Source of the DNA: Micromonospora qiuiae
GTDB lineage: Bacteria > Actinomycetota > Actinomycetes > Mycobacteriales > Micromonosporaceae
Direction: 5' to 3'
Assembly (NCBI RefSeq): GCF_016863555.1
Contig: NZ_BOPC01000041.1
Location: 1-64,000, forward strand
DNA: 64,000 bases
The notes under the pieces were generated by a model. It did not search any database and was not told the DNA's origin. It worked only from the letters and a program-made list of their open reading frames with translations. The translations under genes were made by a program, and so were the position numbers. Below are positions 1 through 64,000 of the stretch, one piece after another. The first letter of the stretch is position 1. Each line of letters starts with the position of its first letter.

Positions 1-582
1 ATCGGCCGGGCTCGCGGCGGTGCGGCTGGCCCGCCACTCCCGGGCCAGTTGCGCGTAGATCACCTCGTCGGCCCATTCGCCCTTGACGAACTCGTTCTCC
101 CGCAGGTGCGCCTCGCGTCGCATCCCCAGCCGCTCCAGCACTCGCGCCGACGCCGTGTTGCGGGCGTCCAGCCGACCGACGATGCGATGCAGGTCGAACT
201 GCTCGAAGCCGAGCGCCAGCATCGCCGCCGCGGCCTCGGTGGCATAGCCGTGCCCGCGGCACTCGGGGTGCAGCAGGTAGCCGATCTCGCCCTGCCGGTG
301 CTCCGGGCTGACCCAGGCCAAGAGCACGTCACCGACCAACCGCCCGGTACGCCGCTCCACCGCCGCCAGTTGGATCGCGTCGCCCTGGTCGCGCAGGACG
401 GTCCGCTCCTGCCGCCGGACCAGCACCTCTCGCGTGCCGTCAAGATCCGCCGATGCCTCGGTGTAGAGGTAGCGGTGCAGGGCGGGGTCGGCGAAGTAGG
501 CGTGCAGGTCGGCGAGATCCGACGGCTGGAACGGCCGCAGGTCCAACCGTTCGGTCCGCAGCGGGAGGTCGGGCGTCAACAT
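1..582 (-). CDS. GNAT acetyltransferase, RimJ/RimL type (3' end cut by window edge)
   Basis: This gene runs off the left edge of the window without a stop, so the last residues are missing; 194 codons are visible. The acetyl-CoA-binding signature of the GNAT fold is present (HPECRGHGYATEAA), followed by a helix and the DARNTASARVLERLGM segment typical of RimJ/RimL-like enzymes, which acetylate N-terminal amines or small molecules; the substrate cannot be read. The ATG at 582 is chosen because a TAGCCT box lies exactly six bases upstream, fitting leaderless transcription. It is divergent from the sensor kinase gene with a gap of about 70 bases. Confidence 0.85.
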   Translation of the reverse strand, partial: MLTPDLPLRTERLDLRPFQPSDLADLHAYFADPALHRYLYTEASADLDGTREVLVRRQERTVLRDQGDAIQLAAVERRTGRLVGDVLLAWVSPEHRQGEIGYLLHPECRGHGYATEAAAAMLALGFEQFDLHRIVGRLDARNTASARVLERLGMRREAHLRENEFVKGEWADEVIYAQLAREWRASRTAASPAD

Positions 583-594
583 CAGGGCAGGCTA
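583..594 (-). promoter_or_regulatory. Putative leaderless promoter -10 box for the GNAT gene
   Basis: On the minus strand TAGCCT occupies 594-589 and is separated from the ATG by six bases (GCCCTG). A -10 box this close puts the transcription start at or next to the start codon. No ribosome-binding site is visible between them. Confidence 0.4.
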
Positions 595-653
595 CCGCCC
601 ACCCGTCGGCCCGTGCCCGACGGCGGCGGGTGACGGGATGGCATCCTCACCTG

Positions 654-1925
654 GTGACCACCGACGACTGGCGGCGGCCGGGCCCCACTGGCGAGCAGCA
701 GCGGCTGGACCTCTACGCCGGGCTGGCCGCGACGGTTCTGGCCCTGCTCAGTCTCACGCTGGCCCGCAGCACCGGGGCGTTCCTGCTCGGGCCACCGCCG
801 TCCGGCTTCGAACAGCTCCTCTGGACCGTCGCGGTACCCCTGCCGCTGATCTGGCGGCGGCGTTTCCCGTCCGCCACCGCGCTGGTCGTGTCGGCCGCGT
901 TCATCGGTTCGCAGGTCCGCGCCGTCCCCGAGTGGCAGCTCTCCGGGTGGGCGTTGTTCGCCGCCATCTACACCCTCGGCGCCTGGGGCCGGGACCGCCG
1001 GCTGTCCCGGCGGCTGCGGATCGGCATCATTGCCGCCATGTTCGGCTGGCTCGCGATCGCTTATGCGATCAACTACGACGTCATCACCGCGGAGACCTTC
1101 GCGGGGGCGGTCGGGCCGGTGCCGCCGGTGCTCGCCGCGATCGTCACCGGTCTCCTGGTCAACGGGCTGTACTTCGCGTTCGCGTACTTCTTCGGGGAGA
1201 TCGCCTGGGTGGCCGCCCGACGCCAGCACGAGTTGGCCGAGCAGGCCGAGCGGCTGCGCCGCTCGCAGGCCGAGATCCGGGAGCACGCCGTGGTCAGTGA
1301 GCGGGTCCGCATCGCCCGCGAGCTGCACGACGTGGTCGCCCACCACGTGTCGGTGATGGGGGTGCAGGCGTCGGCCTGCCGCCGGGTCTTCGACAAGGAC
1401 CCGGCGAAGGCCCGGACCGCGCTGACCGCGATCGAGGAGTCCGCCCGTACCGCCGTGGACGAGCTGCGCCGAATGCTCGGCGTGCTGCGCGCCCGCGACG
1501 GTGACCCGGAGCGCGCCGAGCAGCCCGCCGGGGTCGACCAGATCGCCGCCGTGGTGGACCGGGCGCGCGAGGCCGGGCTGCGGGCGACCCTCGGGGTGTA
1601 CGGCGAACCGACGCCGCTGCCCGAGTCGGTCTCCCAGGCCGCGTACCGGGTGGTGCAGGAGGCGGTGACGAACGTGCTGAAGCACGCCACCGGCGCGACC
1701 CTGATCGACGTGCGGATCCGCTATCTGGCGCGGGAGATGGAGGTCGAGGTGACCGACGACGGCCGGGCCGCCGGCCCGGCGAACGCCGACGGGCTGGGGC
1801 TGATCGGAATGCGGGAACGGACCGCGACCCACGGCGGTGAGCTCGAGGTCGGCCCACGTACCGGCGGCGGCTGGCGGGTACGGGCCCGCTTCCCGCTGCC
1901 GGTCCCGTCGGGACGGCCGGCATGA
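654..1925 (+). CDS. Sensor histidine kinase, NarL/DesK class (HisKA_3)
   Basis: Membrane sensor kinase of about 423 residues. Several hydrophobic segments fill the first 190 residues (sensor/membrane part), then a charged linker leads into a HisKA_3 dimerisation box with the motif RELHDVVAHHV; the phospho-accepting His is near residue 225. A C-terminal HATPase domain follows, with an N box (VVQEAVTNVLKHA) and a GLGLIGMRER glycine loop. Start GTG 654 is preferred, with GTG 630 in the same frame as an alternative. The stop overlaps the next start (ATGA), coupling it to the response regulator. With the following ABC genes it probably forms a stress- or drug-responsive regulated exporter; the signal is unknown. 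Confidence 0.92.
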   Translation: MTTDDWRRPGPTGEQQRLDLYAGLAATVLALLSLTLARSTGAFLLGPPPSGFEQLLWTVAVPLPLIWRRRFPSATALVVSAAFIGSQVRAVPEWQLSGWALFAAIYTLGAWGRDRRLSRRLRIGIIAAMFGWLAIAYAINYDVITAETFAGAVGPVPPVLAAIVTGLLVNGLYFAFAYFFGEIAWVAARRQHELAEQAERLRRSQAEIREHAVVSERVRIARELHDVVAHHVSVMGVQASACRRVFDKDPAKARTALTAIEESARTAVDELRRMLGVLRARDGDPERAEQPAGVDQIAAVVDRAREAGLRATLGVYGEPTPLPESVSQAAYRVVQEAVTNVLKHATGATLIDVRIRYLAREMEVEVTDDGRAAGPANADGLGLIGMRERTATHGGELEVGPRTGGGWRVRARFPLPVPSGRPA

Positions 1926-2641
1926 GCGCGGTCACCCCGGACGACGCCGTGGCCGGGGCCGGTCGGCCGATCCGGGTGCTGCTCGCCGACGACCAGCATC
2001 TGGTGCGTACCGGCTTCCGGGTCATCCTCGAAGTGGAGGACGACATCGAGGTGGTGGGCGAGGCCGCGGACGGCGAACGGGCGGTCGGCATGGCCCGGGC
2101 ACTGCGCCCGGACGTGGTGCTGATGGACGTGGAGATGCCCGGGGTCGACGGCCTGGAAGCCACCCGGCGGATCAGCGCGGACACGGACAGCCCGGGCGGG
2201 CCGGCGGTGCTGATCCTCACCACCTTCGACCGGGACGACTACCTGTTCGCCGCGCTGCGCGCCGGGGCCAGCGGCTTCCTGCTCAAGAACGGCACACCGG
2301 AGGCGCTGGTCGAGGCGATCCGGGTGCTGGCCCGCGGCGACGGTCTGCTCGCCCCCGAGCTCACCCGGCGGGTGATCGCCACCTTCGCCCGTCCGGGCGG
2401 TCCCGGCGTCGGTGCGAGCACGCCGGAGGTGGCACTGCGCGACCTCACGCCCCGGGAACGGGAGGTGCTGGTCCTTCTCGCCGGGGGTGCCAGCAACGCC
2501 GAGATCGCCGGCGCCCTGCACCTCGGCGAGGCGACCGTGAAGTCACACGTCAGCCGGGTGCTGGCCAAGCTGGGCCTGCGCGACCGGGTGCAGGCGGTGG
2601 TCTTCGCGTACGAACACGGGGTGGTCCGCCCCGGCGGGTGA
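1922..2641 (+). CDS. Response regulator, NarL/FixJ family (LuxR-type HTH)
   Basis: Cognate regulator of the upstream kinase, 239 residues. A receiver domain spans about residues 18-140, with the acidic pocket in VLLADDQH and the phosphorylatable Asp near residue 69 (VLMDVEMPG); the switch Lys is in FLLKNG. The C-terminal LuxR helix-turn-helix (about 170-235) carries LTPREREVLVLLAGG and GEATVKSHVSRVLAKL. Its start overlaps the kinase stop by four bases. It likely controls the ABC exporter genes that start about 80 bases downstream. Confidence 0.93.
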   Translation: MSAVTPDDAVAGAGRPIRVLLADDQHLVRTGFRVILEVEDDIEVVGEAADGERAVGMARALRPDVVLMDVEMPGVDGLEATRRISADTDSPGGPAVLILTTFDRDDYLFAALRAGASGFLLKNGTPEALVEAIRVLARGDGLLAPELTRRVIATFARPGGPGVGASTPEVALRDLTPREREVLVLLAGGASNAEIAGALHLGEATVKSHVSRVLAKLGLRDRVQAVVFAYEHGVVRPGG

Positions 2642-2710
2642 GCGACCTCCGCCGCGAGATGGAGGCGCGATCTCCGTCGGCGTGGGGACGGCAGCCGATG
2701 ATCGTCCACC

Positions 2711-2723
2711 TAGCGTTTACGCC
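2711..2723 (+). promoter_or_regulatory. Putative leaderless promoter -10 box for the ABC ATPase gene
   Basis: TAGCGT at 2711-2716 lies seven bases before the GTG at 2724, with no Shine-Dalgarno sequence between. This suggests the ABC genes have their own promoter, probably the target of the response regulator just upstream. Confidence 0.45.
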
Positions 2724-3617
2724 GTGACCAGTGTGCTCCGCCTCGACGGTGTCGACCGCAGCTTCGGCGACCGTCAGGTACTCAAGAACGTTTCCTTCGA
2801 CGTCGCCGCCGGCCGGATGACCGGCTTCGTCGGCGGCAACGGTGCCGGCAAGACCACCACCATGCGGATCATCCTCGGCGTCCTCGCCGCCGACGCGGGC
2901 CAGGTGACGTGGCGGGGGGCGCCACTGAGCCGGGAGGTCCGGGGGCGTTTCGGCTACATGCCCGAGGAGCGCGGCCTCTACCCGAAGATGAGCGTCCGCG
3001 AGCAGGTGGTCTACCTGGGCCGGTTGCACGGGCTGACCGCCGAGGGCGCCCGACGCGCCACCGAAACGCTGCTGGAGCGGGTCGGGCTCGGCGAGCGCGG
3101 CGACGACCTGCTGGAGACGCTGTCGCTGGGCAACCAGCAGCGGGCCCAGATCGCCGCCGCGCTGGTGCACGAGCCCGAGGTGCTGGTGCTCGACGAACCC
3201 TTCTCCGGCCTGGACCCGCTGGCCGTGGACACCGTCGTCGCCGTGCTGCGCGAGCGGGCCGCCGCCGGTGCCCCGGTGCTCTTCTCCAGCCACCAGCTGG
3301 ACGTCGTCGAACGGCTCTGCGACGACCTGGTGATCATCGCGGACGGCGCGATCCGCGCCGCCGGCAGCCGGGAGGAGCTGCGCGCGACGTACACCACGCC
3401 CCGCTACGAGCTGGTGGTGGAGACCGACGCCGGCTGGCTGCGGGACCAGCCCGCAGTGAGCCTGGTCGACCTCGACGGCGCCCGCGCCGTGTTCGACCTC
3501 GCGCCCGGCGCGGACGAGCAGCCCGTGCTGCGTGCGGCGCTGGACCGTGGCCCGGTGCGCGCGTTCCGCCCGGTCAGCCCGTCCCTCGCCGAGATCTTCC
3601 GAGAGGTCAGCCAGTGA
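2724..3617 (+). CDS. ABC transporter ATP-binding protein (NatA/DrrA-like)
   Basis: Cytoplasmic ATPase subunit of an ABC-2 type exporter, 297 residues. Walker A is GGNGAGKTTT, the ABC signature reads SLGNQQRAQ (a degenerate form seen in NatA-like proteins), Walker B is VLVLDEPFSGLDP, and the switch His is in SSHQLDVVE. A C-terminal extension of about 80 residues (after residue 220) is typical of this group. The GTG at 2724 is chosen because the ATPase fold begins at once and a TAGCGT box precedes it. It overlaps the permease start by four bases. NatAB-type pumps export sodium or drugs; the actual substrate is not visible. Confidence 0.9.
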   Translation: MTSVLRLDGVDRSFGDRQVLKNVSFDVAAGRMTGFVGGNGAGKTTTMRIILGVLAADAGQVTWRGAPLSREVRGRFGYMPEERGLYPKMSVREQVVYLGRLHGLTAEGARRATETLLERVGLGERGDDLLETLSLGNQQRAQIAAALVHEPEVLVLDEPFSGLDPLAVDTVVAVLRERAAAGAPVLFSSHQLDVVERLCDDLVIIADGAIRAAGSREELRATYTTPRYELVVETDAGWLRDQPAVSLVDLDGARAVFDLAPGADEQPVLRAALDRGPVRAFRPVSPSLAEIFREVSQ

Positions 3618-4666
3618 ACGCTTTCGAGGCCACCCGCCTGGTCGCCGCCCGGGAGATCCGGGTCAAGCTGCGCGACCGTACCTTCCTGATCAGCACGCTG
3701 ATCTTCTTCCTGATCGCCGCGGCGGCGACCTTCCTGCCGCCGCTGCTGGCCGGCGGGCCGCCCAACGTGGCGGCGACCGAGGCGGTGGCCGGTCCGCTGC
3801 GCGGGGCGGGCCTTCAGGTGCGTACGGTCCCCGACGACGCCGCCGCCGAGCAGGCGGTCCGCGACGGCGAGGTGGACGCCGCGGTCGTCGCCGGCCCGAC
3901 CGTGCTCGCCATGACCGAGGCTCCTCGCGAGGTGATCTCCGCGCTGAGCAGTGCACCTCTGGTCCAGCTGCTGGATCCCGACGCGACGGATTCGACGCTG
4001 GCGTTCATCGTGGCGTTCGCCTTCGCCTTCGTCTTCTTCCTCACCTCGCAGACCTTCGGCGTGCAGATCGCGCAGAGCATCATCGAGGAGAAGCAGACCC
4101 GGATCGTGGAGATCCTCGTCGCCGCGGTGCCGGTCCGGGCGCTGCTGGCCGGCAAGATGATCGCCGGCACGCTCCTGGCGCTCGGTCAGATCGGGCTGGT
4201 AGCCCTGGTCGCGGTGGCCGGCGTGGCGTTCGGCGGCGACAACGGGCTGCTCTCCCTGCTCGCCCCGGCGATCGGCTGGTTCATCCCGTTCTTCCTGCTC
4301 GGCTTCGTGCTGATCGCGGCCATGTGGGCGGCGGCCGGCGCGCTGGTCAACCGGCTGGAGGACATCGGCGGCGTGTCGATGCCGGTGCAGCTCGCGGTGA
4401 TGCTGCCCTTCTTCGCGGTGATCTTCCTCAACGACAACGTAGTTGGCATGCGGGTGCTGTCCTACCTGCCGTTCTCCTCGCCGACGGCGATGCCGATCCG
4501 GCTGTTCACCGGGGACGCCGCCGCCTGGGAGTTGTTCGCCTCGCTGGCGTTGCTGCTGGTGGCGGCAGTCGGGTTCCTGCTCGCCGGAGCCCGCGTCTAC
4601 GAGGGGTCGTTGCTGCGCACCAACGGCCGTACCTCCCTCCGCACCGCCTGGCGCGAGCGCGGCTGA
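3614..4666 (+). CDS. ABC-2 type exporter permease (NatB/YhaP-like)
   Basis: Membrane subunit of about 350 residues partnering the ATPase encoded immediately upstream (GTGA overlap). A first membrane helix follows the short N-terminal cytoplasmic stretch (residues 23-46), then an extracytoplasmic domain of about 110 residues, then five or so membrane segments. The segment QIAQSIIEEKQTRIVE, following the second helix, is the hallmark of the NatB/YhaP family: a cytoplasmic loop that contacts the ATPase. Transcription ends at the inverted repeat just downstream. Confidence 0.88.
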   Translation: MNAFEATRLVAAREIRVKLRDRTFLISTLIFFLIAAAATFLPPLLAGGPPNVAATEAVAGPLRGAGLQVRTVPDDAAAEQAVRDGEVDAAVVAGPTVLAMTEAPREVISALSSAPLVQLLDPDATDSTLAFIVAFAFAFVFFLTSQTFGVQIAQSIIEEKQTRIVEILVAAVPVRALLAGKMIAGTLLALGQIGLVALVAVAGVAFGGDNGLLSLLAPAIGWFIPFFLLGFVLIAAMWAAAGALVNRLEDIGGVSMPVQLAVMLPFFAVIFLNDNVVGMRVLSYLPFSSPTAMPIRLFTGDAAAWELFASLALLLVAAVGFLLAGARVYEGSLLRTNGRTSLRTAWRERG

Positions 4667-4684
4667 GCCTTGCCTGTCTTTGCT

Positions 4685-4747
4685 TGATCGTCTGCGCTTC
4701 AGTGCCTCGACACGCCGCTGTCCTGGTCACTGAAGTGCAGACGATCA
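4685..4747. terminator. Long inverted repeat between convergent genes
   Basis: The arms 4685-4704 and 4728-4747 are complementary over 20 bases with one mismatch, around a 23-base loop. The right arm includes the stop codon of the minus-strand DUF402 gene. The position between two converging genes fits a bidirectional terminator. Confidence 0.6.
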
Positions 4748-5377
4748 CAGGTGCGGCGGGACCGCTGCCCAGCCGGCAGGCAGGCGCGGGGTCGACCAGA
4801 CCGGGTCGGGCTGCCAGGCCGCCCAGGACTCGTCCCACCAGCGCTCACCCGCGTCCAGCAGCGCAGCGATCCGGTCGCCCTCGGCGCGGATCGCCTCCCC
4901 CATCCCCGGGTAGCGCCCCTCCACCAGCCGCTGGGCGAAGATCTCCACATCCTTGAAGACGTACCGGTCGGCGTCCGCCGCCCACCACAGGTCCAGCTCA
5001 TGATCGAGGGTGTCCACCCCGATGGGCGTACGCCGGAACGGGTCCTGGAGATTGAAGTACCAGCCGGCGAAGGCGCGCTGCGGGCCGGACCAGAACACGT
5101 CGACCGAGTGCGCCTCCCCGGGGCGCTGAAGCATCAGCTTGCCGTGCCCGCTCCAGGCGGTGTGCCCCGCCGTCTGCCACGGGTGTCGCCCACACGGGAA
5201 GCTGCCGGTGTCGGGAAAGCCGAACTCGGCGCCCGGCGGCAGGTAGAGCGCGAGCAGATCGGGCGAATCCTCGACGCAGATCGTCGGGCAGCCGAACCAC
5301 ACCTCGCCGCGCAGGATCTCCCGCCGGACCACCACGTCACCTGGCGCGAAGCGACCTTGGGCCGGTTTCGGGGTCAC
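4745..5377 (-). CDS. DUF402 domain protein (FomD/Ntdp-like hydrolase)
   Basis: 210-residue protein of the DUF402 family, whose characterised members (Ntdp nucleoside phosphatase, FomD nucleotidyl-phosphonate hydrolase) cleave nucleotide phosphoesters using a Tyr and a cluster of acidic residues with a divalent metal. Visible family features are WYFNLQDPFRRT, then DTLDHELDLWW and the acidic run AADADRYVFKDVEIF. The GTG at 5377 is chosen because it overlaps the stop of the HTH gene upstream (GTGA) and matches the family N-terminus (FAPGDVVVRRE). The natural substrate is unknown. The coupling to an excisionase-like HTH protein is unusual. Confidence 0.8.
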   Translation of the reverse strand: MTPKPAQGRFAPGDVVVRREILRGEVWFGCPTICVEDSPDLLALYLPPGAEFGFPDTGSFPCGRHPWQTAGHTAWSGHGKLMLQRPGEAHSVDVFWSGPQRAFAGWYFNLQDPFRRTPIGVDTLDHELDLWWAADADRYVFKDVEIFAQRLVEGRYPGMGEAIRAEGDRIAALLDAGERWWDESWAAWQPDPVWSTPRLPAGWAAVPPHL

Positions 5378-5562
5378 TCCCCCGCCAACGCGGGCCGGTG
5401 CTCCCTGATCCACGCCTCCACATCCGACTTCCGCCACACCTTGCCCATGGCCAGTACGGCCAGGGGTTCGGGAAAGTTCCGCTGGTTGGCGATGACGGAG
5501 GCACGCTGCCGGGAGACGTTGCCCAACATCTCCCTGATCTCCGACACACCCACCAGTTCCAT
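5374..5562 (-). CDS. Small excisionase/AlpA-like helix-turn-helix protein
   Basis: 62-residue DNA-binding protein. It starts with a short winged-HTH pattern (VGVSEIREMLGNVSRQRA, then FPEPLAVLAMGKVWRKSDVE), the arrangement of MerR-like excisionases: a recognition helix after SRQRA and a wing before W(R/K)KSDVEAW. Such proteins act as recombination directionality factors or small repressors. No integrase gene is visible nearby. The ATG at 5562 is the only sensible start; the upstream extension is low-complexity. It is translationally coupled to the DUF402 gene. Confidence 0.75.
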   Translation of the reverse strand: MELVGVSEIREMLGNVSRQRASVIANQRNFPEPLAVLAMGKVWRKSDVEAWIREHRPALAGE

Positions 5563-5640
5563 AGGTTGACAATGGCAGCGCCGACCCCACTCGACTGCGA
5601 CAACGGCACAGTCTATTGACATGGACAACGGACTACGACG

Positions 5641-5823
5641 ACACTTGGCGGTGACCTGGCAACCGTCGAATACTGGGCGGTCACCTACCCGTACGGCAGG
5701 CCGCTGACGACGTCCGGCTGCACCGTGCTCCGCTTCGACGCCGACGGCCTGGTCACCGAGTCCCGCGACTACTCCCATGCCGAGGAGGGCCACCTCCCCC
5801 CACCCTCCACTCTTTTCCCCTGA
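5641..5823 (+). pseudogene. Remnant of a SnoaL-like (NTF2-fold) protein, C-terminal part
   Basis: In frame from 5641 to the TGA at 5821 the translation contains TVEYWAVTYPYGRPLTTSG followed by VLRFDADGLVTESRDY, the last strands of the SnoaL/ketosteroid-isomerase-like fold (V.RFD.DGLI.E.RDY motif). An in-frame TGA lies a few codons upstream and no start codon or N-terminal half exists, so this is a 5'-truncated gene fragment. The original function cannot be inferred beyond the fold. Confidence 0.6.
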
Positions 5824-6118
5824 CCGCATACCCGGACCCCACTCCCCCTCTGCTCCCGCGAGCATGCGCTTCTGGTCGCCGTAACGCCTCTTTTGCACCA
5901 CTTACCTCGACCGAAACTGCAAGTCACCCGGTCTCTTTGGGACGCCTCGCAGGCGTGACGACCCGGCTGCGTCCCACTCCTAGCAGGCAATCTTGGGCAC
6001 TTCCTACCCCTATGGGGGCCTTCCGGGTCCAAGATCTGCTGAAGCGGGGTGACCTTCGGGATATATCGGGCGAGGCGGGTTCGTTCTACCAGTCAGATCG
6101 GCGGTCTCTGTCCAACAA

Positions 6119-6158
6119 GAAACGCCTCCCGAACGAGAAGATGCCCGGGAGGCGTTTC
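6119..6158 (-). terminator. Intrinsic terminator of yebC
   Basis: Perfect 13-bp inverted repeat (arms 6119-6131 and 6146-6158, 14-base loop) starting 13 bases after the yebC stop. On the minus strand the right arm leads with GAAACGCCTCCCG and the structure ends in TTTC. It stops transcription that in related genomes would continue into ruvC. Confidence 0.8.
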
Positions 6159-6171
6159 ACGTTACCGATCG

Positions 6172-6921
6172 TCAGCCGACCGCCTCCATGATCTCGTCGC
6201 TGACGTCGAAGTTGGCGTAGACGTTCTGCACGTCGTCGCAATCCTCCAGGACGTCGATCAGCTTGAAGACCTTGCGGGCGCCCTCCTCGTCCAGCGGCAC
6301 ATTGACGCTGGGGATCAGCGAGGACTCGGCCGACTCGTACTCGATGCCGGCGTCCTGCAGCGCGGTCCGCACGGCGATCAGGTCACCCGGCTCGGAGACC
6401 ACCTCGAACGCCTCGTCCAGGTCGTTGACCTCCTCGGCGCCCGCGTCCAGGACCGCCAGCATCACGTCGTCCTCGGTGGTGCCCGCCTTCGGCACGATCA
6501 CCACACCCTTGCGAGCGAACAGGTACGACACCGAGCCGGCGTCGGCGAACGAGCCGCCGTTGCGGGTCAGCGCGGTGCGCACCTCGGTGGCGGCGCGGTT
6601 GCGGTTGTCAGTCAGGCACTCGATCAGCAACGCGACGCCGTTCGGGCCGTACCCCTCATACATGATCGTCTGGTAGTCGGCGCCGCCGGCCTCCAGGCCG
6701 GAGCCGCGTTTGACCGCGCGGTCGATGTTGTCGTTGGGGACCGAGTTCTTCTTGGCCTTCTGGATGGCGTCGTAGAGCGTCGGGTTGCCGGCCGGGTCAC
6801 CGCCGCCGGTCCGCGCCGCGACCTCCACGTTCTTGATCAGCTTGGCGAACATCTTGCCGCGCTTGGCGTCGATGACCGCCTTCTTGTGCTTGGTCGTCGC
6901 CCACTTTGAGTGGCCGGCCAT
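6172..6921 (-). CDS. yebC: YebC/PmpR family protein (TACO1 homologue)
   Basis: 249 residues, the usual length for the family. The invariant N-terminus [15 protein letters not shown], then [20 protein letters not shown] and the [13 protein letters not shown] segment are all present. YebC proteins were described as transcriptional regulators and more recently as ribosome-associated factors that ease translation of proline-rich stretches. A good ribosome-binding site (GGAGG) precedes the ATG. It normally sits between pdxT and ruvC; here three unrelated genes separate it from pdxT, and a strong terminator follows it. Confidence 0.96.
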
Positions 6922-7143
6922 CTGTTACCTCCGTTGCTACCCGCCGTCTGCATCGACCGCACCTCGCCCGCCCCGCTTCGCACCGGCGCACACGGTGGTG
7001 CCGGTCAGCTCTGGTGGAAGCCGTGGCGGCCAGATGGCCCTGCCGAATCTCGACAATCCTATCGAGGTGCGGCGGGTGACCATCACCCGCCGCACACCAC
7101 CCGCCACAGCAATCACTACAGAACGGCCTGTAACGGACGAAGG

Positions 7144-7440
7144 CTATTCCCCCATGCCGTACGACCCCAGCACGGTGAACTCCGAGACGTCCCGCTGCTC
7201 GCAGCTCTCCTCCAAGGCGGCCCGGTAGCTCCGGAACGACTCCAGTGTCGCCAGCGGCCCCGGTAGTTCCGGCCCCATCGCCACGTCGACGAAGCTGTGC
7301 TCGTCGTCGAGCCGCAGCGTCAGGTAACGGAACCCGGGCGGTCCGAGCCGGGCCAGTTCATCGTGCACCGCACCGAGCAGGGAGAGGTGCTCGTCGAGCC
7401 GGTCCGGGCGGACCCGATACCTGATCAGGATCGTCTCCAT
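7144..7440 (-). CDS. Small dimeric alpha/beta-barrel-like protein
   Basis: 98-residue protein with the strand-helix pattern of ABM/Dabb-type ferredoxin-like barrels: METILIRYRVRPDRLDEH at the N-terminus, a central PGFRYLTLRLDDEHSFVDV strand pair and a final FTVLGSYGMGE. Homologues are annotated hypothetical or as small monooxygenase-like proteins; no catalytic residues can be named. Its ATG lies two bases after the FMN-reductase stop, so the two are one operon and may act on the same compound. Confidence 0.7.
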   Translation of the reverse strand: METILIRYRVRPDRLDEHLSLLGAVHDELARLGPPGFRYLTLRLDDEHSFVDVAMGPELPGPLATLESFRSYRAALEESCEQRDVSEFTVLGSYGMGE

Positions 7441-7442
7441 GC

Positions 7443-8057
7443 TCACGCCACCGCAACCACGTCGCGGACGGCGTCGAGGAGGTCGGTGAGCAGCGCGATC
7501 ACCGCTGCGGCCCGGTCCTCCCCGGGCGCGATCCGCGCCACGGCCATCGGGTCGGACAGGTCCTCGCCCGGCCACTCGAAGTCGACGAAAAGCCCCAGCT
7601 CAACGTGATCGTTCACGACCCTCGCCCCCACCTCGGTGAGGATGTCCCGCAGGTGTCCGGCCGCCCGGTCGCCGCCGCGTACGCCATAGCTGAGCACTCC
7701 GGCGGGCTTGCCGCGCCACTCGGCGTCCAGGTAGTCGATGCCGTTTTTGAGGACCGCGGGAATCGAGTGGTTGTATTCCGGCGTGACGAAGACGAAGGCG
7801 TCGCACGCCGCCACCACCGCCGACCAGCGGCGGGTGTGCTCGTGCCGGTAGTCGCCGAACCGCGCCGGGACCGGTTCGTCGAGCAGCGGCAGGCGGTGCT
7901 CCGCGAGGTCGATCAGCTTGATCGTCACCTCACCGGCCCGTAGCGCCGGGTGCTGGGCCATCATCTCGGTCACCCAGCCCGCCACCGCCAGCCCCCGTCG
8001 GCCCGGACGGCTGCTGCCCACGATCACGCCGATGACGAAAGGTTGTTGCTCTCTCAT
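7443..8057 (-). CDS. NADPH-dependent FMN reductase (flavodoxin-like fold)
   Basis: 204-residue soluble oxidoreductase of the FMN_red family. The phosphate-binding loop is VGSSRPGRRG near the N-terminus, and the flavin-contact motif TPEYNHSIPAVLKNGIDY is textbook for this family (azoreductase/quinone or FMN reductases). It would reduce quinones, FMN or similar acceptors with NADPH. It is divergently transcribed from an HTH regulator, the usual arrangement for a regulator controlling its neighbour, and is followed by the small barrel protein. Confidence 0.92.
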   Translation of the reverse strand: MREQQPFVIGVIVGSSRPGRRGLAVAGWVTEMMAQHPALRAGEVTIKLIDLAEHRLPLLDEPVPARFGDYRHEHTRRWSAVVAACDAFVFVTPEYNHSIPAVLKNGIDYLDAEWRGKPAGVLSYGVRGGDRAAGHLRDILTEVGARVVNDHVELGLFVDFEWPGEDLSDPMAVARIAPGEDRAAAVIALLTDLLDAVRDVVAVA

Positions 8058-8162
8058 GAGTCCACCTCACCGGCGGACCGGTGTTCCGGGAAGGCCGGCG
8101 GAAGGGTAGCCCTGGCGGGGCCACGCTTGCCTGCGGTCGGTCGCGGCAGACTGGGAGGCGTG

Positions 8163-9050
8163 ATGGATGGAGAGTTGGGCGCGTTCCTGCGCAGCCGGCG
8201 AGAGGCCCTGCGGCCCGAGCAGGTGGGGCTGCCCGCCGGCCCCCGACGTCGTACGCCGGGGCTGCGCCGGGCGGAGGTCGCGACGCTGGCGCAGGTCAGC
8301 GTGGAGTACCTGACCCGGCTCGAACAGGGCCGCGACAATCGTCCCTCAGCGGAAATCCTCGCCGCGTTGGCCAACGCGCTGCGTCTCGATCACGCCGACC
8401 GGCGGCACCTGCAACAACTGGCGTCGGTCGACCACCACCGGCAGTTGTGTACGGGACGGCGTCCGGCGGTCTCGCGTACCGTCCGCCCCGAGATCCGCAG
8501 TCTTCTGGACGCGCTGCGGGACCGGCCCGCGTACCTGCTCAACCGGATCGGTGACGTGCTGGCCTGGAACGGTCCGTTCGACCGGCTGACCCGCCCGCTC
8601 GGGCTGCTCGACGGCGACGGCCCCAATCTGGTGTGGTTCGTCTTCGCCGACGGACGCGCCCGGGAGCACTTTCCCGACTGGGCGGAGCTGGCCGACCAGC
8701 AGGTCGCCGAGCTGCACCGGCTGCGCCAGGGCGACCCGGCCACGGATGCCTTCGCCGAACGGCTCGGCCGCACCGTGGGGACCGCGTTCACCTCGCGGTG
8801 GCAGCGCCGCCCGGTCGCGGCCCCGCCCAGCGTCGTGCGCCGGTTGCGGCATCCGGAGGTCGGCCTGCTGCGCCTGGCGTACGAGACCCTGGAACTCCCC
8901 GACGACCAGCAGCGACTGGTCGTCGGCCTACCCGCGGACGCCCCCACCACAGCGGCCCTGGCCCGCCTCCTGGCCCCCCACCTCCGCACCCTCCGCCCCC
9001 TCCGCCCCCCTCGCCAGCTGACCCCGTTGATCATGAAGTTGTTGTCCTGA
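8163..9050 (+). CDS. XRE-family regulator with MmyB-like ligand-binding domain
   Basis: 295 residues. An N-terminal HTH (about residues 5-75) carries FLRSRREALRPEQVGLP and the TPGLRRAEVATLAQVSVEYLTRLEQG recognition region, split here by a typical spacing. The C-terminal two thirds (PAYLLNRIGDVLAWN, then LVWFVFAD) form the MmyB-like, PAS-type pocket thought to bind a fatty acid or other small ligand. ATG 8163 is used (GTG 8160 is adjacent); GGGAGG lies just upstream. It is divergent from the FMN-reductase operon, which it likely represses. Its last codons lie inside the left arm of a terminator hairpin, giving the odd C-terminus LIMKLLS. Confidence 0.9.
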   Translation: MDGELGAFLRSRREALRPEQVGLPAGPRRRTPGLRRAEVATLAQVSVEYLTRLEQGRDNRPSAEILAALANALRLDHADRRHLQQLASVDHHRQLCTGRRPAVSRTVRPEIRSLLDALRDRPAYLLNRIGDVLAWNGPFDRLTRPLGLLDGDGPNLVWFVFADGRAREHFPDWAELADQQVAELHRLRQGDPATDAFAERLGRTVGTAFTSRWQRRPVAAPPSVVRRLRHPEVGLLRLAYETLELPDDQQRLVVGLPADAPTTAALARLLAPHLRTLRPLRPPRQLTPLIMKLLS

Positions 9051-9088
9051 CACGCCGGATCGGGTGACAACAACTTCATGGTCAACGG
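9024..9088. terminator. Long inverted repeat (family A, copy 1) between convergent genes
   Basis: Arms 9024-9046 and 9066-9088 match over 23 bases with a single difference, loop 19 bases. The core GTTGATCATGAAGTT recurs in copy 2 at 29893-29955. The left arm is protein-coding for the HTH regulator; the right arm is downstream of pdxT. It is probably a bidirectional terminator. Confidence 0.7.
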
Positions 9089-9109
9089 AAGGGTGACCGT
9101 GAGGGCGGG

Positions 9110-9715
9110 TCAGGCGGTGGTGTGAACGAGGTGGGTGAAGTAGTGGTGCAGGCGTCGGTCGTGGGTGAGTTCCGGGTGGAAGGAGGTGGCCAGGAGGTTG
9201 TTCTGGCGTACGGCGACGATGCGGCCGGCGGCCGGGCCCTCGGTGATGGTGCCCAGCACCTCGACGTCGGGGCCGACCCGCTCCACCCAGGGGGCGCGGA
9301 TGAAGACGGCGTGCAGTGGTCCACCGTCGATCCCGCTGATCTCCACCGGCGCCTCGAACGAGTCGACCTGCCGGCCGAACGCGTTGCGTCGGACGGTCAT
9401 CGCGATGCCGTCGAAGCCGCGCTGGTCCGGCCGGCCGTCGAGGACCTCGGCGGCGAGCATGATCAAGCCGGCGCAGGAGCCGTAGACCGGCATGCCGGCG
9501 GCGATCCGCTTGTCGATCGGTTCGCGCAACTCGAAAATGTCGACCAGCTTGCTGATCGTGGTGGACTCCCCACCCGGGATGACCAGGCCGTCGACCGCGT
9601 CCAACTCCGCCGGGCGGCGCACCGGGCGGGCCTGGGCGCCCACCGCGGCCAGCGCGGCGAGATGTTCGCGGACGTCGCCCTGCAGGGCGAGCACACCGAT
9701 CACGGGTGCCGTCAT
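9110..9715 (-). CDS. pdxT: Pyridoxal 5'-phosphate synthase glutaminase subunit PdxT
   Basis: 201-residue class I glutaminase that supplies ammonia to PdxS in the DXP-independent vitamin B6 pathway. The oxyanion loop IPGGESTT, the nucleophile Cys in [10 protein letters not shown], and the His/Glu pair in SFHPELT near the C-terminus are all present, so it should be active. Start ATG 9715 has AAGGAGG eight bases upstream. It lies downstream of pdxS on the same strand, separated by about 115 bases that contain two copies of a palindromic repeat. Confidence 0.97.
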
Positions 9716-9773
9716 TCGCCCTCCTTCCCGGGCGCCACCGCTCACCGCGTCGCCCGCGCCGGGCTTCCCGAGT

Positions 9774-9826
9774 GTTAAGAAGGGGCCCTTCCTCTACCGC
9801 AGGCGTTAATAAGGGCCCCTTCCTTA
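9774..9826. repeat. Paired GTTAA(G/T)AAGGG(G)CCC repeats between pdxS and pdxT
   Basis: Two direct copies of a palindromic unit, 9774-9793 (GTTAAGAAGGGGCCCTTCCT) and 9805-9826, sit between pdxS and pdxT. Each contains an AAGGG-CCCTT palindrome and could fold into a small hairpin; together they could attenuate pdxT relative to pdxS. I recall similar elements as abundant in Micromonospora and Salinispora genomes, but cannot verify that here. Confidence 0.6.
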
Positions 9827-9830
9827 CACA

Positions 9831-10748
9831 TCACCAGCCGCGGTCGGCGAGGCGGTGGGGGACGGGGATGTCGTCGACGTTGATGCCGACCATCGCCTCG
9901 CCGAGGCCGCGGGAGACCTTGGCCAGCACGTCCGGGTCGTCGTGGAAGGTGGTCGCCTTGACGATCGCGGCGGCCCGCTGCGCCGGGTTGCCGGACTTGA
10001 AGATGCCGGAGCCGACGAAGACGCCCTCCGCGCCGAGCTGCATCATCATCGCCGCGTCGGCCGGGGTGGCGATGCCACCGGCGGTGAACAGCACCACCGG
10101 CAGTTTGCCGGTCTCGGCAACCTCCTTGACCAGCTCGTACGGCGCCTGAAGCTCCTTGGCCGCGACGAACAGCTCGTCGGCCGGCAGCGACGCCAGCCGG
10201 CGGATCTCCTGGCGGATCTTCCGCATGTGGCCGGTGGCGTTGGAGACGTCACCGGTGCCGGCCTCGCCCTTGGAGCGGATCATGGCCGCGCCCTCGGTGA
10301 TCCGGCGCAGCGCCTCGCCCAGGTTGGTCGCCCCGCAGACGAACGGGACGGTGAAGGCCCACTTGTCGATGTGGTTGGCGTAGTCGGCCGGGGTGAGCAC
10401 CTCGGACTCGTCCACGTAGTCGACGCCGAGGGCCTGGAGGATCTGCGCCTCGACGAAGTGACCGATGCGGGCCTTGGCCATCACCGGAATGGAGACCGCG
10501 TTGATGATGCCGTCGATCATGTCGGGGTCACTCATCCGGGACACCCCGCCCTGGGCGCGGATGTCGGCCGGCACCCGCTCCAGCGCCATCACCGCGACCG
10601 CGCCGGCATCCTCAGCGATCTTGGCCTGCTCGGCGGTGACCACATCCATGATCACACCGCCCTTGAGCATCTCGGCCATGCCCCGCTTCACGCGGGCGGT
10701 GCCGACGACCGGGGTGACGCCGGCGTTCGGGGAAGTCGTCTCGGACAC
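9831..10748 (-). CDS. pdxS: Pyridoxal 5'-phosphate synthase lyase subunit PdxS
   Basis: 305 residues, the normal size. It condenses ribose 5-phosphate, glyceraldehyde 3-phosphate and PdxT-derived ammonia into PLP. Diagnostic stretches are [19 protein letters not shown], the [18 protein letters not shown] loop, the catalytic-Lys segment [15 protein letters not shown] and the phosphate-binding [19 protein letters not shown] 10748 is preferred because GAGGAG lies nine bases upstream and earlier in-frame codons are not conserved-looking. It forms an operon with pdxT. Confidence 0.97.
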
Positions 10749-10786
10749 GGGACATTCTCCTCGGGCTGTTCGGGACGGGCAGCGAC

Positions 10787-10792
10787 ATGCTA
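10787..10792 (-). promoter_or_regulatory. Putative -10 box for pdxST
   Basis: TAGCAT on the minus strand, about 40 bases before the pdxS GTG, in the 130-base gap after the preceding gene. It leaves room for a short leader with the GAGGAG ribosome-binding site. No clear -35 was identified. Confidence 0.35.
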
Positions 10793-10881
10793 CGTCCGGC
10801 CGGCCGCCGTGCCGACAGCCAATCGGACCCGCGGTGGCCTGCCCTGTGGCCGCCGTCACCGAGGGCGACGAGCGCCGAGGA

Positions 10882-11403
10882 TCACCTGGTGGTGGCGTCC
10901 ACGGTCGGCACGGAGAGAGTGGGGTCGTCGATGTCGAAGTAGCGCGGCCAGGTGTGCCGCCGCCCCATCCGCAGCAGGCGCACCAGCGGTCGGCCACGGG
11001 CCGTGCGCGCGTCCCGGACCAGGTCGGTGTGCACCTGTCGGGCCAGGGCCAGGCGCCGGCTGGCGGCGATCACCGCCTCGCAGTCGGGGTCGGTGGGGTC
11101 CAGCTCGACCGTGCGCAGCTGGCGGGTCAGGTCGTTCTCGGCGGCTTCCCGCTCCTCCGGCCGCGCGTCGAGCGCGATGCGCGCCGCCGCATACAGCTCG
11201 ACGCCGTAGCGGCGTTCGGCCAGCACCGCCGCCGCGGCGGCCCGGCGCAGCAGGTGGGCGTCCAGGGCGCGGGCGGCGAGCTGCGCGCGGGCCTGGAGCC
11301 GTTCGACCCGGCCGGCCGTCCAGATCAGGTACGCCGCGACCAGGGCGACAAGCACCGTCGCGCCCACCACCCACCACATGCTCGGCATCGTAGTGCTGCT
11401 CAC
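10882..11403 (-). CDS. Membrane-anchored protein of unknown function downstream of pimA
   Basis: 173 residues. One N-terminal membrane helix ([19 protein letters not shown]) is followed by a helical, Ala/Arg-rich cytoplasmic domain with likely coiled-coil character ([21 protein letters not shown] onward) and a polar tail. I do not recognise a characterised family. Start GTG 11403 has GGGAGG six bases upstream and lies 11 bases after the pimA stop, so it is cotranscribed with the phosphatidylinositol-mannoside genes. In related genomes a similar small gene occupies this slot; a role in the PIM pathway is only inference. Confidence 0.75.
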
Positions 11404-11414
11404 GTTCCTCCCGG

Positions 11415-12575
11415 TCAGTCCGGCCCCACCCACTCCTGGTCGATCACCCGCCCATCGGTCGCCTCGATCGCCGCTGCGTATACCTCCAGAACCCGGCGGG
11501 CAACCACGGGCCAGTCGAAATTTGCCACCACCTGGTTACCGCAGGCGGTCAACTCCGCCCGCTGGTCCGGATCGTCCAGTAGTTCGGCGATTGTCTGCCG
11601 GAGCGCCACCGCGTCACCGGTGGGAAACAACCGGCCGGCCCGGCCGCCGTCGAGCACCCGGCGGAAGGCGTCGAGATCGCTGGCGACCACGGTGGTGCCG
11701 GCGGCCAGCGCCTCGGTGAGAATCATGCCGAACGACTCGCCACCGGTGTTCGGCGCGACATACAGGTGCACGCTGCGCAGCATGCGCGCCTTCTCCTGTT
11801 CGGGTACCAACCCGAGAAAGGTGACGCGGTCGCGCAGGTCGGCCGGAAACCGGTCGAACAGGTCATCGGGGTCACCGGGGCCGGCCACGAGCAGACGCAG
11901 CCCGGGGCGCTGCCGGGCAAGCTCGACGAAGGCGTCGCGCAGGATCGGGAACCCCTTGCGGGGCTCGGTGAACCGGCCCAGGAAACCGAGGGTTCCGCCG
12001 CTGCCCGTACCCACCTCGCCCGGCCAGCCGGGCAGCGGCTCGACGCCGGCGAACTTGGCCACCGCGACCCCGTTGGGGATCTCCACCGCGCCGCCGTCCA
12101 GATGCTCGACCTGCACCTTGCGGGCCAGCGCGCTCACCGCGATCCGCGCGGTGATCCGCTCCAGCACGATCTGGAGTACGCCCTGTGCGGCGGCGAGCAC
12201 CCGGGAGCGGGTCATCGCGGTGTGGAAGGTGGCCACCACCGGCCCCCGGGCGGAGAGCACGGCAAGCATGGACAGGCTCAGCGCCAGCGGCTCGTGCACG
12301 TGCAGCACGTCGAAGTCGCCCCGGGTGATCCACCGGCGTACCCGGGCGGTGGAGACGGGGCCGAACGCGATCCGGGCCACCGAGCCGTTGTACGGCAGCG
12401 GCACCGACCGGCCGGCCGGCACCACGTACGGCGGAAGCGGCGAGTCCTCGTCCGCGGGGGCGAGCACGCTCACCTCGTGTCCGAGCCCGATCAGCGCCTC
12501 GGCGAGGTCCATGACGTGGTTCTGCACCCCGCCGGGTACGTCGAAGGAGTACGGGCAGACGATGCCGATCCGCAT
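11415..12575 (-). CDS. pimA: Phosphatidylinositol alpha-mannosyltransferase PimA
   Basis: 386-residue GT4 (GT-B fold) enzyme that transfers mannose from GDP-mannose to phosphatidylinositol on the inner face of the membrane, the first step of PIM synthesis. The N-terminus MRIGIVCPYSFDVPGGVQNH is diagnostic, HVHEPLALSLSM and the donor-site region APNTGGESFGMILTEALAAG (E-x7-E type motif) are intact. It lies 13 bases downstream of patA, in the conserved pgsA-patA-pimA order. Confidence 0.95.
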   Translation of the reverse strand: MRIGIVCPYSFDVPGGVQNHVMDLAEALIGLGHEVSVLAPADEDSPLPPYVVPAGRSVPLPYNGSVARIAFGPVSTARVRRWITRGDFDVLHVHEPLALSLSMLAVLSARGPVVATFHTAMTRSRVLAAAQGVLQIVLERITARIAVSALARKVQVEHLDGGAVEIPNGVAVAKFAGVEPLPGWPGEVGTGSGGTLGFLGRFTEPRKGFPILRDAFVELARQRPGLRLLVAGPGDPDDLFDRFPADLRDRVTFLGLVPEQEKARMLRSVHLYVAPNTGGESFGMILTEALAAGTTVVASDLDAFRRVLDGGRAGRLFPTGDAVALRQTIAELLDDPDQRAELTACGNQVVANFDWPVVARRVLEVYAAAIEATDGRVIDQEWVGPD

Positions 12576-12588
12576 TGCGCCCGTCCCC

Positions 12589-13467
12589 TCAGTCCAGCCA
12601 CATCCGCTGCAACATGTGCCAGTCTTGCGGATGCCGGGCGATGCCCGCCGCGAGACCGTCGGCGATCCGCTGGGTCAGCGACCGGACCCGCGCGTCCAGC
12701 GCGCCCTCCTGCGGCCCCGGCACCGGCAGCGGGCCCTCGATCGAGGCGCAGGCCGCATCCGGTTCGTACCACATCGACGCCACGTACAGCGGCGCGCCGG
12801 TGCGCAGCGCGAGCAGGGCCGGGCCGGCCGGCATCCGGGTCCGGCCGCCGAAGAACTGCACCTCGACGCCACGGGCGGACAGGTCCCGGTCGGCGAGCAG
12901 CGGCACCACCGCCCCGGCGGTCAGCCGTTCGGTGAGCACCTCGAGCGGCGGCCGATCACCACCGGTGGCGGGCAGGATCTCCATGCCCAGGCTCTTCCGG
13001 AACGCCACGAACCGCTCGTAGACGCCCTCCGGCTTGAGCCGTTCCATGACCGTGGACAACGGCCACTCGTTGGCCACCACCCACGCACCGGCCATGTCCC
13101 AGTTGCCGGCGTGCGGCAACGCCACCACCGCGCCCCGGCCGGCCGCCACGTCGGCGGCGAGCAGTTCGGCGCCGTCCAGCCGGAACCCGGCGAGGATCTG
13201 GTCGCGGCTCAGCGCGGGCAGCCGGAACGCCTCCATCCAATACCGGGCGTACGACCGCAGGCCCCGGCGGACCAGTTCGTCGAGTTCGGCTTCGGGCAGT
13301 TCCGGGCCGACTACCCGACGCAGGTTGGCTCGCAGCCGGGTGGCGCCGGCCCCCCGTCGGCGGTGCGCCCGGTCCGCCACGGCGGTGAACGCCGCCGCGG
13401 CTACCGGGCGGGGCAGCGTGCGGATCACCCGCCAACCGGCGGCGAAGCCGAGTTCGGTGAGGTTCAC
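12589..13467 (-). CDS. Phosphatidylinositol mannoside acyltransferase PatA (LpxL/HtrB-like)
   Basis: 292 residues, lysophospholipid-acyltransferase (LPLAT) fold. The catalytic H-x4-D motif appears as LPHAGNWDMAG, and a conserved Glu-containing segment lies around MERLKPEGVYERF. In mycobacteria PatA adds palmitate to the 6-position of the PimA-linked mannose. Placement between the phosphatidylinositol-phosphate synthase and PimA genes, with 13-base gaps on both sides, supports the assignment. Confidence 0.92.
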   Translation of the reverse strand: MNLTELGFAAGWRVIRTLPRPVAAAAFTAVADRAHRRRGAGATRLRANLRRVVGPELPEAELDELVRRGLRSYARYWMEAFRLPALSRDQILAGFRLDGAELLAADVAAGRGAVVALPHAGNWDMAGAWVVANEWPLSTVMERLKPEGVYERFVAFRKSLGMEILPATGGDRPPLEVLTERLTAGAVVPLLADRDLSARGVEVQFFGGRTRMPAGPALLALRTGAPLYVASMWYEPDAACASIEGPLPVPGPQEGALDARVRSLTQRIADGLAAGIARHPQDWHMLQRMWLD

Positions 13468-13480
13468 GGGCAGGTACCGC

Positions 13481-14113
13481 TCACCTGGGGCCCCCCGGCA
13501 CGTCGACCTGCCGGGCCTGCCGATGGACGTGCCGTATCCGCTGCCCCACCGTGAACAGCGACACCGCCGCGAGCAACCACAGCGCGATCGGCAGCGCCGG
13601 CCCGAGCCCGAGTCCGGCGAGCAGCCCGCCGACGCCGACGATCAGCAGCCGTTCGGTGCGTTCGGCGATACCGACGTTGCAGCTCATGCCGAGCCCTTCG
13701 GCACGGGCCTTGACGTAGGAGACGAGCCCGCCCGCGGCCAGGCAGATCAGCGCGGCGGCCATGCCCGCGCGATCGCCCTCGGTGGCCAGGTAGAACGCGA
13801 CCGCGCCGAACACCGCGCTGTCGGCGACCCGATCCATGCTGGAGTCGAGGAAGGCGCCGAACCGGGTGGATCCGCCGCTCATCCGGGCCATCGTCCCGTC
13901 GAGCAGGTCGGTGAGCGCGAAGACCGTCACGATCAACGCTCCGGCGACCAGGTGGCCGCGGGCGCCGAAGCCGAGCGCACCGACGAGCACCCCGAGGGTG
14001 CCCGCGACGGTGACCGTGTTGGGGGACACGCCCGCGCGCAGCAGGCGGCGGGCGATCGGCTCCACGACACGGGTCATCCCCGCGCGAGCCGACACTTGGA
14101 AGATCTTCGCCAT
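13481..14113 (-). CDS. pgsA: Phosphatidylinositol phosphate synthase (CDP-alcohol phosphatidyltransferase)
   Basis: 210-residue integral membrane enzyme with about six helices. The CDP-alcohol phosphotransferase signature D-x2-D-G-x2-A-R-x8-G-x3-D-x3-D is complete: DLLDGTMAR, then GAFLDSSMDR. In actinobacteria it makes phosphatidylinositol phosphate from CDP-diacylglycerol and inositol 1-phosphate, the precursor for PIMs. It heads the pgsA-patA-pimA operon. The 245-base gap to EF-G2 upstream holds the divergent promoters. Confidence 0.94.
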   Translation of the reverse strand: MAKIFQVSARAGMTRVVEPIARRLLRAGVSPNTVTVAGTLGVLVGALGFGARGHLVAGALIVTVFALTDLLDGTMARMSGGSTRFGAFLDSSMDRVADSAVFGAVAFYLATEGDRAGMAAALICLAAGGLVSYVKARAEGLGMSCNVGIAERTERLLIVGVGGLLAGLGLGPALPIALWLLAAVSLFTVGQRIRHVHRQARQVDVPGGPR

Positions 14114-14358
14114 GGCGGTCCCACGATATCGGTCGGCACCTGCTCCGGCGACAGCGCCGGTCCGAGCGGGGAGGGTTGTGTCGGTCCGTCATCGGGTGTG
14201 AGATCGAGCCAGGCGGGTGACGCGAATCACCCGACCGCCAGTTGATCGCCCGGTTCGAAGCGAAGCACCGGAGGATGTCGCCGCAGCACCTGCCCGGGCC
14301 ACGTCCCGTCGCGCGCGGCGGTCGCCACCCACCCACCACCGGCTGAGGAGGTGCGCCG

Positions 14359-16509
14359 ATGGCGCAGAAGAATCAGGACAGGGGGGTCACCGGTGTACCG
14401 GCGGTGACCGATCCCGCGAGGATCCGCAATGTCGTGCTCGTCGGGCACTCGGGGGCAGGTAAGACCACCATGGTCGAGGCGCTGCTGGCGGCGACCGGCA
14501 CGATCGCCCGGGCCGGCTCGGTGACCGAGGGCACCACGGTCTGCGACCATGACCCGGCGGCCGTACGCCAGCAGCGCTCGGTGTCGCTGGCCTGCGCTCC
14601 GCTGCAGCACGACGGCTTCAAGGTCAACCTGCTGGACACTCCCGGTTACGCCGATTTCGTCGGGGAGCTACGCGCCGGCCTGCGCGCCGCGGACGCCGCG
14701 TTGTTCGTGGTTTCCGCCGTTGACGGGATGGACGCCGCCACCGCCGCGCTATGGGAGGAGTGTGCCGCGGTCGACATGCCCCGGGCGGTCGCGGTCTCCC
14801 GGCTGGATCATCCGCGCGCCGACTTCGACGAGGCGGTGGCGCTGTGCCAGCGGGTCTTCGGCGACAACGTGCTCCCGCTCTACCTGCCCATGCTCGGCGA
14901 CGACGGGGTGTCCACCGTCGGCCTGCTCGGGCTGATCACCCGGCGGGTGTTCGACTACACCGACGGCCTGCCGCCGCAGGTCCGCGAACCCGACCCGGAG
15001 CATCTGCCGGCCATCGTCGAGTCCCGCAACGAGCTGATCGAGGGGATCATCGCCGAGAGCGAGGACGAGACGCTGATGGACCGGTACCTCGGTGGCGAGG
15101 AGCTCGACGCCGACCTTCTCATCGAGGACCTGGAGAAGGCCGTCGCCCGAGGGCACTTCCACCCGGTGGTGCCGGTCTGCGCGGCGACCGGGGTCGGGCT
15201 GGACGCGCTGCTGGAGGTGCTCACCGCCGGTTTCCCGGCACCGCCGGAGCACGCGCTGCCCGCAGTCACCGGGGTGGAAGGTACGCCCCGCCCACCGCTG
15301 ACCTGCGACCCGGCCGGGCCGCTGGTCGCCGAGGTGGTGAAAACCACCATCGACCGGCACGTCGGGCGGGTCTGCGTGGTCCGCGTCTTCTCCGGCACGC
15401 TGCGCCCCGACCAGACGGTGCACATCTCCGGGCACGGACTGGCCGAGCGCGGCCATCCCGACCACGACGCCGACGAGCGGATCGCCCACCTGTACAGCCC
15501 GCTGGGCGCCACCCTGCGGGAGGTCGGCGTCGCGGTGGCCGGCGACATCTGCGCGATCACCAAGTCCGGCAGCGCGGAGACCGGCGACACCATCTCCGCC
15601 AAGGACGACCCGCTGCTGATCGCCCCGTGGGAGATGCCGGAGCCGCTGCTGCCGGTGGCGATCGTGGCGAAGTCCCGCGCGGACGAGGACGCCCTGGCCC
15701 GCAACCTGGCCCGGTTGGTGGCCGGCGACCCGACGATGCGGTTGGAGCGCAACCCGGAAACCCACCAGCTGGTGCTCTGGTGCATGGGTGAGGCCCACGC
15801 CGACGTGGTCCTGGACCGGCTGCGCGCCGGCGGCGTGGAGCTGGACACCGAGCCGGTGAAGGTGGCGCTGCGGGAGACCCTGACCGTGCCGACGCGGGGC
15901 CACGGCCGGCACGTCAAGCAGTCCGGCGGGCACGGCCAGTACGCCGTCTGCGACATCGAGGTGGAGCCGCTGCCGCGCGGCGCCGGCTTCGAGTTCGTCG
16001 ACCGGGTCGTCGGCGGCGCGGTCCCGCACAACTACATCCCGTCGGTGGAGAAGGGGGTACGCGCCCAGATGGAGCGCGGCCTGGTCGCCGGCCATCCGGT
16101 GGTGGACCTGCGGGTGACCCTGGTCGACGGCAAGGCGCACAGCGTGGACTCCTCCGACGCGGCGTTCCAGACCGCCGGGGCGCTGGCCCTGCGCGACGCC
16201 GCCGAGCGGGGGCAGCCGACGCTGCTGGAGCCGATCGACGAGGTGACCGTGCGGGTGCCCGACGGCAACGTGGGCGCGGTGATGGGCGACCTGTCCGGCC
16301 GGCGTGGCCGGGTGCTCGGCACCGAGCCCGATCCGCGCTCCGAGGGCCGCACACTGGTCCGCGCCGAGGTGCCCGCCCTGGAACTGCTGCGCTACGCCGT
16401 CGAGCTCCGCGCGATGACCGCCGGCGCGGGCACCTTCCGCCGTCACTTCGTCCGCCACGAGCCGCTCCCCGGTCACCTGGCCGACCAGATCGTCAAGTCC
16501 GGCAGCTGA
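14359..16509 (+). CDS. Elongation factor G-like protein EF-G2
   Basis: 716 residues with the complete EF-G domain order: GTPase domain (P-loop GHSGAGKTT at about residue 30; DTPG switch), domain II, and domains III-V (domain IV with the PTRGHGRHVKQSGGHGQY stretch). The guanine-specificity motif NKxD is replaced by SRLD, and the switch I RGITI motif is absent (RSVSLACAPL). Both mark the actinobacterial EF-G2 paralogue, which in mycobacteria is reported not to support translocation and is linked to stationary-phase survival. A strong GAGGAGG site lies before the ATG. It sits on the opposite strand within the PIM/thrS block. Confidence 0.92.
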   Translation: MAQKNQDRGVTGVPAVTDPARIRNVVLVGHSGAGKTTMVEALLAATGTIARAGSVTEGTTVCDHDPAAVRQQRSVSLACAPLQHDGFKVNLLDTPGYADFVGELRAGLRAADAALFVVSAVDGMDAATAALWEECAAVDMPRAVAVSRLDHPRADFDEAVALCQRVFGDNVLPLYLPMLGDDGVSTVGLLGLITRRVFDYTDGLPPQVREPDPEHLPAIVESRNELIEGIIAESEDETLMDRYLGGEELDADLLIEDLEKAVARGHFHPVVPVCAATGVGLDALLEVLTAGFPAPPEHALPAVTGVEGTPRPPLTCDPAGPLVAEVVKTTIDRHVGRVCVVRVFSGTLRPDQTVHISGHGLAERGHPDHDADERIAHLYSPLGATLREVGVAVAGDICAITKSGSAETGDTISAKDDPLLIAPWEMPEPLLPVAIVAKSRADEDALARNLARLVAGDPTMRLERNPETHQLVLWCMGEAHADVVLDRLRAGGVELDTEPVKVALRETLTVPTRGHGRHVKQSGGHGQYAVCDIEVEPLPRGAGFEFVDRVVGGAVPHNYIPSVEKGVRAQMERGLVAGHPVVDLRVTLVDGKAHSVDSSDAAFQTAGALALRDAAERGQPTLLEPIDEVTVRVPDGNVGAVMGDLSGRRGRVLGTEPDPRSEGRTLVRAEVPALELLRYAVELRAMTAGAGTFRRHFVRHEPLPGHLADQIVKSGS

Positions 16510-16550
16510 GCGCCGCGAGAGTCGGGGGCGAGACTGCCCGACACCGCTCA
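16507..16550. terminator. Two-part hairpin joining convergent stop codons
   Basis: Outer stem TGAGCG (16507-16512) with CGCTCA (16545-16550) and inner stem GTCGGG (16521-16526) with CCCGAC (16537-16542). The outer arms contain the TGA of EF-G2 and the stop of the converging aldo/keto reductase, so the two stop codons pair with each other. Confidence 0.5.
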
Positions 16551-17606
16551 GGGGCGGGCGGTGGGAAGCATGGGACTGGGCCAGTACGGTCGATCGACCT
16601 CGCGCAGGGCGGCGGCGCGCAGGGCGGCGAGCTGCCGCTCCACCTCGGCGAAGTGGTCGGGGCGCAGCGGCCCGAGGGCCAGCGCGGCGGCGTTCTCCTC
16701 CACCTGGTCGACGCTGCGGCAGCCGGGAATCGGGATCGCGCGCCCGCTGCGGGCCCAGATCCAGCCCAGGGCGCCCTGGGCCAGAGTACGCCCGTCGGCG
16801 GTCAGTGCCGCCCGGACGGCCTGCACCCGGCGCAGCCACTCCGGGGCGGGCCGGCCACCGCGGAACCACTCCAGCCAGCCGGAGGTGATGCCCCGCACGT
16901 CGTCGTAGGGCAGGGTCGAGGCGGGGTGGTACTTGCCGGTGAGCAGCCCCATGCCGAGCGGGCCGCAGCTGATGCTGGCCAGGTCGTACTTCTCGCACAG
17001 GTTGAGCAGATCCGGGGCGTCGCGCAGCACCGACAGGCTGTGCTGCACGGCGGTGGCGCGCGGGGCGTCCTGGCCGAAGGCGGCGGCCCGGTCGGCCCGG
17101 TCGGTGCTCCAGCCGTACGCCCGGATCAGGCCGTCGGCCACCAGTTCCTCGAGGGTGCCGACGAGCGCCTGCGCCCGGGAGACCGGCAGGTCGGCCAGGT
17201 GCAGCTGGTAGAGGTCGATCCGGTCGGTGCCGAGACGACGCAGCGAGTCCCGCACGGCCCGGCGCAGGTACGCCGGTGAGGCGTCCGCCCCGGTGGCCTG
17301 CCGGGTCCGCTCGTCGAACGTGTAGCCCCACTTGGTGGCGATGACCGCCTCGTCACGCCGGCCCGCCAGCGCCCGCCCGAGGACGCGTTCGCCGTGCCCG
17401 GCCCCGTACGTGTCGGCGGTGTCGAAGAGGGTGACGCCGAGGTCGAGCGCCCGGCGGATCGTACGGGCGGACTCCTCGTCGTCGACGGCGCCCCAGCCCA
17501 GCGGGGTCTGTCTCTCCGCCCACGGGCCGGCGATCGCCCAGCACCCCATGCCCAGGGCACTCACCTCGATGCCGCTGCGGCCCAGGGTCCGCGTCGACTG
17601 CGCCAT
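16548..17606 (-). CDS. Aldo/keto reductase
   Basis: 352-residue NADPH-dependent oxidoreductase with a TIM-barrel fold. The catalytic tetrad can be traced: Asp and Tyr in LFDTADTYGAGHGE, Lys in VIATKWGYTFD and His in YQLHLADL. The C-terminal GCRSVDQVEENAAAL segment matches the cofactor site of the family (AKR11/YajO-like). ATG 17606 (MAQSTRTLGRSGIEV) is chosen as the fold begins there; an in-frame ATG further upstream is possible. Substrate unknown. It separates HIT from pgsA and probably has its own promoter. Confidence 0.9.
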   Translation of the reverse strand: MAQSTRTLGRSGIEVSALGMGCWAIAGPWAERQTPLGWGAVDDEESARTIRRALDLGVTLFDTADTYGAGHGERVLGRALAGRRDEAVIATKWGYTFDERTRQATGADASPAYLRRAVRDSLRRLGTDRIDLYQLHLADLPVSRAQALVGTLEELVADGLIRAYGWSTDRADRAAAFGQDAPRATAVQHSLSVLRDAPDLLNLCEKYDLASISCGPLGMGLLTGKYHPASTLPYDDVRGITSGWLEWFRGGRPAPEWLRRVQAVRAALTADGRTLAQGALGWIWARSGRAIPIPGCRSVDQVEENAAALALGPLRPDHFAEVERQLAALRAAALREVDRPYWPSPMLPTARP

Positions 17607-17995
17607 CGGCGCATCGTGCCATGTCGCCGGCCGGGTGTGGCAGAGATCCATCACGATCATCCGTACGGGTCGCCCGGCCCGCCGGATCACCGGCGAACCT
17701 GCCCGTTTTCGCAGCGGTACCGGCCAGGCCGTGCCGTCGCAGCTCAGGGCCGTTGGTGCACGCCCGGAGGATCCGCGCTCCCCCCATGACCCCTGAATGC
17801 AGTATTCACACAGCCCAACGGCAGCCCAGGGTAGGGGCGCGGGAGACTTTGCTCTGCTTCAACGGACGCAACGGTTTTGACGGCAGACCCTTGCGCCGGT
17901 TGAAGCAGAGCAAAGGGACGCAAGGGGGTCGGTGCCCGCCGGCACGGCACGCCGATTCGCCCGCACGGCAACGGCAGACCCGCCGGCCGGGCAGC
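17607..17995. other. Intergenic interval upstream of the aldo/keto reductase
   Basis: About 390 bases between HIT and the reductase, both on the minus strand. It holds the family B inverted repeat (17847-17915) that terminates thrS-HIT transcription and about 240 bases of promoter-side sequence. No open frame there looks coding. Confidence 0.6.
17847..17915. terminator. Long inverted repeat (family B, copy 1) after HIT
   Basis: Arms 17847-17871 and 17891-17915 pair over 25 bases with two mismatches, loop 19 bases. The outer core CTTTGCTCTGCTTCA is shared with copy 2 at 54123-54193. It lies about 80 bases beyond the HIT stop and probably ends the thrS-HIT transcript. Confidence 0.65.
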
Positions 17996-18541
17996 TCAGT
18001 CGGGCCAGGCGCGGACGAGCAGATCGCGGGTGTCGACGAGCAGTTGCGGGAGGACCTTGGTGCGTCCGATCACGGGCATGAAGTTGGCGTCGCCGCCCCA
18101 CCGGGGCACCACGTGCTGGTGCAGGTGGGCGGCGATGCCGGCGCCGGCCACCCCGCCCTGGTTCATCCCCAGGTTGAAGCCGTGCGCGTTGCTGACCTTG
18201 CGGATCACCCGCATGGCGGTCTGGGTGAACGACGCCAGCTCGGCGGTCTCGGGCCCGTCCAGGTCGGTGTAGTCGGCCACGTGCCGGTAGGGGCAGACCA
18301 GCAGGTGACCCGGGTTGTACGGGTACAGGTTGAGCACCACGAAGACGTGCCCGCCCCGCGCGACCACCAGGCTCTCCTCCGGCGATCGGTGCGGGGCCAG
18401 GCAGAACGGGCACCCGGACGGTTTGTCGTAGCCGCCCTCGGGCCGGTCCTCACCGGAGATGTACGTCATCCGGTGGGGCGTCCAGAGCCGGTCCAGCCCG
18501 TCGGTCATGTCCCTGTCGGTGTGCCCCTGCGCCCCAGTCAC
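17996..18541 (-). CDS. HIT domain protein (AP4A phosphorylase-like)
   Basis: 181 residues. The histidine-triad motif reads HLHQHVVPRW and a Cys pair CPFCLAP near the N-terminus fits the zinc-binding HIT proteins of actinobacteria, homologous to the mycobacterial ATP/AP4A phosphorylase encoded next to thrS. It would act on nucleotide phosphate bonds. GTG 18541 (VTGAQGHTDRD) is chosen; an alternative GTG at 18574 overlaps the thrS stop by four bases and would add 11 residues. Either way it is cotranscribed with thrS. Confidence 0.9.
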   Translation of the reverse strand: MTGAQGHTDRDMTDGLDRLWTPHRMTYISGEDRPEGGYDKPSGCPFCLAPHRSPEESLVVARGGHVFVVLNLYPYNPGHLLVCPYRHVADYTDLDGPETAELASFTQTAMRVIRKVSNAHGFNLGMNQGGVAGAGIAAHLHQHVVPRWGGDANFMPVIGRTKVLPQLLVDTRDLLVRAWPD

Positions 18542-18570
18542 ACCGGCGATCCTACGACCCGCGCCCTTCC

Positions 18571-20574
18571 TCACATCTCGGCGGATGGGCCGACGTTGGT
18601 GCGGGAGCGGATCACGTCGAGGACGTGGGTGACGGCCTCGGCGAGCGGTACGCCGTTGCGCTGGGAACCGTCGCGGTAACGGAACGAGACGGTGCCGGCG
18701 GCCACGTCGTCGTCCCCGGCGATCACCATGAACGGGATCTTCTGCTGCTGCGCGGTGCGGATCTTCTTCTGCATCCGGTCGTCACCGGCGTCGACCTGGG
18801 CGCGGATGCCCTCGGCGCGCAGCGCCGCGACGAAACCATGCAGGTAGTCGGCGTGGTCCTCGCGGATCGGGATGCCGACCACCTGCACCGGGGCCAGCCA
18901 GGCCGGGAAGGCGCCCGCGTAGTGCTCGGTGAGCACGCCGAAGAAGCGTTCGATCGAGCCGAAGAGCGCCCGGTGGATCATCACCGGCCGCTGCCGGGTG
19001 CCGTCGGCCGCCTGGTACTCCAGGCCGAAGCGCTCCGGCAGGTTGAAGTCGACCTGGATGGTCGACATCTGCCAGGTCCGGCCGATGGCGTCCTTGACCT
19101 GCACGGAGATCTTCGGACCGTAGAAAGCCGCGCCACCCGGGTCGGGCACCAGGTGCAGGCCGGACTCCTCGGCCGCCGAGCGCAGCGCCTCGGTGGCCCG
19201 CTCCCAGTTCTCGTCGGTGCCGACCGACTTGTCCGGGTTACGGGTGGACAACTCCAGGTAGAAGTCGTCCAGACCGTAGTCGCCCAACAGTTCGAGCACG
19301 AAGGCGAGCAGCGCCTTCAGCTCGCCGGCCATCTGCTCCTCGGTGCAGAAGATGTGCGCGTCGTCCTGAGTCATGCCGCGCACCCGGGTCAGGCCGTGCA
19401 CCACACCGGACTTCTCGTACCGGTAGACCGTGCCGAACTCGAACATCCGCAGCGGCAGCTCCCGGTAGGAACGACCACGCGAGCGGAAGATCAAGTTGTG
19501 CATCGGGCAGTTCATCGGCTTGAGGTAGTAGTTCGCGCCCTCCATCTCCATGGGCGGGAACATCCCGTCGGCGTACCAGTCCAGGTGCCCGGAAACCTCG
19601 AACAGGTGGCTCTTGGTGATGTGCGGGGTGTTGACGAATTCGTACCCGGCCTGCTCGTGCTTGAGCCGCGAGTAGTTCTCCAGCTCGCGGCGGATGATGC
19701 CGCCCTTGGGGTGGAAGACCGCGAGACCGGAGCCGAGCTCGTCGGGGAAGCTGAACAGGTCCAGGTCCGCGCCGAGCTTGCGGTGGTCGCGCCGGGCGGC
19801 CTCCTCCAGCAGCTTCAGGTACGCCTTGAGCGCGTCGCGGGTCGGCCAGGCGGTGCCGTACACCCGTTGCAGCTGCGGGTTCTTCTCACTGCCCCGCCAG
19901 TACGCCGCGGCCGAGCGCATCAGCTTGAACGCGCCGATCAGCCGGGTGTTCGGCAGGTGCGGGCCACGACACAGGTCCGACCAGCAGACCTTGTCCTCGT
20001 CGGCGGCCAGGTTGTCGTAGATGGTCAGCTCGCCCCCGCCGACCTCCATCACCTGCGAGGAGTCCAGCCCTTCGCCCTTGACGTCGATCAGCTCCAGCTT
20101 GAACGGCTCGGCAGCCAGCTCGGCCTTGGCCTCGTCCAGGCTCTCGAAACGGCGGCGGCGGAACCGCTGCCCCGACTTGACGATCTCCTGCATCCGCTTC
20201 TCGAGCTTGGTCAGGTCGTCGGGCTGGAACGGCCTGTCCACCGCGAAGTCGTAGTAGAAGCCGTTCTCGATCGGCGGGCCGATGCCGAGCTTCGCCTCGG
20301 GAAAGACGTCCTGCACGGCCTGGGCGAGCACGTGCGCCGCCGAGTGACGCAGCACGTTGAGCCCGTCCGGAGAATCCAGCGCGACCGGCTCGACGACGGT
20401 CTCCTCGGCGGGTTTCCAGTCCAGGTCGCGCAGCACGCCCTGCGGGTCGCGGACCACCACGATCGCCTTGGGGCCGGCGTTGGGCAGCCCGGCCGCGGCC
20501 ACCGCGTCGGCCGCCGTCGTCCCGGCGGCAACGACGACGGGGTCGGCCACGGCGGGGGTACGGGGTGCGGACAC
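18571..20574 (-). CDS. thrS: Threonyl-tRNA synthetase
   Basis: 667-residue class II aminoacyl-tRNA synthetase. Domains in order: TGS (about 1-65), N2 editing domain with [11 protein letters not shown], catalytic core with motif 1 region, motif 2 ([19 protein letters not shown], with the zinc Cys in MNCPMHN) and motif 3 ([14 protein letters not shown]), then the anticodon-binding domain. GTG 20574 is used since GAGGAG lies eight bases before it. No T-box leader is visible in the short upstream region. Confidence 0.97.
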
Positions 20575-20626
20575 GGGTGACTCCTCTGGCAGATGTGACG
20601 GTAGGTGCCGACGTCGGCTTACCGCG

Positions 20627-20632
20627 ATGCTA
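20627..20632 (-). promoter_or_regulatory. Putative -10 box for thrS
   Basis: TAGCAT on the minus strand about 50 bases before the thrS GTG, the same hexamer seen before pdxS. The implied leader is about 45 bases, too short for a T-box riboswitch. Confidence 0.35.
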
Positions 20633-20774
20633 TCGGTCGCCCGTCGGGCGCTGCCGCCCGATATCGGCGGCACCGGATCACCGCCGGCGTTGAACCTTTC
20701 CGGCCCGGCATCCGAACTACCGGGTGTGGCCGGAGCCCGTTCCGGCCCTGCCGACGCAGGATGGGGAACCCAGG

Positions 20775-21575
20775 ATGGCGATGACGTGCGGCGGGAGTCG
20801 TCGACGCCGGGGCGGGCTGGTGGCCGCCCTGGCCACGGCCGGGGTGTTGCTCTGGCCCGCTACGGCGTGGGCGGACGGCGTGACCTTCACGCCGACCGAG
20901 GCCCAGCAGGGCAACTCGGTCAAGCTCGAGTTCGTGGTGCCCGACGAACGACCGGGGGTCCGTACCGAACGGATCGACATCCGGATGCCGACGGACACAC
21001 CCATCGCCGAGGTGTGGCCGCTGTCGGTTGAGGGGTGGGCACCGGCGATCACCACCCGCAAGCTGGACACGCCGGTGACCGGCATGCACGGACCTGCCAC
21101 CGATGTCGTGACCGCGGCACTGACCTGGACCCGCGCCGGGGATCAGGAGGACGACGGCCCCGCCCGGCTGGTCTTCTCGATGGCCCCGCTGCCGCAGACC
21201 GACCGGCTGGCCTTCGAACTGACTCAGACGTACGCGGACGGCCTTCAGGTGCACTGGGGAGAGCGCCCCGGTCAGCGTCCGCTGCCCGCGCTGACGCTGA
21301 CGCCGGGCGACCCGGCCTACCCCGGCGCCGGCCACGCTGGGCACGGCGCGGCCCCCGGTGGCGGCGGTGGGCCGGCCGACACCCCGCCGGCCACGGCCGC
21401 CACCGACAGCGGCCCGAACGCCAACAGCCTGCTCGCCGCCGGCCTGGTCGCGGGTCTCGGCGGCGGCGCGGTGGTGGGCTGGCTGATCAGCCGGCGACGC
21501 CGGGCCACCGCCGAGGAGATCGACCGCTCGGTGCTCGACGCGCCGTCGACGGGGTCAGCCGGCCCAGTCGGGTAG
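20775..21575 (+). CDS. Secreted YcnI/DUF1775-like protein lacking the copper-binding His
   Basis: 266 residues. A signal peptide (RRRRGG, then a hydrophobic core ending in ATAWA) leads to a DUF1775 beta-sandwich ([20 protein letters not shown] to about residue 165). After a Gly/Pro/His linker comes a C-terminal membrane anchor ([19 protein letters not shown]) with an RRRR tail. In characterised YcnI the first residue of the mature protein is a copper-binding His; here the mature start would be DGV, without His. It may have lost copper binding or use the HAGHG linker instead. The 3' end overlaps the converging gene by 21 bases. Confidence 0.85.
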
Positions 21576-22475
21576 CGGCTCCCGGGCGGCCAGCCAGTCG
21601 GTGGGCACCCCGCCGGGTGTGCCCACCCCGACGTACGCGGCGACCACCCCGCCGGCGATCGCGGCCGTGGTGTCCACGTCTCCGCCCGCCTCGACGCAGG
21701 CGCGCACGGCCGCCGGATAGTCCTCCAGGTGGGTGGCGGCCACCCAGCAGGTGAAGGCGACGGTGTCCTGGGCGGTGACCCGGGAGCCGTTGCCCACCGC
21801 GGCCACGATTTCGTCCAGCGGGCGACCGAGCAGGCCGGCGACCCGGCGTACGCCCCGGTGCACCTCGCTGGCCGGGTCCAGCGCGGCCGCCACGCCGGCG
21901 AGCAGGCGGCCCGGTTCGGGCCGGTTGCCGTCCAGACGGGCGCGGGCCGCCAGCGCGGCGGCCACCGCCACCGCCACCGCCCCGGCAATCCCTTCCGGGT
22001 GGGCGTGGGTCACCTCGGCCGACGCCCGGGCCTGGGCGGCGGCCCGGCTGGTCGAGTCGGCGAAGTACGCACCCAACGGCGCCACCCGCATCGCCGCGCC
22101 GTTGCCGCAGGAGCCCTGCCCGTCGAAGGCGGACGCGGCGGCGACCGGCCACGGCGTGCCGGTGCGGATCAGCCGCAGGATCTGCACCGCTCCGGGGCCG
22201 TACCCGCGGTACGGCTCGCAGCGCTCGGCGAAGGCCAACGCGAGGGCGTCCCGGTCGATCCGGCCGGCCTGGGCGAGCGCCGCCAGCACCGAGCAGGCCA
22301 TCTCGGTGTCGTCGGTCCACTGCCACGGCGCGGGTGGCAGCCGGCCGGCGACCAGGTCGGGCGGGCGGCTGCCCGGCACGAAGAACTGGGATCCGAGGGC
22401 GTCGCCGACCGACAGACCGGCGAGCGCGTCGCGGGCCAGGGCCAGCCGGGTGTCCGGATAGAGAGTGAAAGCCAT
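21555..22475 (-). CDS. ADP-ribosylglycohydrolase family protein
   Basis: 306-residue all-helical enzyme of the ADP-ribosyl-glycohydrolase/DraG family, which removes ADP-ribose from proteins or small molecules using two Mg ions. The metal ligands are recognisable: WTDDTEMA near residue 50 and GGDVDTTAAIAGG near residue 265, plus GNGAAMRVAPLG. ATG 22475 (MAFTLYPDTRL) is chosen; the upstream frame overlaps the divergent response regulator. It converges on and overlaps the DUF1775 gene by 21 bases. Confidence 0.93.
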   Translation of the reverse strand: MAFTLYPDTRLALARDALAGLSVGDALGSQFFVPGSRPPDLVAGRLPPAPWQWTDDTEMACSVLAALAQAGRIDRDALALAFAERCEPYRGYGPGAVQILRLIRTGTPWPVAAASAFDGQGSCGNGAAMRVAPLGAYFADSTSRAAAQARASAEVTHAHPEGIAGAVAVAVAAALAARARLDGNRPEPGRLLAGVAAALDPASEVHRGVRRVAGLLGRPLDEIVAAVGNGSRVTAQDTVAFTCWVAATHLEDYPAAVRACVEAGGDVDTTAAIAGGVVAAYVGVGTPGGVPTDWLAAREPLPDWAG

Positions 22476-22536
22476 GTCACTGCCATCTTGTGCAGATCCT
22501 CGGGTGGGCCGCAATGACGCCGCCCGCCGCTGCGAG

Positions 22537-22548
22537 TACCGTGCGTGG
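22537..22548 (+). promoter_or_regulatory. Putative leaderless promoter -10 box for the response regulator
   Basis: TACCGT at 22537-22542 is six bases upstream of the GTG at 22549, with no ribosome-binding site. It lies in the short divergent gap shared with the ADP-ribosylglycohydrolase gene. Confidence 0.4.
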
Positions 22549-23238
22549 GTGGCCACCGTCCTGCTGGTCGAAGACGACCACGTCGTACGCGGCGCGATGC
22601 TTCGGTCGCTCACCGACCGGGGTCACGCCGTGCACGCGGTCGGCACAGCGCTGGACGCGTTGCGCCGGGTCGCCGCGGAAACCCCCGACCTCGTCGTGCT
22701 CGACCTCGGCCTGCCGGACCTGGACGGGTCCGACGCTCTGCGGATGCTGCGCGGGATCACCGACGTGCCGATCATCATCGCCACCGCCCGCGACGACGAG
22801 CAGTCCGTGGTCCGGCTGCTGCGGGCCGGTGCCGACGACTACATGGTCAAGCCGTTCACCGGTGCGCACCTGGATGCCCGGATCACCACCGTGCTGCGTC
22901 GGGTCGGCCGGGCCAGCCGGGCGGCCCAGCCGGCCGTGCACAGCGTCGGCGGGCTGCGGGTGGACGTCGGCGAACGCAGCGCTCACCTCGACGGGGCCGC
23001 GCTGGCGCTGACCCGCAAGGAATTCGACCTGTTGGCGTATCTCGCCGCCCGTCCTGGCCGGGTAGTGTCCCGGCGGGAACTCTTGGAGGAGGTATGGCGG
23101 CAGCCATCGGTCGGCGAGGACCAGACCATCGACGTTCACCTGTACTGGCTGCGCCGCAAAATGGGCGAGTCCGCGGCGAAGCCGCGCTACCTGCGCACCG
23201 TGCGGGGAGTGGGTTTCCGGCTGGTGGCGCCGGACTGA
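22549..23238 (+). CDS. Response regulator, OmpR/PhoB family
   Basis: 229 residues. The receiver domain has the acidic pair in LLVEDDHVV, phospho-Asp 52 in VVLDLGLPDLDG, and Lys in YMVKPFTG. The C-terminal winged helix (about 130-227) shows LTRKEFDLLAYLAARPGRVV and TIDVHLYWLRRKMGE, the trans-activation loop and recognition helix of OmpR-type regulators. GTG 22549 is preferred because the receiver fold begins immediately. The stop overlaps the kinase start. Confidence 0.94.
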   Translation: MATVLLVEDDHVVRGAMLRSLTDRGHAVHAVGTALDALRRVAAETPDLVVLDLGLPDLDGSDALRMLRGITDVPIIIATARDDEQSVVRLLRAGADDYMVKPFTGAHLDARITTVLRRVGRASRAAQPAVHSVGGLRVDVGERSAHLDGAALALTRKEFDLLAYLAARPGRVVSRRELLEEVWRQPSVGEDQTIDVHLYWLRRKMGESAAKPRYLRTVRGVGFRLVAPD

Positions 23239-24668
23239 GGCGGACGCTGGCCCTGCTGACGGCCGGCGTGGGCGCGCTGCTGGCGCTGGCCTTCCTGGTC
23301 CCGCTCGGGCTGACCCTGGACGGTCAGGCCCGCGAGGAGGCGATCGCGGACGCGGCCCGCCGCAGTGCCCTGGTCACCGGCGCGCTCGCGGTGAGCACCG
23401 AGCCGGCGGTGGTGGCCCGCGCCATCGAGGCCAGCGGCGACGACCCGGTCACCCGGCCGGTCGTGCACGGCCTGACGGTGGACGCCGCCGCCGGCCGGGC
23501 CGACGCCGGGCAGTTGGAGCAGGCCCGCACGCAGGGCCGGTCGTTGATCGTCGACGTCGACGGTGGCGCGTTACGGCTGGACCCGGTGGTCCTCGGCGAT
23601 CAGACCGCGGTGGTGGAGGTCTTCGTCCCGGACTCCGCGCTCGGCGGTGACCGCAACAGCTGGCTGCTGCTGGCCGGGGTGGCGCTCGCCCTGGTGGGCG
23701 CGGCGGTGCTGGTGGTGGACCGGGTCGCGGCCCGGACGGTGGACGCCATCCGGGGCCTGGTCGCGGCGGCACTCGCGGTGGGCGACGGCGACCTGGGCGC
23801 ACGCGTCGAACCGAGCGGCCCGCGCGAACTGGCCGAGGCCGGTCACGCCTTCAACCGGATGGCGGAACGGTTGGTCGCGGCCCGCACCGAGGAGCGGGAA
23901 CTGGTGGCGGACCTGTCGCACCGGCTGCGGACCCCGCTGACCGTGCTGCGGCTGGACGCCGAGGCGTTGGAGTCCGACGACACCAGCGTGGGCGCGTTCA
24001 GTCAGGCGGAGCTGGACTACCGGCGCGGCATCCGGCGGATCCGGCAGGCGATCGTCACCCTGGAGGGTGAGATCGACACCCTGATCAAAACCACCCGCAA
24101 AACGGTGGCCACCGAGGCGGGCCCGGCGATCTGCGACGTGAGCGAGGTGGTCCGGGACCGGATGGTCTTCTGGGCGGCCCTGGCCGGCGACCAGAACCGT
24201 CCGCACCGGGTCAGCGGTGCTCAGCTGCGCATCCCCGCGCCGGTGCCCCGGGCCGAGCTGGCCGCCGCGTTGGACGCGGTGATCGGCAACGTCTTCCGTT
24301 ACACGCCGCAGGGCACCGCCTTCGAGGTGGCGGTCTCCCGCCGCGACGGGTACGTCGCCATCCGGATCGACGACGCCGGTCCCGGCATCGCCAACCCGGA
24401 TCGTGCGCTGCGTCGCGGCGCCAGCGACCAGGGCTCCACCGGGTTGGGGCTGGACATCGCCAAGCGGGTGGCGTTGCAGGCCAACGGCTCGGTCAGCATC
24501 GACCGGGCCCGGCTGGGCGGAGCGAGTGTGGTGATGCTGCTCGCCGACCCGGAGGCGACGCCGCGCCAGGTCAGCCGGTTCGGCCTGGTGGGCCGGATGA
24601 CCCGGGAGGCTCGGGAGTCGAAGAGCAGCGGGCGCCGGTGGCCCCGGCAGCGGCCGTCGGACGATTGA
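23235..24668 (+). CDS. Sensor histidine kinase (HAMP, HisKA); probable CTG start
   Basis: About 477 residues and partner of the upstream OmpR regulator. A first membrane helix (TLALLTAGVGALLALAFLV) is at the very N-terminus, an extracytoplasmic domain of about 110 residues follows, then a second helix (LLLAGVALALVGAAVLVV), HAMP, a HisKA box VADLSHRLRTPLTVL (His near 229) and a HATPase domain with N-box DAVIGNVFRYTP and G-box GSTGLGLDIAK. No ATG, GTG or TTG precedes the first helix in frame; CTG 23235 overlaps the regulator stop (CTGA) and is the likely start. GTG 23268 is possible but would shorten the first helix. Confidence 0.88.
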   Translation: MRRTLALLTAGVGALLALAFLVPLGLTLDGQAREEAIADAARRSALVTGALAVSTEPAVVARAIEASGDDPVTRPVVHGLTVDAAAGRADAGQLEQARTQGRSLIVDVDGGALRLDPVVLGDQTAVVEVFVPDSALGGDRNSWLLLAGVALALVGAAVLVVDRVAARTVDAIRGLVAAALAVGDGDLGARVEPSGPRELAEAGHAFNRMAERLVAARTEERELVADLSHRLRTPLTVLRLDAEALESDDTSVGAFSQAELDYRRGIRRIRQAIVTLEGEIDTLIKTTRKTVATEAGPAICDVSEVVRDRMVFWAALAGDQNRPHRVSGAQLRIPAPVPRAELAAALDAVIGNVFRYTPQGTAFEVAVSRRDGYVAIRIDDAGPGIANPDRALRRGASDQGSTGLGLDIAKRVALQANGSVSIDRARLGGASVVMLLADPEATPRQVSRFGLVGRMTREARESKSSGRRWPRQRPSDD

Positions 24669-24802
24669 CCAGCGGCGCGCCGGTTACCCGTGGTGCGCCC
24701 GCCGGCGCGGGCTGTGCCCCGGCACAAGTCTTCCTTAGATCCGAGTTAACGCCGCCCCACAGACGGCATTCGGCTGCCAGGATCGTCGGTGAACCCAGTA
24801 GT

Positions 24803-24840
24803 TCCACCGGCCTTCGCTCCAGCGCGTACCGGCCGGTGGA
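24803..24840. terminator. Hairpin between convergent genes (first of two)
   Basis: Perfect 10-bp arms 24803-24812 and 24831-24840 (TCCACCGGCC and its complement), loop 18 bases. It lies 135 bases after the kinase stop and likely terminates the two-component operon. Confidence 0.6.
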
Positions 24841-24847
24841 GCCGTGC

Positions 24848-24893
24848 GCGCGGCGGGAGACACGGTCCCCCCACACCACACCTCCCGCCGCGC
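24848..24893. terminator. Hairpin between convergent genes (second of two)
   Basis: Perfect 12-bp arms 24848-24859 and 24882-24893 (GCGCGGCGGGAG and its complement), loop 22 bases. It lies 36 bases beyond the adenosine deaminase stop and likely terminates the minus-strand operon. Confidence 0.6.
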
Positions 24894-24929
24894 CACTTCC
24901 GGTCCGTCCCGCGAAGGTCGCCCGACGTC

Positions 24930-25952
24930 TCAGCGGTGGGTGGCCAGGTGGGCGTCGATCTCGGCGGTGATCCGTCGCTTGGCGGCCTCGTCCAGGAACG
25001 AGGCGGTCACTGCGTTGCGGGCCAGTGCCGCCAACTGCGCCGGGTTGGCGTTGAGCAGGTTGGCGGCGATGGCGTACTCGTCGTTGAGGGTGGTGCCGAA
25101 CATCGGCGGGTCGTCGGAGTTGATGGTCACCAGCACCCCGGCGTCGATCAAACGGGGCAGCGGGTGCTCCTCGATGCGGGCCACCGCACGGGTCCGCACG
25201 TTGGAGGTCGGGCAGACCTCCAGGGGGATCTGCCGCTCGGCGAGGTGGGCGAGCAGTTGCGGATCCTCGACGGCGGAGATGCCGTGGCCGATCCGCTCGG
25301 CGCCCAGCTCGCGCAGCGCGTCCCAGATGGTTTCCGGGCCGGTGGTCTCCCCGGCGTGCGGCACGGAATGCAGCCCGACCGCCCGGGCCCGGTCGAAGTA
25401 CGGCTTGAACTGCGGCCTCGGCACGCCGATCTCGGGGCCGCCCAGGCCGAAGCTGATCAACCCGTCGGGGCGCTCGTCGAGGCAGATCCGCAGCGTCTCC
25501 TCGGCCGCCGACAGGCCTGCCTCGCCGGGGATGTCGAAACACCACCGCAGCTCGATACCGAAGTCCGCGGCGGCGCGCCGGCGGGCGTCCTCGATCGCCT
25601 CGCAGAACGCCGGTGCGGGGATGCCCCGCTTGACGTGCGAGTACGGCGTGACCGTCAGCTCGGCGTAGCGGACCTGCTGACGGGCCAGTTCCCGGGCCAC
25701 TTCGTGGGTGAGGATCCAGACGTCCTCCGGGTCTCGGATGAGGTCCACGACGCTGAGATAGAGCTCGACGAAATGGGCGAAGTCGCGGAAGACGAAGTAG
25801 TCGGCCAGCAGCTGCGGGTCCGCGGGGACCGGAGTGTTTCCCTCGTGCCGAGCGGCCAGCTCGGCCACGATCCGGGGCGAGGCGGAGCCGACGTGGTGCA
25901 CGTGCAGCTCCACCTTGGGCAGTCCGGCGATGAAGGTACGCAGTTCGGTCAC
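24930..25952 (-). CDS. add: Adenosine deaminase
   Basis: 340-residue amidohydrolase that deaminates adenosine to inosine. Metal and substrate residues are recognisable: HxH in VELHVHHVG near residue 15, HAGE (VPHAGETTG) in the middle, the catalytic His in RIGHGI and the Asp pair in TINSDDPPMF. Actinobacterial ADA-like proteins of this type often read HVHHVG where the vertebrate enzyme has HLHLDG, so the exact substrate could be a modified adenosine. GTG 25952 has AGGAG eight bases upstream. It is in an operon with the methyltransferase, 31 bases upstream. Confidence 0.9.
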   Translation of the reverse strand: MTELRTFIAGLPKVELHVHHVGSASPRIVAELAARHEGNTPVPADPQLLADYFVFRDFAHFVELYLSVVDLIRDPEDVWILTHEVARELARQQVRYAELTVTPYSHVKRGIPAPAFCEAIEDARRRAAADFGIELRWCFDIPGEAGLSAAEETLRICLDERPDGLISFGLGGPEIGVPRPQFKPYFDRARAVGLHSVPHAGETTGPETIWDALRELGAERIGHGISAVEDPQLLAHLAERQIPLEVCPTSNVRTRAVARIEEHPLPRLIDAGVLVTINSDDPPMFGTTLNDEYAIAANLLNANPAQLAALARNAVTASFLDEAAKRRITAEIDAHLATHR

Positions 25953-25983
25953 GGGTTCTCCTGAGCGTGGGTGCGGCGGCGGC

Positions 25984-26769
25984 TCACCGGGGCGCGGCGC
26001 CGGCACGGGCGACGACGAAGATCCGGCGGAACGGAAAATACACCTGTCCGTTCCGCACCGGGTACGCCTCGGCGAGGCGTACTCCCAGGGCGGCCCGGAA
26101 GGCAGCCCAGCCGGCGGCGTCCAGCGCGGCCCGGACCGGCCGCAGCGCGGTGCCCTCCAACCAGGTCAGCACCGGATGATCCGCGTCGGGGCGGGCCGGC
26201 AGCAGGTGCACGTAGGTGCTCTCCCAGGCGTCGACCGCGCAGCCGGCGTCGGTCAGCGTCGTGGCGTACCCGACCGGGTCGGCGACCGGCTCCTCGCGTT
26301 GCAGCCAGTCCAGCTCTGCCCGCCACGCCGGACGCGCGGCCACCGCACGCAGCTCCCGGTGCGAGGGGGCGTCGAAGTTGCCGGGCACCTGCACCGCCAG
26401 CCAGGCGCCGGGGGGCAGCTCGCCGGCCCAGCGGGTGAGCAGCTCGCGGTGACCGGGCACCCACTGGAGCACGGCGTTGCTCACCACCACGTCGGTGTCC
26501 GGGTCGGGCCGCCAGTGACGTACGTCGGCGACGTCGAAGGTGACCGGCGCGTCCAGCTCGGCGGCGCGCGCGATCATCTCCGCCGAGGAGTCCAACCCCA
26601 CGACCCGGCTACCGGGCCAGCGCTCGGCGAGGGTGGCGGTCAGGGTGCCGGGACCACAGCCGAGGTCGACCACCGCGCGCGGCCGTTCGGCACCCACCCG
26701 GGCGAGCAGGTCGTGGAAGGGCCGGGACCGCTCGTCGCCGTAACGCAGGTACGTCGTCGGATCCCACAT
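25984..26769 (-). CDS. tam: SAM-dependent methyltransferase, trans-aconitate 2-methyltransferase type
   Basis: 261 residues with the class I SAM-binding motif DLGCGPGTLTATLAERWPG, followed by GLDSSAEMI and the acceptor-side motif SNAVLQWVPGH. The N-terminus MWDPTTYLRYGDERSRPF matches Tam, which methylates trans-aconitate, a damage product that inhibits aconitase. ATG 26769 has GGGAGG six bases upstream. It is transcribed with the adenosine deaminase gene and divergently from an aldo/keto reductase. Confidence 0.9.
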   Translation of the reverse strand: MWDPTTYLRYGDERSRPFHDLLARVGAERPRAVVDLGCGPGTLTATLAERWPGSRVVGLDSSAEMIARAAELDAPVTFDVADVRHWRPDPDTDVVVSNAVLQWVPGHRELLTRWAGELPPGAWLAVQVPGNFDAPSHRELRAVAARPAWRAELDWLQREEPVADPVGYATTLTDAGCAVDAWESTYVHLLPARPDADHPVLTWLEGTALRPVRAALDAAGWAAFRAALGVRLAEAYPVRNGQVYFPFRRIFVVARAGAAPR

Positions 26770-26850
26770 TGTGCCTCCCGCAAACCAGCAAACCGTACGT
26801 TCGTCTTGTTTAGCGTACGGCCCGACCACGGGTGGGGCAAGGCTGATCAC

Positions 26851-26862
26851 TAGGCTCACCGT
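26851..26862 (+). promoter_or_regulatory. Putative leaderless promoter -10 box for the aldo/keto reductase
   Basis: TAGGCT at 26851-26856, six bases before the ATG at 26863, with no ribosome-binding site. Same hexamer and spacing as before the SpoIIE phosphatase gene at 59073. Confidence 0.45.
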
Positions 26863-27846
26863 ATGAAGCAACGCACCTTCCCTCGACTGGATCGGCAGGT
26901 CGGCGTCGTCGGCCTCGGCGCCTGGCAGCTCGGTGCCGACTGGGGCACGGTCACCGAGAACGACGCGATGGCGGTGCTGAGCGCCGCCGTCGAGGCTGGC
27001 GTCACCTTTCTGGACACCGCCGACGTGTACGGCGACGGACGCAGCGAACAGCTGATCGGCCGGTTCCTCGCAGCGCACCCGGACGCCGGGCTGACGGTGG
27101 CGACCAAGATGGGCCGCCGCGTGCCGCAGACCCCGCAGGCGTACACCCTGGACAACTTCCGCCAGTGGACCGATCGGTCGCGGGCCAACCTCGGCGTGGA
27201 CACCCTGGACCTGGTGCAGTTGCACTGCCCGCCGACGGTGGTCTTCGCCGACGACGCGGTCTTCGACGCGCTCGACACCCTGGTCGCCGAGAAGCGGATC
27301 GCCGCGTACGGCGTCAGTGTGGAGACCTGCGACGAGGCGCTCACCGCGATCGCCCGTCCCGGAGTGGCCAGCGTCCAGATCATCCTGAACGCGCTGCGCC
27401 ACAAGCCGTTGGAGCGGGTACTGCCGGCCGCTGCCGCCGCCGGGGTGGGCATCATCGCCCGCGTGCCGCTGGCCAGCGGCCTGCTCTCCGGCCGCTACGA
27501 CGAGCACACCACCTTCCCCGCCGACGACCACCGCTCGTTCAACCGGCAGGGTGAGGCGTTCGACGTCGGCGAGACCTTCTCCGGCGTCGACTTCTCCACC
27601 GGGCTGGCCGCCGTCCGTCGGCTCACCCCGCTGGCCGGCGACGACCGTACGACGGCGCAGTTCGCGCTGCGCTGGGTGCTCGACCAGGTGGGGGTGACCG
27701 TGGTCATCCCCGGTGCCCGGGACGCGGCCCAGGCCCGCGCCAACGCCGCCGTGGCCGACCAACCGCCACTGTCCTCGGCGGAGCTGGCCGAGGTGAGCGC
27801 CGTCTACGACGAGCTGATCCGCCCACAGGTGCACCACCGATGGTGA
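26863..27846 (+). CDS. Aldo/keto reductase
   Basis: 327-residue NADPH-dependent reductase. Catalytic Asp and Tyr are in FLDTADVYGDGRSEQ, Lys in VATKMGRRVP and His in VQLHCPPT. The C-terminal VVIPGARDAAQARANAA segment binds the cofactor phosphate. It is closest to the AKR groups annotated as oxidoreductases of unknown substrate. The next small membrane gene overlaps or abuts its stop, so they are likely cotranscribed. Confidence 0.92.
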   Translation: MKQRTFPRLDRQVGVVGLGAWQLGADWGTVTENDAMAVLSAAVEAGVTFLDTADVYGDGRSEQLIGRFLAAHPDAGLTVATKMGRRVPQTPQAYTLDNFRQWTDRSRANLGVDTLDLVQLHCPPTVVFADDAVFDALDTLVAEKRIAAYGVSVETCDEALTAIARPGVASVQIILNALRHKPLERVLPAAAAAGVGIIARVPLASGLLSGRYDEHTTFPADDHRSFNRQGEAFDVGETFSGVDFSTGLAAVRRLTPLAGDDRTTAQFALRWVLDQVGVTVVIPGARDAAQARANAAVADQPPLSSAELAEVSAVYDELIRPQVHHRW

Positions 27847-27887
27847 GCGGCGCAACCGCCGGCGGGACCCGGCCGAAGGGGGCCGCG

Positions 27888-28082
27888 ATGAGTGGCTGGT
27901 TCCGGCTCGCCCTCGGCCTGCTGGCCGTGGTCGTCGGCGCGCTGTGGACGGTGCAGGGCCTCGGCCACATCGAGGGCAGCATGCTGACCGGCCAGCGGAT
28001 CTGGGCGGTGGTCGGCCCGGTGCTGGTGCTGCTCGGCTTGGCGCTGCTCTGGCTGGGCGTGCGGGCCCGCAACCGGCGGTGA
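27888..28082 (+). CDS. Small two-helix membrane protein
   Basis: 64 residues from ATG 27888 (MSGWFRLALGLLAVVVG), which has AAGGGGG six bases upstream; an ATG at 27840 overlapping the reductase stop would give 80 residues. Two membrane helices (residues 5-22 and 35-55) with a short extracytoplasmic loop and an RARNRR cytoplasmic tail. It resembles small conserved actinobacterial membrane proteins of unknown function. Confidence 0.7.
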   Translation: MSGWFRLALGLLAVVVGALWTVQGLGHIEGSMLTGQRIWAVVGPVLVLLGLALLWLGVRARNRR

Positions 28083-28116
28083 AGCCAGCGGGCGCGCACG
28101 CTGGTGGTGAACGCGG

Positions 28117-28150
28117 AAAGCCCCGCTTCCCGTGCGGGATGCGGGGCTTT
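28117..28150 (+). terminator. Strong intrinsic terminator
   Basis: AAAGCCCCGC (28117-28126) pairs with GCGGGGCTTT (28141-28150), and the interior TCCCG/CGGGA extends the stem almost to the loop. T-rich on both outer sides, it can terminate the plus-strand reductase operon and the converging cold-shock gene. Confidence 0.85.
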
Positions 28151-28204
28151 GCTCGATCCGAGTGGTCGGATCACCCGTCGCCGGCGGTCGCCGGCTGACA
28201 TCGC

Positions 28205-28408
28205 TCAGAGGGGGCGGACCTGCTCGGCCTGCGGACCCTTCTGGCCTTGGGCGATCTCGAACTCCACCCGCTGGTTCTCCTCCAGCGTCCGGTAGCCGCT
28301 GGACTGGATGGCCGAGAAGTGGACGAACACGTCAGCACCCCCGCCGTCGACGGTGATGAAGCCGAAGCCCTTGTCAGCGTTGAACCACTTCACGGTTCCC
28401 TGCGCCAT
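28205..28408 (-). CDS. Cold-shock protein, CspA family
   Basis: 67-residue single OB-fold RNA chaperone. Both RNA-binding motifs are intact: KGFGFIT (RNP1) and DVFVHFSAI (RNP2), with the N-terminal GTVKWFN. A strong AAGGAGAT site precedes the ATG. The roughly 295 bases upstream, free of other genes, leave room for the long 5' leader common in csp transcripts; a promoter was not pinned down. Confidence 0.97.
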
Positions 28409-28649
28409 GTGTATCTCCTTCTAAAACTGGCGGCCGAGCACGCCGTGCGGCCGGTTGGCCGTTTTCGAGCAGCGGCGCCTGAGGCGGCCCCCGGTGAAGG
28501 AGACTTCTCTCAACCCACGCCATCTCGCAACAGCGTGGAACAGCAAACCACGTACGCAAAAACTTCGCACAGCCTACCCGACGAAATTCTCCGACATGTG
28601 ACCTGAAGGATGCGTCAGTTCGGCTGGGTGGCGGCGCACCGATACGACG

Positions 28650-28685
28650 AAAGGCCCCCACCAGCGAACCGGTGAGCGGCCCCTT
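28650..28685 (-). terminator. Imperfect hairpin after the DUF4235 gene
   Basis: AAAGGCCCCCACC and GGTGAGCGGCCCCTT form an imperfect stem just beyond the DUF4235 stop. Pairing has bulges, so this is a weaker call. Confidence 0.4.
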
Positions 28686-28704
28686 GCCGCGTTTTCCCTG
28701 GTTG

Positions 28705-28977
28705 CTAATCCGGCCAGCGGCCGGTGAGCCGACGTACGCCGAGCGCTCCGCCCCGGTCCACGGCGGCTCGGACGACGGCGAAAATAGCCCCCTGCAACGC
28801 CGCCGCGGCGAGAATTTCGCCCCAGTGACGGTCCTCGTCGGTGGGGCTGGGGGCGTCGCCGTCGCCCGCGGTCACCTTCCACACCTGGCGGAAGATCGTG
28901 CCCGCAATCGCGCCGGCGGCGATGCCAGCCAGGATGCCGACCGGCCGGTAGGCGACCTTGCCGATCCCCTTGCTCAC
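28705..28977 (-). CDS. DUF4235 membrane protein
   Basis: 90-residue protein with the DUF4235 pattern: a first membrane helix (YRPVGILAGIAAGAIAGTIF), the charged segment RQVWKVTAGDGDAPSPTDED, and a second hydrophobic helix (EILAAAALQGAIFAVVRAAV). Function unknown. Its GTG overlaps the DUF3618 stop by four bases (GTGA). The three-gene set DUF4235, DUF3618 and holin-like recurs in actinobacteria and suggests a membrane complex. Confidence 0.85.
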   Translation of the reverse strand: MSKGIGKVAYRPVGILAGIAAGAIAGTIFRQVWKVTAGDGDAPSPTDEDRHWGEILAAAALQGAIFAVVRAAVDRGGALGVRRLTGRWPD

Positions 28978-29303
28978 CCACGCCTCCCTCTGATGATCAG
29001 CAGAACCACCGCGGCGACCATCGCACCGGCCGCGAGAGCCACGAAGGGCGCCGGACCTCGCCGCGCCCCGATCCCGCCGGCCTGCGCCTGCTCATGGCGG
29101 AGCCCGGCCTGGGCGCGGACCCGTGCGAGCGTCTGCGCGGCCTGGTCCCGCATCCGCTCCCGGGCCTGGTCCGCCGAGGACTTCAGTCGCTTCTTGACAT
29201 CGGCCTTGGCGGCCAGCGCCTCCATCGTCTCGCTCAACTCGACCCGGGTACGCCGGATCTCCTCCCGCAGCGCCTCGGTGTCGCCGCTGCTGTTGCGCGT
29301 CAT
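28974..29303 (-). CDS. DUF3618 membrane-anchored protein
   Basis: 109 residues. The N-terminal DUF3618 motif (ALREEIRRTRVELSETMEAL) is a charged amphipathic helix, followed by a coiled-coil-like stretch with an apolipoprotein-like pattern (KADVKKRLKSSADQARERMRD) and a C-terminal membrane helix (FVALAAGAMVAAVVLLII). It likely coats or tethers at the inner membrane. Start ATG 29303 overlaps the holin-like gene stop (ATGA). Confidence 0.85.
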   Translation of the reverse strand: MTRNSSGDTEALREEIRRTRVELSETMEALAAKADVKKRLKSSADQARERMRDQAAQTLARVRAQAGLRHEQAQAGGIGARRGPAPFVALAAGAMVAAVVLLIIRGRRG

Positions 29304-29734
29304 GCCCGTCTCCCGTCCTTGACCGCGGCGCTGACCACGTCGACGTCGGCCCGCAGGCTGCGCACGGTCGCCTGCGGCACCGGCGGAATCGCCTGGCTGA
29401 CCTGCCGCTTGCCGATCAGGGCGAGCACGCCGGCGACCAGGAACAGGGCCACCGCCACGATCAGGGCGGACGCCCACGCGGGCAGCACCAGGGCCAGCAG
29501 CAGGATCGCGGCGGTGATGAGCGCGCCGAGACCGAAGAAGGCGAGCGCGCCGCCGCCGGCGAGCAGACCGATGCCGATACCGGCCCGCCGGCCCTTCTCG
29601 GTCAGCTCCGCGCGGGCCAGCGCGAGTTCGTCGCGCACCAGGCGGGACACCTGCTCGACCGCCCGCTGGACCAGCTCGGTGGTGGACGGCTCGCTCCCGT
29701 TGCGGGAGGTGCGGGCGTTCGCCACATCAGCCAT
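29300..29734 (-). CDS. Phage holin family (DUF1469/Actinobacterial Holin-X-like) membrane protein
   Basis: 144 residues: an amphipathic N-terminal helix (TTELVQRAVEQVSRLVRDEL, then ALARAELTEKGRRAG), two membrane helices (about residues 48-105) and a polar tail ending KDGRRA. This matches the phage_holin_3_6 family, which is usually chromosomal and unrelated to lysis in actinobacteria. GAGGGGG precedes the ATG. It is first gene of the overlapping three-gene membrane operon. Confidence 0.85.
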   Translation of the reverse strand: MADVANARTSRNGSEPSTTELVQRAVEQVSRLVRDELALARAELTEKGRRAGIGIGLLAGGGALAFFGLGALITAAILLLALVLPAWASALIVAVALFLVAGVLALIGKRQVSQAIPPVPQATVRSLRADVDVVSAAVKDGRRA

Positions 29735-29802
29735 GCTGTCCCCCTCTCGTCGTTCCCGCGCTGTATGCCCGAAGTCGCCGCCCGGCAATCCTGTCCCGAG
29801 AA

Positions 29803-29880
29803 CAGAAAACCAACCCCACCCCGCACACCGCCCCCCGCCATTCCCCCCAACCCCCACCCCAAACCCGCTCGCCGACCCCA
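29803..29880. other. C-rich low-complexity tract (G-rich on minus strand)
   Basis: Plus strand is almost pure C and A with runs of 4-6 C; the minus strand therefore has repeated G runs that could form a G-quadruplex upstream of the holin-like gene. No gene is apparent. Confidence 0.5.
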
Positions 29881-29892
29881 CATCCCGCGCAG

Positions 29893-29955
29893 CGTTGATC
29901 ATGGGGTCAGCGGCAGTGGTTGATCTTCCGAGTGCCGCTAACTTCATGATCAACG
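29893..29955. terminator. Long inverted repeat (family A, copy 2) after the MscS gene
   Basis: Arms 29893-29917 and 29931-29955 pair over 25 bases with four mismatches, loop 13 bases. The outer core CGTTGATCATG...CATGATCAACG is shared with copy 1 at 9024-9088. It lies just beyond the stop of the minus-strand MscS gene. Confidence 0.6.
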
Positions 29956-29978
29956 GGGAGATCGGGGGTGGGTGGGAG

Positions 29979-31175
29979 TCAGGGGTGAGGGGTGGCGGGT
30001 TCTTCGGGGCCCACGAAGGCTTCGCTGCGGGCCTCGCCGTCGTCGCTGCCACCGAAGAGGCGGGCGTCGTCGGGGAGTTCGACGTCGGTGGGGCGACGGG
30101 AGGCGGGGCGGTGGGGGGCGGGGTGCCGGGGCAGGCTGCCAGCGCCGTCACCGACCTCGGTACGCAGCCGGGGCATCGCGGTGGGCCGCTGGTCGCGTAC
30201 CCAGGCCACCAGATGTTCGCGGACCAGGCAGCGCAGGTCCCACAGCGCCCCCGCACTGGCGGCGCTGACCAGCGCCCGGATCTTGATCATGCCGCCGGTC
30301 GCGTCGGTCACCTGGAGCACGCAGACCCGACCGTCCCACAGCTCGGTGCTCTCCACCACGCGACGCAACTCCTCCCGCATCGGCTGCACCGGGACCGACC
30401 AGTCGACGTGGAACTCGGCCGTGCCGAGCAGCGCCGCCTCGGTACGCGTCCAGTTCTGGAACGGGGTGCTGGTGAAATAGGAAGTGGGCAGAATCAGCCG
30501 CCGGTCGTCCCAGATCTGCACCACCACGTAGCTGAGCGTCAACTCCTCGATCCGACCCCACTCCCCCTCGACCACCACCACGTCGTCGAGGCGTACCGCA
30601 TCGCTGAAGGCCAGTTGCAGGCCGGCGAAGACGTTGCCCAGCAGGCTCTGCGCGGCCAGCGCGGCGACGATACCGACCACACCGGCGCTGGTCAGCACGC
30701 CGGCGCCGATGCCGCGTACCGCGGGGAAGGTCATCAGCATCACGCCGAGGGTCAGCACGACGATCACCACGATGGTCACCCGGCGCAGCATCACGACCTG
30801 GGTGCGTACGCGGCGGGCGTGCCGATTGTCCGGCACGTCCACCCGGAACCGGGCCAGCGCGGTGTCCTCGATCACCACCAGCAGCGAGGCGACCAGCCAG
30901 GCGGTGGCCGCGATGACGGCGAGCACCAGCAGGTGCAGCAGGGCCTTTCGCCATCCGGCGCCCACCGCGTACCCGGTGCTGAACCGGACGGCGAACTGCA
31001 CGGCGAGCACGGTCGCGGCGATCTGGAACGAGCGGTGCGCGTGCTCCGCCAACTCGGTCAACAACAGTGACCGGTGACCCCACCGCCGAATGAGGCGATG
31101 GGCCACCTCGACCGCAGCAAGGGCGATCGCCGCCGCGGCGAGCACGGCGACGACCGCCACGAGGTAGCTGTGCAC
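29979..31175 (-). CDS. Mechanosensitive ion channel, MscS family
   Basis: 398 residues. About four membrane helices lead to the pore helix region (GIGAGVLTSAGVVGIVAALAAQ), then the MscS beta domain with QSLLGNVFAGLQLAFSDAVR and VVVEGEWGRIEEL, and a long acidic/proline tail. It would open under membrane tension to release solutes on osmotic downshift. GTG 31175 is chosen because AAGGAG lies nine bases upstream. It precedes the holin-like operon on the same strand but is separated by terminator family A. Confidence 0.92.
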   Translation of the reverse strand: MHSYLVAVVAVLAAAAIALAAVEVAHRLIRRWGHRSLLLTELAEHAHRSFQIAATVLAVQFAVRFSTGYAVGAGWRKALLHLLVLAVIAATAWLVASLLVVIEDTALARFRVDVPDNRHARRVRTQVVMLRRVTIVVIVVLTLGVMLMTFPAVRGIGAGVLTSAGVVGIVAALAAQSLLGNVFAGLQLAFSDAVRLDDVVVVEGEWGRIEELTLSYVVVQIWDDRRLILPTSYFTSTPFQNWTRTEAALLGTAEFHVDWSVPVQPMREELRRVVESTELWDGRVCVLQVTDATGGMIKIRALVSAASAGALWDLRCLVREHLVAWVRDQRPTAMPRLRTEVGDGAGSLPRHPAPHRPASRRPTDVELPDDARLFGGSDDGEARSEAFVGPEEPATPHP

Positions 31176-31286
31176 CTGTACTTCTCCTTCTGACCCGACG
31201 GCGATGTCCGCACCGGGCGGCAATCCTGCCTCGGATCATCCTCACCGGCCATTGCCGTTGCCGCCGCGGCGGATGGGGCAGAGGAG

Positions 31287-32108
31287 TCAGACCTTGCGGT
31301 AGCGGGACTGGAGGAAGCAGAAGACGCCGAAGGCGGCGATGCCGAGCGCGATCAGCGTGAGCAGGATGGCGCCGTACGACTGGTCGCGCAGGATCCGCAG
31401 CGCGGCGTCCAGGCCACGGGCCTTCTCCGGGTCGTAGCTGACGGCGGCCAGCACGACCAGCAGGCCGGTGATGGCGAACGCGCCGCCCCGGGAGATGTAG
31501 CCGGCCATGCCGAGCCGGCGTGCGAGCTGGGTGGTCCGGACGCTCATCTCGCCGGTCTTCAGGCGCTTCAGGAACTTCTTCCTGGCCCCGTAGACGACCA
31601 TGCCGACGCCGACTCCGGCGAGGACCAGGCCGGCGAGACCGACCAGCCAGCGGCCACCCGAGGACTGCATCAACCGGGCGGTCAGCTCCTCCTGTTGGGA
31701 GGCGCTGTCGGAGTTGGCGTTGGCGAAGACCTTCCAGGCGGTCCAGGCCAGCCAGAGGTAGATGACCGTCCGGGCGCCCGAGACGATCCGCTCGTTGCGC
31801 CGGTCGCTACCGCGTTCGGCGCGGTGCCCGACGGCCGCCTCCAGGGCCTGCCAGATCGCCATCGCGAGCATGCCGACCGCGATGGCGACGACGAGGAAAT
31901 TGCCCATCGGCTGGGCGGCGAGGGTACGCAGCGCGCCGGACTGGTCACCGTCGTCGGCGGAGTTGCCGAAGGCGATCTGCAGCGCCAGCCAACCGAACAA
32001 CAGGTGCACGATCCCGTAGCCGATGAAGCCAGCCCGGGCGAGGAGTTCCAGCCACCGGCTGTCGGCCGTACGGGCGGCGGTGGCTTCGGCGTTACGGGTG
32101 AGAGACAT
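31287..32108 (-). CDS. DUF1206 membrane protein
   Basis: 273 residues with six membrane helices arranged as three two-helix DUF1206 repeats (starting GFIGYGIVHLLFGWLAL, RIVSGARTVIYLWLA and GYISRGGAFAITGLLV). Each repeat shows the G-Y/arom-x-G-x2-Y pattern of the family. Function unknown; such proteins often lie near envelope or stress genes. It is divergent from the small GNAT gene. Confidence 0.88.
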   Translation of the reverse strand: MSLTRNAEATAARTADSRWLELLARAGFIGYGIVHLLFGWLALQIAFGNSADDGDQSGALRTLAAQPMGNFLVVAIAVGMLAMAIWQALEAAVGHRAERGSDRRNERIVSGARTVIYLWLAWTAWKVFANANSDSASQQEELTARLMQSSGGRWLVGLAGLVLAGVGVGMVVYGARKKFLKRLKTGEMSVRTTQLARRLGMAGYISRGGAFAITGLLVVLAAVSYDPEKARGLDAALRILRDQSYGAILLTLIALGIAAFGVFCFLQSRYRKV

Positions 32109-32226
32109 GGGCCCTCAATCTCCGCACGCGAAGATTTCCAAACGCGACCACCGCCGACGCCGAAATCAGCCCGAGTTACGCGAGATCCTCACCTTGACCT
32201 CGGCGTCGGCCGGAGAGAATGGGCAG

Positions 32227-32514
32227 GTGAGCATGCTGGTCGAGGACGATCCCGCGAAACGCCGCTACGAGATCCTGGTCGACGACGCGTTGGCCGGGTT
32301 CGCCCAATACCTGCCGCGAGACGAGGTGCTGATCTTCACCCACACGGAGGTGGATCCGGGCTTCCAGAACAAGGGCGTCGGCTCGGCGCTGATGCGCGGC
32401 ACGCTGGACCAGGTCCGCGCGCAGGGACAGCGGGTGGTGTCGCGCTGCCCGTTCATGACGGCCTTCATCAACCGCCATCCGGAGTACGCGGACCTGATCA
32501 CCAGCCTGGACTGA
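32227..32514 (+). CDS. Small GNAT-like acetyltransferase (COG2388 type)
   Basis: 95 residues, a minimal GNAT fold. EILVDDALAGFAQY, then FTHTEVDPGFQNKGVGSALM (the acetyl-CoA loop with QNKGVGS), and SRCPFMTAFINRHPEYADL form the diagnostic short family, as in E. coli YjdJ and human GTPL2-like proteins. Start GTG 32227 or ATG 32233. Substrate unknown. It overlaps the converging NagZ gene by 17 bases. Confidence 0.87.
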   Translation: MSMLVEDDPAKRRYEILVDDALAGFAQYLPRDEVLIFTHTEVDPGFQNKGVGSALMRGTLDQVRAQGQRVVSRCPFMTAFINRHPEYADLITSLD

Positions 32515-34006
32515 GCGCGACGCCGCCGAGCAGCTCGGCGGCGGCCCGGCCGGCGGCCCGGGTGGCGCCGTGGGTGGCCACGTGCACCCCGCCGAGGACG
32601 AGCGCCGGAACTCCCAGCTCCACCACGACCGCGTCGGGCCGCTCGGCCAGCGCCCGGTCGACGGCGGCCCGCATCCAGCCGTGCCGGTGCACGTCGCGGA
32701 CGACCAGGACCAGCGGGCGTCCGGCGGCCCCGACGCTCGGGTCGGCGGGCACCGTGGCCTGGGTCCAGCGGACGCTGGTGGTGCCCGGCACAAGCGCGGC
32801 CAGCGGAGCAGCCACGCCCCAGGGGGTCGCCGTCCCGATCGCGATGTTGTGCGGCGGTTCGAACTCCACCACGTGCGGCGGAGCGGCCAGCGGCAGTGCC
32901 GTGGCGCCGTCGCCGGTGGCGGTGACCCGGATCGCGCGCCGCGCCGCCATCAGCCCGATTGCCGAACCGTCGCCGGCCGGGGTGCCTGCGGCATCGGCTC
33001 GGGCCGCGCGGGCGGCGGCCGTCCACGCCGCGAGCTGCCCGACCCGCTTCGCCGCCTCGGTCAGTCGCTCCTCCGGCAGTTCCCCGGCGACCACCGCCGC
33101 CACGATCTCGTCCCGCAGGTACCGTGCCGTCTCCTCGTCGGCGTGCTCCCCGCCGACGCAGATCGCGTCCGCCCCGGCGGCCAGCGCCCGCACCGCCGCA
33201 CCGGCGAAGCCGTACCGGTCCGCGACCGCGCGCATCTCCACCGCGTCGGTCACCACCACACCGTCGAAGCCCATCTCCTCGCGGAGCAGGCCGCCCAGGA
33301 TCCGCTCGCTCAGCGTGGCCGGCAGCCGGGGATCCAGCGCCGGCACCAGCAAGTGCCCGGTCATCACCGCCTGCACGCCCGCCGCGACGGCGGCCCGGAA
33401 CGGGCCCAGTTCGACGGCGTGCAGCCGATCCCGGTCCGCGGTGATCCGGGGCAGGTCGTGGTGGGAGTCGACCCGGGTGTCGCCGTGGCCCGGGAAGTGT
33501 TTCGCGCAGGCGGCGACACCGGTCGACTGCAGGCCGCGCACCCAGGCGGTGGTGTGCCGGGCGACCAGTGCCGGCTCGGTACCGAACGAGCGGACGCCGA
33601 TCACCGGATTGTCCGGGTTCGAGTTGACGTCGACGTCCGGCGCGTAGTTCAGGGTGATGCCGGCGGCGGCGAGTTCGGCGCCGAGGTCGCGGGCCACCTC
33701 CTCGGTGAGCGCCGGATCGTCCACCGCGCCGAGGGCGAGGTTGCCCGGACGGGAGCTGCCCTGGCCCGACTCGATGCGGGTGACGTCGCCGGCCTCCTCG
33801 TCGATGGCGACGATCACATCGGGCCGCTCCGCGCGCAGTGCGGCGGTGAGCGCGGCCACCTGTGCCGAGTCGACGACGTTGCGGCTGAACAGCACCACCG
33901 AGCCGAGCCCGTCGCCGAGCCAGCGGCAGACCCAGGCCGGTGGAACGGTGCCGACGAAGCCGGGCTGCAGGACCGCGGCGGCCAGCCTCGCCAGGTTTCC
34001 GTTCAA
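32498..34006 (-). CDS. Beta-N-acetylhexosaminidase, GH3 (NagZ-like); TTG start
   Basis: 502 residues. The N-terminal GH3 barrel carries the NagZ signature KHFPGHGDTRVDSHHDLP, whose Asp-His pair acts as acid/base, and the nucleophile Asp in VVVTDAVEM. An additional C-terminal domain of about 150 residues is present, as in actinobacterial NagZ-like enzymes. It would remove GlcNAc from muropeptides or chitin oligomers. No signal peptide is evident, suggesting cytoplasmic recycling. TTG 34006 (LNGNLARLAAAVLQPG) has GGGGGAG a few bases upstream, and an upstream ATG at 34048 gives an Arg-rich leader without support. Confidence 0.88.
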   Translation of the reverse strand: MNGNLARLAAAVLQPGFVGTVPPAWVCRWLGDGLGSVVLFSRNVVDSAQVAALTAALRAERPDVIVAIDEEAGDVTRIESGQGSSRPGNLALGAVDDPALTEEVARDLGAELAAAGITLNYAPDVDVNSNPDNPVIGVRSFGTEPALVARHTTAWVRGLQSTGVAACAKHFPGHGDTRVDSHHDLPRITADRDRLHAVELGPFRAAVAAGVQAVMTGHLLVPALDPRLPATLSERILGGLLREEMGFDGVVVTDAVEMRAVADRYGFAGAAVRALAAGADAICVGGEHADEETARYLRDEIVAAVVAGELPEERLTEAAKRVGQLAAWTAAARAARADAAGTPAGDGSAIGLMAARRAIRVTATGDGATALPLAAPPHVVEFEPPHNIAIGTATPWGVAAPLAALVPGTTSVRWTQATVPADPSVGAAGRPLVLVVRDVHRHGWMRAAVDRALAERPDAVVVELGVPALVLGGVHVATHGATRAAGRAAAELLGGVALSPGW

Positions 34007-34200
34007 TGCGCTCCCCCGTCTTCTCCGCCGCGCCGGCTTGCCCGCCACCCGGCGGTCAAGACATGGTCACACCGGGCCACCCAATTAGTCAATAAACCTT
34101 ACAGTTGCCTTGGGCGCGCTACCCCGCGACAGTGCGGGGTGCCTGCTGCTGCGTGTCGGCGCCCTGTAGCGCTCTATGGGTTTGTAGGGTGATCGGGTGA

Positions 34201-34590
34201 ACTTTGCCCGCGCTGCGCAAGGCGTGGAACGCCGTGAAGGACGAGGTCGCGCCGTGGTGGCGGGAATGTTCCAAGGAGGCGTTCAACACCGGCCTGGACG
34301 CTCTGGCTCGTGGGTTGAAGAACTGACCGGCTGATCGTGGCCGACCGCTGGTACCCATCCTCGAAAACCTGTTCCGGCTGCGGCGCGCCGCACGCAACCT
34401 CGCCGCACTCGCGACCGAGGTGGAGCCCGCCGGGAGTGGCCCGGTGGCAGGACGTGGAGCCGACCATAAGACCCGCGTACGCGGGCTGGTGGCTATGAAG
34501 CGTCAACCCGGCACGGCGACCGCCGATCAGACCGGGACCGTCCCACCGCAAGGTAGGACTACCGATCACATGCTCACCAGAGCGCACTGA
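34201..34590 (+). pseudogene. Decayed tnpB (IS200/IS605-type) remnant
   Basis: Two out-of-frame fragments of a TnpB/OrfB protein. Fragment 1, ending in TGA at 34324: LRKAWNAVKDEVAPWW then SKEAFNTGLDALARGLKN, the N-terminal OrfB_IS605 region. Fragment 2, from about 34331: LIVADRWYPSSKTCSGCG, the zinc-finger region before the last RuvC motif, then in another frame RRAARNLAALATEVEP, the RNLAA segment that normally follows the second Cys pair. The middle (including the catalytic Asp/Glu) and half of the zinc finger are deleted, so it is inactive. No TnpA or clear element ends were seen. Confidence 0.85.
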
Positions 34591-34600
34591 AAGGTAACGG

Positions 34601-34723
34601 ATGGACCCGCTGCTGCTGGCCGACGCGACGAGCCCGGCCGACATCCCCGGCGTACGCCTGCTCGGCCTGGTGGTCGGCGGCCTGCTGCTGCTCATCGCGA
34701 TCCGGGCGATGTTCCGGCGCTGA
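34601..34723 (+). CDS. 40-residue membrane protein
   Basis: ATG 34601 to TGA 34721. The product has a short polar start (MDPLLLADATSPADIPG), one membrane helix (LLGLVVGGLLLLIAI) and a basic end (RAMFRR). AAAGG lies eight to ten bases before the ATG. Codon third positions are strongly GC, like real genes here, unlike the flanking tnpB debris. Function unknown; it ends about 75 bases before the F420 gene and may be cotranscribed. Confidence 0.6.
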   Translation: MDPLLLADATSPADIPGVRLLGLVVGGLLLLIAIRAMFRR

Positions 34724-34796
34724 GCCGTCCGGGGTGTGACCCACGCTCACCCGGGTACCGCCTGCGCGCAGGCACCACCACGGTGAGGGGTGAAAG

Positions 34797-35747
34797 GTGA
34801 AAATCGGCTACTTCCTGTCCACCGAGGAGTACCCGCCCGCCGAGTTGCTGGCGCAGGCGCGCGCCGCCGAACGGGCCGGGTTCCAGTCGCTGTGGATCTC
34901 CGATCACTACCATCCCTGGATCGACGCGCAGGGGCAGAGCCCCTTCGTCTGGTCGATGATCGGCGCGCTCAGCCAGGCCGTCACGCTGCCGGTCACCACG
35001 GCGGTGACCTGCCCGACCACGCGCATCCACCCGGCGGTGCTGGCCCAGGCGGCGGCGACCAGCGCGGTGCTGCACGGCGGACGGTTCGTCCTCGGGGTGG
35101 GCTCCGGCGAGGCGCTCAACGAGCACATCCTCGGCGACCCGTGGCCGCCGGCCGACACCCGGCTGGAAATGCTGGAGGAGGCCGTCGAGGTGATGCGGAA
35201 ACTGTGGCGCGGACGCTTCGTCAACCACTACGGCCGCCACTACCGGGTGGAGCACGCGCGAATCTACACGCTGCCCGAGACGCCCCCGCCGATCTACGTC
35301 TCCGCGTTCGGCCCCAAGGCGATCCGGCTCGCCGCCCGCATCGGCGACGGCTTCATCAACACCACGCCCGACGCCGAACTGGTACGCCGGTTCCGGGAGG
35401 AGGGCGGCGGTGACAAACCGTGCCAGGCCGGCTTCAAGGCCGCGTACGCGCCGACCGAGGAGGAGGGTGTACGGCTGGCGCACGAACGCTGGCCGACCGA
35501 GGCGATGCCGGGCGAACTGGGGCAGGTGCTGCCCTCGCCACGGCACTTCGAGCAGGCCGCCCAACTGGTCGCCCCCGAGGCGATGCGCGAGCAGTTCGTC
35601 TGCGGCAGCGACGCCGAGGCGCACCTGGCGAAAATCGACGCGTACGCGAAGGCCGGCTTCGACGAGGTCTATGTCGCCAACACCGGACCGCACTGGCAGG
35701 GGCTGCTCGACCTGTACCAGCGCGAGGTGCTGCCCCGGATTCGCTGA
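34797..35747 (+). CDS. F420-dependent LLM-class oxidoreductase (TIGR03557 type)
   Basis: 316-residue luciferase-like (beta/alpha)8 enzyme. MKIGYFLSTEEYPP, then SLWISDHYHPWIDAQGQSP, VLGVGSGEALNEHILG and PPIYVSAFGPKAIRLAARIGDG are signature segments of the F420-dependent glucose-6-phosphate-dehydrogenase-like family found only in F420-producing actinobacteria and archaea. The substrate is not known. GTG 34797 follows GAGGGG. It points to a coenzyme F420-making host. Confidence 0.92.
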   Translation: MKIGYFLSTEEYPPAELLAQARAAERAGFQSLWISDHYHPWIDAQGQSPFVWSMIGALSQAVTLPVTTAVTCPTTRIHPAVLAQAAATSAVLHGGRFVLGVGSGEALNEHILGDPWPPADTRLEMLEEAVEVMRKLWRGRFVNHYGRHYRVEHARIYTLPETPPPIYVSAFGPKAIRLAARIGDGFINTTPDAELVRRFREEGGGDKPCQAGFKAAYAPTEEEGVRLAHERWPTEAMPGELGQVLPSPRHFEQAAQLVAPEAMREQFVCGSDAEAHLAKIDAYAKAGFDEVYVANTGPHWQGLLDLYQREVLPRIR

Positions 35748-35804
35748 ATCGGTTGCCGGCCGGCGGGTTTGGCCGCCGGAGCACCCGGGTACGTGCCGCC
35801 CTCG

Positions 35805-37436
35805 ATGAAGCTCACCACGCACTCGATGTCGTTGCGCCGCGCCGCGCGCAACCTGTTCGGTTGGAGCACGCTGCGCCCCAACCAACTGGCCGCCATGCGG
35901 GCCGTGATGAAGCGGCGCGACGCCCTGGTGGTGCTGCCCACCGGCGCCGGCAAGTCGGCGATCTACCAGATCCCGGCCAGCCTGATCCCCGGCCCGACGG
36001 TGGTGATCTCGCCGCTGCTCGCGCTGCAACAGGATCAGGTCGCGGCGCTCAACGAGCGGCAGCGACCGGAACTGCGGGCGGTCCGGATCTCCTCCGACGA
36101 GGGGCCGGCCCAACAGGCCGAGGCGATCGCCGAGATCCGCGACGGACGGGCCGAATTCCTCTTCATCACCCCGGAGCAGTTGGCCAACCCGGACCGGCTG
36201 GCGGAGGTGCGCTCCCTCTCCCCGGCCCTGGTCGCGATCGACGAGGCACACTGCATCTCCGCCTGGGGGTACGACTTCCGCCCGGACTACCTGGCACTCG
36301 GTCAGCTCGTCGAGGGCCTCGGCCGCCCGCCGGTGGTGGCGCTGACCGCCACCGCCTCCCCGCCGGTACGCGACGACATCATCGCCCGGCTGCGACTGCG
36401 CCGGCCGGAGGTCGTGGTGTCCGGGCTGGACCGGCCCAACCTCTTCCTCGAGGTGACGCACTGCCCCACCGAGGACTACCGCTGGCGACGGCTGATCGCG
36501 CTGCTGCGCGAGGACGAGCGGCCGGGCATCATCTACGTGCCCACCCGCCGGGCCGCCGAGGAACTGGCCGCCCGGCTCACCGAGGCCGGCTTCCCCGCCC
36601 AGCACTACCACGGCGGGATGTCGGCGGGCGCCCGCGCCCGGCTGCACGAGGACTTCCTCGCCGACCAGGTGCCGATCATGGTGGCGACCTCGGCGTTCGG
36701 CATGGGAATCGACAAACCGAACATCGCCTGGGTGGTGCACATGGCGCTGCCGGACTCCCCGGACAGATACTTCCAGGAGATCGGCCGCGCCGGGCGCGAC
36801 GGCCAGCCGGCCCGCGTACTGCTGCTCTGGCAGGCCGAGGACGTCGGCCTGCAACGCTACTTCAGCGGCGGCCTGCCCGACGCCACCGAGCTGCGGGACC
36901 TGGCAGCGCTGCTGCGCCACGGCCCGAGCACCCGCAAGGAGTTACGCGAGACCACCGGACTCGGGCCCCGCAAGCTCGGGCAGTACCTCGCCCTGCTGGA
37001 ACAGGTCGGCGCCGCCCAGCCCCGGGCGGGGCAGCGCGTGGGCGCCCCGCGCTACTGCCCCGCTCCGGTCGACGCCGCCGCGGCCGCCGTGGCGGAAGCC
37101 GAGCGCCGGCAGAACCTGACCCGGTCGCGGACCGACATGATGCGCGCCTTCGCCGAGACCACCGCCTGCCGAGGGCAGACGCTGCTGGCCTACTTCGGCG
37201 AGCAGATGAAGGGGACCTGTGCACACTGCGACAACTGCCACGCCGGCACAAGCGTCCCCGACGCCGGGGCGGTGGGGCCGTTCCCCGTACACAGCCAGGT
37301 CCGGCATCCGGAATGGGGCACCGGCCTGGTGCTCAGCTACGAGGAGGGTCGGATGACGGTCCTGTTCGACGAGGTCGGGTACAAGACCCTGTCGGTCAGC
37401 GTGGTGTCCGAGCAGGGGCTGCTGACGCTGCACTAA
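35805..37436 (+). CDS. recQ: ATP-dependent DNA helicase RecQ
   Basis: 543 residues. Superfamily 2 motifs in order: VLPTGAGKSAIYQIPA (I), DEAHCISAWGYDFRP (II and the aromatic loop), ALTATASP (III), ATSAFGMGIDKPN (V) and QEIGRAGRDG (VI). The RecQ zinc domain shows CRGQTLLAYFGE followed by CAHCDNC. After it the C-terminal region (HSQVRHPEWGTGLVLSYEE) is a short WH-like/CxxC-free extension typical of actinobacteria; no HRDC domain. ATG 35805 is used (GTG 35793 also possible). It unwinds DNA 3' to 5' during repair. Confidence 0.94.
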   Translation: MKLTTHSMSLRRAARNLFGWSTLRPNQLAAMRAVMKRRDALVVLPTGAGKSAIYQIPASLIPGPTVVISPLLALQQDQVAALNERQRPELRAVRISSDEGPAQQAEAIAEIRDGRAEFLFITPEQLANPDRLAEVRSLSPALVAIDEAHCISAWGYDFRPDYLALGQLVEGLGRPPVVALTATASPPVRDDIIARLRLRRPEVVVSGLDRPNLFLEVTHCPTEDYRWRRLIALLREDERPGIIYVPTRRAAEELAARLTEAGFPAQHYHGGMSAGARARLHEDFLADQVPIMVATSAFGMGIDKPNIAWVVHMALPDSPDRYFQEIGRAGRDGQPARVLLLWQAEDVGLQRYFSGGLPDATELRDLAALLRHGPSTRKELRETTGLGPRKLGQYLALLEQVGAAQPRAGQRVGAPRYCPAPVDAAAAAVAEAERRQNLTRSRTDMMRAFAETTACRGQTLLAYFGEQMKGTCAHCDNCHAGTSVPDAGAVGPFPVHSQVRHPEWGTGLVLSYEEGRMTVLFDEVGYKTLSVSVVSEQGLLTLH

Positions 37437-37483
37437 CCTGGGCCGGCCGCCTGCGGCGGCTCAACTAACCTGGGCCGGCCGCC
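37432..37483. repeat. 20-bp direct repeat at the recQ stop codon
   Basis: ACTAACCTGGGCCGGCCGCC occurs at 37432-37451 and again at 37464-37483, 32 bases apart. The first copy includes the recQ TAA. It looks like a recent local duplication. Confidence 0.7.
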
Positions 37484-37534
37484 GCCGCGACGTGCGGCCG
37501 GCGAGGGTGGACGACGAGCGGGAGGGACACAGCC

Positions 37535-38038
37535 GTGATCGAAGAACCGGCGTACACCGGTTTCGGTTTCTCGGACGAGGAGTGGGGGCTGCTGGTCGGC
37601 CTGCCGCAGTCGGTGCTCACCGCGGCGAGCGCCGCCGAGTCCGACGGCACCCGGGCGACGAGGGCCGAGGGTGCCGCCGGCCTGGAGAGCATCTCGGCCG
37701 GGCGGGAGTCCGCCAGCCGGCTGGTGGCGGCCGTGGCCGGGGAAATCGTGCTCCGGGTGGGCGACCCGGAGGCCGGCGAGGAACTGCCGGTCATCGCACC
37801 CGAGGACCCCCGCGCCTATGCCGAGGACGTGCTCGCTCGGGCCAAGGAGGCCGCAGCGCTGCTGGCGGCCAAGGTGGACGAAGGCGAGGCCGGCGCGTAC
37901 CGGCACTGGCTGGTGGAGATTGCCGAGCAGGTGGTTGGCGCAGCCAGCAGCGGCGGAATCCTCGGCCTCGGCGGCAGCACGGTCAGTCCCTCGGAGCGGC
38001 GCTTCCGCGACCGGCTGGCACAGGTCCTCAACGACTGA
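37535..38038 (+). CDS. Conserved-looking hypothetical protein, all-alpha
   Basis: 167 residues, cytoplasmic, acidic and helical. It begins IEEPAYTGFGFSDEEWGLLVG and contains ASRLVAAVAGEIVLRVGDPE and YRHWLVEIAEQVVGAASSGG. No catalytic motif is recognised; the last section EQVVGAASSGGILGLGGS with the earlier YRHWL resembles proteins annotated as hypothetical in related genomes. GTG 37535 has GGGAGG about ten bases upstream. Followed by a perfect terminator. Confidence 0.75.
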   Translation: MIEEPAYTGFGFSDEEWGLLVGLPQSVLTAASAAESDGTRATRAEGAAGLESISAGRESASRLVAAVAGEIVLRVGDPEAGEELPVIAPEDPRAYAEDVLARAKEAAALLAAKVDEGEAGAYRHWLVEIAEQVVGAASSGGILGLGGSTVSPSERRFRDRLAQVLND

Positions 38039-38044
38039 AGCGGT

Positions 38045-38072
38045 AGGGGCGGCGCCGGCCGGCGCCGCCCCT
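38045..38072. terminator. Perfect 14-bp palindromic terminator
   Basis: AGGGGCGGCGCCGG directly abuts its complement at 38059-38072, a gapless palindrome between the converging hypothetical gene and the ABC permease gene. It works in either direction. Confidence 0.7.
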
Positions 38073-38094
38073 CATCTACGCGAGGGCTCTGCCG

Positions 38095-38859
38095 TCAGGC
38101 GATGCGGCGGCGGAACAGCACCGCGGAGAGCAGCACCGCGACCGCCAGGAGACCGAGGCACCAGGCCGCCGCCCGGGCCGGCGCGGAACCGACCGGGGTG
38201 TTCAGCAACAGCCCGCGCAGCGACTCGATCACCGGCGTGATGGGCTGGTGCTGCGCGAAGCCGCGCAGCCAGCCGGGCATGGTCTCCACCGGCACGAAGG
38301 CGCTGCTGGGATAGGGCAGGAACATCACCATGAAGGTGTATCCGTTGGCGGCCTCGGGAGTGCGGGCGAGCAACCCGAACGCCGCCGACAGCCAGGACAT
38401 CGCCAACAGGAACAGCAACAGCACTCCGGCGGCGGCCAGCCAGCGCAGCGGCTCGACGGCCGGCCGGAAGCCGATGGCGACCGCCACGCCCAACACCAGC
38501 ACGGTGGACACGATGTTGCGCACCATGCTCGCCACCACGTGCCCGCCGAGAATCGGCGTGGCGCCCACGTCCATCGTGCGCAGCCGCTCGATCATGCCAT
38601 TGGTCAGATCCGTGGTCACGCTCACTGCGGTGCTGGCGGCGCCGAACCCGGCGCACAACAGCAACACGCCGGGAACCACATAGGTCACGTACGCCGAACC
38701 GGTCTGGATCGCCCCGCCGAAGAGGTAGACGAAGAGCAGCATCAGGATCACCGGCAGCAGCAGCGAGGTGAGTATCGCGTCGATGTTGCGCCGGGACAGC
38801 CGGACGCAGCGACCGATCATCACTGCGGCATGGGTGGGACGCATCGCCAGCTCAGACAT
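38095..38859 (-). CDS. ABC-2 type exporter permease (DrrB-like)
   Basis: 254 residues with six membrane helices. The cytoplasmic segment GMIERLRTMDVG following helix 2 is the DrrB/ABC2_membrane hallmark, and the E-loop region PYPSSAFVPVETMPGWL is typical of daunorubicin-type exporters. Its ATG overlaps the ATPase stop by eight bases. It is probably an antibiotic or lipid exporter regulated by the divergent TetR protein. Confidence 0.92.
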   Translation of the reverse strand: MSELAMRPTHAAVMIGRCVRLSRRNIDAILTSLLLPVILMLLFVYLFGGAIQTGSAYVTYVVPGVLLLCAGFGAASTAVSVTTDLTNGMIERLRTMDVGATPILGGHVVASMVRNIVSTVLVLGVAVAIGFRPAVEPLRWLAAAGVLLLFLLAMSWLSAAFGLLARTPEAANGYTFMVMFLPYPSSAFVPVETMPGWLRGFAQHQPITPVIESLRGLLLNTPVGSAPARAAAWCLGLLAVAVLLSAVLFRRRIA

Positions 38860-39814
38860 TCGCCACCTCCCGCACGCCGGGCCCCGGACGGTCGGTGAGG
38901 GCGAGGAAGACGTCGTCGAGGGTTGCCTCCCGGACGTTGAACCGGACCACCCCGCGCCGGTCCGGATCGACCTCGTCGAGCAGGCTGCGTACCTGTGGCG
39001 CGCTGCCGTCGGTGGCCACCGACAGTTCCCGCCGGGCCGGCTCGCGGTGGGTCACCCGCTCGTTCAGCCGGCGTGCCGCCTCGGCGAAGCTGGCCGCGTC
39101 GCGCCAGGTCAGCTCCAGCCGCTGCGCGCCGAACCGGCGCTTGAGCTCGGCGGCCGTCCCCTCGGCGGCGAGCCGCCCACCGTGCAGCACCGCGATCCGA
39201 TCGGCGAGGCGGTCGGCCTCCTCCAGGTACTGCGTGGTGAGCAGCACGGTCACCCCGGCCCCGGCCAGTTCACCGATCAGCTCCCACAGCCCCTGCCGGC
39301 TGCGCGGATCCAGGCCGGTGGTGGGCTCGTCCAGGAAGATCACCGACGGCGTGCCGACCAGACTCGCCGCCAGATCGAGGCGACGCCGCATACCGCCGGA
39401 GTACGTCACCACCCGTCGGCCAGCGGTGTCGGTCAGGTCGAAGCGTTCCAGTAGCGCGGCGGCGCGGTCGCGGGCCGCCCGCCCGGAGAGCCCGGCGAGC
39501 CGGGCCAGCATGATCAGGTTCTCCGCGCCGGTCTGCTCGTCATCGAGGGCCGCGTGCTGGCCGGCGAGGCTGATCGTCCGGCGTACCCGCCGCCGGTCGC
39601 GCACCACGTCGTGGCCGGCGACCCGGACGCTGCCCGAGTCCGGCCGGGTCAGCGTGGCCAGGATCCGCACCGTGGTGGTCTTGCCGGCGCCGTTCGGGCC
39701 GAGCAGGGCGTGCACCCCGCCGCTCGGCATCCGCATGGACAGCCCGTCGAGGACGACGAGATCAGCGAAGGATTTGCGCAGGTCGACTAGTTCGACCGCG
39801 GGGGGTTCGAGCAC
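38852..39814 (-). CDS. ABC transporter ATP-binding protein (DrrA-like)
   Basis: 320 residues. Walker A GPNGAGKTTT, signature YSGGMRRRLDLA, Walker B VIFLDEPTTGLDP and switch H replaced by Gln in LLTTQYLEEAD, a trait of DrrA ATPases. The 100-residue C-terminal extension is also DrrA-like. GTG 39814 is chosen because AGGGAG lies seven bases upstream; the preceding frame runs through the operators. Cotranscribed with the permease and controlled by the TetR-type regulator. Confidence 0.92.
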   Translation of the reverse strand: MLEPPAVELVDLRKSFADLVVLDGLSMRMPSGGVHALLGPNGAGKTTTVRILATLTRPDSGSVRVAGHDVVRDRRRVRRTISLAGQHAALDDEQTGAENLIMLARLAGLSGRAARDRAAALLERFDLTDTAGRRVVTYSGGMRRRLDLAASLVGTPSVIFLDEPTTGLDPRSRQGLWELIGELAGAGVTVLLTTQYLEEADRLADRIAVLHGGRLAAEGTAAELKRRFGAQRLELTWRDAASFAEAARRLNERVTHREPARRELSVATDGSAPQVRSLLDEVDPDRRGVVRFNVREATLDDVFLALTDRPGPGVREVANV

Positions 39815-39831
39815 AGTTGGACTCCCTAATC

Positions 39832-39869
39832 TGCGTACGGCATACGCTCTAATGCGTAGACGATACGCA
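39832..39869. promoter_or_regulatory. Two TetR operators between drrA-like and tetR genes
   Basis: Two palindromes TGCGTA-N5-TACGC(A/T) at 39832-39848 and 39853-39869, centres 21 bases apart, about two helical turns. On the minus strand a promoter can be read with -35 TTGACG (39889-39884), an 18-base spacer and -10 TATCGT (39865-39860), so the second operator covers the drrA-like -10. On the plus strand TAGGAT (39875-39880) could be the tetR -10, immediately beyond the second operator. Binding would repress both directions. Confidence 0.7.
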
Positions 39870-39909
39870 GAAGCTAGGATGATCGTCAAGAACGGCCCTG
39901 GGAGGCGAA

Positions 39910-40689
39910 GTGGGCGACCCCGACGGCGACCTGCCGAACGGCTTCGAGCTGCCCGAGAACGTGGCGCTCGCCTGGGGGCTGCGCGACCGCCCGTCCCGGG
40001 GCCCGAAGCGCAGCCTCAGCCTGGAGCAGGTGGTCGCCACCGGCATCCGAGTGGCCCAGGCCGACGGGCTCTCCGCCGTGTCGATGAGCCGGGTCGCCAG
40101 CGAGTTGGGCGTCGGCACCATGTCCCTCTACCGGTACGTACCGACCAAGCACGATCTGCTCGACCTCATGGCCGACACCGCGTACGGGCCACCACCCCCA
40201 CCGCGCGCCCCCGGCGAGGGCTGGCGGCCGGCGCTGGTCCGCTGGGCCGAGGGGAACCTCGCCGCGCTCCGCCGCCAACCGTGGATCCGGCACGTGCCGA
40301 TCGGCGGCCCACCGATCAACCCGAACGCGGTGCGCTGGATGGAGTACGGCTTCCTCGCGCTGCGCGGCACCGGACTGCGCGCCACCGAGCGGATCTCCAC
40401 CATCCTGCTGGTCAGCGGGTACGCGCGCAGCTGGGCCACGACCACCGGCGACGCCGCCGAGGCCGCCGCCCGGACCGGGCTGACGCCGGACGAGGCGAGT
40501 CAGCGCTACTGGCAGCAACTGGGCGTGCTCACCGCAACCGGCCCGTACCCGGCCATCCACGAACTGATGGCCGAGATGGGCGAGGACGAGGAGACCGACG
40601 AGGCGGAGTGGCGGTTCGGGCTCGACCGGATCCTCGACGGCATCGAGGCGCTGATCCGGGCCCGCGCCGCAGGCCAGACGCAGCCGTGA
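39910..40689 (+). CDS. TetR-family repressor of the DrrAB-like exporter
   Basis: 259 residues. An N-terminal HTH (about 40-85) contains GLSAVSMSRVASELGVGTMSLYRYVP, followed by a TetR_C-like ligand domain of about 165 residues. The gene faces the exporter operon across two operator palindromes, the standard arrangement for an autoregulated repressor that releases DNA on binding the exported drug. GTG 39910 has GGGAGG six bases upstream. The inducer is unknown. Confidence 0.93.
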   Translation: MGDPDGDLPNGFELPENVALAWGLRDRPSRGPKRSLSLEQVVATGIRVAQADGLSAVSMSRVASELGVGTMSLYRYVPTKHDLLDLMADTAYGPPPPPRAPGEGWRPALVRWAEGNLAALRRQPWIRHVPIGGPPINPNAVRWMEYGFLALRGTGLRATERISTILLVSGYARSWATTTGDAAEAAARTGLTPDEASQRYWQQLGVLTATGPYPAIHELMAEMGEDEETDEAEWRFGLDRILDGIEALIRARAAGQTQP

Positions 40690-41162
40690 GGCCGCGCTGC
40701 CGCGCCCGGCCGACCTCGGCAGCTCACGGGTGGGCGGCGCGGGATGCGGCATCTCGTGCGCAGACCACGAGTTGCGGCGTCCTGCGGCTCAATTGAGGGG
40801 GATCACCCTGGTCACGGTCTCCTATGACGAGGGACGTGCGCCGAAGTACCCCGGATGCGCGACCGTTCAGCCCCTCGCAGGCGACCTCAGGCGCCTCGGT
40901 CGCCCCGGTGCACCCACCACTTGAGCCCAAGGGGTCGGGGCACCACCATCACGGCGAAACGGCGATGATCAAGCGCCTGGGTCGGGCGATCAGGCCGCCG
41001 GGCGCAGACGCGGAACAGGGCCTGCGATAGCGTGCGCGGCTCAGCTCGACAGCAGCTGAATCCGGCCCTACTGACCTTCGGGCAGTATTCCTGGCCGGCG
41101 TGTCGGCACCGATCGTACCGGCGCCGACTCCCGGCCGGAGCGACCCGGACACGTCGCGTGGC
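40690..41162. other. Gene-free interval between tetR and topoisomerase IB
   Basis: About 470 bases between converging genes. It contains a hairpin at 40880-40904 and short open frames with no protein-like signature or ribosome-binding site. It is possibly decayed DNA; I recognise nothing else. Confidence 0.5.
40880..40904. terminator. Hairpin in the tetR/topoisomerase interval
   Basis: GGCGACC (40880-40886) pairs with GGTCGCC (40898-40904); the loop holds a further AGGCGCCT palindrome. It is a possible bidirectional terminator for the converging genes. Confidence 0.4.
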
Positions 41163-42155
41163 TCAGGCCCGCTCCAGCAGGGTCAGCACCGCCCGCTCGG
41201 CCTGCTCCCGGGGCGTGTCCGGGGTGATTGGCGCCACCACCCCGTCGTGGAACAGATCCACCACCCGTGGGTCCACGTAGGACGTACGCGCCACCGTCGG
41301 GGTGTTGCCCAGCAGCTCCGCCACCTCCCGCATCACCCCCGCCACCGCCCGCCGCCGCGCCGCCACCGACCGCGCCACGGTGAGCGCGGCCAGTTCGGTG
41401 GCCGCCCGCACCGTCGCGTGCCAGGTGCGGAAATCCTTCGCGGTCATCTCCCCACCGCTGGCCGTACGCAGATAGTCGTTGACCTCGTCGGCGCGCACGT
41501 CCCGCCAATCACGCCCGTCCCAGTAACCGAACAGGCGCTCCGCGGCTCGCCGCCGGCGGCGCAGGTCGATCAGCACCCGGCACAGCTCGGGGTCGTCGAC
41601 CAGCCGCACCTGCTCGATGCCGCCCTTGGCCGGGAACTCGAAGACCACGCAGCCGCGCCGGGACCGGGCGTGCTCGGGGCGCAGCGTGGCCACCCCGAAC
41701 GTCGGGTCGTCGCCCACCGCGTACTGGTCGCTGCCGACCCGGAAGATGCCGGTGTCCAGCAGTCGGGTCACCGTCGCCAGCACCCGCGCCCGGCGGAGTC
41801 CCCGCCCGGCCAGGTCGTGATCGACCCGTTCCCGCAGCGCCGGCAGCCGGCGAGCCACCTCCAACACGTGATCGAACTTCGCCTCGTCCTGCCGTTGCCG
41901 CCAGACGGGGTGGTAGAGGTACTGCTTGCGGCCCGCGACGTCGATCCCGGTGGCCTGGATGTGCCCGTTGGGGTACGGCGAGATCCAGACCTCGCGCCAC
42001 GCGGGCGGAATGACCAGCGCCCGCAACCGGGCCAGCTCGTCAGGATCGCGTACCGGCTCGCCGCGCTGGTCCAGAAATGACCAGCCCGAACCGCGCCGGC
42101 GCCGCGCGTACCCCGGCCGGCCCGGATCGCTACGCCGCAACCGCACGGTCGGCAC
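41163..42155 (-). CDS. DNA topoisomerase IB (poxvirus/bacterial type)
   Basis: 330 residues. The N-terminal domain (WSFLDQRGEPVRDPDEL, IPPAWREVWISPYPNGHIQATG) and the catalytic domain are both present. Active-site residues can be located: Arg in YLYHPVWRQRQDEAKF neighbourhood and RRRRAAER, Lys in MTAKDFRTWHAT with the conserved His, and the Tyr nucleophile in ARTSYVDPRVVDLF. It relaxes supercoils by a 3'-phosphotyrosyl intermediate. The stop (41163) lies far from the start of the heptose operon, whose last gene ends 25 bases inside its N-terminal region on the same strand. Confidence 0.93.
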   Translation of the reverse strand: MPTVRLRRSDPGRPGYARRRRGSGWSFLDQRGEPVRDPDELARLRALVIPPAWREVWISPYPNGHIQATGIDVAGRKQYLYHPVWRQRQDEAKFDHVLEVARRLPALRERVDHDLAGRGLRRARVLATVTRLLDTGIFRVGSDQYAVGDDPTFGVATLRPEHARSRRGCVVFEFPAKGGIEQVRLVDDPELCRVLIDLRRRRRAAERLFGYWDGRDWRDVRADEVNDYLRTASGGEMTAKDFRTWHATVRAATELAALTVARSVAARRRAVAGVMREVAELLGNTPTVARTSYVDPRVVDLFHDGVVAPITPDTPREQAERAVLTLLERA

Positions 42156-43083
42156 GCACCACCCGTTCCACCTCGTCCACGGCCGCCAGCACCTCGTCGA
42201 CGGCGAGGGCGGCCATCGCCGGATGGCTACCTACCCCGTCCCAGCCCGGCCATACCCCCGGCCCTGCCCAGAGCACCCGGTGACGCCGGCGCTCCGGCGG
42301 CGGCCCCCATCGGCTCGGCGGTACCGGACCGAACAGCACCACCGAGGCGACCCGGTAGCCGGTGGCCAGATGCGCCACCCCGGTGTCCCCGCTGATCACC
42401 AAACGGGCACCCGCGACCAGGGCGGCCAACCGGCCGAGGTCGGTCCGCCCGGCCAGCACCGCGTCGGGCGGCAGCCCGGCGTCGGCGGCGACCCGCGCGC
42501 CGATCTCCCGCTCCCCCGCGCTGCCGGTCAGCACCACCCGGTGCCCCCGGGCCGTCAACTCCCCGGCCAGGGCCGCGTAGCGGACGGCCGGCCACCGCTT
42601 TGCAACGATCTTGGAGCCGGGATGCAGCACGGTGACGCCGGTGGGCACGTCACCGGGCTCCGGGCGGCGCAGGTCCAGGTCGGTCGGATCGGCCGGAATG
42701 CCGTACGCCGCCAGCAGCCGGCACCAGCGCGCCACCTCGTGCTCGTCGTCGTCCCACGGCGGCCCGTCGACGTGCCCGACATCGGCGTTGGCGAAGGCGA
42801 GCAGCCGGCCGGGCCGGGTGGCGGCGAGCAGCCGGTGCGAGTCCGGTCCCCGGCCGTGCAGGTTGACCGCGACCTCGACCGGGCCGGCGAGGCGCTCCAG
42901 CCGGTCCAGCCCTTCGGTCGGCAGCAGCCGGTCCACGCCGCCGACCAGCTCGACCAGCGGCCCCAGCCAGGCCGGCGTGGCGAGCACCAGTTCCCGCCCG
43001 GGGTAGGCCACCCGCAGCGCCCGCAGCGCCGGGACCGCGGTGGCGAGGTCACCGACGCCCAGGGCACGCAGGGCCAGGATCAC
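42130..43083 (-). CDS. Glycosyltransferase family 9 (heptosyltransferase-like)
   Basis: 317 residues, GT-B fold, GT9 family. ILALRALGVGDLATAVPALRAL matches the LPS heptosyltransferase N-terminus (RxxALGDxL), and the donor site TVLHPGSKIVAKRWP and ISGDTGVAHLATGYRVASVVLFGP are the GT9 hallmarks. LPS heptosyltransferases WaaC/WaaF use ADP-heptose, and this gene lies last in an ADP-heptose operon, so a heptosyl-transfer role is a fair inference. GTG 43083 overlaps the SDR stop. The 3' end overlaps the topoisomerase start by 26 bases. Confidence 0.9.
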   Translation of the reverse strand: MILALRALGVGDLATAVPALRALRVAYPGRELVLATPAWLGPLVELVGGVDRLLPTEGLDRLERLAGPVEVAVNLHGRGPDSHRLLAATRPGRLLAFANADVGHVDGPPWDDDEHEVARWCRLLAAYGIPADPTDLDLRRPEPGDVPTGVTVLHPGSKIVAKRWPAVRYAALAGELTARGHRVVLTGSAGEREIGARVAADAGLPPDAVLAGRTDLGRLAALVAGARLVISGDTGVAHLATGYRVASVVLFGPVPPSRWGPPPERRRHRVLWAGPGVWPGWDGVGSHPAMAALAVDEVLAAVDEVERVVRADRAVAA

Positions 43084-43766
43084 GGGTACGAAGTCTCCTC
43101 CTCGGCGCAGACCACCAGTTCCCGTACCGCGCAGCCAGCGGGCTGGGAGAGCGCGAACAGCACCGCGGCGGCGGTGTCCGCCGGGTCGTTGAGGACAGCG
43201 TCCGGCCCCGGGCGGTACCGGGCATCGCGGTCGTCGAAGAAGCCGGTACGCATCCCGCCCGGCACCAGCAGGGTGACGCCCACCCGGCCGGCCAGTTCGG
43301 CAGCGAGCGCCCGGGTGAACCCGACCACCCCGAACTTGGCCGCGCAGTAGGCCGTCGCGTCGCTGACCGCCTTCAAGCCCAGCGTGGAGGCCACCGTGAC
43401 GACGCTGCCCCGGGACGCCTCCAGGAACGGCAGGGCGGCCCGGATCACCGCCGCGGTGGCGAGCAGGTCCACCGCGACGATGCGGTCCCACGTCTCGCCG
43501 GGCACGTCGGCGAGCCGCCCGGGCACGTCGATGCCGGCCGCCGTGACCACGGCGTCCAGCCCGCCGACCCGCTCGACGAGCCGCCGGGTGGCCTCCTCCG
43601 CGCCCCGGGTGTCGGCCAGATCACACTCGATCCACGGCACCCCGTCGGCCGGTGGCCGCCGGTCCAGCACCAGCGGCCGGCCGCCGGTACCGGCCACCGC
43701 GGCGACCACCGCCGCGCCCAGGCCGCTGGACCCGCCGGTGACCAGCACGGTCCGCGCGCCGCTCAC
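43080..43766 (-). CDS. Short-chain dehydrogenase/reductase (classical SDR)
   Basis: 228 residues. Rossmann motif GGSSGLG near the N-terminus, DVPGR and the catalytic Ser-Tyr-Lys in VTVASTLGLKAV and ATAYCAAKFG. The fold is classical SDR (3-oxoacyl reductase-like), not the extended SDR of HldD epimerase, so it does not obviously perform the ADP-heptose epimerisation. It sits between the GT9 and HldE genes and could act on a sugar or lipid in the same pathway; the substrate is unknown. GTG 43766 has GGAGAG upstream. Confidence 0.88.
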   Translation of the reverse strand: MSGARTVLVTGGSSGLGAAVVAAVAGTGGRPLVLDRRPPADGVPWIECDLADTRGAEEATRRLVERVGGLDAVVTAAGIDVPGRLADVPGETWDRIVAVDLLATAAVIRAALPFLEASRGSVVTVASTLGLKAVSDATAYCAAKFGVVGFTRALAAELAGRVGVTLLVPGGMRTGFFDDRDARYRPGPDAVLNDPADTAAAVLFALSQPAGCAVRELVVCAEEETSYP

Positions 43767-43830
43767 GCCGGCTCTCCGCCGCGCCGCGGCACCGCCGCCC
43801 GGCCAGGGCGATCCACACACCGCTGCGCGC

Positions 43831-45267
43831 TCATCGGGCCACCTGCGCGTTCCGCCGGCCGGCCGTCGCGGCGATCATCTGGCTGGTGGAGCGCCCGTCC
43901 AGGTACGGCACCACCACGGTGTGCCCGCCCCAGCGGCGCAGGATCTCCGCCTCGGGCAGGGCGTCACCGTCACCGCCGCCGGTGGCGTAGTCCCCGCCCT
44001 TGACCCAGATGTCCGGCCGTAGCCAGGACAGCGCCGCCGCCGGCGTCGGCTCGTCGAAGATCATGACCGCGTCGACGCAGCTCAGCGCGGCCAGCAATCG
44101 GCTCCGGTCGTCCTGCCGCATGACCGGGCGGTCCGGGCCCTTCAGGCCGCTGACACTGGCGTCGGAGTTGAGGCACACCACCAGGCAGTCACCGAGTTGC
44201 CGGGCGGCCTGCAGAGTCGCCACGTGACCGGCGTGCAGCAGGTCGAAACAACCACCGGTGGCGACCACCGTCCCGCCGGCGGCCCGGACCCGGGCCACCA
44301 CGGAGGCGGCCGCGGACACCCCGACCCGGTCACCGGCCACCGCGGCATGCACCGCGTGCGGCACCCGGCGCACGGCCGGCGGCAAAGCGCTCGCCACCCC
44401 CCCGTCCGCCACGTACGCGGAGGCGTCGGCCACCGCCTCCTGCACCGCCTCGGAGACCACCGCCCCACGGGCCAGAGCGAGCCCCGCGGTGGCGGCGAAG
44501 CGGTCCCCGGCACCGCAGGTGTCCCCGTCGGCGGCGAACGGGGCAGGCACCATCAGCGGGGTCGATCCGGCGTGGCTGAGCAGCGCGCCGTCGGCGCCCA
44601 GCGTCACCGCGACCGCACCCGCCCGCCATCGCCGCCGAAGCCGCTCGGCGCACTCGGTGGCCGTGGCCAGCCGGGTGGCGGCGGCCGGCACCTCCACCAA
44701 CTCCCGCACCTCCGCCTCGTTCGGGGTGACCAGGTGCACTCCCGGCACCGCCGCCGGCCCGCGCGGATGCGGATCCCAGACCAGTGGGGCCCGGGTCGCC
44801 GCCATGGCCACCCGCAGCGCCGGCTGGCGTGCCACCCCCCGGCCGTAGTCGCTGACCAGCAGCACCGACGCCTGCTCGATGATCCGCAGCACCGCCTCGG
44901 CGGGCTCCCCGGGCTCGCTGGCGCCACCGCCCCGGTCGTGCCGCAGCAGCACCCGGCCCCCGGCCCGCAGCCGGATCTTCTCCGGAGTGGCCCCGGCCAG
45001 CGGCAACGGATACACCTGCACCCCCGCGGCGGCCAGCAGCACGCCCAGCCGGGCTCCGCCCGCGTCGTCGGCCAGCGCGGTGACCAGCACCACCTCGACG
45101 CCGTGCTGCGCGGCGAAGATGGCGGCGAGTCCGGCGCCGCCGGGCCGGTCGACGTGCGCCATCTCGTCGAGCACCGGTGCCGGCGAGTCGGGGCAGAGCC
45201 GGTTGACCATGCCCTCGACGTCCCGGTCGAGCAGGGTGTCGCCAACCACCACCACGGGTCCCGTCAC
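43831..45267 (-). CDS. hldE: Bifunctional HldE: heptose 7-phosphate kinase / heptose 1-phosphate adenylyltransferase
   Basis: 478 residues, two domains. Residues 1-310 are a PfkB-type kinase with the NRLCPDSPAPVL and GGAGLAAIFAAQHG regions and the anion-hole GDTCGAGDRF. Residues 330-478 are a cytidylyltransferase-like domain with GCFDLLHAGHVATLQAAR (HxGH) and the GRSTS motif. It converts D-glycero-D-manno-heptose 7-phosphate to the 1,7-bisphosphate and, after GmhB, adenylates the 1-phosphate to ADP-heptose. GTG 45267 has GAGGAGGAAG upstream. Confidence 0.93.
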   Translation of the reverse strand: MTGPVVVVGDTLLDRDVEGMVNRLCPDSPAPVLDEMAHVDRPGGAGLAAIFAAQHGVEVVLVTALADDAGGARLGVLLAAAGVQVYPLPLAGATPEKIRLRAGGRVLLRHDRGGGASEPGEPAEAVLRIIEQASVLLVSDYGRGVARQPALRVAMAATRAPLVWDPHPRGPAAVPGVHLVTPNEAEVRELVEVPAAATRLATATECAERLRRRWRAGAVAVTLGADGALLSHAGSTPLMVPAPFAADGDTCGAGDRFAATAGLALARGAVVSEAVQEAVADASAYVADGGVASALPPAVRRVPHAVHAAVAGDRVGVSAAASVVARVRAAGGTVVATGGCFDLLHAGHVATLQAARQLGDCLVVCLNSDASVSGLKGPDRPVMRQDDRSRLLAALSCVDAVMIFDEPTPAAALSWLRPDIWVKGGDYATGGGDGDALPEAEILRRWGGHTVVVPYLDGRSTSQMIAATAGRRNAQVAR

Positions 45268-45277
45268 GCCTTCCTCC

Positions 45278-45949
45278 TCACGCCTCGACCGGTCGGCTGG
45301 CGCCACCGTCCAGCACCACCTCGACCCCGGCCCGCACCGGTCCAGCGGCCGGCGCGGCCGGGACCGTCGATTCGAGGTTCTCCGGCAGCGCCTGTTCGAC
45401 GTACTCGCAGAGCAGGTGACTGGAGACCAGGTGCAGCTCCTGGACGACCTGGCTGTCCGGTGACTCCACGGCCAGCACCTCGTGGCAGGCGTCGGCGAGC
45501 GGATTCGGGGCCGGCCCGGTGAGGGCCCAGCAGCGCAGCCCGACATCCCGCCCCGCCCGCGCGGCGGCGAGCAGGTTGCCGCTGCCGCCGCTGGTGGAGA
45601 GCAGCAGCAGCACGTCGTCGCGGCGGCCGTGGGCGCGGACCTGGCGGGCGAAGACCTCGTCGTAGCCGTAGTCGTTGCCGATCGCGGTCAGCGCCGAGGT
45701 CTCGGCGTGCAGCGCGATGGCGGACAGCGGCTGGCGGTCGTCGCGGAGCTTGCCGACCAGTTCGGCGGTGAGGTGCTGCGCCTCGGCGGCGCTGCCGCCG
45801 TTGCCGGCCACCAACAGCCGGCCGCCGGCGGTGAGCCGACGCGCCAGCGTGGCGCCCCAGCGGGCGAGCAGCGGCTCGCACCGCCGGTACGGCGGCAGCG
45901 CCGCCGCCAGCTGCGCCAGGTGCTCCTCCAGCAGGGTCGGCGCCGGCAT
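45278..45949 (-). CDS. gmhA: Phosphoheptose isomerase GmhA (SIS domain)
   Basis: 223 residues. The SIS fold carries GNGGSAAEAQHLTAELVGK and STSGGSGNLLAAARAG, diagnostic for sedoheptulose 7-phosphate isomerases, plus the late Q-E-x-H motif (VVQELHLVSSHLLCEYVE). It makes D-glycero-D-manno-heptose 7-phosphate from sedoheptulose 7-phosphate. A C-terminal extension of about 30 residues is unusual. The ATG overlaps the GT4 stop by one base, and the HldE gene follows after 10 bases. Confidence 0.93.
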   Translation of the reverse strand: MPAPTLLEEHLAQLAAALPPYRRCEPLLARWGATLARRLTAGGRLLVAGNGGSAAEAQHLTAELVGKLRDDRQPLSAIALHAETSALTAIGNDYGYDEVFARQVRAHGRRDDVLLLLSTSGGSGNLLAAARAGRDVGLRCWALTGPAPNPLADACHEVLAVESPDSQVVQELHLVSSHLLCEYVEQALPENLESTVPAAPAAGPVRAGVEVVLDGGASRPVEA

Positions 45950-47166
45950 CAGGCCACCACTCGGCTCGGCCGGTGCACGGCGGCCACCTCGTCGTAGACC
46001 TCGGCGAGCCGCTCGGCGGTGACCGTCCAGGAGTAGTGCTGCCGGGCCCGGGCGCGGGCCGCGCCCGCGTAGGCGAACCGTCGGATCCGGTCGTCGAGCA
46101 GCCGCTGCAGCGCCTGGCCCAACGCCCTCGGGTCCCGGGCCGGCACCAGATCCCCGGTCACGCCGTCGACCACCGTGTCACGCAGCCCGCCGACGGCGGT
46201 GGCCACCACGGGCACCCCGCACGCCATCGCCTCCAGCGGAGTCAGACCGAACGGCTCGTACCAGGGTGCGGCGACCAGGACGTCCGCCGAGCGGTACCAG
46301 CGGCCCATCTCCTCGCGGGGCACCGCGCCGACCAGGCGGACCCGGTCGGCCACGCCGCAGCTGCCGGCCAGGGCGCGCAGCCGACGGGCGTACGGGTCGG
46401 TCTCCAGCAGGCCGGCCGGCGGGCCGCCCACCACCACGCACTCCGCGTCGGGTACGTGCGTCATGGCCCGCACCACGGTCTGAAAGCCCTTGCGTTCGAC
46501 CAACCGGCCGACGGTGAGGATCCGGGCCCGTCCGGGTTCCCGTTCGGCGGCCGGTCCGAGCGGGGCGAAGGTGCCCAGATTGACCCCGGACGGGATGACC
46601 GTGATCCGGGACCGGGACACCCCCATCCGGACCAGCTCGCCGACCTCGTCGCGGCACTGGGCGATCACCCGGTCGACCGTACGGCCCAACTGGAGCTCGT
46701 AGCTGATTCGCCGGGCCGGGCTGGTGTCCTGCACGCCCTGGTGGCGACGCTTGACCGTGCCCAGCGCGTGGTACGTCTGCACCACCGGTATCCCGGTCTG
46801 CCGGCTGGCCTCCAGCGCGGCCAGCCCGCTCATCCAGAAGTGCGCGTGGATCACCTCGGGTGCCCAGTCCCCGCCCCGCCAGCGGTCCAACAGCCATGCG
46901 CTGAACGGCGGCATGTGCGGCAGCAGAGCATCCTTGGCGACCGGCTCGGCGGGACCGGCCGCCACGTGCACCACGTCGTAGCCGTCCGGGCTGCGTACGG
47001 TCACCGGCAGGTCGACCGCGTCGCGGCGGGTGTAGACGCGTACGTCGTGCCCGGCGGCGGCGAGCGCGGCGGAGAGTTCCGCGACGTGCGTGTTCTGGCC
47101 GCCGGCGTCCTCTCCACCGAGGATGGCGAGCGGGCTGGCGTGCTCCGAGATCATCGCTATGCGCAT
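45949..47166 (-). CDS. Glycosyltransferase family 4
   Basis: 405 residues, GT-B fold. MRIAMISEHASPLAILGGEDAGGQNTH is typical of MshA/sucrose-phosphate-synthase-like GT4 enzymes (GGxxVH acceptor loop). The donor site has the E-x7-E motif in YEPFGLTPLEAMACGVPVVA, and IPSGVNLGTF and VGRLVERKGF are intact. Substrates unknown; in context it adds a sugar to the heptose-containing product. ATG 47166 has GAGGAGGAAG upstream and overlaps the preceding gene by 10 bases. Confidence 0.9.
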   Translation of the reverse strand: MRIAMISEHASPLAILGGEDAGGQNTHVAELSAALAAAGHDVRVYTRRDAVDLPVTVRSPDGYDVVHVAAGPAEPVAKDALLPHMPPFSAWLLDRWRGGDWAPEVIHAHFWMSGLAALEASRQTGIPVVQTYHALGTVKRRHQGVQDTSPARRISYELQLGRTVDRVIAQCRDEVGELVRMGVSRSRITVIPSGVNLGTFAPLGPAAEREPGRARILTVGRLVERKGFQTVVRAMTHVPDAECVVVGGPPAGLLETDPYARRLRALAGSCGVADRVRLVGAVPREEMGRWYRSADVLVAAPWYEPFGLTPLEAMACGVPVVATAVGGLRDTVVDGVTGDLVPARDPRALGQALQRLLDDRIRRFAYAGAARARARQHYSWTVTAERLAEVYDEVAAVHRPSRVVA

Positions 47167-48128
47167 ACTTCCTCCTCCAGGAGCCGGTCCCAGTCGGCGA
47201 GGAAACGGTCGAGGCCGTAGCGTTCGCGGGCGGCGGCGCGGGCCTGTGCACCCGCCCGCCGCGCCCGGTCCGGTTCGGCGACGAGCCGCCCAGCGGCCGC
47301 CAGCAGGGCGTCGACCCGGGTGGACAGGGCACCGGCATCGGGCGGGACCGCCATCACCGCCTCGGTGGTGGCCAGCGCCACCACCGGCATGCCGATGCTC
47401 ATCGCCTCGATCAGGCTCAACCCGAGCGAGGTCCACCGGCACAGGTGCAGGTACGCCCGCCGCCTGGCCAGCTCGGCGTGCATCCGATGCTGCGGCACGT
47501 CGTCATGGCTGATCAGCCGGTCTGCGGGCAGCCCGAGCTGTTCGGCCAGCCCGGTCACTTTCAGGCCGAAGACGTCCAGCGGGGCGATCTCGGCGAACCG
47601 GGGCAGCAGATCGGTGCCGGTGACCCGCCACCGGCGTACCGGCTCGTTGATCACCACAGCCAGCCGGTCCAGCTCACCGGTGTAGGCCACGGCCGGTGGC
47701 ACGATGCCGTGGTCGATGACGGTGGTCCGGGTCGAGCCGGTGTCCCAGAAAAGTTCGTTGAACGCGGTCACGTGGGCGATGAGCAGGTCGTCCCGGTCGG
47801 CCATCGGGTGGCGGCTGTGCGGGACGTCGCCGTCCTTCGGGGTGTTGTGCTCCACGTAGATCGCCGGCAGGTCCCGGCCCGGGCGGCGGCCGAGCCACTC
47901 GGCCGCCAGGTCGATCTCTTCGGGGCGTTGCAGGATGACCACGTCGACCTCGGCGCTGCGCAGCTGCTCGGGGCTGATCTCGGCCGCGCTCTCCGGCCAG
48001 GTGTAGGTGCGCGCGCGGCCGAGGCCGTACGGACCCCGGTCCGGGGTGGCCGGCACCAGGTAGCGGTGCTTGCCGTGCACGAACGAGGTGGTCCAGGAGC
48101 CGTGCACGTGCCAGAGGAGGATGTTCAT
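47157..48128 (-). CDS. Glycosyltransferase (GT4-like), 323 residues
   Basis: NILLWHVHGSWTTSFVHGKH is a distinctive N-terminus; later LAHVTAFNE-like and WRVTGTDLLPRF regions precede a GT-B donor domain with TSLGLSLIEAMSIGMPVVAL (E-x7-E-like). The N-terminal half lacks a GGxxxH acceptor loop, so the acceptor is unusual. Homologues in related actinobacteria are annotated only as glycosyltransferase. GGGAGG precedes the ATG; it overlaps the downstream GT4 start by 10 bases and the fused phosphatase stop by four. Confidence 0.82.
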   Translation of the reverse strand: MNILLWHVHGSWTTSFVHGKHRYLVPATPDRGPYGLGRARTYTWPESAAEISPEQLRSAEVDVVILQRPEEIDLAAEWLGRRPGRDLPAIYVEHNTPKDGDVPHSRHPMADRDDLLIAHVTAFNELFWDTGSTRTTVIDHGIVPPAVAYTGELDRLAVVINEPVRRWRVTGTDLLPRFAEIAPLDVFGLKVTGLAEQLGLPADRLISHDDVPQHRMHAELARRRAYLHLCRWTSLGLSLIEAMSIGMPVVALATTEAVMAVPPDAGALSTRVDALLAAAGRLVAEPDRARRAGAQARAAARERYGLDRFLADWDRLLEEEVCA

Positions 48129-49876
48129 CGTTTCCTCCCACCGCTGGCGGGCACCGGCGGCGCGGCCCGCGACACCGTGCCGAGCAGGGCCGCCGGGCGA
48201 CGCGCCGGCGGTACGCCCAGCAGCCGCAGGGCGTCGAGAACCGTGTCCGGCTCGACGCCGCCCAGGCAGGGGTGGCCGGGCACCGGGCAGTGCGCGGCAC
48301 GGGTGTCGCGGCAGGCGGCCGTGGCGTCTCCCAGGCGTACCGTCGGCACCCGCCACGGTCCCCACTGCCCGAACGGGACGGTGGGAGCGAAGAGGCTGAC
48401 CACCGGCACGCCGTGCGCGGCGGCCAGGTGCGCCGGGCCGGTGTTGCCGACCACCACCGCGGCGGCGGCGGCCACCACCGCGGAGAGCTCGGCCAGCCCG
48501 GTACCGCCGCCCAGGTCCACGGCGTGCCGGCCGGCGACCCGGGCGGTGAGATCGCGCTCCTGCGGGCCACCGGTGACGACCACGCGGTGCCCGGCGGCGG
48601 TCAACCGCCGGGCGATCCGCTCGGCCACCTCCGGCGGGCAGCCCCGGGCCGGCGCGGCCGACCCGGGATGCAGCACCACGTACCCCGGATCACCTGCCTG
48701 CGCCGGAGGTGACGGCACCGGACGCAATCGAAGGCACGGCTCGTCACCGGCGGGCAGCGCGTAGCCGGCGGCGGCAGCCAACGACAGGGCGCGTTCGGCC
48801 TCGGGGACTCCGGCCGGCACCCGGTGCCGTACGTCCAGCAAGCTGCCCGGGTAGTCGTCGCTGATCGCGGCGATCCGTCCGATACCGGCCATCCGCAGCA
48901 GCAGCGCCAACGGCAGCGGCGACTGGTGGAACGAGGTGAAGACGACCGCCTCGTCGGCGGCGACGGCGGCGAGCCGGGTGGTCAGCGCCGCCAGCTGAGC
49001 CGGATCGACCGGCCCGGGCATCGGGTCGATCCACGGCAGCGCGTGCTCGACCACCTCGTCGACGCCGGGCAGCAGTTCGGCGGCGGCCCGGCCGCGCGGG
49101 CCGCAGAGCAGCACCACCCGGTCCGCCCCGGCCGCGACCGCCCGGATGCCCGGCCCGGTCACCAACACGTCTCCCGTCGAGTCCGACCGCACCACCAGCA
49201 CTGTCCGCTTTCCGCCGGCACGGGTCCCGGCGGGGGCCCGGAGCCTGTCGGGCGGCGCCGAAGCCGGTCGCAGCGCATCCCGGCGACGCAGCAGTTCCAC
49301 AACCGCCGACGGCAGGTCGCCGGCCACCCAGGGCGCGGCGGCGATCTCCTCGGCCCGGGTCACCGGCGTCGGCACCAGAAGGCCCGCGGCACCGGCGGCC
49401 AGCGCGGCCGTGACATCGCGTCCGATGTCGCCGATCAGCACGCAGCGGGCGGGCACGGTACCCAGCGCCTTGGCGGCGGCGTGCACCAGCCCCGGCGCCG
49501 GCTTACGGCAGGCACAGCCATCCCCGTCGTCGTGCGGGCACACCTGCCAGGAGTCGAACGGGCCGAGCAGAGCGTCGATCCGGCGGTGCACCCGATCCAG
49601 TTGCCGCTCGGTGAACAGGCCCCGGGCGAGCCCCGACTGGTTGGTCACCACGGCGAGCTTGAAGCCGGCCGCCCTCAGCCGGTCCAGGGCGGAGCGAGCC
49701 CCCGGCATGGGGCGGACCTTGTCCGGATCGCCGTTGTACGGCACGTCCTCGATGAGGGTGCCATCCCGGTCCAGCAGGACCGCGTCGAACAGGACCGGCC
49801 CCGATCCGGCCTGGCCGGCAGCGGCCAGCACCCCGGCTGACCTGCGCTGATCCGGCTCCCCATGGTCCTGTCGCAC
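48125..49876 (-). CDS. GmhB-type HAD phosphatase fused to GT9 glycosyltransferase
   Basis: 583 residues, two enzymes. Residues 30-190: a HAD phosphatase of the GmhB/HisB-N class with LLDRDGTLIEDVPYNGDP, VVTNQSGLARG, the zinc-type CPHDDGDGCACRKP and IGDIGRDV; it would remove the 7-phosphate of heptose 1,7-bisphosphate. Residues 225-560: a GT9 domain with VLVVRSDSTGDVLVTGPGIRA, VLHPGSAAPARG and VVGNTGPAHLAAAHGVPVVSLF. Start GTG 49876 is the first in frame near the HAD fold; the ribosome-binding site is weak. It is first gene of the heptose operon. Confidence 0.9.
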   Translation of the reverse strand: MRQDHGEPDQRRSAGVLAAAGQAGSGPVLFDAVLLDRDGTLIEDVPYNGDPDKVRPMPGARSALDRLRAAGFKLAVVTNQSGLARGLFTERQLDRVHRRIDALLGPFDSWQVCPHDDGDGCACRKPAPGLVHAAAKALGTVPARCVLIGDIGRDVTAALAAGAAGLLVPTPVTRAEEIAAAPWVAGDLPSAVVELLRRRDALRPASAPPDRLRAPAGTRAGGKRTVLVVRSDSTGDVLVTGPGIRAVAAGADRVVLLCGPRGRAAAELLPGVDEVVEHALPWIDPMPGPVDPAQLAALTTRLAAVAADEAVVFTSFHQSPLPLALLLRMAGIGRIAAISDDYPGSLLDVRHRVPAGVPEAERALSLAAAAGYALPAGDEPCLRLRPVPSPPAQAGDPGYVVLHPGSAAPARGCPPEVAERIARRLTAAGHRVVVTGGPQERDLTARVAGRHAVDLGGGTGLAELSAVVAAAAAVVVGNTGPAHLAAAHGVPVVSLFAPTVPFGQWGPWRVPTVRLGDATAACRDTRAAHCPVPGHPCLGGVEPDTVLDALRLLGVPPARRPAALLGTVSRAAPPVPASGGRKR

Positions 49877-50112
49877 GGGCGGCGGGTTCCCGGCGCCCAG
49901 GGGAGTAAACGTCGGCCGCGGCGCGGTGGGCGTCGACCGCGCGTCGGCACCCCACGGACGCCGCCGCGGTGGCCTTACCCACGGCCCCGGAGAAGCTAAC
50001 CCGCCCGAGCGGTTAGCCGAGACCGGGGCGAGGGTAGGGCGAAGACGGCGCACTGACGACGCCGCCACGACGGGGCAGTGGGAGCCATTTCCCCCCGGAA
50101 GGGACAACTGGC

Positions 50113-50118
50113 TACGCT
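50113..50118 (+). promoter_or_regulatory. Putative -10 box for the ppm1-like gene
   Basis: TACGCT at 50113-50118, with a leader of about 30 bases containing GAGGA before the ATG at 50154. It lies in the 277-base gap shared with the divergent heptose operon. Confidence 0.35.
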
Positions 50119-50153
50119 CTGGGGGACCCTTTCCGCCGACCGAGGATGTCCCC

Positions 50154-50921
50154 ATGATCGAACCCGTCCAGTTGCCCTCGCCGTGGCGGGACGTGCGGCT
50201 GACCGTCGTGGTGCCGACCTACAACGAGGCGGGCAACCTGCCGGTGCTGGTCGAGCGGCTGCTCGCCCTTCCACTGCCCGGCCTGAAGGTGCTGGTCGCC
50301 GACGACAACTCCCCCGACGGCACCGGCGAGGTCGCCGACAAGCTCGCGATCGAGCATCCCGAGCGGATCGAGGTGGTGCACCGGCCGGGCAAGGAGGGCC
50401 TCGGCCGCGCGTACGTGGACGGGATCAGCCGGGCACTCGACGGCGGCGCCGAGTACGTGGCCCAGATGGACGCCGACCTGTCCCACCCGGCGGAGGCTCT
50501 GCCGGGCATGCTCGGCGCCCTGCTCTCCACCCAGGCCGGGGTGGTCATCGGCTCACGGTACGTCCCCGGTGGCGAGTTGGACGAGAACTGGCCGCTGTAC
50601 CGGCGGGCCCTCAGCGGCTGGGCGAACCTCTACGTGCACACGCTGCTGCGGGTGCGGATCCGGGACCTGACCGCCGGCTTCAAGATCTGGCGGGCCGACG
50701 CGCTGCGCGACATCGGGCTGGAGCGGGTCCAGTCCAACGGCTACAGCTTCCAGGTCGAGATGCACTACCTCGCCACCAAGCTGGGGCACACCATCCTCGA
50801 GGTGCCGATCCGGTTCGAGGAGCGGCGTGACGGCGCCTCGAAGATGACCACCGCCACGAAGATCGAGAGTGCGCTGATGCCGTTCAAGCTCCGCAGCCGG
50901 CACCGCAACATCCAACGCTGA
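50154..50921 (+). CDS. Polyprenol monophosphomannose synthase (Ppm1/DPM1-like GT2)
   Basis: 255-residue GT2 enzyme. VVVPTYNEAGNLPVLVERL, VADDNSPDGTGEVAD and the metal-binding MDADLSHPAEALPGML are the DPM1 signature, followed by GSRYVPGGELDENWP and the C-terminal FEERRDGASKM. It transfers mannose from GDP-mannose to polyprenyl phosphate, giving the lipid-linked donor for outer PIM, lipomannan or protein mannosylation. In mycobacteria this domain is often fused to the apolipoprotein acyltransferase; here it stands alone. It is divergent from the heptose operon. Confidence 0.93.
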   Translation: MIEPVQLPSPWRDVRLTVVVPTYNEAGNLPVLVERLLALPLPGLKVLVADDNSPDGTGEVADKLAIEHPERIEVVHRPGKEGLGRAYVDGISRALDGGAEYVAQMDADLSHPAEALPGMLGALLSTQAGVVIGSRYVPGGELDENWPLYRRALSGWANLYVHTLLRVRIRDLTAGFKIWRADALRDIGLERVQSNGYSFQVEMHYLATKLGHTILEVPIRFEERRDGASKMTTATKIESALMPFKLRSRHRNIQR

Positions 50922-50934
50922 GACCGCCTCAGCG
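50916..50934. terminator. Short hairpin pairing convergent stop codons
   Basis: CGCTGAG (50916-50922) and CTCAGCG (50928-50934) form a 7-bp stem with a 5-base loop. The TGA of the plus-strand gene and the stop of the minus-strand oxidoreductase lie opposite each other in the stem, as at 16507-16550. Confidence 0.45.
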
Positions 50935-52542
50935 GTAGATGACGTGCTGGGCGGCGGCCACCGCCCGGTGGTAGACCTCGCCGGTGAGGGCCCGGTCACG
51001 GGCCAGCGCGGCCCGGGCCGCGTTCGCTCCCGGCGCGCCGTGCACCCCGCCGCCCGGATGCGCCGACGCGCTGGCCAGGAAGAGCCGGTCCACCGGTGTG
51101 TCGGCCCGCCCCAGGCCGGGGATCGGGCGCAGGAACAGCTGTTGGTACGGCGCGGCGGTGCCGCCACCGAGAGCACCGCCGACCAGGCTGGGGTTCTCCT
51201 GTTCCAACTCGGCCGGGCCGGCCACGTGCCGGCCCACGATCAGGCTCCGGAACCCGGGCGCGGCGGCCTCCAGCACCGCCTCCATCCGCTCGACGTGCCC
51301 GGCGATCTCCTCGGCCCGCCAGTCACGACGGAACGGTAGGTGGGTGTACGACCAGAGCGACTCGGTGCCCGGCGGGGAGTGGCTGGGATCGGCCACCGAC
51401 ATCTGCCCGAGCAGCAGGAACGGCTCACGGGGCAGCTCACCACGGGCCAGCGCGGCGGCGTAGTCGGTGAGCCCGGCGAGATCCGCGCCGAGGTGCACGG
51501 TGCCAACGGTGGCCAGTCGCGGGTTGCGCCACGGCACCGGTGCGGACAGCGCCCAGTCGACCTTCACCGTCGAGCCGTCCCAGCGGAAGTGCTCCAGGTC
51601 GGCGACCAGCCGGGGCGGCAGCGCCGCCGCGCCGACCAGGTCCAGGTAGAGCGCGGGCGCCGGCACGTCGGCCAGTACCGCCCGGCGGGCCCGCCACAGC
51701 CCTCCGCCGACCGTGCGTACGCCCACCGCCCGGCCCCGGGCGACCAGCACCCGGTCCACCCGGGCGCCGTAGTGGATCCGGCCGCCCCGCTCGGTCAGCC
51801 GCGCCACCAGGGCATCGGTGATCCGCTGTGCCCCGCCGGTCGGCACCGGCCAACCGACCTGCTGGCCGAGCATGGCCAGTAGCCACCCGTACAGCCCGGA
51901 GCCGGCCTCCTCGGGCGACAGGTCGGTGTGCAGGGCGCAGCCGGCCAGCAGCGCCGGTCCGCCCGCACCGGCGAACAGTTCCGCGCCGAGGCGGCGTACC
52001 GGCAGCACCATCCGCCGGGCCAGCCGCAGCCCGCCGCCGACGCGCAGCCGACGCAGCAGCCGCAGGCCGCCGCGCACCGGCGGGAACGGGGTGGTGATCA
52101 GTTCGGTCAGCGGTTCGCCGATCTGCCGCCACTGTTCGTACGCGGCCAGCCAGCGCTGGCCGTCACCGGGCGCGAACGTCTCCAGCGAGGCCGCGGTGAC
52201 CGTCGGGTCGCGGTTGAGCAGTGCCGCGCGACCGTCGGGGAACAGGTGGGCCAGCACGTCGGGGGCGTGCCGCCAGGCGAGCCCGTGGCGGTCCAGTTCC
52301 AGCCCGCGCAGCACGGGTGAGACGTAGCCGAGCGGATAGAAGGAGCTGTACAGGTCGCTGAGGTAGCCGGGCGCGGTCACCTCGGCGGAGCGCACCGCGC
52401 CACCCGGGACTCCCGTCGCCTCCAGCACCACCACGTCCCAGCCCGCGTCGGCGAGCAGGTTCGCGGCGACGAGGCCGTTGTGTCCGGCGCCCACGACCAC
52501 GGCGTCGGTCCGGTCGGAACCGGAAGAACCCCGTGAGATCAC
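50929..52542 (-). CDS. FAD-dependent oxidoreductase, phytoene desaturase/PYROXD2-like
   Basis: 537 residues. An N-terminal dinucleotide-binding fold (DAVVVGAGHNGLVAANLLADAGW, then VLEATGVPGGAVRS) and the AHPGGGVHGAPGANAARAAL C-terminal FAD motif define the phytoene-desaturase-like family (human PYROXD2 group). Such enzymes act on carotenoids or unknown lipids; no carotenoid genes are adjacent. GTG 52542 has a TAGCGT box six bases upstream, indicating leaderless transcription. Confidence 0.9.
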   Translation of the reverse strand: MISRGSSGSDRTDAVVVGAGHNGLVAANLLADAGWDVVVLEATGVPGGAVRSAEVTAPGYLSDLYSSFYPLGYVSPVLRGLELDRHGLAWRHAPDVLAHLFPDGRAALLNRDPTVTAASLETFAPGDGQRWLAAYEQWRQIGEPLTELITTPFPPVRGGLRLLRRLRVGGGLRLARRMVLPVRRLGAELFAGAGGPALLAGCALHTDLSPEEAGSGLYGWLLAMLGQQVGWPVPTGGAQRITDALVARLTERGGRIHYGARVDRVLVARGRAVGVRTVGGGLWRARRAVLADVPAPALYLDLVGAAALPPRLVADLEHFRWDGSTVKVDWALSAPVPWRNPRLATVGTVHLGADLAGLTDYAAALARGELPREPFLLLGQMSVADPSHSPPGTESLWSYTHLPFRRDWRAEEIAGHVERMEAVLEAAAPGFRSLIVGRHVAGPAELEQENPSLVGGALGGGTAAPYQQLFLRPIPGLGRADTPVDRLFLASASAHPGGGVHGAPGANAARAALARDRALTGEVYHRAVAAAQHVIYR

Positions 52543-52554
52543 TCAAGGACGCTA
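52543..52554 (-). promoter_or_regulatory. Putative leaderless promoter -10 box for the FAD oxidoreductase
   Basis: On the minus strand TAGCGT (52554-52549), then CCTTGA, then the GTG start. Same hexamer as before the ABC ATPase gene at 2724. Confidence 0.45.
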
Positions 52555-52611
52555 CCCCAGCGGCGACCGGGCGAAACGTTTGTCTGCGGCGGGTCGGGGC
52601 ATCCACCGCCC

Positions 52612-54045
52612 ATGTACACGGTTGCGCAGCTCATGGGTGGCGTGTGGGGGGCCGGCGGCGAGGCCGGTGAACTGGTGGTGCACGACCCGGCCGACGGCGC
52701 CCCGGTGACCCGCGCGCCGATGGCGACCCCCGACGAGGTGGGCAAGGCGGTGGCGGCGGCCCGCGAGATGGCGGCGGAATGGGCGGGCAGCGCCGTGGCC
52801 GAGCGCGCCGCCGCGCTGCACCGGGCGGCCGACGCGGTCGCCGAGGCCGCCGACGAGCTTGCCCGGGCCACCACCGCGGAGATGGGCAAGCCCCTCGCCG
52901 ACGCGCGCGGCGGCGTCGAGGCCGGCATCGCGACTCTGCGGCAGTACGCCGAACTCGCCCCGGCCCGCGGCGGACGCACCCTGCACGGCGATCCCGCCGC
53001 GCTCGACTTCATGGCACCGCAGCCGCGGGGCGTGGTCGCCGTCATCACCCCGTGGAACGACCCGGTCGCCGTCTCGTGCGGGTTGCTCGGCGCGGCCCTG
53101 GTCACCGGGAACGTGGTGGTGCACAAGCCGAGCGAGCGCACCCCGGCGACCGGCTGGTTGCTGGCCCGCGCGCTCGACTCCGCGCTGCCGGCGGGGGTGC
53201 TGTCGCTGCTGACCGGCGGGCCGGAGACCGGTGCGGTGCTCGCCGCCGCGGAGGTGGACGTGGTGGCGCAGGTGGGTTCCACCGCCACCGGCCGGGCGAT
53301 CGCCACCGCTGCCGCCGGGACCGGCGCGAAGGTGCTGCTGGAGAACGGCGGCAGCGACCCGCTGATCGTGGACGCCGACGTCGACCCGGTCTGGGCCGCC
53401 GCGCAGGCGGCCCAGGGCGCGTTCGCCAACGCGGGGCAGATCTGCGTGGCGGTGGAGCGCATCTACGTCCACCGCGACATCGCCGAGGACTTCGTGGCCG
53501 CGCTGGTCGACCGGGCCGCCGCGCTGCGGGTCGGACCCGGACGGGACCCGGGCACCGAGATGGGCCCGCTGGTCGACCGGCGCCACCGCGACGGGGTGCA
53601 CGGGCAGGTCACCGCAGCGGTGGCCGAGGGGGCGCGGATCCGCGTCGGCGGCACACTGATCGACGGTCCGGGCGCCTTCTATCCCGCCACAGTGGTCGAC
53701 GACTGCCGGCACGACATGGCGCTGGTCCGGGAGGAGACCTTCGGCCCGGTCGCGCCGGTGGTGGTGGTCGACTCGTTCAGCGAGGCGTTGCGATGCGCGG
53801 CCGACTCGCCGTACGGGCTGGCCGCGACCGTGCTGACCGGTTCGATGAGCCACGCCCAGCGGGCCTGGCGGGAACTTCCGACCGGCACCGTCAAGGTCAA
53901 CGCGGTCTTCGGTGGCGCCCCGGCCGGTGCCGCCCATCCGCGCCGCGGCAGCGGTCAGGGCTTCGGTTACGGGCCGGAACTGCTCGACGAGTTCACCGCC
54001 GTCAAGGCGGTGCACATCGAGGCGCCCGGCGGCGGGCACTGGTGA
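52612..54045 (+). CDS. Aldehyde dehydrogenase family protein
   Basis: 477-residue NAD(P)-dependent dehydrogenase. The catalytic Cys is in NAGQICVAVERIYV, the general base Glu in VLLENGGSDPLIVDAD, and the cofactor-binding VGSTATGRAIATAAAG loop precedes them. It resembles succinate-semialdehyde dehydrogenase-type enzymes, but the substrate cannot be read. It is divergent from the FAD oxidoreductase gene with a 69-base gap, so a shared aldehyde-related pathway is possible. Confidence 0.93.
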   Translation: MYTVAQLMGGVWGAGGEAGELVVHDPADGAPVTRAPMATPDEVGKAVAAAREMAAEWAGSAVAERAAALHRAADAVAEAADELARATTAEMGKPLADARGGVEAGIATLRQYAELAPARGGRTLHGDPAALDFMAPQPRGVVAVITPWNDPVAVSCGLLGAALVTGNVVVHKPSERTPATGWLLARALDSALPAGVLSLLTGGPETGAVLAAAEVDVVAQVGSTATGRAIATAAAGTGAKVLLENGGSDPLIVDADVDPVWAAAQAAQGAFANAGQICVAVERIYVHRDIAEDFVAALVDRAAALRVGPGRDPGTEMGPLVDRRHRDGVHGQVTAAVAEGARIRVGGTLIDGPGAFYPATVVDDCRHDMALVREETFGPVAPVVVVDSFSEALRCAADSPYGLAATVLTGSMSHAQRAWRELPTGTVKVNAVFGGAPAGAAHPRRGSGQGFGYGPELLDEFTAVKAVHIEAPGGGHW

Positions 54046-54122
54046 GGCACCGCGCTGGCCGGACGGCACCCGACACGGGCGCACCCGGCCCCGCGCCGCA
54101 GATGATACCTACCCCCGCACCG

Positions 54123-54193
54123 CCTTTGCTCTGCTTCACCGCACGCAACGAGAACCGGCCGAAACCATTGCGTGAGTTGAAGCAGAGCAAAGG
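54123..54193. terminator. Long inverted repeat (family B, copy 2) between convergent genes
   Basis: Arms 54123-54148 and 54168-54193 pair over 26 bases with two mismatches, loop 19 bases. Outer sequence CCTTTGCTCTGCTTCA matches copy 1 at 17847-17915. It lies between the aldehyde dehydrogenase and the ChaB-like gene. Confidence 0.65.
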
Positions 54194-54270
54194 CAGCGAG
54201 ACGGGGACCTTCGGTCGGCCCCTGATCCGACCCGTACGCTCGGATCAGGGGCCCATCGGCCCACGGCGAG

Positions 54271-54672
54271 TCAGTCGCCGCGGGCCTTGCGGGTCTGCCG
54301 GTCGTTGGCCTTCTGGATGGCCTTGACCAGTTCCGGCTTGGACATGCTCGATCGTCCCCGCACGTCCAGCTCGCGGGCGACCTCCATGAGGTGCGCCTTG
54401 GGGGCGTTCGCGTCCACACCCCCGGCGGTGGGCGCCCGCCGCTCCGGGCCGCCGCCCGCGGCCTGGGGATCACTCGGCCCCGTGCGGCCCTTGGGCTCCC
54501 AGTGGTCGCCCACCTTCTCGAACTTGTGCTTGACGGCGGCGAACGCGGTCCGGTGCGCCCGCTCCCCCTCGCCGTACGTCTCGACCGCGGAATCGTGCGT
54601 CTTCTCCCAGGTCCGCTGGGCCTTCTCCGGGGAGCGCCGCAGCGTGCTGGGTAGTACCTCGCGCCCGGGCAT
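54271..54672 (-). CDS. ChaB domain protein with Rho-N (SAP-like) C-terminus
   Basis: 133 residues. The N-terminal half is a ChaB domain (LPSTLRRSPEKAQRTWEKTHDSA through FAAVKHKFEKVGDHWEPKG), named for the E. coli cation transport regulator, and the last 50 residues (KAHLMEVARELDVRGRSSMSK, then PELVKAIQKAN) are a Rho N-terminal/SAP-like nucleic-acid-binding helix pair. Function unknown; likely a small DNA/RNA-associated stress protein. ATG 54672 has GGAGG six bases upstream. Divergent from the BrkB-like gene. Confidence 0.87.
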   Translation of the reverse strand: MPGREVLPSTLRRSPEKAQRTWEKTHDSAVETYGEGERAHRTAFAAVKHKFEKVGDHWEPKGRTGPSDPQAAGGGPERRAPTAGGVDANAPKAHLMEVARELDVRGRSSMSKPELVKAIQKANDRQTRKARGD

Positions 54673-54824
54673 CTCGAACCTCCTCCGTGTGCGAGCGATT
54701 CCCTGTGGCGTTCCCGCTGCCGTCGCCGGCAAACCTCTGGGCCGGTTTGCCCGAGGTCGGGGCCGGGTACCGGCGCCGACACCGGCGCGCGGCGCAGGCG
54801 CCGGCCGCACGACAGGAGACCGCT

Positions 54825-55802
54825 ATGACGACGACCGACCCCGAGACCACGACCGCCGACGCGCCGGTGTCGCCGCTGCCCGACATCCGCCAGTTGCGCT
54901 GGCGGACCTGGCGGGGTGTGCTGGTCCGCAGCGGGCGCAACTATCTGCGGGACAACTGCACCGACTGGGCCGCCGCGCTCACCTACTACGGAGTGCTGGC
55001 GCTCTTCCCGTCCGCCGTCGTGGTGGTCGCCCTGGTCGGGCTGGTCTCCGACGGCGAACGCACCGTCGACACGGTGCTGGACCTGGCTCGGGACGTCGGT
55101 GCCGGCTCGGTGGTGGCGAACGAGAGCTTCGTCGGGGTGACCCGGAGGGTGGTGGACCAGAACAGCTCGGCCGGGGTCCTGCTCAGCTTCGGTCTGCTCG
55201 GCGCCCTCTGGTCGGCCTCGAATTTCATCGCCTCGTTCACCCGCGCGTCGAACGCGATCTACGGCGTGACGGAGGGGCGGCCGGTGTGGCGGCTGCGCCC
55301 GATCCAGATCGGCCTCGCGGCGCTGTCGCTGGTGTTGCTCGCCACGGTGGCGGCCGGCCTGATCGTCAGCGGCCCGGTCGCCGACGCGGTCGGCAACCTC
55401 GTTGGAGCAGGTGACGCGGCGCGTACGGCCTGGGCCGTGGCCAAGTGGCCGGCCCTGGCGTTGATCGCGATGCTGTTGCTGTCCCTGCTGTTCTGGGCCG
55501 CGCCGAACGTCCGCCAGCCGCGGTTCCGGTGGCTCACCCCCGGCGGGGCGGTCGCCCTGGCCGCCTGGACGCTCGGCTCCTTCGGTTTCGGCCTGTACGT
55601 GGCGAACTTCGGCTCGTACGACGCCACCTACGGCAGCCTGGGCGCCGTCATCGCCTTCCTGGTCTGGCTCTACCTGTCCAATTCCGCACTGATGCTCGGC
55701 GTGCAGATCAACGCCGAACTTCAGCGTGGCCGGCTGCTCCAGTCGGGTGCGGCCGACGCCGAGGAACCGGTGCTGAAGCCGCGTTCACCGGCCGGTTCGT
55801 GA
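54825..55802 (+). CDS. YihY/BrkB family inner-membrane protein
   Basis: 325 residues, six membrane helices. Diagnostic are NCTDWAAALTYYGVLALFPS near residue 50, the LWSASNFIASFTRASNAIYG segment, and the terminal YATYGSLGAVIAFLVWLYLSN-like helix (here DATYGSLGAVI, then FLVWLYLSNSALMLG). The family was once thought to be ribonuclease BN; transport or export roles are proposed. AGGAG precedes the ATG. It starts a run of plus-strand stress or membrane genes. Confidence 0.9.
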   Translation: MTTTDPETTTADAPVSPLPDIRQLRWRTWRGVLVRSGRNYLRDNCTDWAAALTYYGVLALFPSAVVVVALVGLVSDGERTVDTVLDLARDVGAGSVVANESFVGVTRRVVDQNSSAGVLLSFGLLGALWSASNFIASFTRASNAIYGVTEGRPVWRLRPIQIGLAALSLVLLATVAAGLIVSGPVADAVGNLVGAGDAARTAWAVAKWPALALIAMLLLSLLFWAAPNVRQPRFRWLTPGGAVALAAWTLGSFGFGLYVANFGSYDATYGSLGAVIAFLVWLYLSNSALMLGVQINAELQRGRLLQSGAADAEEPVLKPRSPAGS

Positions 55803-55848
55803 CGGCTTGCCGGGTTTACCGCCCGCCGGCTCGGGTAGCGCAGAAGGC

Positions 55849-56265
55849 ATGGATCGCGGCAACAGCAAGCACGCACCGAGGGTCGACGAGCAGATGAGCC
55901 AGGAGGTCAGCGGTCTCGTGCAGGGGCCGGGGACCGGCGGCTCACGGGTCGACGAGTTCCGGGTGCCGGAACCCGCCGGTGAGGACCAGCCGGAGCCCAC
56001 CACCGCTCCGGCCGGCGACCTGCGCAGCGGCAACCCACAGGGAATGACCTCGGAGGATGTCGAGGCACGCAGCCGGCTCGGGCGGTTCATCACGATGACC
56101 GCGCTGCCCGGTGACCGGGCCACGTTGCTCGCCAACGCGCGGGACAACGAGGCGCCGGACGACGTGCTCGCCGAGTTGGAGCGCCTGCCGGAGGGCACCC
56201 GCTACCAGACGGTGTCCGAGGTGTGGGCCGCGCTCGGCCACAAGAACGAGACGACGCGCTGGTGA
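55849..56265 (+). CDS. DUF2795 protein
   Basis: 138 residues: a low-complexity acidic N-terminus (about 1-70, with PAGEDQPEPTTAPAGDL) and a C-terminal DUF2795 domain (LGRFITMTALPGDRATLLANA, then LPEGTRYQTVSEVWAALG). Small proteins of this type are widespread in actinobacteria and often near stress genes; function unknown. It starts 46 bases after the BrkB-like gene and precedes the SRPBCC gene in the same direction. Confidence 0.83.
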   Translation: MDRGNSKHAPRVDEQMSQEVSGLVQGPGTGGSRVDEFRVPEPAGEDQPEPTTAPAGDLRSGNPQGMTSEDVEARSRLGRFITMTALPGDRATLLANARDNEAPDDVLAELERLPEGTRYQTVSEVWAALGHKNETTRW

Positions 56266-56305
56266 GGCGGGCCGTCCGGGTCCGCCGGCGCAGAAAGGAA
56301 TGCTG

Positions 56306-56767
56306 ATGAGTGGCGTTACCGAACATGTCGACGTGGCCGTCCCGGTGCGGACGGCGTACGACCAGTGGACGCAGTTCGAGGAGTTCCCCCAATTCATGGA
56401 GGGCGTGGAGGAGGTTCGCCAGCTCTCCGACAAGATGACCCACTGGACGGTCGAGATCGCCGGCGTCAAGCGCGAGTTCGACGCCGAGATCACCGAGCAG
56501 TTGCCGGACGAACGGATCGCCTGGCGCTCGACCGGCGGCACCACGCACGCCGGAGTGGTGACCTTCCACCGGTTGGACGAGAACAGCAGCCGGGTGAGCC
56601 TCCAGTTGGAGTTCGACCCGCACGGCGTCGTCGAGCAGGCCGGCGACAAGCTCGGCGTGGTCGATCGCCGGGCCAAGGGTGACCTGCAACGCTTCAAGCA
56701 GTTCATCGAGCGCCGTGGCCAGGAGACCGGTGCCTGGCGCGGCACGATCGAACGTCCCGTCCCCTGA
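56306..56767 (+). CDS. SRPBCC (polyketide cyclase/dehydrase-like) protein
   Basis: 153 residues with the helix-grip START-like fold: VTEHVDVAVPVRTAYDQWTQ, FPQFMEGVEEVRQL, and FDAEITEQLPDERIAWRSTGG. It binds a hydrophobic ligand; the exact molecule is unknown. ATG 56306 has AAAGGA upstream. It ends at a 9-bp terminator hairpin. Family members near DUF2795 and BrkB genes suggest a general stress context. Confidence 0.88.
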   Translation: MSGVTEHVDVAVPVRTAYDQWTQFEEFPQFMEGVEEVRQLSDKMTHWTVEIAGVKREFDAEITEQLPDERIAWRSTGGTTHAGVVTFHRLDENSSRVSLQLEFDPHGVVEQAGDKLGVVDRRAKGDLQRFKQFIERRGQETGAWRGTIERPVP

Positions 56768-56786
56768 TCCCCACCCGATGCACAGC

Positions 56787-56813
56787 AGGCCGCCGCCGAA
56801 CTGTCGGCGGCCT
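56787..56813 (+). terminator. 9-bp hairpin after the SRPBCC gene
   Basis: AGGCCGCCG (56787-56795) pairs with CGGCGGCCT (56805-56813), loop 9 bases, starting 20 bases after the stop. It is a likely intrinsic terminator. Confidence 0.55.
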
Positions 56814-56883
56814 CCACACATCCTCACCGCCGGCCTCCACGCCCCAGCGGTTTGGGGCATGGGGGTGGGGGTACGGCGATGGT

Positions 56884-57141
56884 ATGAGCGACAACAGGGT
56901 GTGGCGTAACGAGGAGCAGCTTCCGCTGGAGGAGTTGGAACGGGCCGTCGCCCGGTCCACGCTCGACGGGCAGGCCGACGACGTGACCGGCAACGACGCC
57001 GGCGAGGAGGCCGCCTTCGGGCACGGCCCGGAGGCGGCCGACCGTGGCGGCGAGGTGCGGGGCGCCGGTCGTGAGCCCACCGACCGGGATCGGGCGTACC
57101 GCCCCTCCACCACCGGCCGCACCGGCCCCGACACGCTCTGA
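56884..57141 (+). CDS. Small acidic hypothetical protein
   Basis: 85 residues, no membrane segment, rich in Asp, Glu, Arg and Gly (LPLEELERAVARSTLDGQADD, then DRGGEVRGAGREPTDRDRAY). No recognised domain; it looks intrinsically disordered. ATG 56884 lies 70 bases after the terminator. It may be a small stress protein, like its neighbours; the function is not inferable. Confidence 0.55.
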   Translation: MSDNRVWRNEEQLPLEELERAVARSTLDGQADDVTGNDAGEEAAFGHGPEAADRGGEVRGAGREPTDRDRAYRPSTTGRTGPDTL

Positions 57142-57252
57142 CGTTCGGGCGGGGCGTGGTGCAGTACCCGAATGGGTGTTGTTGTGGACAGGTCGGCCAG
57201 AATCGGCCGTTCGGCTGACGGCAACGGCGGCATCGCGCGCAAGACTTTCGGA

Positions 57253-57465
57253 ATGCATCAGGGCTCCGGCTTCCTCACCACGCGTCAGCGTCGCCTGGCC
57301 TGGCTCGGCTTCCTTCTCGCCGCCGTCCAGGCCCCTGTCTCCGCCAAGCTGGTCGGGGACAGTTCCTGGCTGTTCAGCCTCTGCGTCGCCCTGATGGTGG
57401 CCACCGTGATCATCGCCGACGACGCTGCTCGCCGTCGCCCCGCCGACGCCCGCTCCTCGGACTGA
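57253..57465 (+). CDS. Small membrane protein
   Basis: 70 residues from ATG 57253 (MHQGSGFLTTRQRRLAWLG); an upstream ATG at 57172 would give 97 but adds only low-complexity sequence. Two membrane helices (LAWLGFLLAAVQAPVSA and LFSLCVALMVATVIIA) and a polar basic tail (DDAARRRPADARSSD). Function unknown. Confidence 0.55.
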   Translation: MHQGSGFLTTRQRRLAWLGFLLAAVQAPVSAKLVGDSSWLFSLCVALMVATVIIADDAARRRPADARSSD

Positions 57466-57585
57466 TCCCCGGTCCGGGCGCGCTGTCCGGTCCGTGCCGG
57501 CTCGATCCTGCCGGTCAGCCGCCGTCGACCGGTGGAGGACCCCTGACCGGCCGAGCGGCCGAGGTCACGGCCGGTGGTCGTTGGC

Positions 57586-57599
57586 TAGATTTGCTCCCC
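57586..57599 (+). promoter_or_regulatory. Putative leaderless promoter -10 box
   Basis: TAGATT at 57586-57591, eight bases before the ATG at 57600. No ribosome-binding site separates them. Confidence 0.4.
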
Positions 57600-57980
57600 A
57601 TGCGCGTGCCGTCGTCCAACCGGGTCTCCGCCCGCACCGCCGTCGACTCGGCGCGGTCCACCCTGGTGACGCTCACCAACGCGGTGGGCCTCGACGGACT
57701 CGCCGCCGCCACCCGCCTGCCCGGTCTACGCGCCGCGATCGACCAGCACGCCGCGGCCGTACGGGACAGTCTGCACGGCCACCGGCGGCCCCTGAGCGCC
57801 GCGGCCCTCGCCGGCTACGCCGAGGGAATCCGGTCCGTCGCGCAGGAACACGGCTGGCAGCCGCCCGCCGGCCCGGTGGAGGAGTGGTCGGAGGCGGACT
57901 GGGTGCTGGTGCGCCTGCTCGCGGTCTGCGCGCTGGCCGCCGGTCTGGACGCACCCGCGCCGCAGCCGCCCCCATTGTGA
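57600..57980 (+). CDS. Hypothetical protein (DUF6401-like)
   Basis: 126 residues, alpha-helical. Segments SARSTLVTLTNAVGLDGLAA, HAAAVRDSLHGHRRPLSAAAL and EEWSEADWVLVRLLAVCALA resemble the DUF6401 proteins of Micromonosporaceae, which are sometimes labelled natural-product-related without evidence; I assign this from memory with caution. No catalytic motif is visible. Start ATG 57600 follows a TAGATT box. It converges on the MscS-TM gene with about 65 bases between. Confidence 0.65.
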   Translation: MRVPSSNRVSARTAVDSARSTLVTLTNAVGLDGLAAATRLPGLRAAIDQHAAAVRDSLHGHRRPLSAAALAGYAEGIRSVAQEHGWQPPAGPVEEWSEADWVLVRLLAVCALAAGLDAPAPQPPPL

Positions 57981-58046
57981 TGGCAGGGAACGGGCGCCCG
58001 CCGGTGGCGGACACCCGTCCCGCGTCGCGCGCGCCCGGCCACGCCG

Positions 58047-58883
58047 TCACTGGCGACGGGGCTGGTCGCCCATGTTCCCGGACTGGTGGGTGCTGCGCCC
58101 ACCGGCCATCGCCTGGCTGGGTTCGGCGCCGGCCCGGTCGGCCATCTGCCGTTGCATGTCGCCCCGGCCGGCTGCGGCGCCCTGCTGCTGTTCCCGGACC
58201 GCACGCGACTCGTCGGCGATCCGGTTGAGCCAACCTTCCCAGCGGTGCTGCATCGGTCGGACCAGACCGCCACCGACACCGACGATCAGGATGCCGGCCA
58301 CTGTGGCGAGGACCGCGACCAGCACCGGTGTGGTCACGGTGGTGGCGATACCCACCTGGTTCAGCGCGGCGATCACACCCAGCGCGATGACGAAGACCGC
58401 CGCCAGGTCGGCCAGGATCTTGCCGTACGACAGGCCGCCCAGTGCCCCGCTGACGATGTCCCGTACCGCGTTGGCGATCGCGAAGGCGATCACCACGATG
58501 ACGATCGCCACGAAGGCTCGCGGCAGCCAGGCCACCACGCCCGCGATCAGGTTGCTGATGGCGTTGGGTCCCCAGACTCCGAACGCGAACTGCAGCGTGA
58601 ACAGCAGCACCGCGTAGTACGCCAGCCTCGCCAGGATGTCGCTGGCGTCGTACCTGGTCCGTTCCAGGGCCCGCTTGATGCCGCCCCGTTCGACCGCCCG
58701 GTCGAACCCCACCCGTTCCAGGGCCGCGTCGACGATCTTGAGCACAGCTCTGGCGATGAGCCACCCGATCACCAGGATCGCGATGAACGCGATGGCCCTG
58801 GGCACGAACAGCAGCACCGACCGCCACATGTCGGCCACGGCGGTACCGATGTTGACCTGCCTGGCCGCAAGGGTTTCCGGCAT
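58047..58883 (-). CDS. MscS-like transmembrane-helix repeat protein
   Basis: 278 residues. It resembles the TM_helix (PF05552) proteins: five or so membrane helices with the repeat pattern PRAIAFIAILVIGWLIARAVLK and PRAFVAIVIVVIAFAIANAVR, each with a conserved Gly/Ala face, but lacking the MscS beta domain. A cytoplasmic tail (about 215-278) is charged and Gln-rich. It probably forms or regulates a mechanosensitive channel. The 190-base gap upstream holds the divergent SpoIIE promoter. Confidence 0.87.
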   Translation of the reverse strand: MPETLAARQVNIGTAVADMWRSVLLFVPRAIAFIAILVIGWLIARAVLKIVDAALERVGFDRAVERGGIKRALERTRYDASDILARLAYYAVLLFTLQFAFGVWGPNAISNLIAGVVAWLPRAFVAIVIVVIAFAIANAVRDIVSGALGGLSYGKILADLAAVFVIALGVIAALNQVGIATTVTTPVLVAVLATVAGILIVGVGGGLVRPMQHRWEGWLNRIADESRAVREQQQGAAAGRGDMQRQMADRAGAEPSQAMAGGRSTHQSGNMGDQPRRQ

Positions 58884-59060
58884 GATGTCCCTCCTGTCGC
58901 ATGGTCTGCCCCGCGCGCTTACCCCAACGCCGGGACGGCACGCCGCGTCGATCGCCTACTTTTTCTCGACAGGACCCAACAGAACGGCCCTGAACTGGCT
59001 TTTTGTCCCTATCTCGACGGCTTCGACCATGATCGGAATCGTTGGCTGAACGGGTCGGGT

Positions 59061-59072
59061 TAGGCTGCGGTC
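59061..59072 (+). promoter_or_regulatory. Putative leaderless promoter -10 box for the SpoIIE phosphatase
   Basis: TAGGCT at 59061-59066, six bases before the ATG at 59073, with no ribosome-binding site. Identical hexamer and spacing to the box before the aldo/keto reductase at 26863. Confidence 0.45.
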
Positions 59073-61196
59073 ATGCCAGGAACGGTCGGGCGAGTCCCCA
59101 CGCCAGCAGGCCCCGTCCCGGGCCCACGGGCGTCGGGTGACACGCTCGTCGACCCGCGCCCGTGGGCCGGCACGGTGCTCGGCCCGCCCGAGTCCTGGGA
59201 CGCCGCCGTCCGGGCGGCGGTCGAGATCGTGCTCGCCTCGCCCGCGCCGATGGCGCTGCACCTCGGCGAGGACCTGCTGCTGCTCTACAACGACGCGTAC
59301 GCCGAGCTGATCGGGGACAAACATCCGCAGGCGGTCGGGCGGCCGGCCGCCGAGGTCTTCGCGGAGGTCTGGCGCAGCCCCGGCGTCGGCGACGTCGTCG
59401 AGCACACCTACCACACGGGCGAGCCCTTCCTGGATCGCGCGGTCTCCCTCCCGCTGCGGCGGGACATCGGCGAATTCGATCAGGCGCTTTACATCCGGGC
59501 CTGTTCCGCTGTCCGGGACAGCCGGGGCCGGATCGCCGGCGTGCTGTCCGTCGTCGCCGAGACCGACCCCGCCACCCGGCAGTTGCAGGGGCTCAGCGAC
59601 TTCGCCGCGGCGCTGTCCGGCACCCTCACCCTGGACGACGTGGCCCGGGTCGCGCTGCGCTACGCGATCACCTCGTTCGACGCCGACCGGGTCTCTCTCG
59701 CCGTCGACGACGCCGGCAGCGGCGGCTGGCGGATGGTTCGACGGGTCCGGGGCGAGTTGGTGGACGAGGCCGACGAGCGGCTTCCACCGTTGTGGCGGCG
59801 CGGCGCGGCGGACTGGCCGGCCCCGGCGGTGGCCAGCGCCCGCAGCGGGCGGGCCACCTTCATCGAGGACGGCCAGCCCCTACGGGACATCGCCGTCGAC
59901 CGGCACGACCAGAAGGTCCGGGCCCTCGCGGCGGTGCCGCTGCGGGCGTCCGTGGTCCGGGGCGGCCTGACCGTCGGCTACCGCACCGCGCACACCTGGT
60001 CGGCGCCGGAGCGCGCGCTGCTGGCGGCGTCGGCCGAGCTGATCGGGCAGGCCACCGAGCGAGCCCGCCGCTTCGAGACCCAGCACGGCACCGCACAGCT
60101 GTTGCAGCGCAGCATGCTGCCGGAGAATCTGCCGGTCCTGCCTCGGCTGCGGGTCGCGGCGCGCTACGAGCCCGGCGTGGACGGCAACGCCGCGGGCGGG
60201 GACTTCTACGACGCCTTCGTACTGCCCACCGGCGAGCTGGGCGTGGTGCTCGGGGACGTCGCCGGGCACGACGTGCAGGCCGCCGCCCGGATGGGTCAGG
60301 TCCGCGCCGCGCTGCGGGCCCTGGCGCTCAACGACCCCCGCCCCGACCAGGTTCTCGCCGGGCTGGACCGCCTGGTCGCCAGCCTGGGTGCCGAGGCCGG
60401 CACGCACGAGCTCTTCGTCACCGTGGTGTTCGGCGTCATCGATGTCGACCGGCAACAGCTCACCCTGGCCAGCGCCGGTCATCCGGGGCCGCTGCTGCGC
60501 CGCTGTACGCCGTCCGGCCGGCCGAGCGCCGAATACCTCGACGTGGCACCCGGCGCACCGCTCGGGATCGGTTACCGTCCCCGGACGCGTACCGTCGCGT
60601 TCCGACCTGGCGACACGCTGCTGCTGTTCAGCGACGGTGTGGTGGAGCGGCGGCGGCAGGGCCTGGCGCAGGGGCTGGCCCGCCTGGCGGAGGCGGTGGC
60701 GACGGCGCACAGCGGCGACCCCCGGGCGTTGTGCGCCACGGCCACGGCCGCGGTACCGGGCGCGACCGAGGACGACGTGGCCCTGCTGGCCGTGGAGTAC
60801 GCGCTGCGGCCGAGCCGGTCGGCGCGGATGGAGGTGCCGGCCGAGCCGACCGCGCCGAGCCGGGTCCGGCACTGGATGACCGCCCAGCTCACCCGATGGG
60901 AGGTGGCCGAGTCGGTGATCGGCGCGGCGGTGCTGTGCACCAGCGAGCTGACCACGAACGCCCTGTTGCACGCCGGCACGGCGGCCCGCGTGGAGATCGA
61001 TCTCAGTCCCGAGCGCCTGCTCGTCTCGGTGGCCGACTCCGGTTCCCGGGGCACCGTCACCCGGACCCACACCGACACGCTGAGCAGCCGCGGTCGCGGC
61101 CTGGGCCTGATCGAGGAGCTGAGCGACGCCTGGGGCACCGACCCCACCGTGCGCGGCTCGACGGTCTGGTTCGAGATCCTGCTCCCACCACGCTGA
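59073..61196 (+). CDS. SpoIIE-family phosphatase with PAS, GAF and HATPase domains
   Basis: 707 residues. Domains in order: PAS-like (about 30-150, with LHLGEDLLLLYNDAYAELIG), GAF (about 170-330), PP2C/SpoIIE phosphatase (about 345-565; metal Asp in EPGVDGNAAGGDFYDAF and GDVAGHDVQAA, GDTLLLFSDGVVERR), and an anti-sigma RsbW-like HATPase (about 580-705; CTSELTTNALLHAGTAA, GRGLGLIEELSDAWG). It likely sets an anti-anti-sigma phosphorylation switch, as in stress-response partner switching. The sigma factor and STAS partners are not in this window. Confidence 0.92.
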   Translation: MPGTVGRVPTPAGPVPGPRASGDTLVDPRPWAGTVLGPPESWDAAVRAAVEIVLASPAPMALHLGEDLLLLYNDAYAELIGDKHPQAVGRPAAEVFAEVWRSPGVGDVVEHTYHTGEPFLDRAVSLPLRRDIGEFDQALYIRACSAVRDSRGRIAGVLSVVAETDPATRQLQGLSDFAAALSGTLTLDDVARVALRYAITSFDADRVSLAVDDAGSGGWRMVRRVRGELVDEADERLPPLWRRGAADWPAPAVASARSGRATFIEDGQPLRDIAVDRHDQKVRALAAVPLRASVVRGGLTVGYRTAHTWSAPERALLAASAELIGQATERARRFETQHGTAQLLQRSMLPENLPVLPRLRVAARYEPGVDGNAAGGDFYDAFVLPTGELGVVLGDVAGHDVQAAARMGQVRAALRALALNDPRPDQVLAGLDRLVASLGAEAGTHELFVTVVFGVIDVDRQQLTLASAGHPGPLLRRCTPSGRPSAEYLDVAPGAPLGIGYRPRTRTVAFRPGDTLLLFSDGVVERRRQGLAQGLARLAEAVATAHSGDPRALCATATAAVPGATEDDVALLAVEYALRPSRSARMEVPAEPTAPSRVRHWMTAQLTRWEVAESVIGAAVLCTSELTTNALLHAGTAARVEIDLSPERLLVSVADSGSRGTVTRTHTDTLSSRGRGLGLIEELSDAWGTDPTVRGSTVWFEILLPPR

Positions 61197-62711
<1,515 letters not shown>

Positions 62712-62718
62712 CCCCACC

Positions 62719-62766
62719 CACAGAGATCTTGGTACGCGGACGCCGTCCCGTACCAAGATCTCTGTG
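62719..62766. terminator. Perfect 18-bp terminator hairpin after the cellulase gene
   Basis: Arms 62719-62736 and 62749-62766 (CACAGAGATCTTGGTACG and its complement) match perfectly, loop 12 bases. It starts eight bases after the stop codon. Confidence 0.75.
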
Positions 62767-62880
62767 CGGGGTTATCGAGGGTGGAGGCGGGAATTGGGAG
62801 GGGGTAAGGACTTCCGGGTTGAGGGGGGAGTATGCGGGGGGAGTCGGATTTTTCGGGGTGGCGGCCGGGGGTGACGGGTG
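62767..62880. other. G-rich low-complexity tract
   Basis: The plus strand has repeated G runs of three to six bases, including GGGAGGGGG and GGGGGG, with potential to form a G-quadruplex upstream of the next gene. A short open frame spans it but is low-complexity. Confidence 0.5.
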
Positions 62881-62912
62881 CGGGACGCCTCCCGTCGGGG
62901 CCGGGTGGGCCC

Positions 62913-63413
62913 GTGGCGACACCGGCTGCTGACGGTCACGGACCGCCGACCGGGCCGCCGACCGTGACGATCGGGTCGTACCCGGACTACCCGTCGGCCC
63001 AGCGCGTGGTGGACCACCTGGCCGACAACCGTTTCCCGGTGGAGCGCACCGCCATCGTCGGCACCGATCTGACGCTGGTGGAGACCGTGTTGGGCCGGAT
63101 GACGACCGGCCGCGCGACGCTGATCGGCGCCGGCACGGGTGCCTGGTTCGGATTGTTCATCGGACTGCTCTTCGGCATCTTCACCATCGGGAACTGGGTC
63201 GCGGTGGTCCTGGTCGGCCTGGTCATCGGCGCGATCTGGGGCGCCGTGTTCGGCGCCGTGGCGCACGCGATGGCGGGCGGACGGCGGGACTTCACCTCCG
63301 CCAGTTCACTGCGCGCCAGTCGCTACGCGGTCATCGTCGAGGCGGACTTCGCCGAGCAGGCCCGCCAGTTGCTGGGCCGCCTGGGCGGTCGATCGCCTCA
63401 GGCGGCAGGCTGA
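62913..63413 (+). CDS. General-stress-protein-like membrane protein (GSP17M/YflT type)
   Basis: 166 residues from GTG 62913 (VATPAADGHGPPTGPP). An N-terminal alpha/beta region (TVTIGSYPDYPSAQRVVDHLAD, then FPVERTAIVGTDLTLVETVLGR) is the GSP17M domain; two membrane helices follow (GTGAWFGLFIGLLFGIFTIG and AVVLVGLVIGAIWGAVFGAV), then a second alpha/beta stretch (FTSASSLRASRYAVIVEADF). The start is uncertain; ATG 62832 lies in the G-rich tract. It is a likely stress protein with unknown mechanism. Confidence 0.82.
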   Translation: MATPAADGHGPPTGPPTVTIGSYPDYPSAQRVVDHLADNRFPVERTAIVGTDLTLVETVLGRMTTGRATLIGAGTGAWFGLFIGLLFGIFTIGNWVAVVLVGLVIGAIWGAVFGAVAHAMAGGRRDFTSASSLRASRYAVIVEADFAEQARQLLGRLGGRSPQAAG

Positions 63414-63492
63414 GCAGAGCCGCACGCGGCACGCTGAGCGGAGCCCCAGGCGGCAGGCAGAGTCGCACGCGGCGGGCTGAGCAGAGCCGCAA
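63401..63492. repeat. Degenerate tandem repeat, about four 22-26 bp units
   Basis: Related units GGCAGGCTGAGCAGAGCCGC, GGCACGCTGAGCGGAGCC, GGCAGGCAGAGTCGC and GGCGGGCTGAGCAGAGCC follow one another. The first includes the stop codon of the stress-protein gene. It could be a minisatellite or a decayed terminator array. Confidence 0.55.
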
Positions 63493-63533
63493 CGGGCTTG
63501 GTCCCCGGCGGGCCGGCCCGGGCTGACCGGCGG

Positions 63534-64000
63534 TCAGTCGGTGGCGAGGCGGGCGTGCAGGTGCTCGTCGTAGCGCCGCCCGTCGCCGTATCGGAACGAC
63601 TGCCGCAGAGTGCCCTCGACCAGGTAGCCGGTTCGCTGCGCGACCCGGCAGGAGGCCGCGTTGAGCACGGCGTGGCACAGCTCGATCCGGTACAGCCCGA
63701 GTTCGGCGAACGCCCACGCGGTGAGCCGGGCGACCGCCGCCGAGGCGAGCCCGCGCCCCCGGGCGGCGGGCAACGTCCAGTAGCCGATCGAGGCGTCGCC
63801 GTCCTGTATCCGGTTCAGCGAGACCGAGCCCGACAGCGTTTCCGGCGCGGCCGGGTCGACCACGGCCAGTGACACATGGCTGCCCGACCAGTCGGCCCGG
63901 CGCCGTACCCAGCGCCGGGCCGCCTCCAGATCGTTCACGTCGCCCTGCGGATTCCACTGCATGATCGCCGGATCGCGGAGCGCCTCGAGTACGGCAGCGG
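63534..64000 (-). CDS. GNAT acetyltransferase (5' end beyond the window)
   Basis: The frame is open to the right edge, so the start lies beyond 64000 and at least 155 codons are visible. Before the in-frame ATG at 63962 the translation continues as VLEALRDPAIMQWN, the expected upstream part of a RimJ/RimL-like GNAT, so that ATG is internal. The acetyl-CoA loop is LPAARGRGLASAAVARL and the LGLYRIELCHAVLNAASCRVA segment is typical. The stop at 63534 is complete. Confidence 0.9.
   Translation of the reverse strand, partial: AAVLEALRDPAIMQWNPQGDVNDLEAARRWVRRRADWSGSHVSLAVVDPAAPETLSGSVSLNRIQDGDASIGYWTLPAARGRGLASAAVARLTAWAFAELGLYRIELCHAVLNAASCRVAQRTGYLVEGTLRQSFRYGDGRRYDEHLHARLATD

Follow-up and report, generated by a model that had tools for sequence, protein, structure and literature searches.

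The seven-gene operon on the minus strand of the 64,000-nucleotide stretch of Micromonospora qiuiae DNA analysed here (the window) is, by its gene content and gene order, a homologue of the cwg operon of Streptomyces coelicolor. It is likely to be a derivative, type B, specific to Micromonospora and Salinispora, in which a cytoplasmic NDP-heptose pathway supplies an envelope glycan or glycolipid that contains heptose and is predicted to be uncarbamoylated. The S. coelicolor operon, described in 2002 (Hong et al., as cited) as induced by vancomycin and putatively serving a cell wall glycan, has 12 genes (SCO6179-6190), is partly sigmaE-dependent, and includes a phosphoheptose isomerase as its eighth gene (SCO6186) and a bifunctional synthase/transferase as its ninth (SCO6187) (PMC6767563, PMC5839063). 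The isomerase and the bifunctional enzyme hold the same eighth and ninth places in the Streptomyces loci, and we identify those loci with cwg for that reason. Four of them (L161 and L163, with L073 and L075 assigned to Streptomyces by their place in the tree) have 12 genes in the order Epim-Carb-GT2-GmhB-GT9a-GTx-GT4m-GmhA-HldE-GT9b-GT2-GT2, and 11 cwg genes were called in Streptomyces violaceoruber (L153). The cwg literature that we found, so far as its text was available, gives no measured enzyme activity and no identified product, the product being only predicted there; none of the papers among the matches listed dealt with the chemistry of a heptose polymer in the actinomycete cell wall.

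The operon (42130-49876) is compact, the ORF and family calls giving the order GmhB-GT9 fusion, GT4-like, GT4, GmhA, HldE, SDR and GT9, with intergenic gaps of -4, -10, -1, +10, +64 and -4 bp, the widest (64 bp) lying just ahead of the SDR gene. Its genes, flanks and upstream elements are as follows.

41163..42155, minus strand: DNA topoisomerase IB, flank (PF01028; conserved neighbour)
42130..43083, minus strand: GT9b, GT9 heptosyltransferase-family enzyme (PF01075, 90 bits; PDB matches)
43080..43766, minus strand: classical short-chain dehydrogenase (SDR; TGxxxGxG, S-YxxxK; PF00106)
43831..45267, minus strand: HldE, predicted bifunctional heptose-7-phosphate kinase / heptose-1-phosphate nucleotidyltransferase (PRK11316, PDB matches, motifs)
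45278..45949, minus strand: GmhA, predicted sedoheptulose-7-phosphate isomerase (TIGR00441; PDB 1tk9/2xbl)
45949..47166, minus strand: GT4m, GT4 glycosyltransferase, MshA/sucrose-phosphate-synthase-like (TIGR03449 MshA; PDB 6kih, 3c4q)
47157..48128, minus strand: GTx, divergent GT-B glycosyltransferase of GT4 type (PF00534, 29.8 bits)
48125..49876, minus strand: GmhB (HAD heptose-1,7-bisphosphate phosphatase, predicted) fused to a GT9 domain (GT9a); conserved GTG start at 49876
49886..49910, minus strand: promoter-like element GTTTACTC-N11-GGGAAC, 9 bp ahead of the GTG start
49975..50000, minus strand: promoter-like element GTTAGCT-N13-GGGTAA, upstream of the operon
50154..50921, plus strand: GT2 gene, divergent flank (PF00535)

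A sequence-only reading of this DNA had recognised the seven minus-strand genes and their families; the partner of GmhB proved to be a second GT9 enzyme (PF01075), hence the four glycosyltransferases of the operon are two of GT9 and two of GT4 type. The operon start given in that reading, the GTG at 49876, fits better than the gene caller's 49831, lying 9 bp past an element that is kept in every type-B upstream region.

The operon is not a chance assembly, since the seven genes, their order and their strand are kept in all 31 named type-B loci from Micromonospora and Salinispora; the GmhB-GT9 gene was called as two pieces in one of these (L098) and GT9b was misplaced near a contig end in another (L105). 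Topoisomerase IB, which probably lies outside the heptose pathway, flanks the operon in 30/31 type-B loci. The divergent GT2 gene, which we take to be polyprenol-phosphate-mannose-synthase-like, does so in 29/31, and was found beside none of the 11 type-A and none of the nine other Micromonosporaceae loci. Among 12 relatives in the genus the operon was found in 11, being cut by a contig end in one (L024), and 42 of 396 genomes across the phylum Actinomycetota have the cluster; a distant HldE match (L074) had no cwg genes around it. The search for the same gene order in other actinobacteria that the sequence-only reading had proposed succeeded; the reading had missed the link with S. coelicolor cwg. 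Type B is a paralogous variant at a fixed site (the window and the 31 named loci), and some strains have type A as well. The carbamoyltransferase (Carb) and GT2 are present in 9/9 other Micromonosporaceae loci and in 7/11 type-A loci, the remaining four type-A contigs starting inside the cluster, and Carb, GT2c and the epimerase are present in 0/31 type-B loci (flanks of up to 10 kb; L102 starts at the operon and is uninformative upstream), these counts being partly circular because gene content and flanks were what first defined the groups, the tree serving as a later check. The HldE tree (98 rows) is free of that circularity; in it the Micromonosporaceae form one group (99), as do type B (95) and type A (100).

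All four predicted activities leading to NDP-D,D-heptose, those of GmhA, the HldE kinase, GmhB and the HldE nucleotidyltransferase, appear to be encoded, with their catalytic motifs present. GmhA scored 153.7 bits with TIGR00441 (cut-off 209.45) and matched the phosphoheptose isomerases 1tk9/2xbl (E 2e-39 to 3e-39). HldE scored 248 bits with PRK11316 across both domains (cut-off 521), matched 5x9q in its nucleotidyltransferase and 4e84 in its kinase part, and carries CGAGD, HxGH and KGGDY; HxGH and KG[GA]DY are kept in 100/100 HldE rows. The fusion protein scored 120.7 bits with the GmhB model PRK08942, matched 4pnh/2gmw (GmhB) and 3tov/1psw (GT9), and contains DRDGT and a CxH..CxC zinc motif, the latter kept in 86/86 GmhB rows. 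All seven proteins fall below the NCBIfam equivalog cut-offs and are therefore divergent homologues rather than LPS orthologues. The genome gave no match to LpxC, and its best match to HldD (110.8 bits) lies below the cut-off of 274.6, and an LPS-type role was rejected on these grounds; the expected product is thus an NDP-D,D-heptose used outside LPS, and the sugar would stay in the D,D form without HldD. The SDR was rejected as an HldD, being a classical SDR by PF00106, by its motifs and by its closest PDB chains, which are generic classical SDRs. The non-LPS use proposed in the sequence-only reading is accordingly supported by a complete set of enzymes from sedoheptulose 7-phosphate to NDP-heptose, accompanied by members of the heptosyltransferase family, in a genome that gives no match to LpxC.

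That reading had named ADP-heptose, and a complete NDP-heptose gene set is indeed present; ADP-heptose as the sole product is not certain because HldE carries the arginine of the STTR5 motif. Its C-terminal YLDGRSTS, an imperfect match to the motif (F/L)XXGRSTT of the NTP-promiscuous STTR5 heptose nucleotidyltransferases, has the key Arg, with Tyr at position 1 and Ser for the last Thr, and Arg occupies this place in 90/100 HldE rows (four of the 90 were missed by the pattern and identified by visual inspection). The arginine has been linked elsewhere to the use of CTP or UTP, that is, to CDP- or UDP-heptose synthesis. GmhA and HldE are fused in 7/80 named loci, an architecture known from the tridomain synthetases that make NDP-heptose, and GmhB+GT9a and GT2+GmhB fusions occur in separate lineages, tying the proteins together.

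GT9b has HPGS..KRWP and DTGVAH, matches heptosyltransferase II (1psw, E 3e-17) and heptosyltransferase I (2h1f), and would transfer heptose, perhaps with GT9a (PF01075, 66.9 bits against a cut-off of 22). In GT9a, NTG replaces DTG in 78/78 rows in which the motif was found (89 rows in all), so its donor may be other than ADP-heptose. The two GT4-type enzymes would put other sugars on a lipid or small-molecule acceptor to give an envelope glycan or glycolipid. For GTx the evidence from sequence was weak and the fold decided the assignment: the AlphaFold2 model (mean pLDDT 94.4) is closest to BshA, SPS, MshA and PimA (Z 25.6-27.5; Foldseek, then VIA-align), with Z 27.5 over 302 residues at 2.9 A for 3mbo_C, and predicts a GT-B fold resembling BshA/MshA/PimA. 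That fold, the closeness of GT4m to SPS and MshA by sequence and the PI/PIM lipid genes elsewhere in the window would fit a heptosylated inositol or phosphatidylinositol glycolipid, in which the first sugars would be put on an inositol acceptor by the MshA/PimA-like GT4 enzymes and heptose would be added by the GT9 enzymes. Models for a PIM acyltransferase (12589-13467) and a phosphatidylinositol-phosphate synthase (13481-14113) were passed, as expected from the PIM-containing host described in the sequence-only reading. Nevertheless, GT4m scores 254 bits with the MshA model TIGR03449, under its cut-off of 462.5, the acceptors of GT4 relatives are highly varied and a common fold shows no substrate, and we regard a product built on inositol as rather unlikely.

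The product of the type-B operon is probably at the cell surface, a location argued from the cwg precedent because neither a flippase, a polymerase or a ligase nor any clear membrane protein was found inside the operon (crude hydropathy scan, in which the SDR, HldE, GTx and the fusion protein came barely above 1.6). PS_pyruv_trans genes adjoin the cwg clusters of L065, L070 and L073, which speaks for a polysaccharide. The same lack of clear membrane or export genes would suit a soluble natural product, and known actinomycete heptose pathways, those of septacidin and hygromycin B, serve antibiotics. Carbamoyltransferases of the cwg Carb family are also found in antibiotic clusters. The genome's only match to this family (C38, L166), rejected as a stand-in for the missing gene, is 36% identical to cwg Carb and adjoins an NRPS-type adenylation-domain protein, and looks like part of a natural-product cluster. 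A soluble product is nonetheless improbable: the type-B operon keeps one chromosomal position, its flanks being the same in 29-30/31 loci, and its spread within genus and phylum is unlike that of a patchy antibiotic cluster, it contains no regulator or assembly-line gene, and its S. coelicolor homologue is induced by vancomycin (PMC6767563). Of the two heptose products offered by the sequence-only reading, a surface glycan is thus probable, backed by homology with cwg, and a secondary metabolite is less likely because the site of the operon does not vary within the genus.

A second heptose locus, HldE2-GT2-GT9, lies on contig C22, where the genes called near its HldE include neither GmhA nor GmhB, and the genome's only strong GmhB is that of the window. 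In 5/9 same-genus genomes searched (the window's genome is not among the five) there is no strong GmhA besides that of the window type, and the HldE2 module lies near the cwg cluster in L144, L165 and L169. These observations would fit an operon that chiefly feeds heptose phosphates to C22, its own transferases being secondary, but an HldE and four glycosyltransferases belong to the operon itself and are all conserved, and a further two GmhA-like genes are present in the genome (135 and 112 bits), although these, on contig C101, adjoin the hydrogenase genes hypF, hypE and hypD and were rejected as a heptose locus; we give such a supply role little credence. That the enzymes act on other sugar phosphates is very improbable, for although SIS, PfkB and HAD are broad families, all seven scores lie below equivalog cut-offs and some motif patterns are unmatched in part of the rows, the isomerase, the bifunctional HldE and GmhB are found side by side with GT9 enzymes, have conserved motifs and include fusions of the tridomain NDP-heptose synthetase type.

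Upstream of the operon, GTTAGCT-N13-GGGTAA is present in 29/31 type-B regions (0.05 expected from shuffles) and has a single site in the whole 6.76 Mb genome, and GTTTACTC-N11-GGGAAC is present in 31/31 (0.1 expected); this set includes the window and leaves out L102, whose contig starts at the operon. Neither element occurs in exact form in the 16 type-A-like upstream regions. A strict sigmaE-type pattern (AAC ... TC) was found in 5/31 type-B, 0/16 type-A-like and 0/10 Streptomyces control regions, thus missing all ten controls; a looser pattern at equal settings, which recovers few of its own positives, was found in 5/31 (5.8 expected), 1/16 (2.2) and 2/10 (1.2). The two Streptomyces positives, L073 and L075, have sites resembling the published cwg promoter; hand inspection with a loose pattern found a near copy of it in L073 and no cwg-like site in L153, L161 or L163. 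A sigmaE-like site ahead of type B is at chance level in these scans, so a match to cwg regulation is unsupported. Relative to the parent cluster, type B would have lost the carbamoyltransferase and GT2, and the promoter-like elements ahead of it are its own. A tentative scenario, to which we attach only modest weight, is that cwg was duplicated in Micromonospora/Salinispora, Carb and GT2 were shed, and a stress- or development-type sigma factor took over the copy in place of sigmaE envelope-stress control (the promoters resembling GTT-N15-GGGTA, with one element positioned for a leaderless mRNA). The product would be a heptose glycan, uncarbamoylated and made from ADP-, CDP- or UDP-heptose, and a strain that has both operons might then switch between two forms of one surface glycan.

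Our findings place the cluster in the cwg family and describe a predicted NDP-heptose pathway over much of Actinomycetota. They predict heptose in the envelope of Gram-positive actinomycetes, carbamoylated or not according to operon type, and the paired type-A and type-B operons, whose upstream elements differ, lend themselves to comparison in establishing the identity of the glycan and the timing of its synthesis. NDP-heptoses activate ALPK1 and, in published accounts, producers are already known across kingdoms, a list that common soil and marine genera would join. The sequence-only reading had called the production of ADP-heptose in a bacterium without LPS notable; in actinobacteria it is no surprise, for those accounts include the heptoses of septacidin and hygromycin B in Streptomyces, the cross-kingdom spread of NDP-heptose enzymes and an actinobacterial survey.

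Among known systems, the LPS core pathway of E. coli (GmhA-HldE-GmhB-HldD, WaaC/WaaF) has GmhA, HldE, GmhB and GT9 homologues in the window and differs in that the window's proteins are divergent, its GT9a is without the DTG signature and LpxC and HldD are missing at the cut-offs used. The septacidin and hygromycin B pathways, compared by description only, likewise use an NDP-heptose derived from sedoheptulose 7-phosphate in an actinomycete, but they make antibiotics, whereas in the window the transferases, two of GT9 and two of GT4 type, lie at a chromosomal site that is conserved. The core order of Streptomyces cwg, GmhB-GT9a-GTx-GT4m-GmhA-HldE-(SDR)-GT9b, recurs in the window and in 31/31 type-B loci; the window is without the epimerase, the carbamoyltransferase, the GT2 at the position of cwgC and both GT2 genes at the end of the Streptomyces operon, its GmhB is fused to GT9a, its SDR is absent inside the Streptomyces clusters, and the Streptomyces promoter is unlike the two type-B elements. 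The type-A cwg of Micromonospora, Actinoplanes, Dactylosporangium and Rugosimonospora has the GmhB-GT9a fusion, GTx, GT4m, GmhA, HldE, SDR and GT9b in the same order, but opens with a NodU/CmcH-type carbamoyltransferase and a GT2 and sits at other places. The operon is therefore not new in kind; what sets it apart is the type-B variant, with its missing genes and its upstream elements.

The window operon appears to be a version of the cwg operon, the putative cell wall glycan operon of S. coelicolor. Open reading frame and family searches recovered every member of the seven-gene minus-strand set that the sequence-only reading had placed at 42130-49876. From the promoter end onward these are:

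48125-49876, minus strand, GmhB-GT9 fusion (GT9a), the promoter-end gene
47157-48128, minus strand, divergent GT4-type transferase (GTx)
45949-47166, minus strand, second GT4 transferase (GT4m), with sucrose-phosphate synthase and MshA nearest
45278-45949, minus strand, GmhA
43831-45267, minus strand, HldE
43080-43766, minus strand, classical SDR
42130-43083, minus strand, second GT9 (GT9b)

The intergenic spacings in the same order are -4, -10, -1, +10, +64 and -4 bp, and no clear membrane gene lies inside the operon. GmhB had been called fused with its partner left unnamed; the fusion stands and the partner is a GT9 enzyme. Family matches of the operon proteins are clear, yet they fall below the NCBIfam equivalog cut-offs. 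The HldE motifs HxGH and KG[GA]DY are present in all 100 HldE rows; all 86 GmhB rows have the CxH..CxC zinc motif, and all 81 SDR rows have YxxxK. The incomplete counts for the SDR glycine motif (78/81), CGAGD[RQ] (90/100 HldE rows), D[RI]DG[TV] (80/86 GmhB rows) and GNGGSA (67/95 GmhA rows) may be due to the patterns, to fragments or to divergence. The model of GTx is of high confidence (mean pLDDT 94.4) and its predicted structure marks it as a GT-B enzyme akin to BshA, MshA and PimA.

Of 396 genomes sampled across the phylum, 42 gave a match to an HldE profile at E <= 1e-60, and twenty stretches around such matches were read for gene content; one of them (locus L074) is without cwg genes and another (L063) is poorly called. 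The named-genome loci are the best 80 of 566 relatives, a sample that leans to close kin. The gene order, for which a search in other actinobacterial genomes had been proposed, recurs across lineages in a common cwg layout: carbamoyltransferase, family GT2 glycosyltransferase (GT2), GmhB (fused or apart), GT9a, GTx, GT4m, GmhA, HldE, SDR and GT9b. Some lineages add an epimerase, UDP-glucose dehydrogenase or further GT2 genes, and rearranged versions occur, for example in Lentzea. We take the window operon to be of the cwg type, with a putative gene-by-gene match to S. coelicolor drawn from order and product names. Pyruvyltransferase-family (polysaccharide) genes adjoin three cwg clusters in distant lineages (L065, 10912-11799; L070, 7496-8443; L073, 13910-14863). 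The L074 hit (9088-11127; Streptomyces-group genome, family f11) is a protein of 679 aa, part of it HldE-like; it has the longest branch of the tree and no cwg neighbour. At L138 a contig titled as a Chloroflexi MAG carries a cwg-type cluster; mis-binning or transfer is likely, because the HldE of this cluster groups with actinobacterial rows.

Two forms of the cluster within Micromonosporaceae, types A and B, were first drawn by gene content and checked independently with an HldE tree of 98 rows, built by a quick method with SH-aLRT support only. Among the best 80 of 566 relatives, carbamoyltransferase and GT2 stand in front in 7 of 11 Micromonospora type A loci (the contigs of the remaining four start inside the cluster) and in 9/9 loci of Actinoplanes, Paractinoplanes, Dactylosporangium and Rugosimonospora. 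In type B, the form of the window, the pair was found in neither flank, up to 10 kb, at any of 31 named loci from the same best 80 (L102 starts at the operon and is uninformative); the neighbours there are topoisomerase IB (30/31) and a divergent GT2 (29/31). A branch with support 95 separates the type B rows from the rest, and support is 100 for type A and 99 for the family Micromonosporaceae; the branches between groups inside the family are weak. Both types share a contig in Micromonospora sp. MP36 and MA102, and occupy two contigs in M. globbae. Since carbamoyltransferase-bearing forms surround type B, this form has most likely lost carbamoyltransferase and GT2. No carbamoyltransferase match was found in four (G001, G002, G003 and G011) of the 13 genus genomes searched, the window's own included, and the sole match in the latter is 36% identical to the cwg enzyme. 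GmhB is labelled as fused to GT9a in all 47 Micromonosporaceae loci that have it, and in other lineages is separate or fused to GT2 (5 loci), again among the best 80 of 566; these alternative fusions link GmhB, GT9a and GT2. GmhA-HldE fusions, of the 'tridomain' synthetase type, occur at L112, L120, L121 and L122 (Actinoplanes/Paractinoplanes) and at L139, L147 and L157, and neighbouring lineages have two separate genes.

The window's genome (6.76 Mb, 211 contigs) holds one strong GmhB, that of the operon (124 bits; runner-up 28.9). Its HldE row is placed among Micromonospora rows, the nearest named HldE among the best 80 of 566 relatives being that of Micromonospora endophytica (92% over 467 columns), which identifies the host as a Micromonospora. 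In line with the claim that the host is without LPS genes, the genome has no match to LpxC and nothing over the cut-off for HldD (top score 110.8 bits, cut-off 274.6). The activated heptose is accordingly expected to remain D-glycero-D-manno and not to be routed to LPS. A second heptose locus on another contig (C22, L013, 8421-12379) consists of a 624-aa HldE (HldE2), a GT2 and a GT9, with GmhA and GmhB absent among the called neighbours of HldE2. The nucleotidyltransferase half of HldE2 exceeds the TIGR02199 cut-off, an HldE2-like copy is present in 12/12 same-genus relatives, and the module lies near the cwg cluster at L144, L165 and L169. On contig C101 (L172, 1423-2998) two GmhA-like SIS proteins adjoin the hydrogenase-maturation genes hypF, hypE and hypD.

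On the donor and TRANSFERASES question, the C-terminal motif of the window's HldE reads YLDGRSTS. Arg in the motif (F/L)XXGRSTT is, according to two commentaries on the 2024 paper of Tang et al., the mark of nucleotidyltransferases able to use CTP and UTP as well; the window's enzyme is a candidate for this group that departs from the motif in having Tyr first instead of F/L. Arg occupies this place in 31/32 type B rows, the window included, and in 90/100 HldE rows overall, four of them read by eye after the pattern had missed them; the remainder have His (4) or Tyr (6). GT9b has DTGxxH wherever the motif was found (80/83 rows), and GT9a has NTG in every one of the 78 rows, out of 89, where its motif was found; so consistent a difference points to separate roles for the two GT9 enzymes.

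Upstream of type B two blocks are conserved within sequence that is otherwise barely alignable. GTTAGCT-N13-GGGTA[A/T] is present in 29 of 31 regions, the exceptions being L108 and L124, where shuffled sequence would give 0.05, and GTTTACTC-N11-GGGAAC is present in 31/31, where 0.1 is expected; the regions include the window and exclude L102, and close kinship inflates such counts. The fixed spacing within unalignable sequence is telling. Among the upstream regions of other clusters, 16 type-A-like and 10 from Streptomyces, neither element was found; a looser GTTAGCT-type form is in 2 of the 16. Both elements resemble the -35/-10 pair of SigB/SigF-type promoters, the second departing from the consensus (GGGAAC against GGGTAY). 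GTTWRCT-N13-GGGTAW has a single site in the window's genome. The GGGAAC element lies 9 bp upstream of the GTG at 49876, a position compatible with a leaderless transcript. Further GTT[TAG]-N-GGGTA[TAC] sites on the plus strand of the window (35767-35792, 54745-54770 and 56850-56874) end 9-54 bp upstream of called genes at 35805, 54825 and 56884, as might be expected for a stress-type sigma factor. Upstream of type B a sigmaE-like site is no commoner than chance (5/31; 5.8 expected), a weak negative because the same scan recovers just 2/10 Streptomyces regions (1.2 expected).

These observations are most likely to reflect a cytoplasmic route in which sedoheptulose 7-phosphate would be converted to NDP-D,D-heptose, which together with other sugars would be built into a glycan or glycolipid of the envelope, the type B product probably lacking a carbamoyl group. 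The immune-ligand role suggested for ADP-heptose may apply here; NDP-heptoses of non-LPS organisms have already been published, according to the two commentaries. The pyruvyltransferase-family neighbours of three cwg clusters favour the envelope, as does the vancomycin induction of the S. coelicolor cwg operon described in PMC6767563.

In four Streptomyces loci (L073, L075, L161 and L163) the cluster is a run of twelve genes, and in S. violaceoruber (L153) eleven of the twelve are in the gene calls. Upstream of the first gene at L073 lies a sequence closely matching the cwg promoter in the literature; it was not seen upstream at L153, L161 or L163. PMC6767563 and PMC5839063 give S. coelicolor cwg as twelve genes, SCO6179-6190, the eighth a 'phosphoheptose isomerase' and the ninth a 'bifunctional synthase/transferase'; the isomerase is likewise eighth and the bifunctional enzyme ninth in the twelve-gene Streptomyces loci.
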